From assembly GCA_018417955.1 (NCBI GenBank), contig JACTVC010000026.1:496001-560000 (forward strand): 64,000 nucleotides of DNA, read 5' to 3'. Under the pieces are notes generated by a model. The model saw only the letters and a program-made list of their open reading frames with translations. It was not told the DNA's origin and made no database searches. Source of the DNA: Laccaria trichodermophora (Eukaryota; Basidiomycota; Agaricomycetes; Agaricales; Hydnangiaceae). The position numbers and the translations under genes are program-made. Below are positions 1 to 64,000 of this stretch, one piece after another; position 1 is the stretch's first letter; every line of letters begins with the position of its first letter.

Positions 1-432
1 GAATTATATTTCAAAGGTCGCGAAGCACCCAAGGAAGTCCCATCATACTGGGCAAAAATAAGCATTGCAATTGAATACAAAGGGGTTTACAAACTTCGTG
101 TCCTGCGGGTGTCCACAATGGTGCTAGATTTACAACTCCGGGGGGAAAGCCGGAACAATGGGAATCCCGGAAGTAAGCTTCATCGTTTCGCCATGATTTC
201 CCTGCCACCGGAGGCATTGCAGCAAAGTATGGACGAAGACTTTCCAACGCAAACAAAACTCGATTCTGTTCAAGAGTATTGTCAATTCATGGGAGAATTT
301 CGAAGTTGGTCCGACATGCCTGAAGTCCCTCCGACATTGCGCCAGGTAGATACCAAGCCAGATGCCGCCCTTCTGCATCCTGAACCATCGCTGGCCTGTC
401 TTCAACAACCACGTGTGCTTTCCAAAAATTAA
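1..432 (+). CDS. Partial open frame, unrecognised
   Basis: Frame 1 is open from the first base of the window to a TAA ending at 432, giving 143 codons with no start inside the window other than an ATG at 118. It could be the last exon of a gene that starts to the left. The translation has mixed composition (for example PPEALQQSMDEDFP) and no motif I recognise. Overlapping open frames exist on the minus strand (11-256 and 130-444), so coding status is uncertain. No function is proposed. Confidence 0.25.
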   Translation, partial: ELYFKGREAPKEVPSYWAKISIAIEYKGVYKLRVLRVSTMVLDLQLRGESRNNGNPGSKLHRFAMISLPPEALQQSMDEDFPTQTKLDSVQEYCQFMGEFRSWSDMPEVPPTLRQVDTKPDAALLHPEPSLACLQQPRVLSKN

Positions 433-597
433 AGTGGGGGTCAAACCAATTTATAAATCCTGTTGCCTCATGCTAACCTCATGTTTTCAGATCATAGCAT
501 TTTCCAGGGTGCAATGAAACCCTGCATCAAGCTGAGATTGCACATGTTTATTGACAGGGGATTGGCGAAGTCTGGAAAGTCCTATACATAATATAAA

Positions 598-1290
598 CAG
601 GGCCTTTCTACATATCCAGGAACTCCGCTTGTTTCCGGAGATGTAGCTATCGTATGGAATTCCTTTGTCAGGTAGTCCACACCCGTTCAAGCCAAGTATG
701 CAGGATCTCTGCTGTCTTTGAACTTCACCATGACTGAGTGGTTAAATACTTATGATGGCAGGTCAGTACCGGGGTTCGATTCCCACACGGTGAATTCCAA
801 TTCTCTCATTTGGAATTCAGGTCGAAGAATGTCCCATTTTGCCGCCATCTTCTTTCAGTCATCTAGCATCGCCTCAGCTGAGCTATTATATCCGGGAACT
901 CTGCTTATTGCGGGAGAGCTAGCTAGCTTTGGGAATTCCTTTTGTCAGGAAGTCGACAACCATTCACACCGAATATCTGGAATCTCTGCTGTCTGTGAAC
1001 GTCACTGTGACTGAGTGGTTAAATGCTTATGATGGAAGGAGCCATATGGTCAGTACCAGGGTTTGATTCCCACACAGTGAATTGCGATTCTCTCATTTCG
1101 AATCTTTTGGAATGCGGGCCGGACAATGTCCCGTTTCACAGGTGTCATTTGTTCTCTCTAACGTCACCTTTCTACCCAGGAAATGCCGTGCTTTGCAACA
1201 TCACCATGACTGAACAGTTATAAGCTGATTATGACATCGGCTATGTGGTCAGTACTCGGGTTCAAACCCTGCATGGCAACATATCCTTCT
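598..1290 (+). mobile_element. Three tRNA-derived SINE-like copies in tandem
   Basis: Three tRNA-like heads lie at about 725-793, 1002-1080 and 1201-1278. Copies 1 and 2 have an A-box-like TGACTGAGTGGTTAA. All have a B-box-like GGTTCGATTCC (degenerate in copy 3). In copy 2 the ends pair perfectly as a 7-bp acceptor stem (TCACTGT/ACAGTGA); copy 1 pairs TCACCAT with ACGGTGA with one mismatch. The length and spacing suggest a long variable arm, as in tRNA-Leu or tRNA-Ser. The approximately 120 bp upstream of copies 1 and 2 is also repeated (TCTCTGCTGTCTTTGAAC and similar), so this is a duplicated retroposon-like unit and not a set of working tRNA genes. Confidence 0.55.
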
Positions 1291-1339
1291 TTCTCGTAGA
1301 AGCTTTTTTCTCCCCTGTTCCCCAGCCCCGTATGGTTTG

Positions 1340-1525
1340 GATTTGTTGGGAATTCCGCAAATTCAAGCATAAGATCCAGAAATGAAATATGCGGAAATTC
1401 CGCATTTTCTTCTCCCCAGCGTCCGCAGAATATACCGCAAATTTGAGGAAAATTGCCGAGAAATGCAATATCCGGGAATTCCGCAAATTGTCTCCTGAGC
1501 GCAATATCCGGGAAATTTGCGGGCC
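1340..1525. repeat. Small repeats of the AATTCCGCAAAT type
   Basis: The words AATTCCGCAAAT, ATATCCGGGAATTCCGC and related forms recur in both orientations (about 1347, 1400, 1440, 1470-1490 and 1505-1525). No gene is visible here. Confidence 0.4.
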
Positions 1526-1527
1526 CT

Positions 1528-1910
1528 GCAGGCCCACCATTGGGCCCAACAAACAACCATAGACAGTCACAGAGGGTGGCCCTAACATAGGCACCCTAAG
1601 CTACCTCATGAGCAGTTGGGCCCAACTTATGCCATTAGGCATAGAAAATACATTGGCCACAACATTAGCCCATAACCTATTCCCCTGGTCATTGGGCCAA
1701 ACATACAGCCATCGTTCAGCTTCAATATTGGGCCCAACTACGACCCTTAGGCTAATTCCAGCCACCAAATACCACCATAATTGGGCCAAATGATTGGTTG
1801 GTGGGGTCTTGTTTGGCTGGATCGTTGGGCCCAACATTCAACCTTAAATGTCATTCTGGCATTGGCCCCACATATGTTCCCATAACGTGCATGCCCATTG
1901 GGCCCATTTG
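1528..1910. repeat. Interspersed TTGGGCCCAA palindromes
   Basis: A 10-bp palindrome, TTGGGCCCAA, or a one-base variant recurs about seven times (near 1543, 1616, 1694, 1728, 1780, 1824 and 1898) at 30-80 bp spacing. The sequence between copies is not obviously repeated. No coding content is supported. Confidence 0.5.
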
Positions 1911-3629
1911 TGTACCACTATGAGCCATAGGACAATTGTCCGTTTCTATTGTTATGGTTCAATAGCGCACCTGCTGAATGCCCTACCAGGAACCTCTGAA
2001 GGCCAGGGAGACATCCAGTATTGAGATATTGAATGCACAATAAATGATCTTGATGCATATGATGAGGGTGTGAATTCAGAGCAAGAATATTATCAGTAAT
2101 TAATGTATATTTCATTGTTTCTTTACTTTATAACAGTTGTCATGGTTCTTGACAGTGTATAATGCTCACAAATGTGGCAGAAGAATGCCAGAGGAACAAG
2201 ATGATGCTCGAGGATGCTAGAGTGGCAAAATCAGTGATTGGATGGCCCAGTCAGCTAATGATTTTGATTGCATGGACTGTGCCTACCCACATAACTTATG
2301 TGGGCCAATTTAATGGGATCTCCTGTAAACCTGCCACTTTTGGAAGGTGCACATGACCATGTGACCTGGCACATCACATCCTCCTCCCTCCTTTCATCCT
2401 CCCCTGCCACTCGGCCCCCTGCTTTGTCCCCTCTCAGAATTTTGCTTGTAGTGCACCATTTTGCATTTATTATACATGGAAATGTGATTTTTTTTTCCAG
2501 TCCTGGTTTTCCCTAGGCAAATCCTTGAGTAGGGCCTGGGCACTGCCAAATTTTGAGAAAATATGCAAAACTTTCAAAATTCCTTTGGTGTATCTGCCAC
2601 TGCATGTTCATTACTTTTTTTGCCCTTCAGAAAGATATTTGAGCAATGGACTGAAAATAAGTCAGAAAAGCACACAAAAGTTGGTGTAAGTGCTTATGTA
2701 TGATGGATTTAGCTTAAATTGAGTTCAATTTAGTGAATTTAACACCCCATAATGCCAACCAGCTCAATTTAACATGCATTTCCATGAGTTGACCTATCCC
2801 TGCACCTGATTTAAGGGTCATTCAGCTCAGGGACCTAACCCTCTGCTACATCACATTGGCTCATGAACCTTTCTGTTGAATCTGTTCTCTCATTCAAATC
2901 TATGCAATGTGAATCATATTGCAGATAAGAATATTATTTACATGAGATGTAGTACACTAGGGTAGCAAAAGAGGACTTTCAAAACCAAACCTGGCATTCC
3001 AGTTCCTAGAATTGATGGAATCTTTGAGAGCATGCCACAACATACATGGGAGAGTGCAGGAGTCAGGTGGGAGGAGGACCATGTGGACAGGTTTGAGTGC
3101 GATGCAGGGATGGTCTGGACCACACAGAGAGGTTTAAGTGTGGGGCAGGGATGGTGTGTGGTGGGATGGTGAGGCAGTTTAGGGTGCTAATGGTGACAGT
3201 TTGCAGGAGAGACATGGGAAAGTGTGGTGGAAACAGTGTTGTGTGGAGAGTGTGGGTGTCAGTAGCCCTGGTGGTGGTAAAGCACTGTTGTGTGTGCAGA
3301 AAATCTAAATCATTGAAAGTATTCAATATCAGTGAATACAATGATACTTTAAGACATGCCTTGTAGATCCCCCACTTCACAGGCCTTCTGTTATGTCCCT
3401 TTTCCCATTCCAATGTGTCTTTCTTTGTTTCCCAAATGCAATGGCCTCTTGAAGGTGGGAACACAATGAAAGCCAAGCTCCACATGGCATAGCATTGAGC
3501 ACATTGCCTGGAGGGGGGTTGGCTGCAGCAAAGAGGGGATTGAGAGATGGAGGTGAGAGAGGCAAGGGATGAAAGCTGATGAAAGTCAGGGTAGGAGATT
3601 TAGAAGAAGGTGATTTCTCACAGAAAAGA
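1911..3629. other. Stretch with no recognisable gene
   Basis: Only short overlapping open frames occur, with no recognisable motif. The segment 3060-3300 is G-rich on the plus strand with repeated GTGTGG and GGGATGG words. The stretch ends at the chromovirus target site. Confidence 0.5.
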
Positions 3630-3634
3630 GAATC

Positions 3635-4000
3635 TGTAACGGCGGTCGAATGACCTAGTACAGTACATGATCTCGGAGCATAGTTTACTACTGTTTGTCT
3701 CTTGTTGTATATAGCCGCGTACTGTAAATAATAAACGCACTTGAAACCTCCACTATATATAATGTGGAACGAGTCACTACTACTGCCTTCGGCTAGGTGG
3801 CCTATCGTCTCCCCTCCGGGATACAAGAGTCCTGCGCCGGGTAACAGCGCCCCCGTTCCTGGGACACCGGATCACGTCCGCGTGAAAGCGAACCCCGCTT
3901 CCACGCTCCTCTCCCTCTCTCGAGTTCCCCATATCTTCTCCGCTGCCATCTCGCGTGCGAGACAACATCAAGAAGTCACAGATCGCCGCACGGTTTCACA
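3635..4000 (+). repeat. 5' LTR
   Basis: It matches the LTR at 16319-16684 over its whole length except two transitions: T at the AGGTGG site where the other copy has C, and A at the CACAGATC site where the other has G. Both are CpG transitions. It contains the TATA-like words GTATATAG (about 3709) and ACTATATATAATG (about 3751) and an AATAATAAA polyadenylation-like word near 3727. Confidence 0.95.
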
Positions 4001-4001
4001 A

Positions 4002-4020
4002 TGGTGGGGGCACCGCGGAC
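4002..4020 (+). promoter_or_regulatory. Candidate primer-binding site
   Basis: The sequence starts TGGTGGGGG one base after the LTR, where a tRNA 3' end (CCA) would pair. I could not assign the tRNA. The open frame of gag runs through this site. Confidence 0.5.
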
Positions 4021-4217
4021 TTCATCAAGATGAAGTCTATAAGTGCATAGGCGCGGAGAATTCTCACAAGACATCCCTTTCAGACCCCTCAAATGACGAA
4101 GAGGTCCCAACCGAAGACTCCTGGCTCTCGGCAGCGCGACCTCTCGCTGCTGCCGAGAACGCTTCGCTCAGAAGTTCGATCCCTTCAACTTCGTCATCCT
4201 CCACTCGTGCCACTTCG

Positions 4218-7200
4218 ATGGATGAAAGAGTCCAACCTGAACTTCCCCGTTCCACGTTAGCGCGAACCTTCGCTGCTTTCGAGGATTCCTCGTACGGAAC
4301 TTCAGACGATCAGACTTCGTCATCCATTACTCTCGTAGCTTCCTCATCCAGCTCTACGCTAGCGCGATTACTCGCTGCTGACAAACACTACGAGATAGAC
4401 AAGAAATCAAATACTCTCCCCAACAACTTGAGCTATGCCCGCTGCTGCCGCGCGAGTGCCCTCCCTGTTCAGGACCCTGACAGCCTCAGTTCCTCGGATC
4501 CTTCTACCCTGTTGATCATCACTCCAGGGCAGCCTGTACCCTATTTACGCCCGGACCACCTACCACCTCCTCTTAAACCAGGAGGCTGCCAGCGAATCAA
4601 CTTACCACTCTCTTCCATGAGTACATCGATCCCCTCCGGTGGAGAGGACTTCGCTAAAAACAAGTCCCGTAATACTAATAACTCGGCCAGTCGAGACTTC
4701 GTCACCCCTCTAACCACCAGGAAGAAAGGTAAAGGTGTGTCCATGGCGGAGGAACAGGACCCTGAAGCAACATCACCTACACTCCACAGTCCCATGCCTA
4801 CCTCCGGGCCCGTCCTCACTGGTCCTCACACCCCGGACAACTCTATCAAAGAAGGACCTTCTTCGATCCCCGCTGCTTCTTCAAGCGCGAGTCGGTTACC
4901 AAAAGCTGGCAAACCTGCCTCTAATCCACCCGCTGCTTTTAGGAGCGCGAGCAATCCTCGACCAAGTTTCCAGAACAAAGGAACGCATAAGCCCTCGACT
5001 ATTGGCGCGAGTAGGAACGCTGCCTCGGTTCTGGAGGAGTCCTCTCGGAACGATCCAGCCTTAGTAAAGGATCTACAGAACCTACATGCTGCCGTGCAGC
5101 ATTCAATGACCAAGAACGAGTCCCAGACATCCGTGTCTAGCCAAACAGAGGAGGACGAAACCGAAATTGCGCCAACATCGGAATTCCGCTCGATCTTCTG
5201 GGACATCGAGCCCTACAAAGAATTACCAGTCTGGGCTGAACCTGTTACTCAAACCGCTGCTCGTATGTTCGGCGTATTCGATCCAGCTGCCGACGAGGAC
5301 GTCCTAGTTCCGTTAGGCGCTATCGATGGAGTCCTACCCGGTCAAACGAAATACGAATGCGATCAACTAAGATGTGCCATCGAGTTAGTGTACAAGACTC
5401 CCAAGGACTGTCGATGGGATGACTTAGGCTCGGCGGTTAGCAAATTCACTTCGTATGAGATCAGCAAGAGAGATCTCTTAAGATACACGGGTTTTGAAAT
5501 CGTTTATGGTGTGGAACGTTCCTTGCTACTAGAAGCTTCCCAAGTGGTGTCAACGGTAGATCAAATACTGCAAGTCCTCGCCAGCTTTTTTAATAAAAGG
5601 GACCGAGATCGATTCGTGCTCGACTTCGACTTTCTTTTCTTAAGGATGCTAGCTTCCCACTCAAGTCGAACGGAAATATTAGCTACATATCGTGTCCTGC
5701 AGCACCGAACTACTATAGCCGCCAAACATCTAGCACAAGAGCTCAACGCGCTTACGCGGCTGTATGGATCTGGGGACCAAATGTCCGTTAGTTCCTACGA
5801 ATCCACTAAAGGATCGCTGAGATCAATCTTTGGCAATGGGTCAGCTAAAACTAAGGTCGGTCAACTGCTAGCTAGGCCGGAATACTACGATAAACTCCCC
5901 GAAGACTTGACCGAAATTGCTGCATATTTGCGCAAACGGGCTTATAAGAATGATCCCATTCCTAAGGAATTCACCAGGCATCGTGCCCATGAAAGTCGAA
6001 GACATGATAGGGCAGAATTGCCTGCGGCTAAGAACTCCTCCATACCCCCTACAGCGGGATATGATCTTGCGCGAAATTCCGCTGCAAATGAAGGTCAGAA
6101 TGTCAGGTTCGCTTCAGAGCCTCCTGTACCCGGATCCATATCTGCTCTGTTATCTAAAAGACATCCGGTATCTAGACTTCCAGGCGTAGGAACGATAGGG
6201 GTTTCCGTGGTAGGCACTTCCTCGATCAAGACAGGAACCTCGAATAATGGTCCCACGATGGTAGCCTCTGGTAGTAACCTCAACCAGGTTCGCGCTCCTG
6301 CTGCGTTCAGTTCGCGCATACCTGGCCCTACGTCCTGGACCAGTTATACCTTTCGGAGTAGGAGTGATCAGCGTGAGGCCAGGCTGGGTCAGTCGACCAA
6401 CGGTAACGGAAACCCCAACACTGGGAACAGTCCTGGCCCTCCCTCCGGAGGATCTTCTTCTTCGAGCGGCAGTGGAAACGCTGGAAGGGGTGGTAACCCT
6501 AATGGTCCCAATGGACCAACTCCGCCGGCCTCCTGGTACGCTCTCCTGCAGAACAACGGAGGGAACGGTGGTAATGGAGGCGGAGGTGGAGGAGGAAGCG
6601 GAGGAGGGGGCAGTGGCGGGAATGGTGGTAATCCCAATTCGCTAGACCCCAATGTAACTCCTTGGTGGCGACTTCCCGAAGAATGGCAATTGAACCGCAA
6701 GCTCAATAGCGCGGTGTTACCAGAATGGGATGGAGCAGGCGAGACTGCTATTGACTATTTGGGCCACATGGGATTCCTCGCTAGATTGGGTCCCAAGATG
6801 AAGGAGGGAATCGCACAGCTAGCCCCTTTTAAATGGACTTCGTACGCCCTAAGCTGGTGGGAAACCTTACCAACTCCGGACCGCGACTACTTCTCGGTGG
6901 ACTGGGACAACATGATGATCGGAATCCAAGCCCACTTCCTGGATGAGGAATGGGTGCGAGAGCGAACCTTCGAGTTCGACAAAATGACCTTCCGTAATAA
7001 AGGTCACGAACAAGAAAGCCCGCTAGAATATATTCAACGACGCATCCGATACCATCACTTCCTTCATCCGGATGAGGTTGATGGGCCCACTGCGGTTGCT
7101 CGAATACTACGAAGGCAACCCATGGAATGGTCGCATTACCTCAGCGAGGTTATCTGTCCTACGATACTATCTGTCCAATCCATAGCTAAGCGAATGAAGA

Positions 7201-10200
7201 ATGGTCTCGTAACTTCCTGGCAGCAGGCTGAACGCAATAAGCGGCCTGCGCCGTTTTATAGGAGCAATCGTTCGCGCGTAGTACACGCAGTGGAGACTGA
7301 GCCCGCCAGCCAAGGAATTCAATTAGAATCTTATCCGTCTGACGATGATGAAGAGCTAGAGCGAGATGTCCATTTAGCTTCTAACGACAATCGCAGGCCT
7401 CCTCCGCGCTCTGGGGGGCGTAAACCTACGACTGTCAAACAAGAATTCCCTCACGGCAAAACGGTCAATGGTATAACTTTCGAAAGAGACGATTCGAAAG
7501 TTAGCCCTAGAGAACCTAATGGTGACTGCTACATCTGTACTAGTCCCAAGCATTTCCATAGGGATTGTCCACACTACGGGAAATGGAACGCCCTTCGGAA
7601 CGCTCATAAAATTCATATCGTATGGGACGAAGAGGAAGAAGCGGATAGAGAGTACTTAGTAATGATAGTTGAATCTAACTCCACCCTTTCTGCTTACGAG
7701 AGTGAACGAATGCTTAAGACCTACGCTACCGAAATCCACTCATCGCAAGGGTACCTTAGGAGATCTTTTGCTGCGGAGAAGCGCGTGGAAATCGCTGCTG
7801 ATTTGCGCGATAAAGAAACTAAGGACGAGCGAAGGAAGGATGCAAAATTACATAAAGTGTATCCAGTTCATCGCAACGCGCGTAAAGCTAAGGACTACAA
7901 TAAAGGAAAAATCAAGGAACACGACGTAAACCCAGAAGTTAGTAAACACGTTCCCGCCAAATCAAAAAAGCTGGAACGTATCTATGAACCAGGTCGAGTG
8001 TTCCCGGCCGCCAAGGGCCGCTCATTACCAGAAGGGTTGGGATCCCTAGGGACGAGAGCTTTGAATACGCCCGCCAAGATAGGAAGTCTTGAGGCGGACT
8101 CCATCCGTGCTCGATTAGATTCGGGAGCCGATATCACCCTCGTCTCAGAAGATTTTTGGAAATCCTTGCCAAACGCCCCTCGCCTACGCGAAGGCTTAAG
8201 AATGAAGCTTTACCAACTCACGGGGGGTGCCAAGGTTTTAGGGTATATCAAGACTGAATTATTCGTTCTCGCACGTGACGAGTCGATCGTCAGCTTCGAG
8301 CTCGAAGCCTACGTGGTGCGCAACATGAATGTGCCTCTCCTACTGGGGGAGGATTTCCAGACCACTTACGAACTCGGTTTAACAAGATACGCAACTGGTC
8401 ATTGCGAAGTTGCTGTTGGACGATCAGGGCGCGTAATACTCGCTGCCTCTTCAGCGAACATTGATCTAGGATTCAAAATCAGGGCAGCCTATACTTCACA
8501 GTCGTTCGTCCGTCGAAAGGCTGTAGCCCGTTCTAAACCTAGGGTCAGTGCAACCAAACTTGCGGAAGTCGTAGCCCTGGACGACACCCTAATTCACGCG
8601 AATAGTGTATGTAACGTAGCCGTACATGCAATGTTCGAAGGCCGCGAAGATTGGATAGTAGAGAAGGTCATAATCGGTACCGACGACCAGAATGTCATGG
8701 CTGCTCCTACCACTTGGATTAGCGCCTCATGTCCCTTCATTCCTATCGCTAATCCTAGTGCTCACCCTCATTACGTGCGAGCAGGAGAAGTCGTAGGTTA
8801 CTTACACGACCCCGACAACATGATTGACAAGCCTAAGGATGAAGAACATCTGAATAAGATGATAGCTTCAGCCGAAGCCCTTCGGAAGACTATAGTCGGT
8901 ACCTTGAAGGCACAAGATTTGGCCTCCGCCTCGAATCCTACAGCCGACTCTCCGGGACATGACGACTGTTTCGAAGAAAACGAGTCATGGGGACCAAAGA
9001 CCACCGCTGTGCCTGAGGACCCTGTGAGCGGAGACGTCGATCAACTAGTCAACTTGGGTCCTGATATTCCCGAAGAATACAGAGATCGCTTGACGGAAGT
9101 TCTACGTAAGAACGCTGCCGCATTCGGCGTGGATGGACGGTTAGGGCATATGAAAGCGCGAGTACAAATCCCGCTGCTGCCTAATACGCAACCGATCTCG
9201 GAACCCATGTATGGGACCTCTCCTGCGAAAAGAGAAGTAATCGATCAGCAGATGAAAACCTGGTTCGAAGCAGAGGTCATAGAACCCTCCGTGAGTCCTT
9301 GGGGTTTTCCCGCTCTCGTAGTCTACAGGAACGGCAAGCCACGTCTGGTAATCGACTATCGTAAGCTAAACGCGAAGACTATTCCGGATGAGTTCCCTAT
9401 TCCACGCCAGTCCGAGATCATTCAAGCGCTATCAGGATCTCAAGTCCTTTCATCGTTTGACGCACTCGCAGGATTCACTCAACTGGAAATGGCTGATGAC
9501 GCCAAGGAAAAGACGGCCTTCCGTTGTCACCTGGGACTGTGGCAGTTTAAGAGAATGCCATTTGGACTTCGAAATGGTCCCTCGATTTTTCAGAGAATTA
9601 TGCAGGGAATATTAGCCCCCTTCCTATGGCTATTCGCGTTAGTCTACATCGACGATATCGTAGTGTACTCGAAAAACTGGACGGACCATCTCGTTCATTT
9701 GGACAAAGTTCTAGGTGCCATCGCCGCTGCCGGAATAACTTTATCTCCTGCCAAGTGTTACGTTGGATACTCGTCCATCCTGCTGCTTGGTCAGAAGGTA
9801 TCAAGATTGGGCCTATCTACTCACAAGGAAAAGGTCCAGGCTATAATGGACCTCGCTCGCCCCACCTCTATCGGCGATCTTCAAAAATTCTTAGGAATGG
9901 TCGTGTACTTCTCCACTTATATACCCTTCTACTCCATGATCGCTGCGCCACTGTTTGACCTCTTGAAGAAGGGTGTCAAATGGCAGTGGCGCGCGGAGCA
10001 GGAAGTAGCCTATCAACAAGCTAAAGAAGCCTTGGCTAATGCTCCCGTGTTAGGACATCCGATCACAGGACAAGCCTACAGGTTATACACAGACGCGTCT
10101 GACATTGCGTTAGGCGCCAGTCTACAGCAAGTACAGACTATACAAGTAAAGGACCTTAAGGGCACTCCGTGTTATGCCAGACTGGAATCTGCGTGGCACG

Positions 10201-12539
10201 CCAATAAGGAGGTCCCTAATCTAGTTGCTAAGCTTCACAAGGACTATCACGAAGTTGAGCAACGAGATGAGTGGGGGGCGACTCTCGATGAGACCGTCGT
10301 CCACGTAGAAAGAGTGATCGCCTATTGGAGCAGGACGTTCAAATCGGCCGAACGCAATTACAGCGCCACCGAAAGAGAGGCCTTAGCGGCGAAGGAAGCA
10401 CTTGTTAAATTTCAACCCTTTATCGAAGGAGAAAGCATCACCTTAATTACGGATCACGCTGCCCTCGTATGGGCGCGAGTTTACGAAAACGCTAATAGGC
10501 GCTTGGCGGCTTGGGGGGCAGTATTCGCAGCCTATCCGGGCCTTAGGATCGTCCATAGAGCTGGACGAATTCATTCTAACGTCGACCCCCTATCCCGACT
10601 TATACGAATTCCCCCACATGATTCGCCGCTGAACGATGATAATGTCCCTATTGAACAAGACGACGTGAAACGCAACATTGCTCAGAGAGTGGAAGATAGA
10701 ATCTTCAGAGCAGCGGCCCCAAAAGCCGCTTTCTGCGTTATGTGGTGGGAGGATGTTGTGGATAAACTGTCGGCTTCGGTGCGCACCCGACGACAACTCG
10801 CAGCTGAACGAAAGCGCGAAACCTCAGAGGTCATAGAAGATACGACAAAAGCGAAGATCTCTAATGCTGAAGAACCCATATCCGATCCGAACGAACAAGG
10901 AGATATTCTACCATTTACAAGGACGGATCCCTGGACTTATCCCGGTGGAATCAAACCGTCAAAGTCAACCCCGGACGAAGAATGGACTAATCAATCGCAG
11001 CTGCTAATATCCGTCGACCCCGCCATCTGTAAGGAATTCGCCGAAGGATACGAGACGGATAAGTTCTTCGCCCCGCGTTATCTCAAAATCCAACCCAACG
11101 AAAAGACAGTAATTTCTGCCAGTCATTTCCAAAGAGGACAAGACGGACTGTTGTACTTCATAGATGCAGGATGGAAAACGCGACTGTGTGTGCCTAAATC
11201 CAAAATCAATTATGTATTACGATGGATACACGAATCGCCATACGAAAGTGCCCACGCTGGCCCTCGCCGCTTTATAGCGCGATTGCAAGAACTTTTCTTC
11301 TGGCCCTCTATGAGTAAAGATGCTGAGGCATACACCCTCACTTGTGATGTTTGTCAAAAAATCAAAGCGGATCACCGAGCCAAGATGGGCGCGTTAAGAC
11401 CCGCGCACATACCATCCAGACCCTTCGCCACGGTATCAATGGATATGATTACGGGCTTACCTGCATCCGGAGAACAGGGCTTTACCGCTATCCTAGTCAT
11501 AGTGGATAAACTGACTAAATTCGCCATCATGATCCCTACTCATACCACTCTAACCCAAGAAGGCTTCGCTAAGCTATTCGTGGAAAGAGTAGTCAACATC
11601 TATGGATTACCCGAAGTCATCATATCCGACAGGGACAAACGATGGGCTATGGTGTTTTGGAAATCAGTGGTTGCCAACTACGGCAGTGTCATGGCTTTGT
11701 CTTCAGCTCACCACCCTCAAACTGATGGCCAAACGGAGGTGCTCAACGCCATGATAGAACAAATGTTACGCGCTTACGTATCCTCCGATAAGGAGAAGTG
11801 GTCGAATTGGCTAAGCGTCCTAGCCTATTCCTACAATAGCAGTGTGCATTCATCGACGAAATACTCCCCCAACTTCCTCCTAATGGGATACAACCCTAGG
11901 ATATCCGCTGGAGTCATCGTACCCAAAGTGGATCCTTCCCGTAGACCTTTCTTACCTAGTCTATCAGCGGAAGATTTCGTCGAAACATTGGAAATACACC
12001 GTAACCATGCAAAAGACGCAATTGCCCTAGCGCAAGATCGACAAGCGAAGGCGTACGACAAGAAACGTCGTCCTATACAGACTATGGAAGTGGGCGACTA
12101 CGCTCTCGTCAATCCGCACTCCCTGGAGCTCGTCGACGTAGAAGGAACGGGCAAGAAGTTAGTACAGTGTATGATAGGACCCTTCGAAGTTATTGAAAAG
12201 ATCAACCCCCAAGTCTATCGCCTAAGGTTACCAGACACCTACTCAATGCACCCGGTATTCAATATAGATCACTTGAAAAAGTACATCCCGTCCCCGGATG
12301 AATTCGGCGAACGAACTCAGTTGCCTTCAACTCGAGATCTCAAGCCCTCAGAAGAATACGAAGTGGAAGCTATATTAGGACATCGAATAGCTGGCAAAAA
12401 GAAAGCTAATCGGAGAATGTATTTGATTAGATGGAAGGGCTATGGACCGGCGGACGACACTTGGGTTTCGGAATACGATCTCAGAAATTCGCTGCAACTC
12501 AAGAGGGAATATCTTAAGGCTCACGGACTGTCCATTTGA
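4218..12539 (+). CDS. Chromovirus Gag-Pol polyprotein
   Basis: One uninterrupted frame encodes the replication proteins of the retrotransposon. The frame is open from an ATG inside the LTR (3741). I place the start at the first ATG after the primer-binding site, so residue numbers are approximate. The order is: Ser-rich and Gly-rich N-terminal Gag; Gag domain at about 815-1005; CCHC knuckle (CX2CX4HX4C) at about 1103; aspartic protease motif DSGAD at about 1300; reverse transcriptase with YIDD at about 1809; RNase H (YTDAS) at about 1956; integrase HHCC zinc region at about 2340-2380 and catalytic D, D, E at about 2408, 2470 and 2507; C-terminal chromodomain (YLIRWKGYG) at about 2715-2755. 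All signature residues are present and there is no stop, so the polyprotein may be functional. The chromodomain probably directs integration to heterochromatin, as known for this clade. Confidence 0.93.
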   Translation: MDERVQPELPRSTLARTFAAFEDSSYGTSDDQTSSSITLVASSSSSTLARLLAADKHYEIDKKSNTLPNNLSYARCCRASALPVQDPDSLSSSDPSTLLIITPGQPVPYLRPDHLPPPLKPGGCQRINLPLSSMSTSIPSGGEDFAKNKSRNTNNSASRDFVTPLTTRKKGKGVSMAEEQDPEATSPTLHSPMPTSGPVLTGPHTPDNSIKEGPSSIPAASSSASRLPKAGKPASNPPAAFRSASNPRPSFQNKGTHKPSTIGASRNAASVLEESSRNDPALVKDLQNLHAAVQHSMTKNESQTSVSSQTEEDETEIAPTSEFRSIFWDIEPYKELPVWAEPVTQTAARMFGVFDPAADEDVLVPLGAIDGVLPGQTKYECDQLRCAIELVYKTPKDCRWDDLGSAVSKFTSYEISKRDLLRYTGFEIVYGVERSLLLEASQVVSTVDQILQVLASFFNKRDRDRFVLDFDFLFLRMLASHSSRTEILATYRVLQHRTTIAAKHLAQELNALTRLYGSGDQMSVSSYESTKGSLRSIFGNGSAKTKVGQLLARPEYYDKLPEDLTEIAAYLRKRAYKNDPIPKEFTRHRAHESRRHDRAELPAAKNSSIPPTAGYDLARNSAANEGQNVRFASEPPVPGSISALLSKRHPVSRLPGVGTIGVSVVGTSSIKTGTSNNGPTMVASGSNLNQVRAPAAFSSRIPGPTSWTSYTFRSRSDQREARLGQSTNGNGNPNTGNSPGPPSGGSSSSSGSGNAGRGGNPNGPNGPTPPASWYALLQNNGGNGGNGGGGGGGSGGGGSGGNGGNPNSLDPNVTPWWRLPEEWQLNRKLNSAVLPEWDGAGETAIDYLGHMGFLARLGPKMKEGIAQLAPFKWTSYALSWWETLPTPDRDYFSVDWDNMMIGIQAHFLDEEWVRERTFEFDKMTFRNKGHEQESPLEYIQRRIRYHHFLHPDEVDGPTAVARILRRQPMEWSHYLSEVICPTILSVQSIAKRMKNGLVTSWQQAERNKRPAPFYRSNRSRVVHAVETEPASQGIQLESYPSDDDEELERDVHLASNDNRRPPPRSGGRKPTTVKQEFPHGKTVNGITFERDDSKVSPREPNGDCYICTSPKHFHRDCPHYGKWNALRNAHKIHIVWDEEEEADREYLVMIVESNSTLSAYESERMLKTYATEIHSSQGYLRRSFAAEKRVEIAADLRDKETKDERRKDAKLHKVYPVHRNARKAKDYNKGKIKEHDVNPEVSKHVPAKSKKLERIYEPGRVFPAAKGRSLPEGLGSLGTRALNTPAKIGSLEADSIRARLDSGADITLVSEDFWKSLPNAPRLREGLRMKLYQLTGGAKVLGYIKTELFVLARDESIVSFELEAYVVRNMNVPLLLGEDFQTTYELGLTRYATGHCEVAVGRSGRVILAASSANIDLGFKIRAAYTSQSFVRRKAVARSKPRVSATKLAEVVALDDTLIHANSVCNVAVHAMFEGREDWIVEKVIIGTDDQNVMAAPTTWISASCPFIPIANPSAHPHYVRAGEVVGYLHDPDNMIDKPKDEEHLNKMIASAEALRKTIVGTLKAQDLASASNPTADSPGHDDCFEENESWGPKTTAVPEDPVSGDVDQLVNLGPDIPEEYRDRLTEVLRKNAAAFGVDGRLGHMKARVQIPLLPNTQPISEPMYGTSPAKREVIDQQMKTWFEAEVIEPSVSPWGFPALVVYRNGKPRLVIDYRKLNAKTIPDEFPIPRQSEIIQALSGSQVLSSFDALAGFTQLEMADDAKEKTAFRCHLGLWQFKRMPFGLRNGPSIFQRIMQGILAPFLWLFALVYIDDIVVYSKNWTDHLVHLDKVLGAIAAAGITLSPAKCYVGYSSILLLGQKVSRLGLSTHKEKVQAIMDLARPTSIGDLQKFLGMVVYFSTYIPFYSMIAAPLFDLLKKGVKWQWRAEQEVAYQQAKEALANAPVLGHPITGQAYRLYTDASDIALGASLQQVQTIQVKDLKGTPCYARLESAWHANKEVPNLVAKLHKDYHEVEQRDEWGATLDETVVHVERVIAYWSRTFKSAERNYSATEREALAAKEALVKFQPFIEGESITLITDHAALVWARVYENANRRLAAWGAVFAAYPGLRIVHRAGRIHSNVDPLSRLIRIPPHDSPLNDDNVPIEQDDVKRNIAQRVEDRIFRAAAPKAAFCVMWWEDVVDKLSASVRTRRQLAAERKRETSEVIEDTTKAKISNAEEPISDPNEQGDILPFTRTDPWTYPGGIKPSKSTPDEEWTNQSQLLISVDPAICKEFAEGYETDKFFAPRYLKIQPNEKTVISASHFQRGQDGLLYFIDAGWKTRLCVPKSKINYVLRWIHESPYESAHAGPRRFIARLQELFFWPSMSKDAEAYTLTCDVCQKIKADHRAKMGALRPAHIPSRPFATVSMDMITGLPASGEQGFTAILVIVDKLTKFAIMIPTHTTLTQEGFAKLFVERVVNIYGLPEVIISDRDKRWAMVFWKSVVANYGSVMALSSAHHPQTDGQTEVLNAMIEQMLRAYVSSDKEKWSNWLSVLAYSYNSSVHSSTKYSPNFLLMGYNPRISAGVIVPKVDPSRRPFLPSLSAEDFVETLEIHRNHAKDAIALAQDRQAKAYDKKRRPIQTMEVGDYALVNPHSLELVDVEGTGKKLVQCMIGPFEVIEKINPQVYRLRLPDTYSMHPVFNIDHLKKYIPSPDEFGERTQLPSTRDLKPSEEYEVEAILGHRIAGKKKANRRMYLIRWKGYGPADDTWVSEYDLRNSLQLKREYLKAHGLSI

Positions 12540-12739
12540 CTGAAGAATCCCCTGTTCATCATGTAGAACCATAACCCTAAAAGAATCCCCCTTAATAATA
12601 CTACTGTACAGTTCGATTTAAACTCCGAACGCCCCTTGTCCTAACTTACTTCGCTAAACGTCACCATCACTCCCTCAGCCCGCTAGCCTTGAGCGCCCCG
12701 CTGCTGCAAAGCGCGAGCGTGTATAGGCGCGGCTTCAAC

Positions 12740-13183
12740 ATGACGGGATGCAGTAAACATATTCTAGGTGCTGGAAGCAACGATACGAGACATTGCATTC
12801 CTGCTAGGCTGCCCAGCTTCGCAGGTTATGACCAAATCCCCGTAATACCTCCTCCACCGACTTACGACCTACCGCCCTCCATTCATCGCAGAGTAATACA
12901 AATGGGAGTTAGACTATGGGAAGTGACGTCTCCAAACTCTCGTCGTAACGCCTTTTGCCCAGGCGCCAGACCCAACAATCTAAACCTCGGTGTCGACTTC
13001 TTCGAGGAAACGAATCGTCGCTACGACGGGCACATGGGTCCCTTTGACCCCACTAGGAATGCCCAATTCTGTCTCCCAGGCAAGGAATGGAGAGCTCTGA
13101 TTATGACCCCCGCTGCGGGAGATCAGTCCAGAGTTCGAATCAGTCAACAATTGTTGGGAAAGCGATGGGATTCCAGCCATTGA
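12740..13183 (+). CDS. Accessory ORF, N-terminal piece
   Basis: This frame lies 200 nt after pol. The open frame reaches back to 12689, but the first ATG is at 12740. The product is Pro-rich at first and has no motif I know. It ends with TGA at 13181-13183. The frame of the next ORF is already open well upstream of that stop and reads sensibly (for example GIPAIDTGRVQKDYINKL), so this ORF and the next probably formed one protein. They are now separated by a frameshift, or joined by a small intron, around 13120-13180. Confidence 0.5.
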   Translation: MTGCSKHILGAGSNDTRHCIPARLPSFAGYDQIPVIPPPPTYDLPPSIHRRVIQMGVRLWEVTSPNSRRNAFCPGARPNNLNLGVDFFEETNRRYDGHMGPFDPTRNAQFCLPGKEWRALIMTPAAGDQSRVRISQQLLGKRWDSSH

Positions 13184-13193
13184 CACGGGAAGA

Positions 13194-14948
13194 GTGCAGA
13201 AAGACTACATCAATAAACTAATCAAAATCAACCAAGAGACAGAACGTCGTATTGATACCCTACACCGAGCCTACCTAAATCTCTACTTTTTCGACGACGA
13301 ACAAAGAGCGCTATGGAGCTCCAGCATACGTCCCACCTTTCCTGTCTCCGAGCAGATAGACGCTCTTCGTCATCTCAAGCAGTTCTCAGCAGCCGTGGAT
13401 CGCGTCTCTGAAGTCCAAAGAGGCATCAAGGATAAACGCGCTTTCATTGATTACGTAGCGCGTTTGCACAGTTCGCGATTTTGGATGCCGGATCCTGGGG
13501 CGATAGTGGACATGGCCGACGACCACTATCTAGGAGTCTGGCTGAACGGAGCCAAGGAGAAGACTGCCCGATGGTACTTGAAAGAAGGAATTCCATGCTT
13601 CATTGCGAAAGAGATTCCCCCTTCCGAGCGCATGCAATTCGCAGCTCAAGAAACCATGATCGATTTTGCCGCCGGGACCACTTCCTCGTCAACGCATTGG
13701 AACGTAAACGAGTTCGATGTCCGCGCACTAGCCCGAGGAGATCTAACTATGGCTGGGACTTCGAGGACTTTTGACCCAGGATGGACCTGGTCGTCCCTCC
13801 GCGCAAATCAGGGTTCGAGTAGCCGTCAACAGGAAGAGAGGACGAATTCCGTCAACTATAACCCTCCTCCGCTAGTCTCAGTCATCGTAGATAAGGACCG
13901 AGTCCCTTGGATCAAACCTCCTCCAGTGAAGAGAGCCGAGCCATCACGACCTGGTGCTCCTGCTATGGAAAAGAAGAAATGGCGTAAGTTCGTGGAAAGG
14001 CACCATCCTGAAGGAACCTTTAGGGAAGTCGGTGCTAGGTCCAACCCCGACCATCGAACTCATAGCTGGTATGACAGAGAAAGGCGTTGGCACATCTTCT
14101 TCCTACAACCCCCCAGGCCTCCCCCGGGTTGCGTCTCGAATGTAAGGATATTCGGACAGCCGTGTCCAGAAGGGACCTACCGAGACTTGAACAAGGATCG
14201 ACTTCGCCAACCGATGTGGATCTATGACAGCCTTGACCCTCAACCCACGGATCTGGGAAGGGAAGCGCCAACGCCTCGCCCGGAGGATCTCCCCTCCTTA
14301 CGAGACTCTCCTTGCCCTCCTCCAAGTTATCACAGTGACAGCGATGATGATCAGTACCCGGACTTCAATGATCAGGATTCCTCGGCAAAGGTTGTGAGGA
14401 CCGACGGTTCTATAAGTACTGGGAGCGCGAAAGTTATTCTCGCTGCTCCAGTCGCTGAGTCCGAACCCGCAGCCAATGGCGCGTCAAGAGACTCAGTGCC
14501 CAGCGTTAATGGACCACAACAACTGAACGTTCCTCCCCTTGGTACGTCTACAGGGAAAGAAAAGGAAGACGAGGAAGTGTCGTTAGGGGATGAGGACTCC
14601 ATTGGAGAGGCAATGGGGCCGCAAATCTCCTTCAACTTCCAAGTGGACGACTTTGTGAACGTGGAGACAGGAACGGTTCAAGCTCTAGATGAGGGCCCTT
14701 CAGATATGAGGCAGGATACGACCCCTAACGATCCTCGGGAGTTTGCGTCGCCCTACTTGACGCTCTATGGGCTACCTATTTCAGAAGACTTCACATCGGT
14801 GCAGGATCTGATTGTCAACATGGCCACTAGACTTCGGTTATCCATTCGGCGGATATTCAGGACTACTGTCGGTCAAGGGCAGAGTTTCTGGTTCGAAACA
14901 GGGTCCGTGGACCAAGCAAGACAACTAAGGAACTATATGCACCATTGA
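13194..14948 (+). CDS. Accessory ORF, central piece; related to the gene at 54.4 kb
   Basis: The reading frame has no ATG near its start; the nearest in-frame ATG is about 13484, so the true N-terminus probably lies in the preceding ORF. Residues of the form V-x-E-x-Q-R, then A-F-I-D-Y-V, then EK..A..YLKEGIPCFI line up in order and spacing with V-x-E-x-Q-R, A-W-I-D-F-V, EK..A..LQAMGIPVWLI in the gene at 54.4-55.3 kb. I read this as shared ancestry. The C-terminal third is acidic and Pro/Ser-rich. The stop is a TGA at 14946-14948, and the same frame continues for another 440 codons, so it looks like a nonsense mutation inside a longer protein. The function is unknown. Confidence 0.6.
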   Translation: MQKDYINKLIKINQETERRIDTLHRAYLNLYFFDDEQRALWSSSIRPTFPVSEQIDALRHLKQFSAAVDRVSEVQRGIKDKRAFIDYVARLHSSRFWMPDPGAIVDMADDHYLGVWLNGAKEKTARWYLKEGIPCFIAKEIPPSERMQFAAQETMIDFAAGTTSSSTHWNVNEFDVRALARGDLTMAGTSRTFDPGWTWSSLRANQGSSSRQQEERTNSVNYNPPPLVSVIVDKDRVPWIKPPPVKRAEPSRPGAPAMEKKKWRKFVERHHPEGTFREVGARSNPDHRTHSWYDRERRWHIFFLQPPRPPPGCVSNVRIFGQPCPEGTYRDLNKDRLRQPMWIYDSLDPQPTDLGREAPTPRPEDLPSLRDSPCPPPSYHSDSDDDQYPDFNDQDSSAKVVRTDGSISTGSAKVILAAPVAESEPAANGASRDSVPSVNGPQQLNVPPLGTSTGKEKEDEEVSLGDEDSIGEAMGPQISFNFQVDDFVNVETGTVQALDEGPSDMRQDTTPNDPREFASPYLTLYGLPISEDFTSVQDLIVNMATRLRLSIRRIFRTTVGQGQSFWFETGSVDQARQLRNYMHH

Positions 14949-16277
14949 CAGGAGAACGACGTCGAGTTGTTAGTTTCCTTCGCCAACTACGAAAATTATC
15001 TTAGGGCTCTAAGACAGTCGATGCATACTTGGCCTAATTCCTCCGTGCTTTTTCCAGTTCCAAATACCGTCCCGCCACCGAATCTACCTCCCCCGGCCCG
15101 TTCGGACGTGATCTCCACACCCGTAGCTGGATCTTCAGCTCGAAGATCGGCCAGTCGGGACCAGCGATTCCGTCGCTATCAGCGCAAATCCCGCTCTCCG
15201 GAGCGTCCTCGCTTCAGCAGACGATCCCCCTCTCGACCTCGCTACCATTCCCCAGAACGCTCTTTGTACCCTCGTCGTCGGTATCAACGTTCCCCGTCTC
15301 CACGACCTAGGAATCGTGCCCGTTACCAGCGATCTTCATCTCCTCGTCGGTATGCCCGTTGTTCGCGATCAACGTCCCCGAATCTACGCGCGTCGCTCAT
15401 AGGAAATACCTCCCCTCCCCCTCTCTCTACGCAATTGCCAAGCCTCGTGGGTCCTTCTACAACCAACGCCCACACCCCCATCGACTCGCTGCCATTGAGC
15501 GCGCTCCCCGTCCTTCCAAATGCCCCAGCCGCTATCAACTTGTCCCCTAACATCTCGCTGCCTCCTGGCGCGAATATAGCTTTTATGTGGTCGCCATCGG
15601 GAAACACACTCAGCCCCGTATTGCTGCAAGGCAACGCCACTGTTATCCCATACCCTTTACCTCCTTCTGGACCCACGCCGAGTGCCTTGTTGCCATGGCC
15701 AGTAGCAGCTGCCTTGCCGCCCTTGACCATGAACGCTTTCCCTGGCACAGCTAGTGCCCCGTCGGACTCGGTAGACATTAACAGGTCTTTAGCATCACGC
15801 ATATCTGACGGAACGGTTCCCTCCCCTGCTTCCCCTCGCCCTGAACACACGCACCCTTCTCTCATGTCCAGAATGACTGGCGAATTGGCGGACAGGCTGA
15901 GTGACCCCAGTGGATCAAATCCATTATCTTCTCGGTTCACCGAACTGCCGCGTGTTCCGCTGGCTGACAGACTCAGTGGGAATGACTCAATGGACGTTGA
16001 CCCCCCTGCCCGGATGGATCCTGACGCCTTTGAAGCAGCGCATCTCTCCGCTATCAATGACATGATGGCCTCAGCAGGGCCTCTAGTTTTGGATCCAGTC
16101 CAATATGACTATCCAAATCCCTCTCACAGTGATCCGGAAGAAGGGGAGCTAGATGATCAGATGGAGGACGTCGTCGAGTACAAGCGAACTAAACGGGGTA
16201 AACGCGCGGGCCGTCGAATTCAGAACATACGAAAGAGAGACAACGAACGCCGCGGACGCGGACAGGGACGGCGATAG
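14949..16277 (+). CDS. Accessory ORF, C-terminal piece with RS-rich domain
   Basis: This is in frame with the preceding ORF directly after its TGA (it resumes with QENDVELLVSFANYENY), with no own ATG at the start. About 50-140 residues in there is an Arg-Ser-rich segment with many RSPS, SPER and RRYQRS words, like the RS domains of splicing factors. A long Pro/Ser/Leu-rich stretch follows, then an acidic patch and a strongly basic tail (KRTKRGKRAGRR), a likely nuclear-localisation or RNA-binding signal. It ends 40 nt before the 3' LTR. I do not recognise the family. Confidence 0.55.
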   Translation, partial: QENDVELLVSFANYENYLRALRQSMHTWPNSSVLFPVPNTVPPPNLPPPARSDVISTPVAGSSARRSASRDQRFRRYQRKSRSPERPRFSRRSPSRPRYHSPERSLYPRRRYQRSPSPRPRNRARYQRSSSPRRYARCSRSTSPNLRASLIGNTSPPPLSTQLPSLVGPSTTNAHTPIDSLPLSALPVLPNAPAAINLSPNISLPPGANIAFMWSPSGNTLSPVLLQGNATVIPYPLPPSGPTPSALLPWPVAAALPPLTMNAFPGTASAPSDSVDINRSLASRISDGTVPSPASPRPEHTHPSLMSRMTGELADRLSDPSGSNPLSSRFTELPRVPLADRLSGNDSMDVDPPARMDPDAFEAAHLSAINDMMASAGPLVLDPVQYDYPNPSHSDPEEGELDDQMEDVVEYKRTKRGKRAGRRIQNIRKRDNERRGRGQGRR

Positions 16278-16306
16278 AATTTATAAGCATGGAATGCTCC
16301 AATCTC

Positions 16307-16318
16307 ATGGGGGGGCTT
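16307..16318 (+). promoter_or_regulatory. Polypurine tract
   Basis: The purine run ATGGGGGGG ends a few bases before the 3' LTR. It is the expected plus-strand priming site of the retroelement. Confidence 0.7.
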
Positions 16319-16684
16319 TGTAACGGCGGTCGAATGACCTAGTACAGTACATGATCTCGGAGCATAGTTTACTACTGTTTGTCTCTTGTTGTATATAGCC
16401 GCGTACTGTAAATAATAAACGCACTTGAAACCTCCACTATATATAATGTGGAACGAGTCACTACTACTGCCTTCGGCTAGGCGGCCTATCGTCTCCCCTC
16501 CGGGATACAAGAGTCCTGCGCCGGGTAACAGCGCCCCCGTTCCTGGGACACCGGATCACGTCCGCGTGAAAGCGAACCCCGCTTCCACGCTCCTCTCCCT
16601 CTCTCGAGTTCCCCATATCTTCTCCGCTGCCATCTCGCGTGCGAGACAACATCAAGAAGTCACGGATCGCCGCACGGTTTCACA
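16319..16684 (+). repeat. 3' LTR
   Basis: It has the same length as the 5' LTR and 364 of 366 positions identical by eye. It is followed directly by the target duplication GAATC. Confidence 0.95.
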
Positions 16685-16689
16685 GAATC

Positions 16690-17677
16690 TGCTGATGGGC
16701 ACAATTTATCAAATTCAACATTCAGTCCCTTGAATTGAGGGAAATAATTGTACTTATTTAAGATGTGCTCACAGTAAAGAAGGTATCCAGAATATATATA
16801 TATATATTGCATCACTAACAGCTGCTGAAGTTTTTAATTTTAACATATATTAAGTACTCATAGTGTCTGGGAGGCAACACAATACTGCTGGAGGTATTTT
16901 GGCACCACCAGCTGAAATCTAAGAACTAGCTATGTCTTAAAATTGTGTAAGTGTCTGCACATCTGAAAAAAGAAAAGTGTTTGTAACACTGTCACACTGC
17001 TGTAAGATGTTCACTTGCAACATATGCTTGGATACTGCTCATTGTTGCCCACAATGATAAGCTCTCTTTTCATGGTCTGGAATACACATTGGAATGTGGC
17101 AGTAAAGTAAATAGGAATAAAGTGGGATAGAATATAAATACTAGCAGCTGTCACTGATAATGTTATACATTATTTGTAGGTTATAAAATACACTTTTAGA
17201 TAAGATGTATAAAGAATTGGCAGAAAACTGGTTTTAAGAATATAATGATTGGTGTTCATTGTGCCCCATGATATTGCACAGTATTGGGTGCATAGTTCCC
17301 AAAAGAGAAACCCCATATAAAAATGGTTAGAGAAACAGAAAGAAAATGACAATTGTGCTCACTGTTAGAGATAGATTGAAGAAAATGAATATATGAGGGG
17401 TCAGTGCATATGCCCAAATATGGAAACACTTCATATATGACAAAGAATGAAAATAAATCATTCCAAAAAATATAATTATTCTCAAGGAAAAAATTAATAG
17501 AAGATATCTCAGGTTATATTGTGCAAAAAACTTCATTCAAGTGATAGTACTTCTCCTACCTGTTTTCTTTTTTACTAGATTCTTTTTTTCACATGAAGCT
17601 CTATAGACAGAGTCCAGCATCCCACATATCTTTCTGGCATCTTTCAGATTCCCAATGAATTTTCACTATTCTGTGTC
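16690..17677. other. AT-rich stretch, no gene seen
   Basis: This is unique AT-rich DNA with a short TA run near 16797. It contains only short open frames without recognisable motifs. It is the 3' flank of the NLR gene. Confidence 0.5.
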
Positions 17678-20600
17678 TTAACTACCTGATGCTCTGGATG
17701 CATCTGATACAGCCATAATATTTATATGTGCCCCTTTGTCTATGAGCAACTTTGCAATGGCATCATGGCCTCCATTTAATGCTGTCTGGAGTGCATTTCC
17801 ATACTTTCCCCCCTGTGCATTTACATCTGCCCCCTTCTCCATCAGCAGCTGTACAATTGCCTCATGGCCTCCACATGATGCTGCCTGGAGTGCATTTCCA
17901 TAGTATCCTCCCTGTGCATTTACATCTGCCTCCTTCTCCAGCAGTAGCTGTGTGATTGCCTCATGGCCTCCACATGATGCTGCCTGGAGTGCAGTTCCAA
18001 GATCCCCTCCCTGTGCATTTACATCTGCCCCATTCTCCATCAGCAACTGTACAATTGCCTCATGGCCTCTATATGATGCTGCCTGGAGTGCATTTCCATA
18101 TGGCCCTCCCTGTGCATTCAAATCTGCCCCCTCTTCTATTAGATGCTGTGCAGTTGCCCCATGACCTCTATATGATGCTGCCTGGAGTGCATTTCCAAAC
18201 TCCCCTCCCTGTGCATTTACATCTGCCCCCTTCTCCATCAGCAGCTGTACAATTGACTCATACCCTCTGCATGATGCTGCCTGGAGTGCATTTCCATAAT
18301 ATCCTCCCTGTGCATGTACATCTGCCCCCTTCTCCACCAGCAGCTGTGTGATTGCCTTGTGGCATCCATATGATGCCGCCTGAAGTGCATTTCCATACTC
18401 CCCTCCCTGTGCATTTACATCTGCCCCCTTCTCCATCAGCAGCTGTACAATTGACTCATACCCTCTATGTGATGCTGCCTGGAGTGCATTTCCATAGTAT
18501 CCTCCTTGTGCATTTACTTCAGCACCCTTCTCCAACAGCAGCTTTGCAATTGCTTCAAGCCCTCCACATGATGCTGCCTGGAGTGCATTTCCATATGTCC
18601 CTCCCTGTGCATTTACATGTGCTCCCTTCTCTAACAGCAGCTTTGTAACTGCCTCATTACCATCACGCACCCCCTTCTTTATTGACATGCCCTCAAAAAT
18701 TTTATGACCCCCAGTTGATGCTGCCTGTAATGCATTTCCAAACTCTCCTCCTTGTGCATTTATATCTGCCCCCTTCTCTATCAACAACTTCACAATGGCC
18801 TCATGGCCTTTATATGATGCACTCTGGAGGGCATTTCCATACTTCCCTCCCTGTACATTTACATCTGCCTCCTTCTGTATCAAGAGCTTGACAATGGCAT
18901 GATTTCCTCCATTTGCTGCTGCCTGGAGTGCATTTCCATACTTTCCTCCCTGTGCATTGACATCTGCCCCCCTCTCCAATAACAGCTTTGCAATTGTTTC
19001 ATAGTCACCTGCCCCTTTCTCCATGAACAGCTTGTAAGAGGTTTTATGGACTCCATATGAAGCTGCCTGGAGTGCATTTCCATACTCCCCACCCTGTAAA
19101 TTTACATCTGCCCCCTTCTCCAACAGCAGCTTTGCAACGGCCTCATGCCCTTCATATGATGCTGCCTGGAGTGCAGTTCCAAGATCCCCTCCCTGTGCAT
19201 TTACATCTGCCCCCTTCTCCATCAGCAGCTGTACAATTGACTCATACCCTCTATGTGATGCTGCATGGAGTGCATTTCCATAATTTCCTCCCTGTGCATT
19301 CACATCTGCCCCCTTCTCCAACAGCAGCTGTACAATTGCCTCATGGCCTCCATATGATGCTGACTGGAGTGCATTTCCATAGTCTCCTCCCTGCATATTT
19401 ACATCTGCTCCCTTCTCCAACAGCAGCTTTGCAATGCCCTCATTGCCTCCATTTGTTGCTGCCTGGAGTGCATTTCCATGCTTTCCTCCCTGTGAATTTA
19501 CATCTGCCCCCTTCTCCAACAGCAGCTTTGCAATTGCCTCATGCCCTTCATATGATGCTGCCTGGAGTGCATTTCCATAATGTCCTCCCTGTGCATTTAC
19601 ATTTGCCCCTTTCTCTAACAGCAGCTTTGCAATTGCTTCAAGCCCTCCACATGATGCTGCCTGGAGTGCATTTCCACACCTCCCTCCCTGTGCATTCAAA
19701 TCTGCCCCCTCTTCTATTAGATGCTGTGCAGTTGCACCATGACCTTTACATAATGCTGCCTGAAGTGCATTTCCATACGTTCCACCCTGTGCATTTACAT
19801 CTGCCCCCTTTTCTATGAGGTACTGTACCATTGCCTCATGGCCTTCATATGATGTTTCAGCCAGTCCAGTCAGTGATGCATAATATAGTGGGTCAGCAAT
19901 ATCAACCCTCTGCTTTTGTAGATCCAGATGGTGATAGTAATCCATATCACAAAGTCGAACCCAGTTCAGAAAACCAATATTTTTATCTGTCAGAAGCCTC
20001 ATCATCAACACAAATACAGCTGATGACTGAGATTTCTTTTTGCCACTAGCACATGCATGTATAATCCAATACTTTGCAGCATATTTTGCCAGAGGGAAGG
20101 ATGTTTGTCGATTTACATCCAATGGCAGAGATGTATTGAATTGCAGAAGATATGCCAGACAGACTTGACATATGACAGAGTCTGATACCTCCTTACTCAA
20201 GCTAAAGTTTCGCACTTGCATCACATCATTATTTTGAATATACCCAGATGTGAGATATTCCTTGACAGAAAAGTGGGAAAGCTTGATAACACCTGTTTAC
20301 TAGTTAGCACTCATTTCAATCTGAAATTGTTCTAAATTTTACCTTTAGATTTCACAACAAAACTAGAACAAATTTTCAAGACATCATTGATATCTTGAAG
20401 TTCATTATCAGATTTATACTCTGGTCCATTCTCAGCAGAAAGATCAACAGCAGTGGTTGCAGCCAGTTCCCTCAGACTCAGTGGAACAACTGCAAAAGAC
20501 AGCCACTGTAGGAACAATTTCACATAACCATGATCTTTTTTCTTAATCCCCAGTATAATTCGATCATATGTTTCATTCAAACCCTGAGGCAGATCATCAA

Positions 20601-22612
20601 GTTGGTTTTTCAGATCAGCTATTGTCCGGCACTCCTTCAGCTGATTTAGTTGTAGTGCAACCCAGCGAAACCTAAAATGCATTTAGCAATTATCTTGTTA
20701 TCATGTTAGACATATACATACATTCCATCTGCTTTTTTTAATAATGTTGACTTTATCTGCTCTTGAATGTCAAATTTCCATTTCTGCAAGGCAGAGTTAT
20801 TCTGAAGCTGATAGTCAAGGTAGGCTCTAAGATCATGATTTCCAGGTTCCTTAACTAAATCAATAGAGTGATGAGACTGGAACTGGTCATTAATCTCCTG
20901 TTCTGGGCGGCTAGTAACTATCAAGTGAAGCCCAAGATAAAGGTCTGAATCCAGTCAAGAATCTTTTCTCTTTCAGCACATTCATCAAGAGCATCCAGAA
21001 TAATGAATGTTGAGCTAAAGCCATCAAGAATTCTTTGAAGAGTATTCTGCAGATTATCCAGAGTTGGCTCCTGATGGCCATAGCCACAGCTGGCATATAG
21101 CTTCACTAAGACTTTTGGCACTCTACCCTCACATTTCAGAGAGAATTGCCAGATGAGTGATCGAACCAGTTTATGATGCAGCTGGAAATCCTTCTGTGAG
21201 TCTCTTCCATCAAAAAAGAAATATGCAGTAGCAGAATAGAATCGCTGATGGAGATTATGGATTATTGCTGAGCTGTAAAAAAAAAAAAAAAATCAACTCA
21301 ATGTCATAAAACTTTCAAGATTTTCAACCTTAAAATGGTTTTGCCTGAGCCAGCTAGACAAACTGTCAATCACATCAAATTTACAAACTTGTCAGAAAAC
21401 TCACATTTTCCTTTAATCCAGAGAAAGCCAGGTTGTTCCAGCCACTCAGAATATGTGTTTCCATTGAGAAACCATAGGCAGGTGTTAGGTTGACTCTTCA
21501 CAATTTCATATGCAGCATTGTAGTTGATAGACTCCTTAGGTGGAGAAAGCCACTTATAAATCTTGTCCCCTGTAGCAAAAAATGAAGTCAATTATACATT
21601 TGAAATAAGAACCTGTAATAGTACCCAGTTGTTCATCCCTGATTGTCTCAAGTGTGATTTGAATATTTGGGTCCACACCTACCATGCACAAATTACATTA
21701 AAATGAATATGATGTTTTCTTACTACTTACCTTGATTGATGGTACCTATTAAAACATAAGTAAAAGCAATAACTAATGACCCAAATGTAACAAACCATAA
21801 TTAGGGCCCGTGGACACATTTTGAGCTGAAATGTTGTTGATAGTGTCAGCTTGAAGGTTTTTTTATTAGAAATCTGCAAGGTCTGAACTATATTTATAAG
21901 AGTACTGACCAACAGGCATCACCTTTGCATTTAGAACAGAAGGACTAGATGAAGATGTCAGCAACTCAGAATTGGGAGAATCTATATACAGAGTTGTCAG
22001 AAATAGATATAGAGATTTGCACTGGGCACGAACTAGTCAAGATAGAAGAAGGGTGTTGCAAGATATCATCAGCTCCCTGCACAAGGCCTTCAACCTCATC
22101 AACTGAGAGATTAAATTTGATGAAGATCAATATTGGCTTTGTAGAAAAAAGATTGAGGGATATCTCACAGGCACCAGTCATTTCAGTACCCACCGGCACA
22201 AGGCCAACACTCAGAACAGGAGCAATGGATGAAAAAGTAGGCAGGTGAGAACTCAGGAGATCTATATCAGTGTTACAAACGATGAATGATAGAGGTTTGG
22301 GGGAATGCAGACCAGCAGAGACAGGTAAAACTTGTTGCAAGGACTCGTCTACTTGATCCCGATCACCTGCAGATTTGATGAGTAATGAATGTTACTGCAG
22401 AGAAGAAAGGTTGTACCTGGGATTGACACAACCGTATCCGCCACAGGGATGGTTGAAGATGGAGTTATCAAGATAGGCGGGTCAGTGCTAGGGCGAGCTA
22501 AATCATTGCTAGCGATGTCCGCGGATTGAGGCATCGGTAAGCGTGATTTTGTGATCGCCTTCTTCAGACTCGAAAATGGTTTGAGGAAAGCATGCTTGGT
22601 TGGGGTAGACAT
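17678..22612 (-). CDS. NACHT-ankyrin NLR (STAND NTPase), probably frameshifted
   Basis: This is a multi-exon NLR-type signalling ATPase, the class that mediates non-self recognition in fungi. The ATG at 22612 opens MSTPTKHAFLKPFSSLKK, and a short intron at about 22364-22412 follows. The NACHT region starts near 21590 (CLWFLNGNTYSEWLEQPG). The Walker A (LAGSGKTIL) is assembled across a short intron at about 21355-21406. Walker B is FIILDALDECAE near 21000, and the sensor region is LIVTSRPEQE near 20915. The winged-helix part (FLQWLSFAVVPLSLRELAA) is at 20330-20680, LSHFSVKEYLTS at about 20255, and the ankyrin domain fills 17.7-19.9 kb. The frame shifts by one base at about 20930-20945, between Walker B and the sensor, with no room for an intron, so this copy is disabled unless it is a sequence error. 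Exons in the N-terminal third (21.6-22.3 kb) could not be fully resolved. Confidence 0.75.
17700..19870 (-). repeat. Array of about 21 ankyrin repeats, 99-bp DNA unit
   Basis: About 21 units of 33 residues follow the pattern NALQAASxGGHEAIxxLLxEKGADVNAQGGxYG. Units 9 and 12 carry insertions of 13-16 residues. Units are very similar in DNA as well as protein; variation is concentrated at a few positions (after QAAS, after AQGG, and in the helix). Such internal homogeneity is known in fungal NLR repeat domains and points to recombination between units. Confidence 0.9.
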
Positions 22613-24592
22613 CGTTAGACGACAAGATGGAAGTTGAAAGGAAGATGTGCAGGCGCGCGTCAAGGTTGGTGCCGCTTGTTTGGGGTGTGGCTGTGCGCAA
22701 AGGCAACTCCGCTCTCGTGTGCAATGTCGCTAAACGCATCCACACCTCTTCTAAAGATGCCCTGCGACCCACCTGCCCCTTCAATTAGAGCTGCCCACAT
22801 GAACCATCTCTTCAATGCACTCCTCCACCTTGGCACCCATTATTGACTAGGTGATCAGAAAGAGACCCGATTTTTAGACGAGCGAACAATCGTCGCTGTT
22901 GAGGCCAGCGTCGACGGGGTACGAAGGTCGAAGTACCCATGGTTTAAATCCGCAGCCGAGCGTACCACGTCAAACGGCGTTTGATCACAAGTCCTCCAAT
23001 GTTACGGTCGCTCAGCCACCGCGATATCGCCTGACACACCCAACGCCGCTTTCGTCACTACGCACTCGTAGAGAGTTGAGAGCTGTCGAGATTCAAAGGC
23101 TGCGCGAAGAATTATTATACGGGCTTCACCGCGGGGATGTTTGGGTGCATCAGCTCCGTGTGAGTTCCTCCTTTCGTTGGATTTTCTCCCCTCTCTACCT
23201 TGCCTTGTTATCCCTTCCGTGTTGACACCAAACTCCTCCCCCCCTCTCCCTCCGCATGCCTTCTTTAGTCTTATATATACTGATAATTCTTTGCCAGCTC
23301 CGGTCTTCGTGACTTCGTTTACGAGCGCCGTGCTTCTGAAGCGTACTAGACCGCAAACCACAGATTTCTACTGGTGCGACGATTGGAATACCAGAAGACC
23401 CTTCCGCCCTCGAATTCAGTTGCTCATACACCACCTGCGAACTCCCACTCGACTACCCGTCTAAAATCATTCTTCATATGATCGGGTTTCCCCCGTCAGG
23501 ATGTCGCTGGCGTCCTTTACGGTGCCTAATTAGACGACTCTAATACGCTCCCGAGAAGATACAGAAACATGCTAGGTCACTGCCGTCCACCTTGTCCACG
23601 TCCTCGAAGACGAAGCAAGCAAGAGAGCTGAAGAGTGTGGATGACGGCTCTTTTGATTCCGTAAGTCATCACTCTTTTGTTATTTATTCCCTTTGTGCTT
23701 GTCTATAACTCTTCCTTCTTCCTTCTATGGTTTCCGAATATCCTTATCACCTTGCATCTATTCGATTTTCTCCCCACTGACTAACCTCCTTCGTTACTCA
23801 GGTTCTGGTTCCAGTTGATCGCATCGTCTTTCCCCGCCACCATGACCCCGCACAACTTTTGTGCGCCTGCTCGCGAAGGGGACAGTCATATTACCGGTAC
23901 CAAGCTCGTGGATTCTGCATCACATCTTCGCCAATGGACGCAGGCAAACTTTTCGTACAGTAATCGTCTGATCAGATGCGCCCAGCCGTGTGGTTGTTCG
24001 GTCGTTCTCTTCCACCGAAACTCAGAGCTGCTCGCTAACCTTGTCGTCCACGGCCCACTCCGTCCTTGGTGGCGGCTGAAGTCGAGCAAAAGTCTGAATT
24101 TGAATTCTATGTATCCGAGCGGAGCCCTTGCAACTACGTGAAGCTCGTGGTGATTGAGGTCAGGCCCTTCGTTTGGCGTGCCACCAAATTTCACTCTCAA
24201 CCATCATGCATCAACGTTGGAAAACTCGATTATTACCCATTAGAACGGGGAACATGATTCGTAAGATTCCTTTCGCTATTTCTTCAATCTTCATGGAACT
24301 TACACGTTCACCAGACTCCCAATGTCTTTCGTTTCCTGCAGCACCACTATGAACTGTCCCATCCGAGAGCCTTCACTCCTCAAGTTCACTGTGAGGGAGG
24401 TTTTGAAGAGAAAGCTCTTGCTGTGTGGATGGCGTGGAACGCGAGTTTGGGTCTGAGAAGAGGCTGTAGGAACGAAACGAGCAGGAGTGGGATACCGTGC
24501 ACATACAATCCCAACAAGTTGGGCCTTCGCTCCCCGAGTCTGTTCCTTGCCATCGGAGGTCGTGCCCATGATGAGCCGTCCATCTTCCCCTT
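22613..24592. other. Stretch with no recognisable gene
   Basis: Several open frames of 60-110 codons lie on both strands (for example plus 22899-23225 and plus 23815-24141). Their translations show no motif I know, and frames overlap on both strands. Splice-like words exist (for example GTAAGTCATC at about 23660), so a fast-evolving or decayed gene cannot be excluded. Confidence 0.4.
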
Positions 24593-26902
24593 CTAGCAAA
24601 ATTCACCTCCCACCAAACGCTGGGACGAACCCTTGAAGAAAATTCTACGCAAGTAGCAACGACCGCCGGAGGACAGCGCAAGGCGTGTAATGCTTGAACA
24701 GAGCTGGAGCTTGGAGCGAGAGGCGCGCTTACGCTTCTGCAGGAGATGTGACTGCGATGCGGCACGGGATTTAGCTTGTCGTTCGCGGTAAGAGGGCGGA
24801 TGTGGTCGGCGACGTTTGCTACAACCACACTCGCCACAACTTACGAACGACGTTGAGGCGAGCAAGCTCCACATACTTAATTTGGTATACAACTGTGCAG
24901 CTATCAATTTTTTTTGGGGATGTCGAGCGTCCGTGAGGCGTATGTTTCTCATTTCGATAGACGGCTCAGGATAATATTCAGTAGTAATGATGACAAGCTT
25001 CAATAGCAGCGTACTATACAACACACTCTCATAAACAGTCAACGTCCCCATCAATGTATCCTCCTGATCCACAAACCCCACGAGGCCCCTAAATACCTCA
25101 TCGCCCACCTCCCGTCCGTTAACCCTAATCTCACCCTTCACCACACCCCTCTTATTCTTCCTAGCCAAAATATCAAGGAACGTGGATTTACCGGACCCCG
25201 ATGCGCCCATTATAGCTAATACCTGTCCGGGCAACGCAGAGCCGGAGATAGAATCGAGGATGAGGTGGGAGGAGGGGAGGGTGTAGGATAGGGAGGAGAA
25301 GTGTAATGAGGCGGGGACGTGTTCGGACATTAGTTTTGCAGATTCGTGGGCGGGGAGACGGATTTGAGAGGGGGTGGGGTTGAGGGAGGTTCGGCCTGCA
25401 TACCAGATTACTGTGTGGATGTTAGAAGGGTTAATGAAAGGGTGGAAGGGATGGTACCTAGGGATGAGAGAAGGACGATGAGGCCGGCGCTAGCTGCGCT
25501 TAATGCGACCCATTTGGTGTTATCCGGTTTTGGAGGTCTCTACCAATCGGCATCAGTACCCTCGTTGATCTATCTACCCCAAGGAAAGGACGTACAACGT
25601 ATCCAGGAACCTGCGAATAATGCAAACACTCTCCACCCTCACACTTCAACGTAATATACGCATCTCCAAAGATTTGGTCAATGAGATCATTCATGGCCGG
25701 TTCCTCAAATTTACACCCCGTCCCCGATTTACAGCTAAACTTGGCGGGACCTTTGATTTCTTCTTTCAAGAAATCACCGATGTCTAACCGTATCCACATC
25801 GTCATCAGTCCCATACCATCAAGAAGCGAAACGTAACGAAACGCACCAACACTCCCATCCTCACCACAAATAAACCGTCCAGGTACACAAGCGCATTTAA
25901 CCCTCTCACACGCATACACAGTCGAATTGGTATCCCACCCCGGTACATGCGCAGAGGTACATTCCTCCAAGGCGCAGTAGAACGACTCGACTTGGGCCGT
26001 CCAGAATTGGAAGGCGCAGGTTTTGTCGAGGGAGGAACAGGAGAAGGTTACTTGCGGTGGTCGGCCGGGGAGCATGTCGATTATTTTGCGGTCTGTTTTT
26101 TGGGTGCGTGTTAGTTAGTGTTGGGTGGGGAAGGGGAAGAGGGAGGGGAGCGCATACTGGTAACGTCACACATTTGGTGGTTGTTGAATACCGTTTCGCC
26201 GCCTTTGTAACATGTCATATTCGCCACTGGGTCTTGATCGTCGTTTAAGTGGGATATACCGCCTGCGAGTGGGAAACCGATGCATGCGTCGTCGGTGTTA
26301 CATACTAAAATCGAGCGTCAGCGGGATGCGGGGGGAAAACGAGAAGGAGAGACGCGTACCATTACAATTGATACCCTCCCAACCATCTTTACATTCACAT
26401 GACTTGCCCTCTTCTCGAAGACGACGCTGGTCTCCGTCCGCTAGTGAGTCGCATTCTGTCTCCATCTAGGTCATACGAGGGAGGCGGGGAAGGAAGGGTA
26501 AGGACGCACGAGGGTTCAGACAATCGATGCCGCCCCATCCAGGGGGGCATTTACATTGCCCGTCGTAAGGATCACAGTACCCGTATTGACCACATGTAAA
26601 GACGGGAAGGAGGCAGTTAAAGCATGGTGGGCACTTTGCTGCAAGTATACGAGTCAGCTTCAATCTGGAGTGGGGTGGAAGATTAGGGAAGGGGACTGAC
26701 CTGGTGGTACTAACGAACTCTACCAACGCATCCATCAACACAAGAATCAATAGTAGATCGGGGAAAGAGAACTCACGGAGAGTAATGACGAAGTGGTATG
26801 ATACGTGTCGACGTTCGAAGCATTCCGTGCCAAAGTTGTCGTTGGGGTAAGAAGAAGAAGGAGTAAGGCGGGTAACATCGTTCTGGCAGGGCCTTTCCCC
26901 AT
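24593..26902 (-). pseudogene. ADP1: ADP1-like ABCG transporter, 5' part only
   Basis: This is an ABCG-type half transporter with a large Cys-rich luminal N-terminus. Exons that join in phase are 26902-26777, 26719-26701, 26638-26510, 26455-26360, 26304-26158, 26092-25596, 25539-25458 and 25410 onward. They encode a signal peptide (MLPALLLLLL), EGF-like Cys modules (CPPCFNC, CGQYGYCDPYDGQCKC), a Cys-rich ectodomain, a membrane segment (VALSAASAGLIVLLSS) and the start of the ATPase with Walker A GASGSGKST. After the Q-loop (VDQED) and TLTVYESVLYSTLLL, near 25003, the protein no longer resembles the family. The signature, Walker B and C-terminal membrane domain are missing downstream. The gene appears truncated by a rearrangement; the remaining frame to 24593 is probably non-homologous read-through. 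Confidence 0.8.
26701..26719 (-). other. 19-nt microexon of the ABCG gene
   Basis: Exon 1 ends in phase 0 at a GTGAGT donor (26776) and the next clear exon starts in phase 2 at 26638. The only segment that restores the frame is 19 nt between an AG acceptor at 26721-26720 and a GT donor at 26700. It encodes SSLVPP plus one base and leads directly into AKCPPCFNC. Confidence 0.7.
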
Positions 26903-27002
26903 GACTGAGGAAGAGCAAGAGCTGTAGCTGCTGCGCGGACAGAACAGGCACACCAAGGAAAGGTGACGATACAAACAAGCATATACAACTCACTCCCTAC
27001 TC
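26903..27002. promoter_or_regulatory. Bidirectional promoter between ABCG and ALG12
   Basis: The start codons of two divergent genes, at 26902 (minus) and 27003 (plus), are 100 bp apart. Both promoters and 5' UTRs must fit in or overlap this gap and each other's coding region. Confidence 0.6.
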
Positions 27003-30000
27003 ATGCAGGACGTGCTAATCCTGCTAACATCATGGACCCACGTCCTCCTAGCTCCATACACTAAAGTAGAAGAAAGCTTCAATCTGCACGCTACACATGA
27101 CGTCCTCTTTTACGGCGTTTTTCCGAACGCGTTGCATAATGTATGTTCAATACCACTCACCCTTGCATATACAGTCGTCATCCACCCACTAATGATACAC
27201 TGAAATTGAGAAATTAGCTTCAACAAATGTGAGAACAACCTTTCACCACAAAAACTACATGAAAATCTTAGATAAATGCTCTTCTATAACTGTACCAAAT
27301 TTCAGAATGTTTGAACAACATTTGATGAAGAAAAACCAAAATTACAGGTGTATCATTGAGGGGTGTGACCGTATTTCAGCCATGTCCAAAAACAGTCCAT
27401 TTTAAAAACTCCACAGCATCATCAATCCTGCCTCGATTGTCTCCAAATTTTGTTCAGTGGTAGATATGAGCTTGTATTACTTGTTACAATTTGTTTCATA
27501 AAAATTGGTGCAGTATTGAGTGACATATCAGCTAGTCAAAAGTGTATCAAATGGGGGTGGTGTATCATTAGGGGGTGGATGACTGTACTCACAATTACAA
27601 TAAAAGTACGACCACTTCACCTTTCCAGGTGCAGTCCCACGTACTTTCATAGGAAGCATTCTCCTCGCTTGGTTATCCACTCCTGTCATTTGGGTATTCT
27701 CACTCCTCCGAGCGGTCGGTCCCAATAAATTAGAGATCCAGATTATCAGTGCGTCAAGGGGGTGTCGGGATCATAATCCCGGACCGGGGGCCGGTTGGTT
27801 GGTTGGGCCATCAGGCCGTTAAAAAAAAATTGGAAGCTCAAAAATTTTGGCCCAAAAACATTATGGGCAGCCTTCCTGGTGGATAAATTATACATAATAG
27901 ATACTAGAAAGCCTCAAGATGTGCTAAAAGATGTGCTAAATGCCTCAGGATGTGCCAAAAAAACACCACTGAGACTCCTTACATGAGACAATAATAATAT
28001 CAGACCATTGATAACTTTCCTTAGTGTGGCAACCGTTAAAGGAAACATGAGGTCAGTGCAAAAAATGAAAATGTAAGGTTGTCGATTGGAGGATTGCTTT
28101 TTTGGATCCCAAGCAGAGCTGACCACAGGCAATGTGATCCAGTGGGATGTGAAACTGTGTGGTCAATTGGTAAACCCACTTTCTGTTAGGGTTTCAACAT
28201 AAAACGTATTTACATCTTCATGTCAAACCATTCTGATATCACCTCATTTGTATTTATCTTGTGCAGATGCCCATGCATTGGGTCTGCAATGCATGTTCAA
28301 CGTCGAGAGGCCGAGGACAGGAAGACAACGTCACAACGGTGACGTCATATTTCCTAAAATAGACATGTGCCTGATTACGTTGGGTGGTTGGTTCAGCCCA
28401 GCGCTCACTACCAAAAAAATCGACCCTAGGTCTTTTTTTTAAATCCCGACACCCCCTTGCAGTGCGTCTCTTATTGCTCCACTCACTCACTCACAACTAA
28501 CATGCAAATACCGACACAGTCTGCCTAGTCCTATCAACACTAACATCCCTCTCCCTAATCTTCCTCCGCCACACCGTCTCCCACCGCTTCGGGAAACGCA
28601 CCGCCCTATTCTTCACACTCCTAACATGTTCCCAGTTCCATTTACCTTTTTGGATGGGTAGAACGGTTCCGAATATGTTCGCTTTCGCCCCTGGTATATT
28701 GTTTCTCTTCTACCCCGCGAGCTCCATATTGAATTGAATGAAAATAGTGACAACCGCCCTCGCCTTCTTCATCTCCCCCTTAGGCTCACCAAAACGCACC
28801 TCATGGGCATTCACACTCCTAACACTCTCCGCCACCATCTTCCGCGCCGAACTCTTACTCCTCCTCGCACCACTAGCTCTCCACTCCCTCCTCACGCGTC
28901 AGATCACTTTCGGGAGGCTAGTGAAGGTGGGACTGGCAGCTGGCTTGGTATCAATCGGTAAGTCCGTTACATCATATCATTATACTTTACCTTTATTCCG
29001 CATCATCTATCTTCCAAAGGCCTGACAATCCTAATCGACACCTACCTCTGGCAAACCCCTGACCCCCTCTGGCCAGAACTCTACGGAATACACTTCAACG
29101 TCCTCCAAGGCAAAAGTGCAGAATGGGGTGTACGTCCTTTCCCCTCACCTCCCTTTTTTGTCCCGCCCTTTTCCTTTCCCCCACTCACCCCCCTCCTTAT
29201 AGACATCCCCACCACATACATACCTAACAATCCACATCCCAAAACTCCTCCTATCCTCCCTCCCACTCGCACTCATTTCCCTATTTACTGATCCGCGTAT
29301 TTGCGGGGTGTTATGGCCTACGATGGCGTTTATAGGAGCAATGAGCTTGTTGGGACATAAAGAGTGGCGGTTTGTGGCGTATGTCGTTCCGCTTTGGAAC
29401 GTCGCGGGTGCTAGGGGGTGTGTTTGGATGTACGTTGTCTCTTTCTTGTTTTTTGGTTTGGGTTTTCGTGCGCGCTTTTTCTTTTTTTGAAACGGGTTTT
29501 TTGATTTGGTTTTCTTGTATGCCCGTTTCTTTCTCGAGCGTCTTTTTCTTTATTCCTCTTCCCCACAGAACAAAACAGCTCAATTATATATATATATATA
29601 ACAGGGTTTCACGAAGAAAAGGCACCCTCCTAGGCCGCCTCTCCTTCCTCCTCGTCCCACTCCTCATCCTCACTAACATCCTCATAACAACCCTCCTGAC
29701 AACTGCGTCCATCGCGAATTATCCAGGCGGACACACTCTCGCATTTTTACATTCCCTACACCCTCGGTCTCTTCATCCAACCACAAAGCGTGCGTCCATC
29801 TTCCTCTTCCTTTTTTTTTTTGTCACAGGCTCATAAAAGGGGGAGAAAAATACAGAAACATCACACGTACACATATGCAACCTCGCAGCTCAAACCGGTG
29901 CATCCCTCTTCGCCCAAATCAATTCCCCGTCTGCGTTTGTTCCATTTTCCCCCTTGGATTTGGAAGAACGCAACGAATGGTGGACGTATAACAAAACTGA

Positions 30001-30259
30001 AAATCTCTTCCTTGAATACCTCACCTCTAGGGAAGCAGGGTTCACACACCTCATCACTGAGTCTCACTTCAATATGACAACAGCATCGGATTGGGAGCTT
30101 GTGGGTGTAATAAAGGGATTCGAGAAGTGGTCAGTGGACTGGGCATTACTCACTGGAAAAGAGAGGAAAGAGGAGTTACTGAGGAAACCATGGCATGTGT
30201 TAAAGATGGTGCAGGTTGAGAAGCTGTGGGTGTATGAGCGGGTTGGTTGGGATTTATGA
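27003..30259 (+). CDS. ALG12: ALG12 alpha-1,6-mannosyltransferase
   Basis: It adds the eighth mannose (alpha-1,6) to the dolichol-linked N-glycan precursor in the ER lumen, using dolichol-phosphate mannose. Eight exons join in phase: 27003-27140, 27607-27748, 28520-28693, 28748-28957, 29020-29129, 29203-29429, 29605-29789 and 29856-30259. They give 529 residues, normal for fungi. Family hallmarks are [14 protein letters not shown] at the N-terminus, the [16 protein letters not shown] loop, [17 protein letters not shown], the conserved HKEWRF motif, and NYPGG near the C-terminus. Hydrophobic segments fit a multi-pass GT-C enzyme. Introns 1 and 2 are 466 and 771 nt because each carries a MITE; without them they would be 50 and 58 nt, like the others. 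Coding sequence is intact. Confidence 0.93.
27172..27585. mobile_element. Tc1/mariner-type MITE in ALG12 intron 1
   Basis: The 414-bp element is bounded by TA on both sides. Terminal inverted repeats of about 26 bp start CAGTC and share ATCCACCC-CTAATGATACAC; they differ by a 3-bp indel. A further TIR-like word lies inside near 27349-27371. No transposase is encoded. TA target sites and CAGT ends fit the Tc1/mariner superfamily. Confidence 0.85.
27755..28459. mobile_element. hAT-like MITE in ALG12 intron 2
   Basis: The 705-bp element has perfect terminal inverted repeats CAAGGGGGTGTCGGGAT and an exact 8-bp target duplication, CAGTGCGT, at 27747-27754 and 28460-28467. It has no transposase. 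The 8-bp duplication and CA-GGG ends fit hAT (KDZ elements also make 8-bp duplications). The duplicated target contains the intron's 5' splice site. Confidence 0.88.
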
Positions 30260-31160
30260 TACAACATGAAAAATGTTCATATCTGTCTTTTTGAATACAT
30301 TTCATAATGTGAATCATAAAAAAAGTCTACCTTTGAATGCCAACCTTACCTCTCAATAGTGACGTTTAAGCCACCAGAACACATTTCTTTGTTTTATAGT
30401 GCCTTTTTTGACTTGGTTTTTGTGTGTGCATTTCTTTCTTGAGCATCTTAATTTGTGTTTTCTGAGGGATGACCAGATCAGTGAGAGTGGAAGTCAGGAA
30501 ATGACATCCACTCTCATTTGACATCCACTATTTGTCCACAACATCCACTGAAGCTCCAATATCAGGAAAAAATGGCCTTGTGATATTGGGGTATGTAGGT
30601 AGCACAATCAAGAGCCCCCTGAAATATAGTTCATGGTAGATGTGCTAACAAATACATATCACTACAAATATGTCTATAGCTTAGCACAGTTGTGCTGTAC
30701 CATGACATAGTTTATTTTCATAGATGTACATAGCTCTATGTGATATCTATTGTTCAAGGTAGCCTGAGAAAGACTCAATGGAAGGGGAATTAGAAAGCCA
30801 AAATGACAGGTCTATTTGGCTGGTTCTTAAAACTTCACATGAAAGATTACTAAATGCATGTACTTTACCCTCCCCCATGGATTCCATGTGGACTCCAGAT
30901 GGACTCCATCTGAAAAGACCTTAACCACAATTTTGTTTAAAATCCATGTGGAGTCCATATGAACTCAACCTGGAATCCAAGTGGCCTCCAGATGGATTTG
31001 ATCAGAGTTTCAAGTCATTGCTTCCATGGACTCTGTCTAAGTCTTGCAAAAACCCCTTAGCCAGATGTCATGTGACTTATCTTATATCTACAATCTTGAA
31101 AATTCCTTGTATTTGAGCAATAGAAAATTAAGTATATTGAGTAGAACTACATAAAATTAA
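30260..31160. other. Stretch downstream of ALG12, no gene
   Basis: No coding sequence is supported. At about 30385-30455 there is a diverged copy of part of ALG12 intron 6 (compare 29495-29550). At 30870-31010 the words ATGGACTCCA and CCATGTGGAGTCC recur in both orientations, forming small imperfect palindromes. Confidence 0.45.
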
Positions 31161-31440
31161 GTAAAACTACATGAATGTGTTTACTACTGTTAAATGGAGA
31201 GACAAGGGAGTGATGGAGAGAGGAGGAAGGGGAGTGATGGAGGGATGGGTTAGGAATGATAGAGGGGGGTTAGGAATGATGGAGGGGGGAGGGATGGGAA
31301 GGGAGTGATGAAAGGAGGAGAGGGGAAGGGAGTGATGGAAGGGGGAGGGATGGGATGGGAAGGGAATGATGCAAAGGGGAAGGGAATAATGCAAGGGGGA
31401 GGGAGGGAAGTGAAGGGAGATATGGAGGGGAAGGGAGAGG
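31160..31440 (+). repeat. Purine-rich minisatellite
   Basis: Imperfect repeats of GGAGTGATGGAGGGAGGG type run for about 240 bp, almost all purine on the plus strand. Confidence 0.75.
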
Positions 31441-32009
31441 TTGAAGGATTAACATCATCTTACTTACATATTGCCAGTTCTGCTGCATTAGTTTTTGACA
31501 TCATGCACAAGCTGTCTTTTACATCAGGAAAGGCAATCCACCTACTGTCCTATTTCAAAACATAATTATTGTAAGTTCATGTGGGGATATGGCTGAAGGA
31601 TTGACATGACTTTACATAATGCTATTGCCACATCACCACTTTTTAACATTATGACCAAGTTGCCTTTCACATCAGGACAGGCTATTTTTTGCTGTCACAG
31701 ATGAATGGCCTCTTCTAGCATGAAAGCAAACTTGGGCATGATGTGAAAAAGTGATGATGCAGCAATTGCAATATGTGAGGTCAGGTCAATTCTTCAGCCA
31801 TATACCCATGACCTTATAACTATGTTTTGAGATAGGACAGAACAGTAGCTATCAATATGAAGGCATAAAGTAGCCTTTCCTAATGTGAAAGACAGCTTGT
31901 GCATGATGTCAAAAACTAATGCAGCAGAACTGGCAATATGTAAGTAAGATGATGTTAATCCTTCAACCTCATCCCCATAACCTAGACAGAGCCAAGGACA
32001 CCATAAACT

Positions 32010-32760
32010 ACATGTCAACTACAAACTTTTGTAGTCTCAAAAAGCAGACACTACAAACTTTTCTCCTGAAAAAGCGCACACTACAAACTTTCTTGATGAA
32101 AAAGCGCACACTACAAACTTTTGTAGTCTCAAAAAGCGGACAGTACAAACTTTTTTAATGAAAAAGCGCACACTACAAACTTTTCTAATGAAAATGCACA
32201 CACTTTGTAGTCTCAAAAAGTGGAGACTACAAACTTTTCAAATGGAAAAGTGCACACCAAACTTTTGTAGTCCCAAAAGGCAGACACTACAAACCTTTCT
32301 AAGGAAAAAATGAACACTACAAAATTTTGTAATGATGAAAAGCAGACACTACAAACTTTGTAGTCTGGATATGCTTTTAACCCTAACCCTAACTTTGTAG
32401 TCTAAGTCCAAGCTTTTGTAGTCTAAGTCCGACTTTTGTAGTCTATCAGTAAACTTTGTAGTCTATGTCTGACTTTTGTAGTCTTTTGTATTGTATCAGT
32501 AAACTTTGTAGTCTCAGTCCAACTTTTGTAGTCTCAGTCCAACTTTTGTAGTCTCAGTCCAACTTTTGTAGTCTCAGTCCAACTTTTGTAGTCTATCAGT
32601 AAACTCAACTTTTGTAGTCTTTTGTAGTTTATCAGTAAAATTTGTAGTCTAAGTCCGACTTTTGTAGTCTATCAGTAAACTTTGTAGTCTAAGTCCGACT
32701 TTTGTAGTCTTTTGTAGTCTATTAGTAAACTTTGTAGTCTATGTCCGACTTTTTGGTAGT
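32010..32760 (+). repeat. ACTACAAACTTT / TTTGTAGTCT arrays
   Basis: Two sub-arrays run in opposite orientation: ACTACAAACTTTTGTAGT with AAAAAGCGGAC spacers (to about 32370), then AACTTTTGTAGTCTCAGTCC and variants (to 32760). The same array family lies in both arms of the foldback element. Confidence 0.85.
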
Positions 32761-33249
32761 CTATGGTAGACTCTTATGGTCTGTCAGTGTCAATTTCTTT
32801 TTTAGGGCATGCACCTTCCTTTTTTGGTCAATTTTCCCACAATACAATAATTGTAGCCCTTTCTTTTAGCTTTCTAAATATACTGAAATCATGTTGTTTG
32901 GTTTTGTTTTCATGGAGAAAAACACAAAAAGTAAAAAAAAAACACAACACTTTTGAAATTCCTTTACCTCATATCTCCATAACAGGAGCACTTCAGAATA
33001 TAATTCAAACAGATTCGGGAAGCTACAGTGTAGGGCTACAACTTTGGTTTTTTGACCATTTTTGGTAATTGGTCATGTGACCATCATCCCAACATCCCAT
33101 TACATGGACCCTGATAGGTAACAACATTCTCCTCTTATTGGTCAAACCAGGTGATGTTTCCTCTTTGGGATGGACTGTGAAGTGGACCCTGAAGGCAGTG
33201 CCTGATGTTCTGTGCACCATTCATATCTTTTTCCAATTTTTTTTGCTAT

Positions 33250-34015
33250 GATGCTAGGCAGAAATGAAATACCTAAATATTGCAATGAAAAATGATGTTA
33301 GGCAGGAATGAAATACCAACAATATCACAATGAAACAGAAATGAAATACCAAAATATCGCAATGAAACAGAAATGAAATACTCAAAATATCGCAATGAAA
33401 AATGATGCTAGGCAGGAATGAAATACCAAAAATATTGCAATGAAACAGAAATGAAATACCCAAAATATTGCAATGAAACAGAAATGAAATACCAACAATA
33501 TTGCAATGAAACAGAAATGAAATACCAAAAATATTGCAATGAAACAGAAATGAAATACCTAAATATTGCAATGAAAAATGATGCTAGGCAGGAATGAAAT
33601 ACCAAAAATATCGCAATGAAACAGAAATGAAATACTCAAAATATCGCAATGAAACAGAAATGAAATACCAAAAATGTTGCAATGAAACAGAAATGAAATA
33701 CCAAAAATATTGCAATGAAACAGAAATGAAATACCAAAATATCGCAATGAAACAGAAATGAAATACCAAAAATATCGCAATGAAACAGAAATGAAATACC
33801 CAAAATATTGCAATGAAACAGAAATGAAATACCAAAATATCGCAATGAAACAGAAATGAAATACTCAAAATATCGCAATGAAAAATGATGCTAGGCAGGA
33901 ATGAAATACCAAAAATATTGCAATGAAACAGAAATGAAATACCCAAAATCTCGCAATGAAACAGAAATGAAATACCAACAATATCACAATGAAAAATTGT
34001 CCTGGGCAGAAATGA
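33250..34015 (+). repeat. GAAATG minisatellite, about 33-bp unit
   Basis: More than 20 copies of a unit containing GCAATGAAACAGAAATGAAA plus TACCAAAAATAT run head to tail, with rarer variants carrying GATGCTAGGCAGG. The long minus-strand open frames here are translations of the repeat, not genes. Confidence 0.9.
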
Positions 34016-34279
34016 AATAAAGTGGGGAAAAAAAATGAAATGAAATCCTGGGGCGGAATGAAATAGAAATGAAATTGCAATGATATAAAGCCTTGGGAAG
34101 AAATGAGATGCATTTCATAAGGTTTGCCTTATGTATTTCATTTCATAAAAAGCTAGGCAATGATCAAATCGCTGTGCAGGCACTTGCCTGTAGTTTATCA
34201 TAAAAGTGGTAGGGACCACTCCCCCGGTAAGCACCCCCGTCCCACCTTCTTCCCAACCCACCTCACTAAGAGACAGGAC

Positions 34280-35030
34280 ACAGGACGATGACACAACGCA
34301 GAATGACGACGTGACCAGAACACGCGACACCGACGTGACGACAACGCACACCACACGCGGCACCACGACCCATGGATAGCGACGAGGCTCACCACTACTC
34401 ACCCCTGCCTGCAGCCCGGACACAGCACCAGACAACATGGAATGTGCCCAGGACACGCAATGCCGACGCGACGACAACGACCTGGGACAACGACGCGACG
34501 TCAACACACGCGACAACGATACGATGCATGTGACAACGATACGACGCACGCGACAACGATACAATGCTATTGCGGGGCGACAACGAACGAGGGCCCTGCA
34601 CCAATGGCGACGAGGCTTGCCGCTGTCCCTCTTCCCTTCAACATCCCCCTCCTCTTCCACATCCCCTTTCCCATTCACATTCCCCTTTCCTTCAACATCT
34701 TCCCTACACCCCCTTCCCTTTAACCTTCCCCCTTCCCTTTAACCTTCCCCCTTCCCTTCAACCTCCCCCTTCCCCTTAACATACCCCTTCTTTACCCCTT
34801 CCCCTTAACATACCCCTTCCCCTTTTAACATCCCCTTTCTCTACCCCTTCCCCTTAACATCCCCCTTCCCCTCTCTTCAACATCCCCTTTCCCATCAACA
34901 TCCCCCTTCCCATTAACATCCCCCTTCCCATCAACATGTTCCCTGCACCCCATTTCCTGTTACATTCCCCCTTCCTTTCAACATCCCTTCCTTCCCTTTA
35001 ACATCCCCCATCCCTTCTACCTCCCTATTC
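34280..35030. repeat. GACAACGA repeats and pyrimidine-rich minisatellite
   Basis: At 34300-34580 the word GCGACAACGATACGA and variants recur. From 34625 to about 35030 the plus strand is nearly all pyrimidine, built from CCCCTTCCC and TTCAACATCCCC units. Confidence 0.7.
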
Positions 35031-35159
35031 CCTTTGAAACACTTGTAGTAAATAAGTTTTATGTAGCTATCAAATATACACCAAATTGATTTGGTCAGAG
35101 TGGAATGTTGTAAGGAACTCACAGGAATAAGTTGTCATCTGGAACAGCTGAACTAACTT

Positions 35160-37110
35160 AGCAGAAATCCTGCAAAGCTATGGTATGGTATAACTATGGT
35201 ATGGTATGGTATAACTATGGTATGGTATGGTGCAACTGGTATGGTATGGTGTGGTATGATCATGGTATAACTATGGTATGGTATGGTGCAACTGGTATGG
35301 TATGGTGTGGTATGATCATGGTATGGTATGACTATGGTTGGTATGGTATGGTATGACCATGGTATAGCATGGCATGACCATGGTATGGTGGTATGGTATG
35401 GTATGACCATGGTATGGTATGACAAGTATGGTATGGTATGACAGGTATAGCATGGTATGGTATGACAAGTATGGTATGGTATGACAGGTATGGTATGGTA
35501 TGACAGGTATGGTATGGTATGTATGGTATGTGGTATGGTATGGTATGCTGTGGATACCATACCATATGGTATTAGTGTTCTTGCATTTTTTAGCTGATTC
35601 TCTTTTGTTTGGTCTATATAGAGCACAATTATTAACTAGAGGTTGACTTTGTCAACAAACACCTCACTTCTGTATTTTAAATATGTTAGTAAGGGTTCTT
35701 AGTACACCCTCAGCTTCACCCAACAAAAAACTTACAAAATGCATTAATCATTTCAGCTGTTCCCATCACCCATTGTTTATCTCAAGTTAGCAGAATCTTT
35801 TCCTTTTATTTTTTTGTTCCTTCATAGCTTGTCAAGAGGCTGCTGCTCATTGCCCGTCCTTCAGCTGACTCCTCACAGTGGTGGGTGGTAGAATGTTTAG
35901 ACCATGTTTGCAGAAGAGTGGAGTGTTTGGTCCAATATCAACAATATGACCTCCAGAATGTCCTATTATTTGTGCCATGTTTGCAGAAGAGTGAGATGTT
36001 TGTTCCAATCTTGAAAAATATGACATCCAGGAAGCTGTATTATTTGCACCATGTTTGTGGAAGAGTGACATGTTTGGTCTCAACATTTGCTTAGGAATGT
36101 GAAGCTGGGAGACCTAGCTAAAGCAAGATGATCAGATTTTATGTTCTTTAAGTCTCCAGATTGATAGGAAGTAGATCTAAATTATTGGAAGAAGAACTTA
36201 AAATGTATCAAGTTTTCATTGAGTTATTCATGCTTAGCTGGTGGCCAAGTTGCAACTCAAATGAACTGACTTTTTTTCATAACCAGTCTAATATATCAAT
36301 CAAATCTCAGTGTTTTGTTGGGGATCTTTTTCTTAAACTTTAGATCAGCTTCTCATATACCTGTCAATTCCAAGAAGATAAAATTTGAGCAAAAATACCA
36401 CTCTGTATGAACTTCATTCAGAAACAACATTGCACTTTTTGCACACCAAATTGCATGCTTTTAAAATCAATTGTATGTGGAGTGGTACTTAATGTAGTTG
36501 ATTATTGAAGTGCATATTCTAGTCCAACCTGTTGGATATTAATCTAGCTCAAGTCCAAGCTTTTGAAATGGATGGTATTATGTAGTGTTTAAGACTGATA
36601 GATAATACACACAATTTCTTGTTGTCTTGCTTCTCAAATACCACATCACCACAATGGATCCAGTATTATGCATGCCAAAATCTGGGATCAAGCTCAATTG
36701 AACTAATTTTCAAAGGATTAAGTTTACTATATTGCCTCCTTTTGTAGCTTAATACCTCAGCAAAAACCTGAAGAACCCTTCCACAAAAAATGGCACCCAA
36801 TGGACCAGTATTGCAGCCTGTGGAAATAATTTATATATTTTGAAAAAGGACCCCAGACACCCTTTGTCAGCTTTGGTATGATGGTATGGTATGGTATGAG
36901 ATCATTTGGTATGGTATGAGATGATATGGTATGGTATGGTAACATGGTATTGGTATGAGTGGAATATGGTATGGGTTTTCCATTCCATGGTACCATGGTA
37001 TTGGTATTGAGCTCATATACCACCCCGGAATGGGTACCCTCAAGGTACCCTAAATCAAGGAATTGATGTACCTCATAGGTACCCAAAAATGGGTGACTGA
37101 AGTGGTCTGG
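35160..37110. repeat. Left arm of a 10-kb inverted repeat
   Basis: The arm is the inverse of 43.03-45.16 kb. Matching blocks are the GGTATG satellite (35160-35560), the word TATATAGAGYRCAATT (about 35620), 36.13-36.37 kb, 36.43-36.53 kb and 36.72-37.11 kb (including GGCACCCAATGGACCAGTAT and the palindrome CCATGGTACCATGG). The block 35.64-36.13 kb has no partner and carries a small repeat of its own (CATGTTTGCAGAAGAGTG and variants, three copies). Confidence 0.8.
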
Positions 37111-37532
37111 TTCTTGCGTTTTCCTGATCCTGAGCATCAGATTGTGGTCAAGGAGGGTTACCGCGATGACCCTGACTACAACGAGTTTGTTCACAAGAAA
37201 CGTGAAAAGGTGCGCATATTCATTGTTCAGGGCCAGATGTGCCGCTCACATACTTTCTAATTACATAGTGGTTAAGGGCCCAGATTCGTTGGATGGCCTT
37301 CTGTTTCCCATCAATGACCGATGGTCCCATACCTATGCACCCGACTTGGATGGTTCTCATGAATGTTGTGATTAGGGAAATCATGGATACCTTGGAGGTG
37401 CCTCACGATCGCATGGACGTTGAGGAGGCACTGAAGGAAATTGAAAAGGTAGTTGCAGACTCACTTGCATGCGCGCGTGCTGCTGGAAACCCTGAAGTTG
37501 AAATATTCTGTGCTCCAGCAAAATCTTTGTAG
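37100..37532 (+). pseudogene. Decayed coding relic inside the inverted repeat
   Basis: Coding-like pieces read FPDPEHQIVVKEGYRDDPDY, then after a GT..AG gap VKGPDSLDGLLFPINDRW, then in another frame VIREIMDTLEVPHDRMDVEE to a TAG at about 37530. The change of frame near 37360 implies a frameshift. I do not know the family. It precedes the KDZ gene in the same orientation and may be part of the same element. Confidence 0.45.
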
Positions 37533-37643
37533 TCATGTAGCTCCTGTAGTTGTGTTCTGAATTCACCGCATATTGTTCTATTTGGTATCGATTGGTCTAT
37601 CTTTGTAAATGCTTCCGTAGCATGACAAAGCCTTGGTTTTCTC

Positions 37644-40600
37644 ATGAAAGGCAAACACAAAACACAGACTTTTGTTGTACTACGTGATGATTCTGATGAT
37701 GAGATGCTTGCCATTCCTCATGCCCATTCCTTCCACATCACCGGTGATGGTCGTCGCGTCCAGCCAACCCACGCCTCTCCACGAAAAGGTTGTGATTCCC
37801 CTCCTCCCCAGTATGACTGGAATCCAAGCACCTTGTACGAAGATTGTGTCGATGTCCCAGTTCTTGATCAGCCCTTTCAGGAAGAAGAAGGAGCTGCAGC
37901 CGTTTCAGATGTCGCTGGAAAGGTCGCTGCAAAACGGTATCCAACCTCAGTACGTGCTTTCTCTCTCTTATAAGTGATGAGGACTTACACTAGATTTGCA
38001 GGATGAGCCACTCTTCGACTGGGCCGGTCGAGGAAAGGAGGATCCCAGGTTTTGAGATGAGTTTCTTTCAGAGATGCTGCGTTTGGAGGGTCGTGGCGAT
38101 GGTCAGTTGCAGGGGTGCATGTCCTGCTCCTCTGCTGATGGGTTTTACTGTTGTGAGGATTGCTTAGGGGGGATGCTTGAGTGTCGCACCTGTTGCCTTC
38201 AGCGGCACCGTCATCTACCACTTCACATCATCCAGGTACAAGTTGTGCTTTTTTTGGACAACCCAAGACTGAATTGCTCAAGCAATGGAATGAGTGTTTG
38301 TTTCAAAAAACCACACTCAAGGAAATGGGGCTACGGGTGCAACTTGGGCACATGGGTTCCCCTTGCCTGGTTCCAAGGCCAGGCCACAAGGACTTCATAG
38401 TCCTTCACACTAACGGCTTACATTATGTCGCAGTGGATTTTTGCGGCTGTGACCACCACATAACGAGTCAACAACAGTTACTCAGGATCGAGTGGTATCC
38501 AGCAACCGTTCACTACCCACAAACTTGCGCCACATTCCGCCTACTCGAGCTCTTTCACACAGTTACTCTTACTGGGAAGCTGTCAGCTCACGAGTTTTAC
38601 AAAGCACTCGAGCATCTCACAGACAATACAAGCCTGAATGTTCCAAAAGTAAGTCAACCCTTTCAATGTGTGACGGAAACTGACAGTACCTTTTTAGACA
38701 TGTTATAAGTCATTCATGCATATGATACGCGAGTTCTGCCATCTTAAGCTGATGAAGCGCAATGGTTGGGGGAACATCAAGAATGGCCTCATCAGTACTG
38801 GCCCCTCAGATTTGACTGTCTCTTGTCCTGCTTGTCTGATGCCTGGTATCAATCTACAAGATGAATGGGAACAAGCTCCCAAAGAATTGAGGTATGAACG
38901 AAATCCTTCACCTTTGTCATATCTGACAACCTTGCAGATTTCTTTATACGTTAATCTTAGCCTTGGATGCAAACTTTCGGTTGAAGAATTGGATGCGATC
39001 GTTGATCAAGAAGGATCCTGGTTTACACACTGGCATGGCTTATTTCACCGACGACGAGCCATACCACAAGCACATTCTGAAATACACGATGCAAAAGGAT
39101 GCAAGTTACTTTCTTTAAACAAATCTGTCACGTTGTCTGATGAAATTCCCTTTCTTTTAGATTAGCTCTTGCAGCGGGTTCAGGACATTAGCCCATGCTG
39201 AAACCAAATTTTCAGCAGGGCTGCGGTCAACAGGTGTTGGGATGGCTTTGTGCACCTGTCACGAAATTGTCAGAAGCAATGGAGTAGGTGACCTCCAGAA
39301 GGGAGAAAGGTTTGGCTCCCTCCTTTTTTTGTTTCAGACAATTGAGCTTACAGATCATGATCAGGTATTGCAATATGGACTACATTCTGCTGTCGGCGTT
39401 GGCTCCTGTGCTCATCCTCGGAGTTTTCATATCGTATGACATCGCCTGCCAGTTCAAAATCAATTTTTTCGATCATAAGCTCTCCCCAGCCACCTGAAGT
39501 TGCCTGACAACGTTTCCACTGATTGGGGCATTCCCAAGTGCCATTGCCCCATGCATAAGCTACCATGTCAAGCCCCCCATTCATTGAACTTTAAGTTGGG
39601 TGTGGGGTGAACTGATCGCAAGGGGATTGAGCGGAGTTGGGCTGAGATGAATCGAGTGGCCAATAGCACCAAAGAGATGGGCCCAGGATCTCGACATGAT
39701 ACGCTTGATGACCATTTCGGTCACCACAACTGGAGGAAGTATGCCTCTCTTGGTAAGTTTTGGCTGTTCTTTATTGGACTGATCACTAACCTTCTTTCAC
39801 TTCAGGAACAACTTTACATTCCTGGCTTCTACTGGCTGTCAAAGAACAGAAGCGACAAGAACAGATTTTTGATCAATTCACGGACTCTCTTTGGGAGGAT
39901 GGGAAGGTTGACATCGAGGAGTGGACAGCGATGATTGTCGCTTGGGAACAAGATCTGAAAAAGACAAACCCTTACGTTTCACTGGTCACTCGTAAGTTCT
40001 CATTTGATACTGTCACGTCAAGATATTTACATGCCCTGTTAGACGCATCGCAAAATAATGTCAAGAACCAACTTCTTGAAGAGGAGAAGAAAGACCTCGC
40101 AGCCGGTATACCACACATCCATTCAACGGGACCAATGGCATTCATGTCAATGGGTTTGCTGATTGAAGAAACTCAGTAAGGCCCTTTTCGTTTACCCATT
40201 AAATCGGAACTTATTTTTTTGCCATTCAGATGGCGCATCGCATGGGATGTGAGGAGACCTGAAACATTGACGACACATCAGGACAACGAAATACAACAAT
40301 GGTGGCTGGTGCTGATGCGCCAGCTCAAACAGTTTCGAGGCTTGCAAGACGCTTACACCCCTGCCGCAGCCGTCATGCTTGCTCAAGTGGAGGAAGCTCA
40401 ACAACACCTTCCTGAGGTGAAGCATGTCCAACCTGAGGTTGAGCACCAGCAGTTGTGGCTGCCCTCTGCACTTCCAGTCAACCATCACACCCATAGCTGC
40501 CGGGCAGGTTTGGTCGACATTGAAGCAAGGCTTCGGCGAGCACAGTGTCTGGACGCACTTGAGAAGATTTGGACTTTGCAACGAGGTCGACTATCTTTCA

Positions 40601-41290
40601 TTGGCTTTCGCAACAGAAACATTCAAGGCCAAAACCCAACTACACAAGCAGCAGACACAATCGACCATATCGAGGACAAGTGCAAGGCACTTGCTGTCAA
40701 ATACCGTGTGACACGCCAGGCTCTGTTTGAGCTTATCGGCCCAGGTGACTGGGAGAGGGAGTTGAAGGAACTGAACGATGCCCGATGGCACAGAAATCAG
40801 CATCGAGGATCCTAATGACGAGATCGGACCAGATGGTTGCCTTTTATCAAAGAAATGCTGAGTCGCCCTTGAGAGGGGACTTGGGGAGGCTCGGCACATG
40901 GTTTTGTGGATCTGGATAGTGAAAGGGTCAACAGGGAATGGAGAAGATGAGGGCTTCAACGAGGGTATGTCTGTCTCGGCTAAGTGTATATGATGCTAAG
41001 TTTTACCATAGCTTACAGGTTGAGTGGGCCAAGGCACGAGCAAGGAGTCTACGGTGGTCCGAGGAGGTGATGTTATTAAAAGAAGAGATGAGGAGAGTGC
41101 GGAAAACACTTGAGTGGAAGGCTTCATGGTGGGACGACCGTCAAGAAGGCTGGTCGGGTTTAGATGTGGCAGCAAGTGAGGGTGTGAAAGCATATGCAGC
41201 GCGACAAGCAGACATGGGGGTGGGCGAATGGTATCAAAAATTTCTATGTTACTGTTTACCATTGTGTACCAAAGGCGTTGAACGGCATCC
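37644..41290 (+). pseudogene. KDZ transposase with CxC2-like zinc cluster, decayed
   Basis: Pieces of a mushroom KDZ transposase appear in the right order. There is a Ser/Asp-rich start, the Cys cluster GCMSCSSADGFYCCEDC-CRTCCLQRH (38115-38220), KEMGLRVQLGH (about 38325), the HYPQTCATFRLLELFH block, and FLY-type catalytic-core segments from 38935. Then come GVGDLQKGERYCNMDY across an intron (39285-39380), FISYDIACQF (39425), GIERSWAEMNRVANSTKEMGPG (39630), a basic mid region (40219-40815), and the C-terminal VEWAKARARSLRWSEEV and EGVKAYAARQAD (41020-41215). In-frame TGA codons at 38053-38055 and 39608-39610 break it; both are explained by CGA to TGA. Several GT-AG introns are visible. It sits between two long inverted arms that may be its termini. 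Confidence 0.8.
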
Positions 41291-41554
41291 AAAAGGCCAA
41301 CGTCATCCGAAATATGTTTGTCAGATCCAGCCTATCATGCTGCAATCAATGGAGGGAAACTATTCAGGAGTATCAGGACACTATCAAATATATATTTGGT
41401 GAAGTTTCCGAGGTTCTTTTTAGGAGAAACAAAGCTGCAGAGCAGAAATATCTCCTCAGCTTTAAAACTGTGCATTGTTGACATATATTTAGACATAAAG
41501 AAGCAAGATCTATATTTTATGCTGGCATTGGTATTATAAACCAAAATAAATAGA

Positions 41555-41930
41555 TCTACTGCAAAGACCCATGGCTAGAACCAATGCAAAGTTGCATCCT
41601 CCTAGCAATAGACTTAGGTGGGTAGGTCCAGTAAACATGGTATACAACTACAGCCAAGGGTGTCCATCGACATGTGGCTGTTCTCATTGTCACTGACGTG
41701 TCGTCCTCCGCCATCGTCGTTGTGTTGTCATGTTCGTTGGCATTGTCGTTGTCCATTGGGTTGTCGTCGTCCGCTGGAGTGGTGGCATGGTGACGTGGCG
41801 ATAGGTTGGATGATGGTGGTGGGTGAGGAAGAAGAGGGTGCGTGTGGATGATGCCAAATCGAACATCAGCATTTGCTGAGACTTGTTGAGGAAACCCAGA
41901 GGCGACAATGGGTTATATATTATAATGTTA
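41555..41930. other. No gene; GTTGTCGT-rich segment
   Basis: The segment 41680-41800 is built from GTCGTTGT and GTCGTCG words, similar in style to the inverse of 34.3-34.6 kb. No coding content is supported. Confidence 0.4.
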
Positions 41931-41941
41931 TACATATTCTA

Positions 41942-42050
41942 AACAGTCAGATAGCCCAGTGGTAATATTGTGCTTTTGTGATCATGTGATTCATCTATGA
42001 ATGCCTGGGTTCAATCCTTGTTCATGTATTTATTTTTATTAGTATAATAA
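41942..42050 (+). mobile_element. tRNA-derived SINE-like copy
   Basis: An A-box TAGCCCAGTGGTAAT starts at about 41952 and a B-box GGGTTCAATCC at about 42007, the spacing of a tRNA promoter. An AT-rich tail (TTATTTTTATTAGTATAATAATAAG) follows. The tRNA arms do not close well, so it is a retroposon relic rather than a gene. It belongs to a different family from the copies at 0.7-1.3 kb. Confidence 0.5.
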
Positions 42051-42059
42051 TAAGGGTAA

Positions 42060-42300
42060 TAGTCATGTACTACTCAGTTCTGTTCAGTACTAATCAGTTC
42101 TGTTCAGCATCAGTCAGTTCTGTTCAGTGTCACTCAGCATTTCAGTGACTCAGCGCTGAGTAACTCTGAGTGGGGCCATTGCTGAGCTGCTTTCCAGCCA
42201 AAATGGCTGGGGAAGGAGGTATATTAATTCTGATCAGCGCTGATCAGAAAAATCCTCTTGCCGATCAGCACTGATCAGAACATGTGGGGCACAGACAAGA
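42060..42300. repeat. CAGTTCTGTTCAG repeats and nested palindromes
   Basis: CAGTTCTGTTCAGTACTAAT and variants recur three to four times, followed by ACTCAGCGCTGAGT and a 22-bp perfect palindrome centred near 42238 (TTCTGATCAGC and its complement). A second, imperfect copy (GATCAGCACTGATCAG) follows at about 42262. No gene. Confidence 0.55.
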
Positions 42301-42589
42301 CCTCGGTTCTCCAGTTCATACCACCACATCGTTTCATGTCTATGCATTCTCTGTGCTTCCTGCAAGTCACTCAGCACCTCTCCATCAGCTTGGCTCCTGA
42401 CTTGAGCTGGCTTCAAGCCAGAGCCATGGCAACACTAGTCATGTGTCCATCATACTGACATCATTTGTATGGACTCTGTGTTGTTCATAATTTTTCTAGA
42501 AATGGAAATATCTCCTTATTTGAAAATGCATACTGGATCCTGAAGGCAGCACCCTCAACATCATTACCAGCAGTGATCACCATCTACTA

Positions 42590-43040
42590 TTTTTTTTCTA
42601 ACCTTTCCCCTCTTCAATTATGACTTTTTGTTTAGTATATTATCACTTTCCATATTTGGAAATGTGCACAGACCACATAAGTGGTAGCCCAACATTGCCC
42701 AGAACAGTCAACACCATGTGTATGCTTTTTCCTCCTTTTTCTATTGATTTTCTAGCTGCATTGTATTCATTATTATATGTAGAAACATGCACAGACCACA
42801 GCAACATTGAAAATAGCAGTCTACAACATATCCATTCTTTATTATGCTTTTTTTCTGATTTTCTAGCTATATTTGCACTAATTACCATAGTTGGAAATGT
42901 GCACAGACTATGTAAACAGTACCCTGACATTGACAACAACAGTTGGTACCATATTTATATCTTTTTTCTTCTCTTTATCTCATTTTCTGGCTATATTGAA
43001 TTAGTTACTATATTTGGAAATGTGCACAGACCACTTCAGT
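42590..43040 (+). repeat. Four copies of an approximately 120-bp tandem repeat
   Basis: The core TTGGAAATGTGCACAGACCA and variants occur at about 42655, 42778, 42890 and 43012, each preceded by a T-rich stretch. The array ends where the right inverted arm begins. Confidence 0.65.
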
Positions 43041-45160
43041 CACCCATTTTAGGGTACCCCTGAGGTATATGAATTCTTTGATTTAAGGGTACCTCAAGGG
43101 TACCCATTCCAGGGTGGTATGTGAGCACCATACCAATACCATGGTACCATGGAATGGAAAACCCATACCATATCCCACTCATACCAATACCAAGTTACCA
43201 TACCATACCATGTCATGTTATACCATACCAGATGGTATGATATCACTTCATACCATCATACCAAAGCTGTCACAGGGTGTCTGGGGTCCTTTTCCAAAAT
43301 ATATAAATTATTTCTGCAGGCTGCAATACTGGTCCATTGGGTGCCATTTTTTGTGGGGGGGTTCTCCAGGTTTATCCTGAGATTTTAGGCTACAAATGGA
43401 GGCCAAGTAGTCCAATCCATTCATTGAATATCAGTTCAAATGACCTTTATCCCAGCTTTTCCCATGCCACCAAAGCCATTTAATGATACCTATCTTTCCC
43501 AGTCCTTTCAATTGAAAAAATATTCAGCCCAAATAAAACAATATTACATCCATTGTGATGATGTGGTCTTTTACAAGCAAAGAACACAAGACATTTTGTG
43601 TACTATCAGTCCTGAACAATGCCTGATACCCCCCATGGGAAAAGCATGGACTTGAGCTAAATTATCATCCATCAGCCTGGACTGAAATATGCACTTCAAC
43701 TAATCAACTACTTTAACTACCACTCCACATATAATTCATTTTAAAAGCATGCAATTTGGATTCAAAAAGTGCCATGCTGTTGCTGTCAAAGAAGTAAGTG
43801 TAGACAAGTCAGAATTCACTCTGAATTGTGAAACATAAACTAAACTATTGCATGTATATCAACCACTCCAGACTTCATGCATTGAAGACTTACATACTAG
43901 AACGATGTGTTGATAGCTACTTTAACAAAGTTATGCAACAGTCATATCCTATAGGAAAGAGATCACCTCACATTTCATTCCATTTGTCATACCCCCCCAT
44001 CAAACAATCACCCCACATAGCATCCTATTGGTTACCATATAGTGTTGTCATGTTTTATATCCCTCTTTTTGGATTTGGTTTATACAAAGTGCAAGCTTCA
44101 CTCAGATGTTACATTCTTGGGTTCACCAGGTAGATGAGAAAGCAGATCTAAATTTTGTTAACCAAAAGATTACAAAGGTTTACTGAGGTTTGATTGAGAT
44201 ATTTGATCAGCTAAGAAAAACCCTGGCTCAACTGAGTCATAACTTGGCCATCTGCTAAATGTGAACAACTCAATGAAAAATCAATACTTTCAAATTTATA
44301 TGATTATACCTACCTCCTATCTATCTGAAGATTGCAAGAATGTAAAATTGCACTCTATATAAGCAAAACCAAAAACAATGAACTTAAAACATGGCAACAG
44401 TAAGTATGGTATCTACAGCACACCAAGCCCAAGGTAAAGGGCCATCCCATAGTCATACCATACCATGGTATGGACAAGTTATACCCTACCATGGTATTGC
44501 CAAGTTAGACCATACCATGGTATGGCCAAGTCAGACCGTAACATGGTATGGCCAAGTTATACCCTACCGTGGTATTGCCAAGTTATACCCTACCGTGGTA
44601 TTGCCAAGTTATACCCTACCGTGGTATTGCCAAGTTATACCCTACCATGGTATTGCCAAGTTATACCGTACCTACCGTGGTATTGCCAAGTTATACCATA
44701 CCATGGTATTGCCAAGTTATACCATACCATGGTATTGCCAAGTTATACCATACCATGGTATTGCCAAGTTATACCGTACCATGGTATTGCCAAGTTATAC
44801 CATACCATGGTATTGCCAAGTCATACCGTACCCATGGTATTGCCAAGTCATACCATACCCATGGTATGGCCAAGTCATACCGTACCCATGGTATGGCCAA
44901 GTCATACCGTACCCATGGTATGGCCAAGTCATACCATACCCATGGTATTGCCAAGTTAGACCATACCATGGTATTGCCAAGTCATACCATACCCATGGTA
45001 TGGCCAAGTCATACCGTACCCATGGTATTGCCAAGTCATACCATACCATGGTATGGCCAAGTTATACCATTATACCATACCATGATGTTGCCAAGTTATA
45101 CAATACCATACCACATTATACCATACCATGGAACTACAAGACATCATACTAACTACAAAG
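43030..45160. repeat. Right arm of the 10-kb inverted repeat
   Basis: Reverse-complement blocks of the left arm appear in mirrored order: GTACCC/GGTACC palindromic block (43040-43250), GGCTGCAATACTGGTCCATT (43318), 43.66-43.77 kb, 44.11-44.35 kb, and the CCATGGTAT satellite (44.45-45.14 kb). The two arms are diverged, with indels. Confidence 0.8.
44450..45145 (+). repeat. CATACCATGGTATTGCCAAGT satellite
   Basis: More than 25 copies of an approximately 22-bp unit based on TACCATGGTATTGCCAAGTT run head to tail. The unit contains the palindrome ATACCATGGTAT. The three parallel long open frames here (such as the one at 44391-45152) are repeat translations, not genes. Confidence 0.92.
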
Positions 45161-45394
45161 TGCCTCCAGTGACCAGCCAAGGAGAGTAATCAGTATTCTA
45201 AAACTCTATCTAGATCTACTAGACAGAGCAATCCTGAGGCCCCCACTGACCCCACTGCACCCTGGAAACATCCACTAAGAAGTCTGCAGATATATTATTG
45301 CCAGTAAGTAATAGAACATCCCAAGTAGAAGTCCAATGAACACACACACCTCACACCAGTCACTCAAAACTCCTCCTCCTCTGTTGAGGACCCT

Positions 45395-48300
45395 TCAGAA
45401 TCCACGGCCCTCACTAGGGTGTCGTCGACGTAACACGCCACCATCTGTGAATCGCTCTTCATTGCCATTCTCCGAATGCCCGCGTCCAACCCTGCGAGGG
45501 CCATACCCAGTGAACCCTTCGTTTCCTCGGCCATAGTAGCCATTAGAGTCATACGGACAAGCATGTCCTCGAAATTGGGAGCGGAGACCACGGCCTCTTC
45601 CACCAAAGTCAGATGTTGCATACTGTTGTGGATGGTGGCCATAATGTTGGTTATTTGAGAACTGGGGCGGTGGTCGGTGATAGTGATCCTGCATGGAAAA
45701 AGAGGGTTCGAACCTCGTAGTCTGATACTCGTCCATGAAAGCGTCGTCTTCATCATACATATTCACATCAGTGTCGAAGTTATTGTGATCACGGCCTTCG
45801 GCATCATTCCATGCCCTCGGACGAGAGCCACCAGCACGGTCTGAACCAGCCTCATTATGAGTATTCCGCTGCTGGGACATCCCACGTGAACCATGCCCTT
45901 GGTCCAGCCCGCGCTCATTGTCTGGGCCCTGGGACATGCTCTGGGGAAGCGGCCCATCTTGACTCTCCCAACCGCCATCTCTGGGTCCACCTTGGATCTC
46001 ACGCACTGGCCGTGAACCCAAAACAATCCCTTGGCCTACCAACTCCTGGCGACGGACACGTTTGGCTGGAGGGGAACGAATGGGGGAGATTACAGGAGCA
46101 CGAGGGTCGTCCTGAGTTTCCCCATCCGAAGATGTAAGTTTTTCCGCCTCGACACGTGCTCCTGAAGGCTTCGGCTCCTCCCGCAATTTGTGCTTCTGCC
46201 GGCCAACTTGTGTGGAGGTCGTCGTTGTCTTCTTTTTTTTGATGACCTTCAAGGTATTATCTTCCATAATCTGGCTACGCACTCTGGCACGGAGTAGTGG
46301 AGGGCAGTCAGCGCCTCCATCGTTTTGACGAGCAGCATTCTCCACCTCAGGCATGCAGTTTTTGACACGGGCGAGGACCACGAGCTCCCCTGATTCAGAT
46401 TCGCCTGTAACGATTGGTATGTCCAACCACTCCTCACTCCCCACCACCAAGTCCGTGTAATCTAAAGCCCAATCCTTTAGAACATGCCTTGTGAATATCA
46501 CAAGTCAAACTTACCATCTGACCATAAGACAATTTGAGGGGCCAGGTTCTTCGTCTCGTCCTTGCTAATCATGTATGTGAAAATCAAATTGATTCCATTC
46601 GAACTGATGTCGGTAATCGACCATCCCTTTGCCCCAGGGATGGGTTCGTTGCAAGGCCAACGTTCAAGAACCATCTTAGCATCACGGCAGTGGGTGAAAA
46701 AGTTGGCCCACAACGCTGACGCCGACGCTATCTCAGGACCTGCACATTCCACTGCAAACCAATCAGTACCCTATGCACATCAACAACAATGCCACGTACC
46801 AATGTCAAACCTCAGTAGGTAAGGTACACATCTTCGTGAGCGATCTCTAGGTGTTTCGATGGGACGGCAAAGCCAATAAGAGGCAGGAACGGCCGTAATG
46901 GGGAGGTTTAAATCGGGGTCGGTAGAGCTTGCCACACCTTTGGAGGACTTCGCTTTTTTTGCCAGAGATTTGGATGCCTTCCTGTGCGCTGGGGGATTGA
47001 CAATCGGAGGGTCCAGCACTGCACTTGAGCCATTGGGATCTGTGACCACGTTCGAGAAATCAACCCCCAGGAGTTGCAAGAAGTCCACGGATTCGGGTAC
47101 AATGAAGTTAGAATCCATTCCCCTACATAGTTGAAGGTCAATACAAGTTTTAATATGATGATACCTGTATAACTTACCGAAGGAGAGTTGTTAAAAGATG
47201 AAGTGTCTTCTTAACGTCCGCTTGACAATGCTCGATCACGCGTTGCAGCTTGTCATTGCCAGTGATAATGGTAGCGGCCTGGTTTGCCACAGGATCTCGA
47301 GGTATGATGACCCCAATCAAGTCCACGCCCGCCCTTCCCAACGCTATAGCCTACAAACAACAATATCTGAGCCAGTTGCCCCCGATGAAGCTTTGAGGGA
47401 GCAAACTCACAAGATCTTGCACTTGCTTCAGCGCCGTTTTCGTCATCTTGAATTCGTGCCCCTCCGTCTCTGACTTGCTCTGTGCCAACTCGACAAGCAT
47501 ATTCTGCTGGAACTCCTCCAGCTCATCCCCTGACAACGACTCGTTGAGCTGCTTGTACATCACCGCAGCCTGGGCTGACCACGAGCCTAGATTGGCACCT
47601 AAAACCAATCAATGAAGTGTGATACCTTTGACCAAAGATAAAAGACCTACTTGATTGTGGATTGTAAGTCTGAATACGCAAGTACATCTGCCATATGTCC
47701 CACCAGGATGGCTGACAAGCAAGGGAAACATTGAAGCCCCCTTTGCGTAGGACGGATTCGGGTGTACGGCCCATGTCCTTGCAGTACGCGACAATGGTGT
47801 CGGACAGCTCTTTGACTTGATCTAACTTGTGAGCTGAGTAACGGCCTCGCTTTTCTTCGCCAGCGGGATCGGCGCGTTTCTTTCCCAGTGCCTTTGCAGT
47901 AGCAACAGGGCATGCATGGGGACTTTCGGTTGCACCACCTACACCTGATCCGTCACTGTCTCCTGAAGGCCTCTGTGGAGGTGGCTTACTTGCCACCAAA
48001 CGACGTAGAATCCGCGTAAACTCCGTGCCTGCCTTGCCCAACTCGTCATTGCCTGCTGAAGGTCTTGGTGCAGGACGTTTGCCCTTAACCAAACGACGTC
48101 GAACCTCCCCCTCCCTGGATACGTCACCTGGTGGTGAAACTTTCTTCGAAGCCTTTTTGCTCTTGATTCGACGACGGTCATCCTGTTCATCGGCTTCCTT
48201 CATTATCCTTTCGTCATCAGCCTCCTCCTCCTCAGTGTTCATCTCGTCGTGTCCAGGTCCCCGATTCTTTTGAGCATGTTCACGTTGCTTCAATTTTGCC

Positions 48301-50796
48301 TTCGTGGACTCACTATGGTCACTGGGCGTCAATGTAGACTCTGTCCTGTACCCAGGACGTTGGTGGTCAATCTGTAAGTCGGCCTCTGAGTCTGGTTCGT
48401 CGTCCGGTATGCAGTGTGCCTGAGGAAGTTGATTGCCATGGATGATGTGGGCAGGTTGGCGTCTCCGATGGCTTGACTCTGCCTCCTGGCCCCCTTCTGC
48501 TTCGTGCTCTGCGTCTGTTTCGTGTCCATCGTCGCCCGTCTCTGCTTCGTCGCCTGACCCTGCTTCATCACCCAACTCTGGATCGTCGCCTGACTCAGCT
48601 TCGCCCCCTGACTCTGGTTGTGCACTAGACTGTGCTTTCTTTGCTGCCAAGCGTTTAGCCCGATGCCTTGCCAATATCTCTGCTTCCTTCCACCATACCT
48701 CCACCTCGCCAAGACGGTTCGTCGCAGGAGGGGGATCGGTGGTGTAGCCTTCGGGGAGAGCCTCCCATCATTCACTCGCCCGATTGTGCCAGCAAGTATA
48801 CTTGGTATACTGGTGGGCAGGGTGAGCATCGGTGGCTAGCCGAATTCTCGATCGATGTCCGATATAACCCATCCCTTCCATGACTCTGCCAATACGGCAG
48901 AAGTAAACCGTAACTGGATGCGGAAGAGATGACGCCGGAGGGAGGGGCATCTTATCATCTGATGGCATCGTCGAATCGAATTCGTCATCACTGGACGCCG
49001 GGTCAGGGGTCTTGGGTTCACAATAGGCCAATGTAGGATCAACAAGAAGGAGCGAGGGTACGTCGGGCCTGTTCCGTAACGTGTATAGGCCACGGGAACG
49101 AGGCTCAGCCTGAGTGGGGCCAGGAATGGGTGAAGAGGGAAAGATACCGGACGAATCATTTCTGTAGCGTAGTCAAAAACCACCCTTACTCTAATGAATC
49201 AAGATACGTACGTCGGAATGAGAGTTGACTTGATTGAAAACGTGCCCTCCATTGGGGGAGAAACTCTGACAGATGCAGAACTACAAGGCATGGTAAGCAA
49301 GAGAGGAAAATTCGTTATAAACAACGGCTCACGTCAATGTGGCCTGGACGGACAACGGCAGGCCGAAGCCAATCGAACCAGACATCCCCCTGATGCAGAA
49401 TATCAATATCGTCTTCGACAGAGAACCACATGAGCACTCACTTGCCCCCCATACTGTCAGCGCAGTGTGCAGGCATGGAGTTCTCCAGATAAGATTGCTG
49501 GATCTTCGGATCTCTGTTGAAGAACACGTCTTCAGCCGCTATGGTCAGATTGTCTATGACTCTGTGACGTTACAGTCAGTCGTACACCCGATTAATGTCA
49601 AAGTATAGGGAACCAACCGATTGGCATGGGATATAAGTTCCTGCGTAGGTGTTGCGTCTGGATCAGCAATCTTCTCCACCCTATATAGTCGTTAGAGAGA
49701 TATTGACGGAGCAGAAGCAGCGAACAAGGAGTTAACGCTGGTGACACCCGAGTGAAATGACAAGGAGTCAAATTTCACTCCGGTGAGGACTCGCCGCGAC
49801 AAAGAGTCAAACGGAGAGCCCTGAGAAAGGGAGAGAGAGATACGCACACTTGCTTGAGGCCATACATGCGGAATGACTTTGTCAGACTGAGCTTGACCAG
49901 AGCCGAGTTGGTCCCAGTCCCAGACGCCGCACCACTCCCTCCAGGGACCGCATCAGTGGAGTCATTGTGGACGAAGGGGTTTTTTCCGTCGTCAACGATC
50001 CCCTTCAGTTGATCGGAATCCAGCAACTGATTGGCGTCGTTCCCATCTTGGTTGTCCATGATCACGATCAGACTCGCCCCACCCCGGATGAATCGCTAAC
50101 GAGACCTCACCTGATGTTGTCCGCAGACTTTTCGGGTTCAGAATCACTTGGTAGAATTTTTGTTTCTGCCTTGGACTTGTTTCTGCACCCAAACATTACT
50201 TCGTTGATTTCCCTTTAGAGGCAAACACATACTTTTTGGCCCGACTAGGCCTGGAACGTGCCGGAGTAGGGGTGTCGTCGACGGCGGTGTTGACTACAGC
50301 CTCCGAGTTTTTGGGGTCCGACTGACTTGGTAGATTCTTCTTTACAGGCTTGGCTTTATTTCTGCAACAAAACATTAGTTCGTTGGTTACCCTTGAGCGG
50401 CAAACCTACTTTTTGGCCCGACTAGGTTGAGCAGCAGCCGGTGTAGGAGCATCGTCGACGGTGGTGTTGACTACAGCATCAGCGACCTTCCTGACTTGGG
50501 TACGAAGGCCTGTGGCCTGAGTTGGTGCAGTCTTCCCGACGACATCACCGCCAGTCTCAGCATCTGTCACACTGAAATATGTTGAGGTGAAAGTTTTCGC
50601 TACCAAGGGTAAGACCATACCTATCGTTTTGTGTGCTTTGTGCTGCCTTCACCGCTCCCTTCTGCAATAATATTTTAACGACGTGGCAAACGGTGGCAGA
50701 GGAGTCTCTAACCTTGGTGGAAGCATTGCCTCTACCCACCACGGGGGGTGGAACGACAACAGGCTTACGAGAGCGAAGTTGACGAGGTTCTGACAT
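45395..50796 (-). CDS. Large multi-exon gene, unknown function
   Basis: Coding exons read leftward from an ATG at 50796 (MSEPRQLRSRKPVVVPPPVV) to a TAG near 45395. Early exons are short and basic; two are tandem copies (AVVNTTVDDAPTP..PSRAKK and AVVNTAVDDTPTP..PSRAKK) with similar introns. The middle (47.6-48.7 kb) encodes a highly acidic region (GDEAGSGDEAETGDDGHETD) and then a conserved-looking block (NVSLACQPSWWDIWQMYLRI) continuing through 46.5-47.6 kb (WSAQAAVMYKQL, ECAGPEIASASALWANFF). The C-terminal exon (46501-45395) has KR-rich, RGG-like and Gly/Arg/Tyr-rich low-complexity segments. Nuclear localisation is likely from the basic patches. I do not recognise the family; it may be specific to mushrooms. 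Not all exon borders are certain. One intron (49681-49847) carries three hairpins described separately. Confidence 0.6.
49681..49847 (-). other. Triple-hairpin intron A
   Basis: The intron is 167 nt (donor GTGCGT, acceptor TATATAG) inside the 45.4-50.8 kb gene. Hairpins lie at 49790-49818 (stem CTC-CCG with one mismatch), 49750-49780 (9-bp stem GAGTGAAAT/ATTTCACTC) and 49718-49740 (stem CAGCG/CGCTG). In sense orientation the first two share the core TTGAC-TCYTT-GTC. The third reads TTAAC-TCCTT-GTT, with both sides of the inner stem changed together. Confidence 0.8.
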
Positions 50797-51718
50797 TACA
50801 GTTGTTACGGTTGGTATTGGCTTTTTGGTTCAAAATTCGAGGGCTTTTTTCTGAATGGGAAAGGTCAGAGAGGCGTAGACTGAATTTCTAATATATATTC
50901 ATCTTTTTACTTATGTGAGGACAAAACCAAGCTAACCCAAAGGGAAATGTTGTTGCATGTTAGGCATGTCAGGGTGAATGTTGCGCTCCATCAGTGGCTA
51001 CAGTTGGAATACATTGTAATGACGAGACGCAAGTCCCTAATCTCGGGGTCAGCTCTCAGCAATAATTGGGCGGATCGGACATACTCAATAGCTTGCACGA
51101 CGGATATGTATAACTGACTAGCCATAGTGAAGAACTTGGCTGATACCTTAAACTAGGCATTGGCATTCAGGTTCTGAAATAGATATATCCGATGAGCGCA
51201 TCTAGGCAGGTTATCAAGGCCAACTTACCCTGCCAAAAGAGAGAGAGACCTACAAGTAGGTGCCTAAACAAGGCCAAGGAACAAATCGCTGCATAGCGTC
51301 TGGGCTATTGTTGCGTCGAATTCGACGGCCAGCCACATGAGTGGGTGCAGGGTTGACGATAGCAATGCCAGGCGAGCTTCCGTAGCACTAGGTTGGCCGT
51401 TGACGGTGAGATTGACAATAGAGGGAAGCGTTTTCCTGGATTGGCTACCGCAAGCAGCAACTTGAAGGGCTGCGGTGTTGACTATCGCATTACTGCCAGG
51501 GGTATCCAGAGCACTACACTTCCAGGTGAGACAAGCGGGGTTAATGAAATGGGGCCAGATTACCTCTCACGTTTGCGAGGGCAAAGTCGGCAGGTTTCGT
51601 ACTTGTTGTGATCAAAAAGGTGGATCGGAGTGTGCGCAAGCGATAGAGGTCCCGGAATAACCAGCTCAAACGGCGGGCAGCATTGGTCTGAAAGATTAGC
51701 GCAAGAACTGCCTCCGAT

Positions 51719-51898
51719 CTGTGTGAAAACAATTAGCATTGAATTCAACCCGGCCCTTTGAGAGAATAGCGGCGACAAAGAGTCAAACCGCCAGAAAGAA
51801 AGGCTGACAAGGAGTCAAAGCCTTCGCAACAAGGACGACAAAGAGTCAAGTCCATGTGCGCCAGAAGGGAGACAAAGTAAGCCAATCGAAGTACTTAC
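51719..51898 (-). other. Triple-hairpin intron B
   Basis: The intron is 180 nt (donor GTAAGT, acceptor CACACAG). Hairpins lie at 51833-51853 (GGAC/GTCC), 51800-51824 (AAGGC/GCCTT) and 51769-51791 (GCGG/CCGC), with cores GACTCTTTGTC, GACTCCTTGTC and GACTCTTTGTC in sense orientation. The last hairpin ends 50 nt before the acceptor. Confidence 0.8.
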
Positions 51899-51986
51899 GT
51901 TTGTAAGAGGCGGTGGAATAAGGCGCATGAACGGGGGGCAAGCATTGGCCTGACATGATAGAATGGGATAGCGTAGGAACACCGAT

Positions 51987-52166
51987 CTGTTTCCAAACAA
52001 TTAGCATTGACTTCAACCCGGCCCTTTGAAAGAATAGCGGCGACAAAGAGTCAAACCGCCAGAAAGAAAGGCCGACAAGGAGTCAAAGCCTTTGCAACAA
52101 GGACGACAAAGAGTCAAATCCATGTGCGCCAAAAGGGAGACCAAGTAAACCATTCGAAGTACTCAC
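51987..52166 (-). other. Triple-hairpin intron C
   Basis: The intron is 180 nt (donor GTGAGT, acceptor AACAG). It is a close duplicate of intron B. Hairpins lie at 52101-52121 (GGA/TCC, with the fourth pair broken), 52067-52093 (AAAGGC/GCCTTT) and 52037-52059 (GCGG/CCGC). Confidence 0.8.
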
Positions 52167-52243
52167 GTTTGAAAGAGGGCGGCGGAATAACGAGCTAGAA
52201 GGGCAGGCAGGAAAGGACTGACAATAGTGAAAGAGCATCCGAT

Positions 52244-52426
52244 CTGTTAGAAAACAATGAGCATGGTCTTCCATCAGGCCGTTTGAGAGAATAGCAGCGA
52301 CAAGGAGTCAAACCGCCAGAATGAAAGGCCGACAATGAGTCAAGGCCTTCGCAACAAGGACGACAATGAGTCAAGTCCAGGTGCGCTAGAGTAAACACGA
52401 AGAAAGCGAAATGACTCGGTACTCAC
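52244..52426 (-). other. Triple-hairpin intron D
   Basis: The intron is 183 nt (donor GTGAGT, acceptor TAACAG), a more diverged duplicate of B and C. Hairpins lie at 52358-52378 (GGAC/GTCC, loop TCATT), 52325-52349 (AAGGCC/GGCCTT, loop TCATT) and 52294-52316 (one mismatch in the outer stem). Confidence 0.8.
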
Positions 52427-52489
52427 GTTGGACGAAACCAGAAAGGATCCTGAAGCCAAAAAGAGAGGCGTCGCCGGAGGGGGGGGAGT

Positions 52490-52600
52490 GAGGGAAGAGG
52501 TGAGTTAGCGTGGCTTTGAACGATGATGGATGTTCGACATGGGATCAGATTTGATAAGATTACTAATTACATACTCAGGCTTTGTGAACACCTTCGACTT
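52490..52600. promoter_or_regulatory. Likely divergent promoter region
   Basis: Minus-strand introns begin at 52426 and plus-strand intron E begins at 52643, so transcription must diverge between them. Hairpin motifs switch orientation across this gap. No clear TATA box was found. Confidence 0.4.
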
Positions 52601-52642
52601 ATGCTGCTCGTTGTCCACTGCATCGCATCCAAAGTACCATAG

Positions 52643-52824
52643 GTGAGTTATGGAGCATTGGGATCATTAACTCCCGGGGTTTGACTCGTTGTCGTCCCGT
52701 GGAGGACGGACCTTGACTCCATGTTGGTCTGTGCTTAGGTCGAGTTTGACTCTTTGTCGCTCGCCTAGTTGGTCCATTCACTCCCATAGGGTATTGGCGC
52801 TGACGTGTTAATCGAATCTTTTAG
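52643..52824 (+). other. Triple-hairpin intron E
   Basis: The intron is 182 nt (donor GTGAGT, acceptor CTTTTAG). Hairpins lie at 52675-52699 (CGGG/CCCG plus a G-T pair, loop TCGTT), 52706-52732 (7-bp outer stem with one G-T pair, inner stem GAC/GTT, loop TCCAT) and 52736-52767 (CGAG/CTCG extended by TAGG/CCTA after a one-base bulge, loop TCTTT). Confidence 0.8.
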
Positions 52825-53795
52825 GTATCACGGTTACTTTGCACCTGGTTTCCCGGCGCCAATGGCAAACCACTTTCCTCAACGCGCACGTTGCAGGTCC
52901 CAGCCTCTCCCGCTCAACCAAGGCCGCTTCTTCAAGCGGCATGTCCCTGCATGTTTCATCTTCACCAAGACCTCAGCGCTGATGCCGTTCGTTGTAGGAT
53001 CTTTGCACAACATGCTTCCCCGCGAGACATTTGAGGTTTCCACCGCTTCATGAACGACCTAGTACGTTACAAGCGCCATCGATCCCCCCTAGTGCCAACC
53101 GTCGTTCAGATCTACGCTGCCAACGGTGGTACTCTACCTGGTGCCGGCTTAACAGCAGCCAAACCCAATGGTGTCCACTGGCCCACGAAGATCCTCACCC
53201 CCAGCCGGTCAATCTCTCATCACCTTCCCACACCTCCAAACCCGCCTCATATCCTCGATTCGAGTCCAGAACGGCGTATCACCCCTCCACCTCCTCCCCA
53301 ACGTTCCCATACAAGCTTCAACACCCAATAGCCTCGCCCTATGCCTTGCGCTGCGCCCCCTCAATATCTGACGCCACATGAGAAAAGCCCGCGATCGTCA
53401 ACCCACGTCCCCAATAGACTATATTCACATCATGTCGCCGCTTGTCCCTGTCCCAGGATATGGCTTCCCAGCTCACTATTTGCAGGACTATACCCCAGTT
53501 CATCGGAGGCCGTCTAATGGTGTCTATGTATTTCTTACGTAGGCGGAGTGGGGTTTCACAAGTGGTCTTGCGTAGTCTCGAGACGATTCCTTTTCCGTAC
53601 CTCGGTCTTACATACATGTTTCGTAGGTATAACGTAGGTACGACGTACTCGGCATTTGGAGTTGTTGGCACTTATTGACGCGTCTGAGGTTCACGTGATA
53701 CCGCTGAACAACGTGATTGGTGTTGATCAGCGGCGTCCTACCTCTCCATCTTCCTCGAAGTCGGCGATAGCTTGCGTTCGGCGTGCATCAAGACA
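52825..53795 (+). other. Exonic or intergenic stretch with short open frames
   Basis: It lies between introns E and F of the plus-strand unit. Open frames are short (to a stop at 53053; 53050-53331) and have no recognisable motif. It could be a long non-coding exon, or hold the 3' end of one transcript and the start of the next. Confidence 0.35.
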
Positions 53796-53979
53796 GTGAG
53801 TATTCCGTTGCTTCATTATATCCTTTCTTTGAGGAACTTGACTCCTTGTCGTTCCCTGGGATTGGTTGGATTTTGACTCCTTGTCGATCCACCATCTCTC
53901 CTTCCTGAGTTAGACTCCTTGTCGCTCAGTTTTGGTTCGCTTGGCCACATACTACATATACTAATCTGTTCCTTCGTAG
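53796..53979 (+). other. Triple-hairpin intron F
   Basis: The intron is 184 nt (donor GTGAGT, branch-like CTAAT, acceptor TTCGTAG). Hairpins lie at 53833-53855 (GGAAC/GTTCC), 53867-53891 (TGGAT/ATCCA) and 53905-53929 (CTGAG/CTCAG). All three have loop TCCTT and inner stem GAC/GTC. Confidence 0.85.
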
Positions 53980-54204
53980 GCGTTGGCGTGCAACCGTTAT
54001 TGTTTGCCCTTTCAAACCAATACTTCCTCGATTGGTGAGTGTGTCATGTTGGTATGTATTCTCATACTGATCAGTCGATCCCTTCGTCTTCAGCATCATT
54101 CCTCTTTCCTTGGAACCTACAAGCCCCAACTCTCTGGACCTTCGACAGCCGCTCTCTCGCATCTGGCAACCCACTCTAGTGTCATATCAACCCGATTCTG
54201 ATCG

Positions 54205-54390
54205 GTGAGTGGTCGTCCACTGGATTCCGCCCTGTTCTAGCACGGAATTTGACTCCATGTCGTTCCGTTGGAGGATGTATATCTTGACTCCTTGTCGATA
54301 TACGTCCTCTCCTCGTGTTTGACTCTTTGTCACACGAGGTTCTTTCAACAATCGGGACTATGATTCATGTAATTCTGACTGTATCACTAG
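54205..54390 (+). other. Triple-hairpin intron G
   Basis: The intron is 186 nt (donor GTGAGT, acceptor TCACTAG), ending two bases before the ATG of the downstream gene. Hairpins lie at 54242-54268 (ACGGAA/TTCCGT, loop TCCAT), 54271-54309 (13-bp outer stem with one G-T pair) and 54311-54339 (7-bp CCTCGTG/CACGAGG, loop TCTTT). Confidence 0.9.
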
Positions 54391-54392
54391 CC

Positions 54393-57300
54393 ATGGCCGA
54401 TACTACTACAACACAAGATACGAAACCGCACTACAAGGAATACACCCGTGAATCGGACAGGGAATTCCTCGCGACGGATGCCTACTGTTGGGAGGTGATA
54501 GATCGCAAGGTTTGGACGAATGAGGTTGTGAGTGAGGCGGGGATCAACACTTTCATCGAACATCCAGACAAGCTCGACCCCGCCTCCTGGTGGGTTATCA
54601 CTACTCCGAACGCGGGTTACATCCCCACTGCTCCCATCGGCATTCGTCATATTCAAGCGAAGGCTGATGGCCGCTTTGGACTAGACGACCGGACCCTCCA
54701 CCCCCAGATGTACGTCAAAGGTTTCGAATACATCTGCTGCATCCCCCAATGCGATCAGTCTCGCCACATGTTGTGGTGGACACCCACCCTCGCTGATTGC
54801 CCTATGATTCCCAATTCGCCGTTCTCGATCTCCATTTGCGTTCTCAAGCCGGAACTCCTGAACGGGTTCAAGGACCTTCGTGACAAGTATGTTGGTCTGA
54901 TTGGAAAGCGTGAGGGACGCGACTGCTCCCCTCTTGCGGGTCTTTTGGTTACCACAATGTGTCAAGCGCTTGATAGGCTTCAATCGTTCGGCATGACTTA
55001 CAAAGAAGTCCTACTTGCAGTAGCGGAATTCCAGAGAGCTGTCCTTGACATCCATGCGTGGATCGATTTCGTAGACGTCTATCAACCTCGTCTGTATCCT
55101 GGACCCAACGGCGTGGTGAAGTACGAGGCCAGTCAGGATTTGATGGGTGCTGTCACCGAAAAGGTTCAGGTCGCCCAACAACTGCAGGCGATGGGGATCC
55201 CTGTATGGCTAATCCGCCCCTCATTTCGAATCCTCCCCACCATGAATGTCAACGTCCAATCTCCCCAGTTACATTGTAAGATGATTGTTCTTGATCATTT
55301 CAGGGATCGTGAGGCACTAGTATCTACCACTTTTTATGATAAAATACAGTCAAGTGCCTGCACAACTTTTTGGTAAATGGCACTGTGGTCTTATGAAATG
55401 AGAAACATGGGGGAAATCTAATGAAACATGTTTCATTTTTGGCCCAGACCATTTCATATATATCTCATTGTTTCCCTAGCAATATTTCTTTGCCATTTCT
55501 TTCCCATTTCATTGGCTGACTGGCTATATTTCTTTTCCATTTCATTGGTTGCCTGGCCATATTTTTTTTCTATTTCATTGTTTCCCTAGCAATATTTCTT
55601 CGCAATTTCTTTCCCATTTCATTCATATTTCTTTCCCATTTCATTCATATTTCTTTTCCATTTCATTGTTTCCCTAGCAATATTTCTTCGCCATTTCATT
55701 CCTATTTCATTGGCTGCCTAGCCATATTTCTTTCCCATTTCTTTTCCATTTCATTGTTTCCCCAGCAATATTTCTTTGCCATTTCATTGGCTGCCTAGCA
55801 ATATTTCTTTCCCATTTCATTGGCTGCCTAGCCATATTTCTTTCCCATTTCTTTTCCATTTCATTGTTTCCCCAGCAATATTTCTTTGCCATTTCTTTCC
55901 CATTTCATTGGCTGCCTAGCCATATTTCTTTCCCATTTCTTTTCCATTTCATTGTTTCCCCAGCAATATTTCTTCGCCATTTCTTTCCCATTTTATTGGC
56001 TGCCTGGCTATATTTCTTTGCCATCTTGTCAGGGTCCATCCAATGGGTCATCAGGAGGGTGGTCACATGACCAATTTCCTAAAATGGTCAAAATACAAAA
56101 TTAATAGCCCTGAATTGTAGCTTTCAGAATCTGTTTGAATTATGTTCTAAAGTGCTCTCATTGTGGAGATATGAGGCAAATGAATTTTTACAGCACTGGC
56201 TTTTTTCAACCTTTTTGTCTTTTTCTCCAGGAAAACAACACCAAACAATATAATTTTAACATATTTAGAAAGCTAAGAAAAGGGGCTACAATTATCATAT
56301 TATAGAAAAATTGACTCAAAAAGGAAGGTGCATAGCCTAAAAGGGACATGCACACTAGTAGACTACAAAAGTCAGACCTAGACTAGAAATTTTACCAATA
56401 GGTTTACCAATAGATTACAAAAGTCAGACATAGAATACAAAAATGAGTAATGCACTACAAAAGACTACAAAGAGCTGGACATAGACTACAAAGTTTACTA
56501 ATGGGCTATGACAGACTTCAAGAGTTGGACATACACCACAAAATCCGCTTTTCTCATTACAAAAGTTTTAGTGTCTGCTTTTTTCATTACAGCAGTTTGT
56601 AGTGTCCGCTTTTTTTATTACAACAGTTTGTAGTGTCCACTTTTTTTATTACAACAGTTTGTAGTGTCCACTTTTTTTATTACAACAGTTTGTAGTGTCC
56701 ACTTTTTTTATTACAACAGTTTGTAGTGTCCGCTTTTTCATTACAACAGTTTGTAGTGTCCAATTTTTTTATTGCAACCGTTTCTAGTGTTCGCTTTTTT
56801 TATTACAACAGTTTGTAGTGTCCAATTTTTATTGCAACAGTTTGAGTGTCCACTTTTTTCATTACAACAGTTTGTAGTGTCTGCTTTTTTTATTGCAACA
56901 GTTTGTAGTGTCTGCTTTTTTTGACTACATCAGTTTCTAGTGTCCGTTTTTTTAGATTATGACAGTTTGTAGTCTTCCCTTTTTTGGACTACAACAGTGG
57001 GTAGAATCCACTTTTTTGGACTACAGCAGTTTACAATATCCACTCTTTAAGACTACTAAGTTTGTAGTCTGCTTTTCTGACATTTAGTTTGTAGTAGGTA
57101 TGGGTTTATGACATGTGAGATGAATTGACTCTGCCAGTTATGCCCAACTTGTTGTCTTTCACATCAGTGGTGCCTGTCTCTCTTTTCAGCTGACCAGCCA
57201 CTATCCCATCTCTCTGGACTCAGTCAAACATCTATTGATATCAGTAGCTACTGTCCTATAATGAGTGTCTCTCATTGGTCTTCTCTGTCAAGTCAAATTA

Positions 57301-60300
57301 TGATAAGGTTTCACTGTCCAACCATTCATCCTAGCCAATCTTCACTGAAAGCCATTCAAGAGTACTAGGAGTGAACAATGAAAGGTTGTCTATTCCTATT
57401 ATGTTCTTAGTCTACTCAGGTGAATACAAGCTGGAATCTGGTGAATCTTTTCCAGGTTGACCATGAGTAGAGCTGTTGTTCTTGAAAACACAGTGCAGGC
57501 TCCACTGGTATGAAAGCCAACAGTTGGGCATGACTGGCAAAAGTCAACTCATCTCACATGTCATAAACCCATACCCACAAACTAAATTAGAAAAGCAGAC
57601 TACGAACTTAGTAGTCTTAAAAAGTGGACATTGTAAACTGATGTAGTCTAAAAAAGCAGAGACTAGAAACTGTTGTAATAAAAAGAGCGAACACTAGAAA
57701 CTGTTGGAATAAAAAAAGCAGACACTACAAGCTGTTGTAATGAAAAAAGCGGATGCTACAAACTGTTGCAATAAAAAAATTGGACACTACAAACTGTTGT
57801 AATAAAAAAAGCGGACACTACAAACTGTTGTAATAAAAAAAGCGGACACTACAAACTGTTGTAATGAAAAAAGCGGACATTACAAACTGTTGTAATAAAA
57901 AAAGTGGACACTACAAACTGTTGTAATAAAAAAGCGGACACTACAAACTGTTGTAATAAAAAAAGCGGACACTACAAACTGCTGTAATGAAAAAAGCAGA
58001 CACTAAAACTTTTGTAATGAGAAAAGCGGATTTTGTGGTGTATGTCCAACTCTTGAAGTCTGTCATAGCCCATTAGTAAACTTTGTAGTCTATGTCCAGC
58101 TCTTTGTAGTCTTTTGTAGTGCATTACTCATTTTTGTATTCTATGTCTGACTTTTGTAATCTATTGGTAAACCTATTGGTAAAATTTCTAGTCTAGGTCT
58201 GACTTTTGTAGTCTACTAGTGTGCATGTCCCTTTTAGGCTATGCACCTTCCTTTTTGAGTCAATTTTTCTATAATATGATAATTGTAGCCCCTTTTCTTA
58301 GCTTTCTAAATATGTTAAAATTATATTGTTTGGTGTTGTTTTCCTGGAGAAAAAGACAAAAAGGTTGAAAAAAGCCAGTGCTGTAAAAATTCATTTGCCT
58401 CATATCTCCACAATGAGAGCACTTTAGAACATAATTCAAACAGATTCTGAAAGCTACAATTCAGGGCTATTAATTTTGTATTTTGACCATTTTAGGAAAT
58501 TGGTCATGTGACCACCCTCCTGATGACCCATTGGATGGACCCTGACAAGATGGCAAAGAAATATAGCCAGGCAGCCAATAAAATGGGAAAGAAATGGCGA
58601 AGAAATATTGCTGGGGAAACAATGAAATGGAAAAGAAATGGGAAAGAAATATGGCTAGGCAGCCAATGAAATGGGAAAGAAATGGCAAAGAAATATTGCT
58701 GGGGAAACAATGAAATGGAAAAGAAATGGGAAAGAAATATGGCTAGGCAGCCAATGAAATGGGAAAGAAATATTGCTAGGCAGCCAATGAAATGGCAAAG
58801 AAATATTGCTGGGGAAACAATGAAATGGAAAAGAAATGGGAAAGAAATATGGCTAGGCAGCCAATGAAATAGGAATGAAATGGCGAAGAAATATTGCTAG
58901 GGAAACAATGAAATGGAAAAGAAATATGAATGAAATGGGAAAGAAATATGAATGAAATGGGAAAGAAATTGCGAAGAAATATTGCTAGGGAAACAATGAA
59001 ATAGAAAAAAAATATGGCCAGGCAACCAATGAAATGGAAAAGAAATATAGCCAGTCAGCCAATGAAATGGGAAAGAAATGGCAAAGAAATATTGCTAGGG
59101 AAACAATGAGATATATATGAAATGGTCTGGGCCAAAAATGAAACATGTTTCATTAGATTTCCCCCATGTTTCTCATTTCATAAGACCACAGTGCCATTTA
59201 CCAAAAAGTTGTGCAGGCACTTGACTGTATTTTATCATAAAAGTGGTAGCTACCACTCCGTGAGGGCAATTTAGACCCATACCCTGTTCTGGCGACTGGT
59301 CCACCCTCGTCCGAACTTTACAGGTGGACCCAACGTATAGGCTGCGCAATTATGGACCTTCAAAATGTCACTGCAATTGGTCAACAGGACTTTATCGAGG
59401 GGAAAGCCAGTATTGGGGCAGTTCGAGATGAATGTAAGTTTTCAGCTTGTAATGATGCAACCCAATTCACAAACCTCAATGCAGATTCTATTCCTGTCCC
59501 GTCCGCTGCTGCGTTGTCGTCCGCGGGGAAAGTTGGACCATCTGGTTGGTGCTTTCGTATTTCTTTCTATGTAACCTTAGAGGCTAATATCAACTTTTTC
59601 TTTCAGCTTATTTGTTACCATCCAGTGTTGGACAACAACCCTCATCGTCCTCACAAGGTGGAACTCGCTATTCTAACCTTAGCATGGGACAACAACCTTC
59701 ATCATCCTCGGAAGGTGGGTCTCGCTACTCTAACCTTAGCATGTGTAGTAATTGTGAATCCTGGCAGTTCTGCTCTCTGTGGCCTCTCACCAGCTGTCCC
59801 GACGCTCCTTGGTACCATCCAACCCACCGGTCATGCCCAACCCACTGGTCATGCCCAACCCAACATGCCATGGTCCTGGACCTTCGAAGCGCCCTCGCAT
59901 AGCTGATGCGAAGGTTGCTGATGACAATTCTCCCTTCATGCCTGTACCCGTACCCATGTGGGCCAAGGCTTTACGAAACATAGATACCGATCCTCGTCGT
60001 TTGAAACGTCTTCCGGGGAATGTGGTAAACATCGGGTACAAGTATCCGAAACCAGATATCTTCTTGAACTCCAAGAATCGCGCATTGTACACTGCTACTT
60101 GGCTGGCAATCCGTGCCCATCATGCATACACACTGGCAACGGGAACCGAGCTACCGCCACCGATCACTGCCCAACAATGGCGGAATTTCCTCATGTGAAT
60201 CATGCCCTTCCTGGATGCCGAAGACATCGATTATACAGCTAATCTTGAAGATACCACTGCCGTACCGTCGCCTCCCCAGCCTGCCACGAAAGGAAAACAG

Positions 60301-60972
60301 AAAAAGGCCAGTGCCTCGTCCCAAAAGAAGCATGTCAAGAAATCGAACTCGTACCTGGAGGATATCCCCTTGGGAAACACCCTGATCGATCGGGTTGTCT
60401 TTTATGATACGACCATCCAGTTGGGCACAACACAGGAGCTTGAGCAGGCGTTGACGCCAGAGGTCACTCAGGAAATTCTCTGGGAACTCTGCCACATGAG
60501 TTTCAGGTTTGAACTCTTGAGCCTGGATGCTCTCCTTGCGGACACATTGTACCATGGCTGGTGGGGTGTTACAGATGCAGCAGCGGCAACGTCTCGCTCC
60601 GAGCAACTTCTCTGGGTATTCCCCATGTCAGGTGATGTGCTCGGATCTTTTATGATCAACGAAATCCCCAATCGCGACTTGGGTTTGACATCGTTTGATC
60701 TGGAAGAACGGAACCGTCATCTTGTGGAGCTCGGGAGGTTGATGTGTCCCTGGAAGGGTTGCCCGGATTCAATTAGGGATGCTAGCCACTTACCGATAGA
60801 GGCCCATGTTCAGGCACTGGAAGAAGCATGTACGAGCTTCTATTGCCAGTCTTTCTTCGACAACTTCGGTCGTGCACCCATCATCCCTTGTCGCCTTCCT
60901 CGTCGTTCTCTTGCACGCTCGGAGCCAGTTAGCTTTGCAGATTCTGTGACGTCCGCCCTGCCCTCTTCATAA
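54393..60972 (+). pseudogene. Unknown-family gene split by a foldback element
   Basis: The 5' part starts at the ATG at 54393, directly after intron G (MADTTTTQDTKPHYKEY). It reads without a stop to VLDHFRDREG at the insertion point, about 55314. Beyond the element the same frame resumes at 59266 (NLDPYPVLATGPPSSELYRW) and continues, with introns at about 59434-59484 and probably two more before 59770, through PKPDIFLNSKNRALYTATW and TAQQWRNFLM. An in-frame TGA follows at 60196-60198, and 257 more open codons run to 60972 (LLADTLYHGWWGV). The block VAEFQRAVLDIHAWIDFV..MGIPVWLIRPSF resembles the retroelement accessory ORF at 13.2 kb. I know no function for the family. The gene is inactivated by the insertion and perhaps by the TGA. 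Confidence 0.7.
55315..59258. mobile_element. 3.94-kb palindromic foldback element
   Basis: Two inverted arms of about 1.8-1.9 kb (55315 to about 57180, and about 57485 to 59258) flank a loop of about 300 bp. The outer 0.8 kb is nearly perfect: positions 55707-56104 mirror 58470-58867 with no indel. Inner arrays differ in copy number. From the outside each arm carries an end block (CTACCACTTTT, ATGATAAAATACAG, AAGTGCCTGCACAA), a CATTTC/GAAATG array, a unique block, and a GTAGTGTCCGCTTTTT array. The flanks share CGTGAGG (55308-55314, 59259-59265), a likely 7-bp target duplication (7 of 8 if one more base is counted). No transposase is encoded, so it is non-autonomous. Confidence 0.9.
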
Positions 60973-61176
60973 TTTTTTGTACAGTCATACCATGTTTCTC
61001 GGACTTTTTAGTCATGTCGGCCTCGTTGTTGTTCTTGCCATCGCCACATGACCTATAATTTGATCTTCCTCATGTTCGCTTTTGCACCTGGTTCTTTGAG
61101 GGGTTAGTTGTGTACGTGGGTGAGACTTTCTTTCCTTTTTTCCCTCACATCCTTGCTTGTTGTGCTTGTGTATTCT

Positions 61177-64000
61177 ATGGCTTTCAACAAGAGCCGTTAC
61201 TTGGGCAAGGCTGGGATTGCTATTGGGTCTCCATCATTGAAGAAGAAGTCCTCAGGTCATACTTGGGCTTCTACTAGTGACTCTACTGTGTCCCGTCGTC
61301 CTTATGGGTTGCCAGGTATACAGATCTTACCTAGGAAAGACTTGACCACTCCTCTGGGGTCATTTGTTCAGATTTCAATGCCCACTGGGGCTGATTTGCA
61401 TGATGCTGCTGCTGCTGAGGATGATTTATCTGACACCTCAGGTGGTGACTCTGAGGATTCTGTTGAAGTTTCTGCCAGTGATGTCCTTCACCCTTTGGTG
61501 TTTCCTGCAGAGCAAGTTTCCCCAAAGAAAAGATTAGACAAAAAGTTGGCCTTGTGGAGGAACTGGGCTTTGAAACTGATCCCTGAACTTTTGGATCCTT
61601 ATCTGGGCTTGTTGAGGGAGTCTGAGAATTTGAGGAACATAGATAGGAGATTACCTCATTGTTCTTGCAATGGGACTGGGCATAAAATGAATGTTATTGC
61701 TGTGTTTTTTGAAAGTGAGTTGCTTTTTCATTAAAATATCAACTTGTAATAATTTACATCCATCTAAGAACTTGTTGCTGTGGAAGTCTGTTCTTGCTCT
61801 GCAGTTTTTCAGCTCTTGGCCATGGGTTTGTTTCCAGCCTCACCCCTTCGACCAACATTAGCTGTGGATTTGAATATGCTTGACTTTGTAAATGAGCTTT
61901 TTGTTCGTTCACCTCCAAACACTACTGCATGGTGTGACTCACTTGAGGCATTTCTGGGTTCTCGCACCTATAAGCTTGAGAGTAGAGATGCCATAAGGCG
62001 TCGCTTTGGAAATGCACTACAGTGGTATGGAAATCTCATTTCCCAGAAAGAACTTTTGATATCTGGGGTTATAAATGAGGGTCGTCTAAATTGGCTCAAG
62101 GAGGCTGGGTCTCCACTTGAATCAGATAATATAGACAGGGTAGACCAAAACTATGAACCTCCACCTTCTTCTAGTCCTACTTCAGTGGCAGATAATGCTA
62201 GTGATGATTCTCATGAGAGTCAGAATACTACAAACTCTGATTCTGATATTCCTCGTCCAAGTGAGTACTTGCGGAAGCGATGCCCTCTCTGTTTTGGTGG
62301 GGATAATCCACATGACCCAAATTTTATGTAAGTGATGTTTTAAAAGGGGTCGAAAATAGGTTCTGATGACTGGTACATTTCAAGGGCGGATGTCATTGTA
62401 TGCATTGATGCTTGTTTTACTCACAAGAGAAGAAACCCTGCAAAAGGTGAGGCAAAGGGACCTGAAAATCTGCATCCTGATACAGTATTTGTGCCTGAGA
62501 AATATGTAATGGAGATGAAGGCTTTAGTTGAGACAGTTCGACCAGAGAAGTCAAAAGGAAAAGAAAAAGCTAATGTACCATCTGATGGACAACCGGCTGA
62601 AGACTCATATGAACCTGGCATGAAGGTCCCTGTCTCAGCTTTGGAGGGATGCCTGGCCTCCTTTATTGCAGCAGATGAGAGAAGAACTAAAGCCAGCACA
62701 CAGTTCTTTGCAGATACAGGTCTTATGGCCATGCTGTGTCGTCATGACCATGTTCTCTGGCTAGTAAACATGACTACTGCTGGAGAACGCCAATACTATG
62801 CTCTGGTATTGATAAAAATGCTATTTATGAATTTGCCTTTATCAATGACAGTTGGAATTTTGTATGACATTGGATGCCAGTTGGAGAGAAGTTGCCAAAT
62901 CTGGGGGTTTCTGGAGGAATTCATGGAAAGAATCCTTTTTGCACTTGCGGTTTTCCATGCATATGGTCACCAGTGGCCCTGTCAACTTGTTTATCATCCT
63001 CGTAAATGTGAAGGGTTTGGCCTCTCAGATGGTGAGGGTTGTGAACGTTTCTGGAGTGCTATCAAGTTATTAATCCCTTCAATGCGTGTGGCAGGGGTAA
63101 GTGTTCATCTCATATATATGTGAAGATAATCTGATAATTGAGCCAAATAGTTCTATCATCGGCTGTTTACCATTGATACTCAGGTCAAGCATCTGGATAA
63201 AAAGTCTTTTGATATGATGGGTAAATGGCTTCAACGCAAATGGTTGACTTGCTTGGAAAGAAAAATTGAGGCTGAAGATATTCTCAATGAACTGGGGTTT
63301 GAAATTTCTTTGCTTGAAAATGAATGGAAGCAGCAAGTGGCGACACAGACCAAGCCCTTGGCACGACAATCAAAGAATATTGCAAATATTGCAATTAAGG
63401 AAATTTTGGCATTATATACTGCAAAGAAAAGTTTTGCAATGGAGTTGGGAGGGCTTGATGACCAGCTAATTTCTGGGGTCTATGGGGATGATATGTCAGT
63501 GGAGGATGTTTTGGCTGCACGTAAAGCAATCATGAAGAAGCAAGGTGTGATTGATGCAAATATAAAGACAAAGAAGAAAAGGCTGGGGGTTAAAGATAAG
63601 GAAGATTTGAAAAGGTTGATGGGCAATAAGTTTCTTCAATTGAAACTTAATGCCAGGGCTCTTAAACAAAGACTCAGAGATCGTTTAAGAAATCGTAAAT
63701 TTGAATTGGAAAGGTTAGAGAGAGCATATCGACAAACAACTTCCAATGGTAAGGAGTTTTTATAACACAGACCACTCACTCTTCGTTGACTTCTATTTAA
63801 TAGAAACTAAATTACATTCGCATGTCCAGAAACAAGTCAATAGGCAGCAACCAACAATTGCTAGATTGGCAAAAAAGTACAATGACATGTGCTATGATAT
63901 GACAAAGCAAATCCAGGAGGGAAATGCCCCTGGTAATTCTATAGCCCCTGTGCCAATCAATCGAGAGCATTTATTCGCTCTAGATGTGGATGATGACATC
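61177..64000 (+). CDS. KDZ transposase, CxC1-like, 3' end outside window
   Basis: This is a DNA transposase of the Kyakuja-Dileera-Zisupton type with an RNase-H-fold core. Exons joining in phase are 61177-61714, 61805-62327, 62385-63096, 63184-63748 and 63804 onward. The N-terminal part has SKRPYG-like basic patches and HCSCNGTGHK. A Cys pair CPLCFGG (about 62280) leads across an intron into MADVIVCIDACFTHKRR, with the first catalytic Asp. Later come LCRHDHVLWLVNMTTAGERQ, GILYDIGCQLE (Asp) and GLSDGEGCERFWSAIK (Glu), the expected order of the core. The C-terminal part is Lys/Arg-rich and helical, then KLHSHVQKQV and LFALDVDDD at the window edge. No stop or frameshift is seen, so this copy may be active or recently so. 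The sequence is notably CpG-poor. Confidence 0.85.

Follow-up and report, generated by a model that had tools for sequence, protein, structure and literature searches.

Seven predicted introns within a 64,000-nucleotide stretch of Laccaria trichodermophora DNA (the window) each carry three copies of one small hairpin, and covariation over paralogous and orthologous hairpins confirms that they are under selection for structure with a fixed loop, as the initial annotation had proposed. All 21 reside in a 23-kb KDZ-type DNA transposon, to which they are restricted as far as we tested. We propose, with a probability of about one half, that the hairpins are cis-acting RNA sites that control intron removal, each set of three being bound together by a factor specific to the element.

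The 21 annotated hairpins were all present where they had been placed, in seven groups of three spanning positions 49715-54339, nine on the + strand and twelve on the - strand, and every one of them (21/21) lies on the sense strand of its own intron's gene. We built a covariance model from 62 hairpins, including the window's own 21, which therefore match it by construction; on the 64 kb it gave these 21 matches at E<=1 and no others:

52673..52701, + strand, hairpin P1a
52705..52733, + strand, hairpin P1b (GAC/GTT, G-U pair)
52738..52766, + strand, hairpin P1c
53830..53858, + strand, hairpin P2a
53865..53893, + strand, hairpin P2b
53903..53931, + strand, hairpin P2c
54241..54269, + strand, hairpin P3a
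54276..54304, + strand, hairpin P3b (14-bp outer stem)
54311..54339, + strand, hairpin P3c
52354..52382, - strand, hairpin Mt first a
52323..52351, - strand, hairpin Mt first b
52291..52319, - strand, hairpin Mt first c
52097..52125, - strand, hairpin Mt second a
52066..52094, - strand, hairpin Mt second b
52034..52062, - strand, hairpin Mt second c
51829..51857, - strand, hairpin Mt third a
51798..51826, - strand, hairpin Mt third b
51766..51794, - strand, hairpin Mt third c
49790..49818, - strand, hairpin MLa
49751..49779, - strand, hairpin MLb
49715..49743, - strand, hairpin MLc (AAC/GTT)

The consensus hairpin consists of a variable outer stem, a 2-nt 5' bulge (UU), a GAC/GUC inner stem and a UCNNU loop, and minimum-energy folding returned the 3-bp inner stem with a 5-nt loop in 21/21 window hairpins. 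Extending the outer stem gap-free showed that the T-rich 5' bulge, described earlier as TT, TTT or TTA, does exist but is always two nucleotides long (TT in 20 of 21 hairpins, TA in the other), and that there is no 3' bulge. The outer stems measured 4-14 bp instead of the 3-13 bp given before, and the G that was thought to stand separately before the outer stem closes turned out to be part of outer pair 1, which is U-G or C-G in most hairpins. The G-U pair in a GAC/GTT inner stem was borne out, being that of hairpin P1b. The AAC/GTT inner stem at 49718-49740 is likewise a double compensatory change, but since this form is present in all 11 orthologous hairpins tabulated, it probably goes back to a single old event. 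Whole-intron folding against shuffles was clear in two of three introns (z -5.45 and -4.59), while the third, for which the fold began at base 20, gave z -1.98.

For outer pairs 1-5 of the window hairpins, 101 of 105 cells pair, as compared to 63.0 +/- 3.9 when the 3' arms were swapped among hairpins, with a maximum of 81 paired cells across 20,000 permutations. Among 155 distinct hairpins, 736 of 775 such cells pair (95%), where arm shuffling gave 467 on average (60%), and G-U exceeds A-C by 123 to 13 cells, the shuffled counts being 182 and 79. Alignment A1, which comprises 62 hairpins (60 distinct) taken from four copies holding 74, has 95.0% of its 540 cells paired versus 71.2 +/- 1.2 shuffled, and both sides changed in 138 cells versus 37.6 shuffled; its covariation score of 0.679 (shuffled, 0.197 +/- 0.017) was reached in 0/500 shuffles, and slid versions scored at most 0.162. 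As judged from alignment A1 and the 155 distinct hairpins, covariation holds beyond the window copies. When orthologous hairpins of the window and copy L045 were compared, 68 of 108 cells were the same, 11 were changed on one side, 13 were changed on both sides yet paired, 13 were broken and 3 were unpaired in both. Simple inverted duplication at insertion sites, which the initial annotation had set against selection for structure, leaves such compensatory changes between orthologous hairpins unexplained. Where it had allowed either an RNA element or a single-stranded DNA site, RNA is favoured, because all 21 hairpins are on the sense strand and the excess of G-U over A-C goes beyond the shuffled ratio, and the ssDNA site is disfavoured. 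We judge it unusual for an intronic RNA element to covary so strongly.

The transposon housing the hairpins extends from window position 43032 to base 66249 of the window plus adjoining sequence, with the following parts:

43032..64000 within the window, no strand, KDZ-type DNA transposon, left end CACTTCAG.. at 43032
66249 of the window plus L051 (L051:2249), past the window edge, transposon right end ..CTGAAGTG
62344..63123, + strand, KDZ transposase exon of the same element (PF18758, E=1.7e-56)
61768-62331, just upstream of the PF18758 exon, CxC1 match (E=2.2e-6)
54393..55373, + strand, first coding exon of the P gene (MADTTTT..), interrupted in the window copy by an insertion at 55319-59260
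49681..50796, - strand, part of the M gene with coding intron ML, start codon (MSEPRQ..) at 50796
52643..52824, + strand, intron P1 (GTGAGT..AG), three hairpins, from splice signals
53796..53979, + strand, intron P2, three hairpins, from splice signals
54205..54390, + strand, intron P3, three hairpins, from splice signals, its end directly preceding the P start codon
52244..52426, - strand, intron Mt first, three hairpins
51987..52166, - strand, intron Mt second, tandem duplicate
51719..51898, - strand, intron Mt third, tandem duplicate
49681..49847, - strand, intron ML in coding sequence, three hairpins, the last AAC/GTT

The initial annotation had not noticed that the region is part of a multi-copy transposon, to which the introns themselves belong. 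The TIRs are ~540 bp long (91%), the TSD is CACAGAC (7 bp, or 8-9 bp depending on how the end base is counted), and homology to other transposon copies extends on either side of the hairpin region. KDZ elements are abundant in the source genome (at least 182 matches), and a PF18758 match was listed within ~20 kb in 17 of 19 hairpin-bearing copies (the window and 18 loci), the exceptions being L037 and L041. The named protein relatives are from Laccaria. With Kyakuja of the KDZ superfamily, as described in the main text of Kojima 2025 (PMC12730594), the element shares the KDZ transposase domain, CA..TG ends and a 7-bp TSD (one copy read; readable as 7-9 bp). It differs from the two L. bicolor families presented there (Kyakuja-1_LB and -2_LB), which carry TET/JBP and lack TIRs, in having TIRs and no internal TET/JBP match, none of the 76 PF12851 matches genome-wide falling at C19:539032-562249; the term 'hairpin' occurs 0 times in that main text.

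The hairpin-bearing introns are assigned to P and M, two divergently transcribed accessory genes. Their identity as introns is supported by splice signals plus, for ML and P3, flanking reading frames, and the protein from L. bicolor gene model P0004 looks joined at the position corresponding to P3. In a crude splice scan of 42 introns, 32 had an acceptor with a branch motif; because the scan found no GTGAGT-like donor for P3 in the subfamily C copies L045, L046, L048 and L049, P3 as an intron in that subfamily is unproven. These introns are unusually long, ~165-190 nt (163 nt for ML in L033), and the three-hairpin array is placed between the donor site and the branch-point region. In the orthologous copy L033, eight short M-gene introns (48-56 nt, read by eye) contain no cores and ML three. 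The covariance model detected no hairpins in the KDZ transposase gene of the window. The P and M frames tried gave no Pfam match above cut-off (one M frame had two weak matches, E 0.12 and 0.17), the P protein model (mean pLDDT 62) gave no Foldseek match at E<=0.001, and no RNA-binding domain was recognised in P or M by these searches.

The initial annotation had made its reading depend on further copies in the genome, and these exist: 18 of 20 examined loci carry the hairpins, and the 59-Mb genome contains 305 occurrences of the core pattern versus 27 of the reversed pattern. Two cores in tandem were found 185 times versus 0 reversed, and the 100 of these places that were listed are at copies examined, at a partial copy (C1:16-18 kb, 99% to L039), or at C14:522384-522729 and C17:884291. 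Exactly three strict cores are present in 96 of 105 groups, two in nine and more than three in none, with spacings of 24-41 nt and 18-21 hairpins per intact element. Decayed copies lose cores, and the covariance model (R1) had no match in the truncated copy L035, in L036 or L051, or in the three isolated core matches read (L019-L021). Hairpins persist between subfamilies despite saturated synonymous sites in the P gene (pS 0.79-0.84) and near-random intron flanks: the intron parts flanking the array have 0.50-0.55 identity in five comparisons of subfamily C with A or B (random 40-mers, 0.47), and subfamily C copies with intact loci (L041-L043, L045, L046) kept 18/18 hairpins. Core identity between subfamilies A and C, 161-162/162, is largely forced, as the search pattern fixes six of the nine positions counted. 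Across 43000-64000, Rfam gave 10 matches at E<=5; none attained its gathering score, and one, to sR45 (E 3.4), overlaps 49727-49807 on the strand opposite to the hairpins.

The fixed core with maintained stem pairing suggests dedicated control of transposon message splicing. An RNA-binding factor would recognise each UU-bulged GAC(UCNNU)GUC hairpin, the triple arrangement in every long intron may make binding cooperative or all-or-none, and the outcome would be control of long-intron removal and hence of whether the element's proteins get made. Because we observed the hairpins nowhere outside the element, the factor is likelier element-encoded, implying autoregulation, than a protein that the host retains for other functions, and as the KDZ transposase gene is without hairpins, control would be indirect. 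A tentative extension, which we consider possible though doubtful, is that an RNA-binding repressor or activator encoded by the transposon itself reads hairpin triplets in all long introns of both accessory genes, an intron-operator system by which the element would sense its dose and set its expression through splicing. Should the hairpins control splicing, KDZ elements would have a switch that senses copy number or tissue and can be tested directly, and the hairpin and its factor would make up a new RNA-protein pair of the sort employed for molecular tethering.

An unlikely alternative is that the hairpins merely compact an over-long intron to the usual 50-nt donor-branch distance and have no protein reader. 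Their position between donor and branch region, their presence in seven long introns and absence from the eight short ones read, and the two introns whose folding clearly beats shuffles all agree with this; however, compaction needs stems of any sequence, and it explains neither the count of three nor why the bulge, the inner stem and the UC..U loop have stayed almost unchanged at saturated divergence. It is rather improbable that the introns release a structured RNA (sponge, guide or small-RNA source) acting in trans, for example against host silencing, which the hairpins protect or define. Repetition of the core, 18-21 times per intact element, would supply more of a single binding motif, but the short 4-14 bp stems are unlike usual small-RNA precursors, and nothing in this account demands restriction to three hairpins per intron.

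We regard as quite improbable an introner-like origin, in which the hairpin module marks an intron multiplied within the element and its structure serves multiplication rather than gene control. The Mt introns of the window are indeed tandem duplicates (similarity scores 51-81 versus shuffled maxima of 20-26) and are also alike in L033 (score 51), but outside the hairpins P1, P2, P3, ML and Mt do not clearly resemble one another more than shuffled sequences do, and in L045 this applies even to the pair of Mt introns; likeness over intron length was found only among Mt introns, in the window and L033, and the hairpins were retained long after any duplication. Least probable, and very much so, is a DNA-level site read by a transposase or replication protein in DNA or in an extruded single-stranded hairpin. 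Some transposases do read ssDNA hairpins, and ours are located in a DNA transposon; they lie, however, away from the element ends, in the window copy only in introns and always on the sense strand, and an excess of G-T over A-C is not favoured by a double-stranded cruciform.

Full-text literature searches turned up no report of a mobile element whose long introns each contain the same hairpin three times, and the nearest systems differ from the proposed splicing control in several respects. As in our proposal, expression of the P element, a DNA transposon, is limited via its own intron and RNA-binding proteins, though in the account of IVS3 in PMC7776569 a single intron is controlled and PSI, hrp48 and U1 snRNP bind a short silencer in an exon, whereas the Laccaria element has seven introns with three structured putative sites each. 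The structured introns and leaders of fungal mRNAs presented in PMC8216456 likewise have covarying RNA structure, and the encoded protein is believed to bind some of them; those described there are in Ascomycota genes, one each, while the Laccaria element repeats one hairpin 18-21 times. Fungal introner-like elements and internally symmetrical stwintrons, as described in PMC8469720, are also repeated introns with predicted stable structure, but their sequence is common along the intron and they are spread over genes, whereas the Laccaria introns have the hairpin core in common and were seen only in the element.

We found that all 21 hairpins, which lie at positions 49715-54339 of the window, 9 on the + and 12 on the - strand, align without gaps when anchored on their core. 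From 5' to 3', each consists of an outer stem, two bulged bases, an inner stem of GAC with GUC around a loop UCNNU, and the outer 3' arm immediately after; the inner stem and loop were contained in the minimum-energy fold of 21/21. Among 180 distinct hairpins with a strict core (a match to the search pattern), drawn from 19 copies, T occupies the first bulge position in all 180 and the second in 149, while the first outer pair is U-G in 85 and C-G in 38 of 155 distinct hairpins. Outer-stem pairing far exceeds chance, since swapping 3' arms among the window hairpins reduced the paired positions (cells) from 101 of 105 to 63.0 +/- 3.9, and 736 of 775 cells are paired across the 155 distinct hairpins (613 Watson-Crick and 123 G-U), compared with 467 on average after shuffling. 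In alignment A1, comprising 62 of the 74 hairpins of four copies (the window and the fetched loci L033, L039 and L045), 95.0% of cells are paired and the covariation score is 0.679, compared with 0.197 +/- 0.017 after shuffling and at most 0.162 after sliding. Because 12 hairpins were excluded from A1, among them L033:4095 and L045:3378, whose first pair is mismatched, it is biased slightly in favour of structure; nonetheless, the count over the 155 distinct hairpins, with none left out, agrees. A scan of the 59-Mb genome gave 305 hits to the core pattern and 27 to its reverse, and 185 tandem pairs of cores versus 0 for the reversed pattern.

Homology to other copies extends from window position 48154 (the left limit of the loci, in L031) through the hairpin region to the right window end, broken by a 3.9-kb insertion at 55319-59260 in this copy and by segments that cannot be aligned between subfamilies. 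Inverted ends of about 540 bp bearing CACTTCAG..CTGAAGTG are located at 43032 and 66249, both flanked by CACAGAC, and between them lies the following feature:

62344-63123: KDZ transposase exon

Therefore, the hairpins are internal to a 23-kb KDZ element. The nested insertion carries 1,315-bp terminal inverted repeats, 100% complementary, and internal 31-bp tandem repeats, and it disrupts the rightward gene P in the window, while L031-L034 are without it. A subterminal minisatellite is found near both element ends in inverted orientation (window 44453-45131 and L051:888-1284). An ankyrin-repeat-like frame, read by eye, adjoins the element on its right (L051:6206-6928), and similar DNA recurs at window 17718-19854; at the left window edge (1-47) ends a TET/JBP match (G000:C19:495544-496047), one of 76 in the genome.

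Searching the genome with the P exon identified 23 places, and grouped hairpins were present in 19 of the 21 examined (the window and 20 fetched loci), being absent from L035 and L036. At least 18 strict hairpins are kept in 10 of these 19 copies, the others being decayed or cut by locus or contig ends, and the number of strict cores per group, counted over the 105 groups that hold two or more, is three in 96, two in nine and never higher. An additional partial copy at C1:16-18 kb matches L039 at 99%. With 150 of 355 candidates scored, the genome already shows at least 182 KDZ matches, so the hairpin element is one KDZ lineage among many. Four copies of subfamily C with the same hairpins (L041, L042, L044 and L045) lie close to the ends of contigs or on a small one (C77, C63, C6, C1) and thus may be subtelomeric; the similar copy L043 (C10) is not near a contig end. 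Two tandem core pairs at G000:C14:522384-522729, spaced as in the subfamily-C Mt introns of the leftward gene M, have neither a P exon nor a KDZ match nearby among the matches listed, and probably represent an element fragment. At the places read among the matches listed (100 of 185 tandem, 100 of 305 core), the hairpins are restricted to the element.

Comparison of subfamily A (window, L033) with C (L045) revealed identities of 0.73-0.82 in the outer-stem arms, 0.58-0.59 in the linkers and 0.50-0.51 in the segments flanking the hairpins (0.50-0.55 across the five comparisons of A or B with C), against 0.47 for unrelated 40-mers; synonymous differences in the P gene are saturated (pS 0.79-0.84), with protein identity of 0.75-0.77. 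Identity at the nine core positions is 161-162 of 162; since the search pattern itself fixes six of the nine, however, this means that intact copies retain all 18 hairpins and not that variants are absent; core loss was observed in decayed copies. Orthologous outer stems change with compensation: between the window and L045, 68 cells are the same, 13 changed on both sides, 11 on one side, 13 are broken and 3 are unpaired in both.

The seven triplets occupy seven long predicted introns of the two genes, P1, P2 and P3 in P, and ML and three Mt introns in M, the genes being separated by a short divergent region. Every window triplet sits between a donor (GTGAGT, GTAAGT or GTGCGT) and a branch-point-like motif with AG. 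In the copies scanned the donor is 33-54 nt upstream of the first core, and an acceptor was found in 32 of 42 introns from eight copies, the nearest one 42-66 nt past the last core in 30 and at 75 and 94 nt in two; by this crude rule it was missing in 10, and our splice-signal scan gave no good donor for P3 in subfamily C. ML splits conserved coding sequence. P3 stops immediately upstream of the start codon of P, and gene model P0004 of L. bicolor, examined at the protein level, looks joined at that point. In L033, the 163-nt ML intron contains three cores, and the core is absent from the eight short M introns that were identified there by eye (48-56 nt). In the window, the Mt introns duplicate one another in tandem, and those of L033 also resemble each other, while nothing clearly common beyond the hairpins was seen among the other introns or between the two Mt introns of L045. 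Either these introns are old duplicates in which nothing else survived, or they gained the module more than once.

Each of the 21 window hairpins has the sense orientation of its own gene, and in the 155 distinct hairpins G-U and A-C occupy 123 and 13 cells at pairs 1-5 (shuffled 182 and 79), and 38 and 9 at pairs 2-5 (shuffled 98 and 73). Counted as distinct position-pair types they number 31 to 10, or 19 to 7 with the first pair omitted, which are small numbers, and this ratio is not a probability because related copies are non-independent. Sense orientation and the excess of G-U over A-C fit selection on a single strand, the transcript. A constant bulge and loop on a freely varying stem would have the appearance of a protein-read hairpin, and three per intron in seven introns of two divergent genes, with no host site among the places read, suggest a dedicated factor that may act jointly on these introns. 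Its output would most simply be splicing control, given an intronic site; the P element (PMC7776569) and structured fungal introns (PMC8216456) offer precedents. No candidate factor emerged from the P and M frames tried, where no Pfam domain scored above its cut-off; the predicted model of P had no confident match to any solved structure. The named relatives of the P protein are in Laccaria bicolor and L. amethystina, with more distant ones in other agarics.
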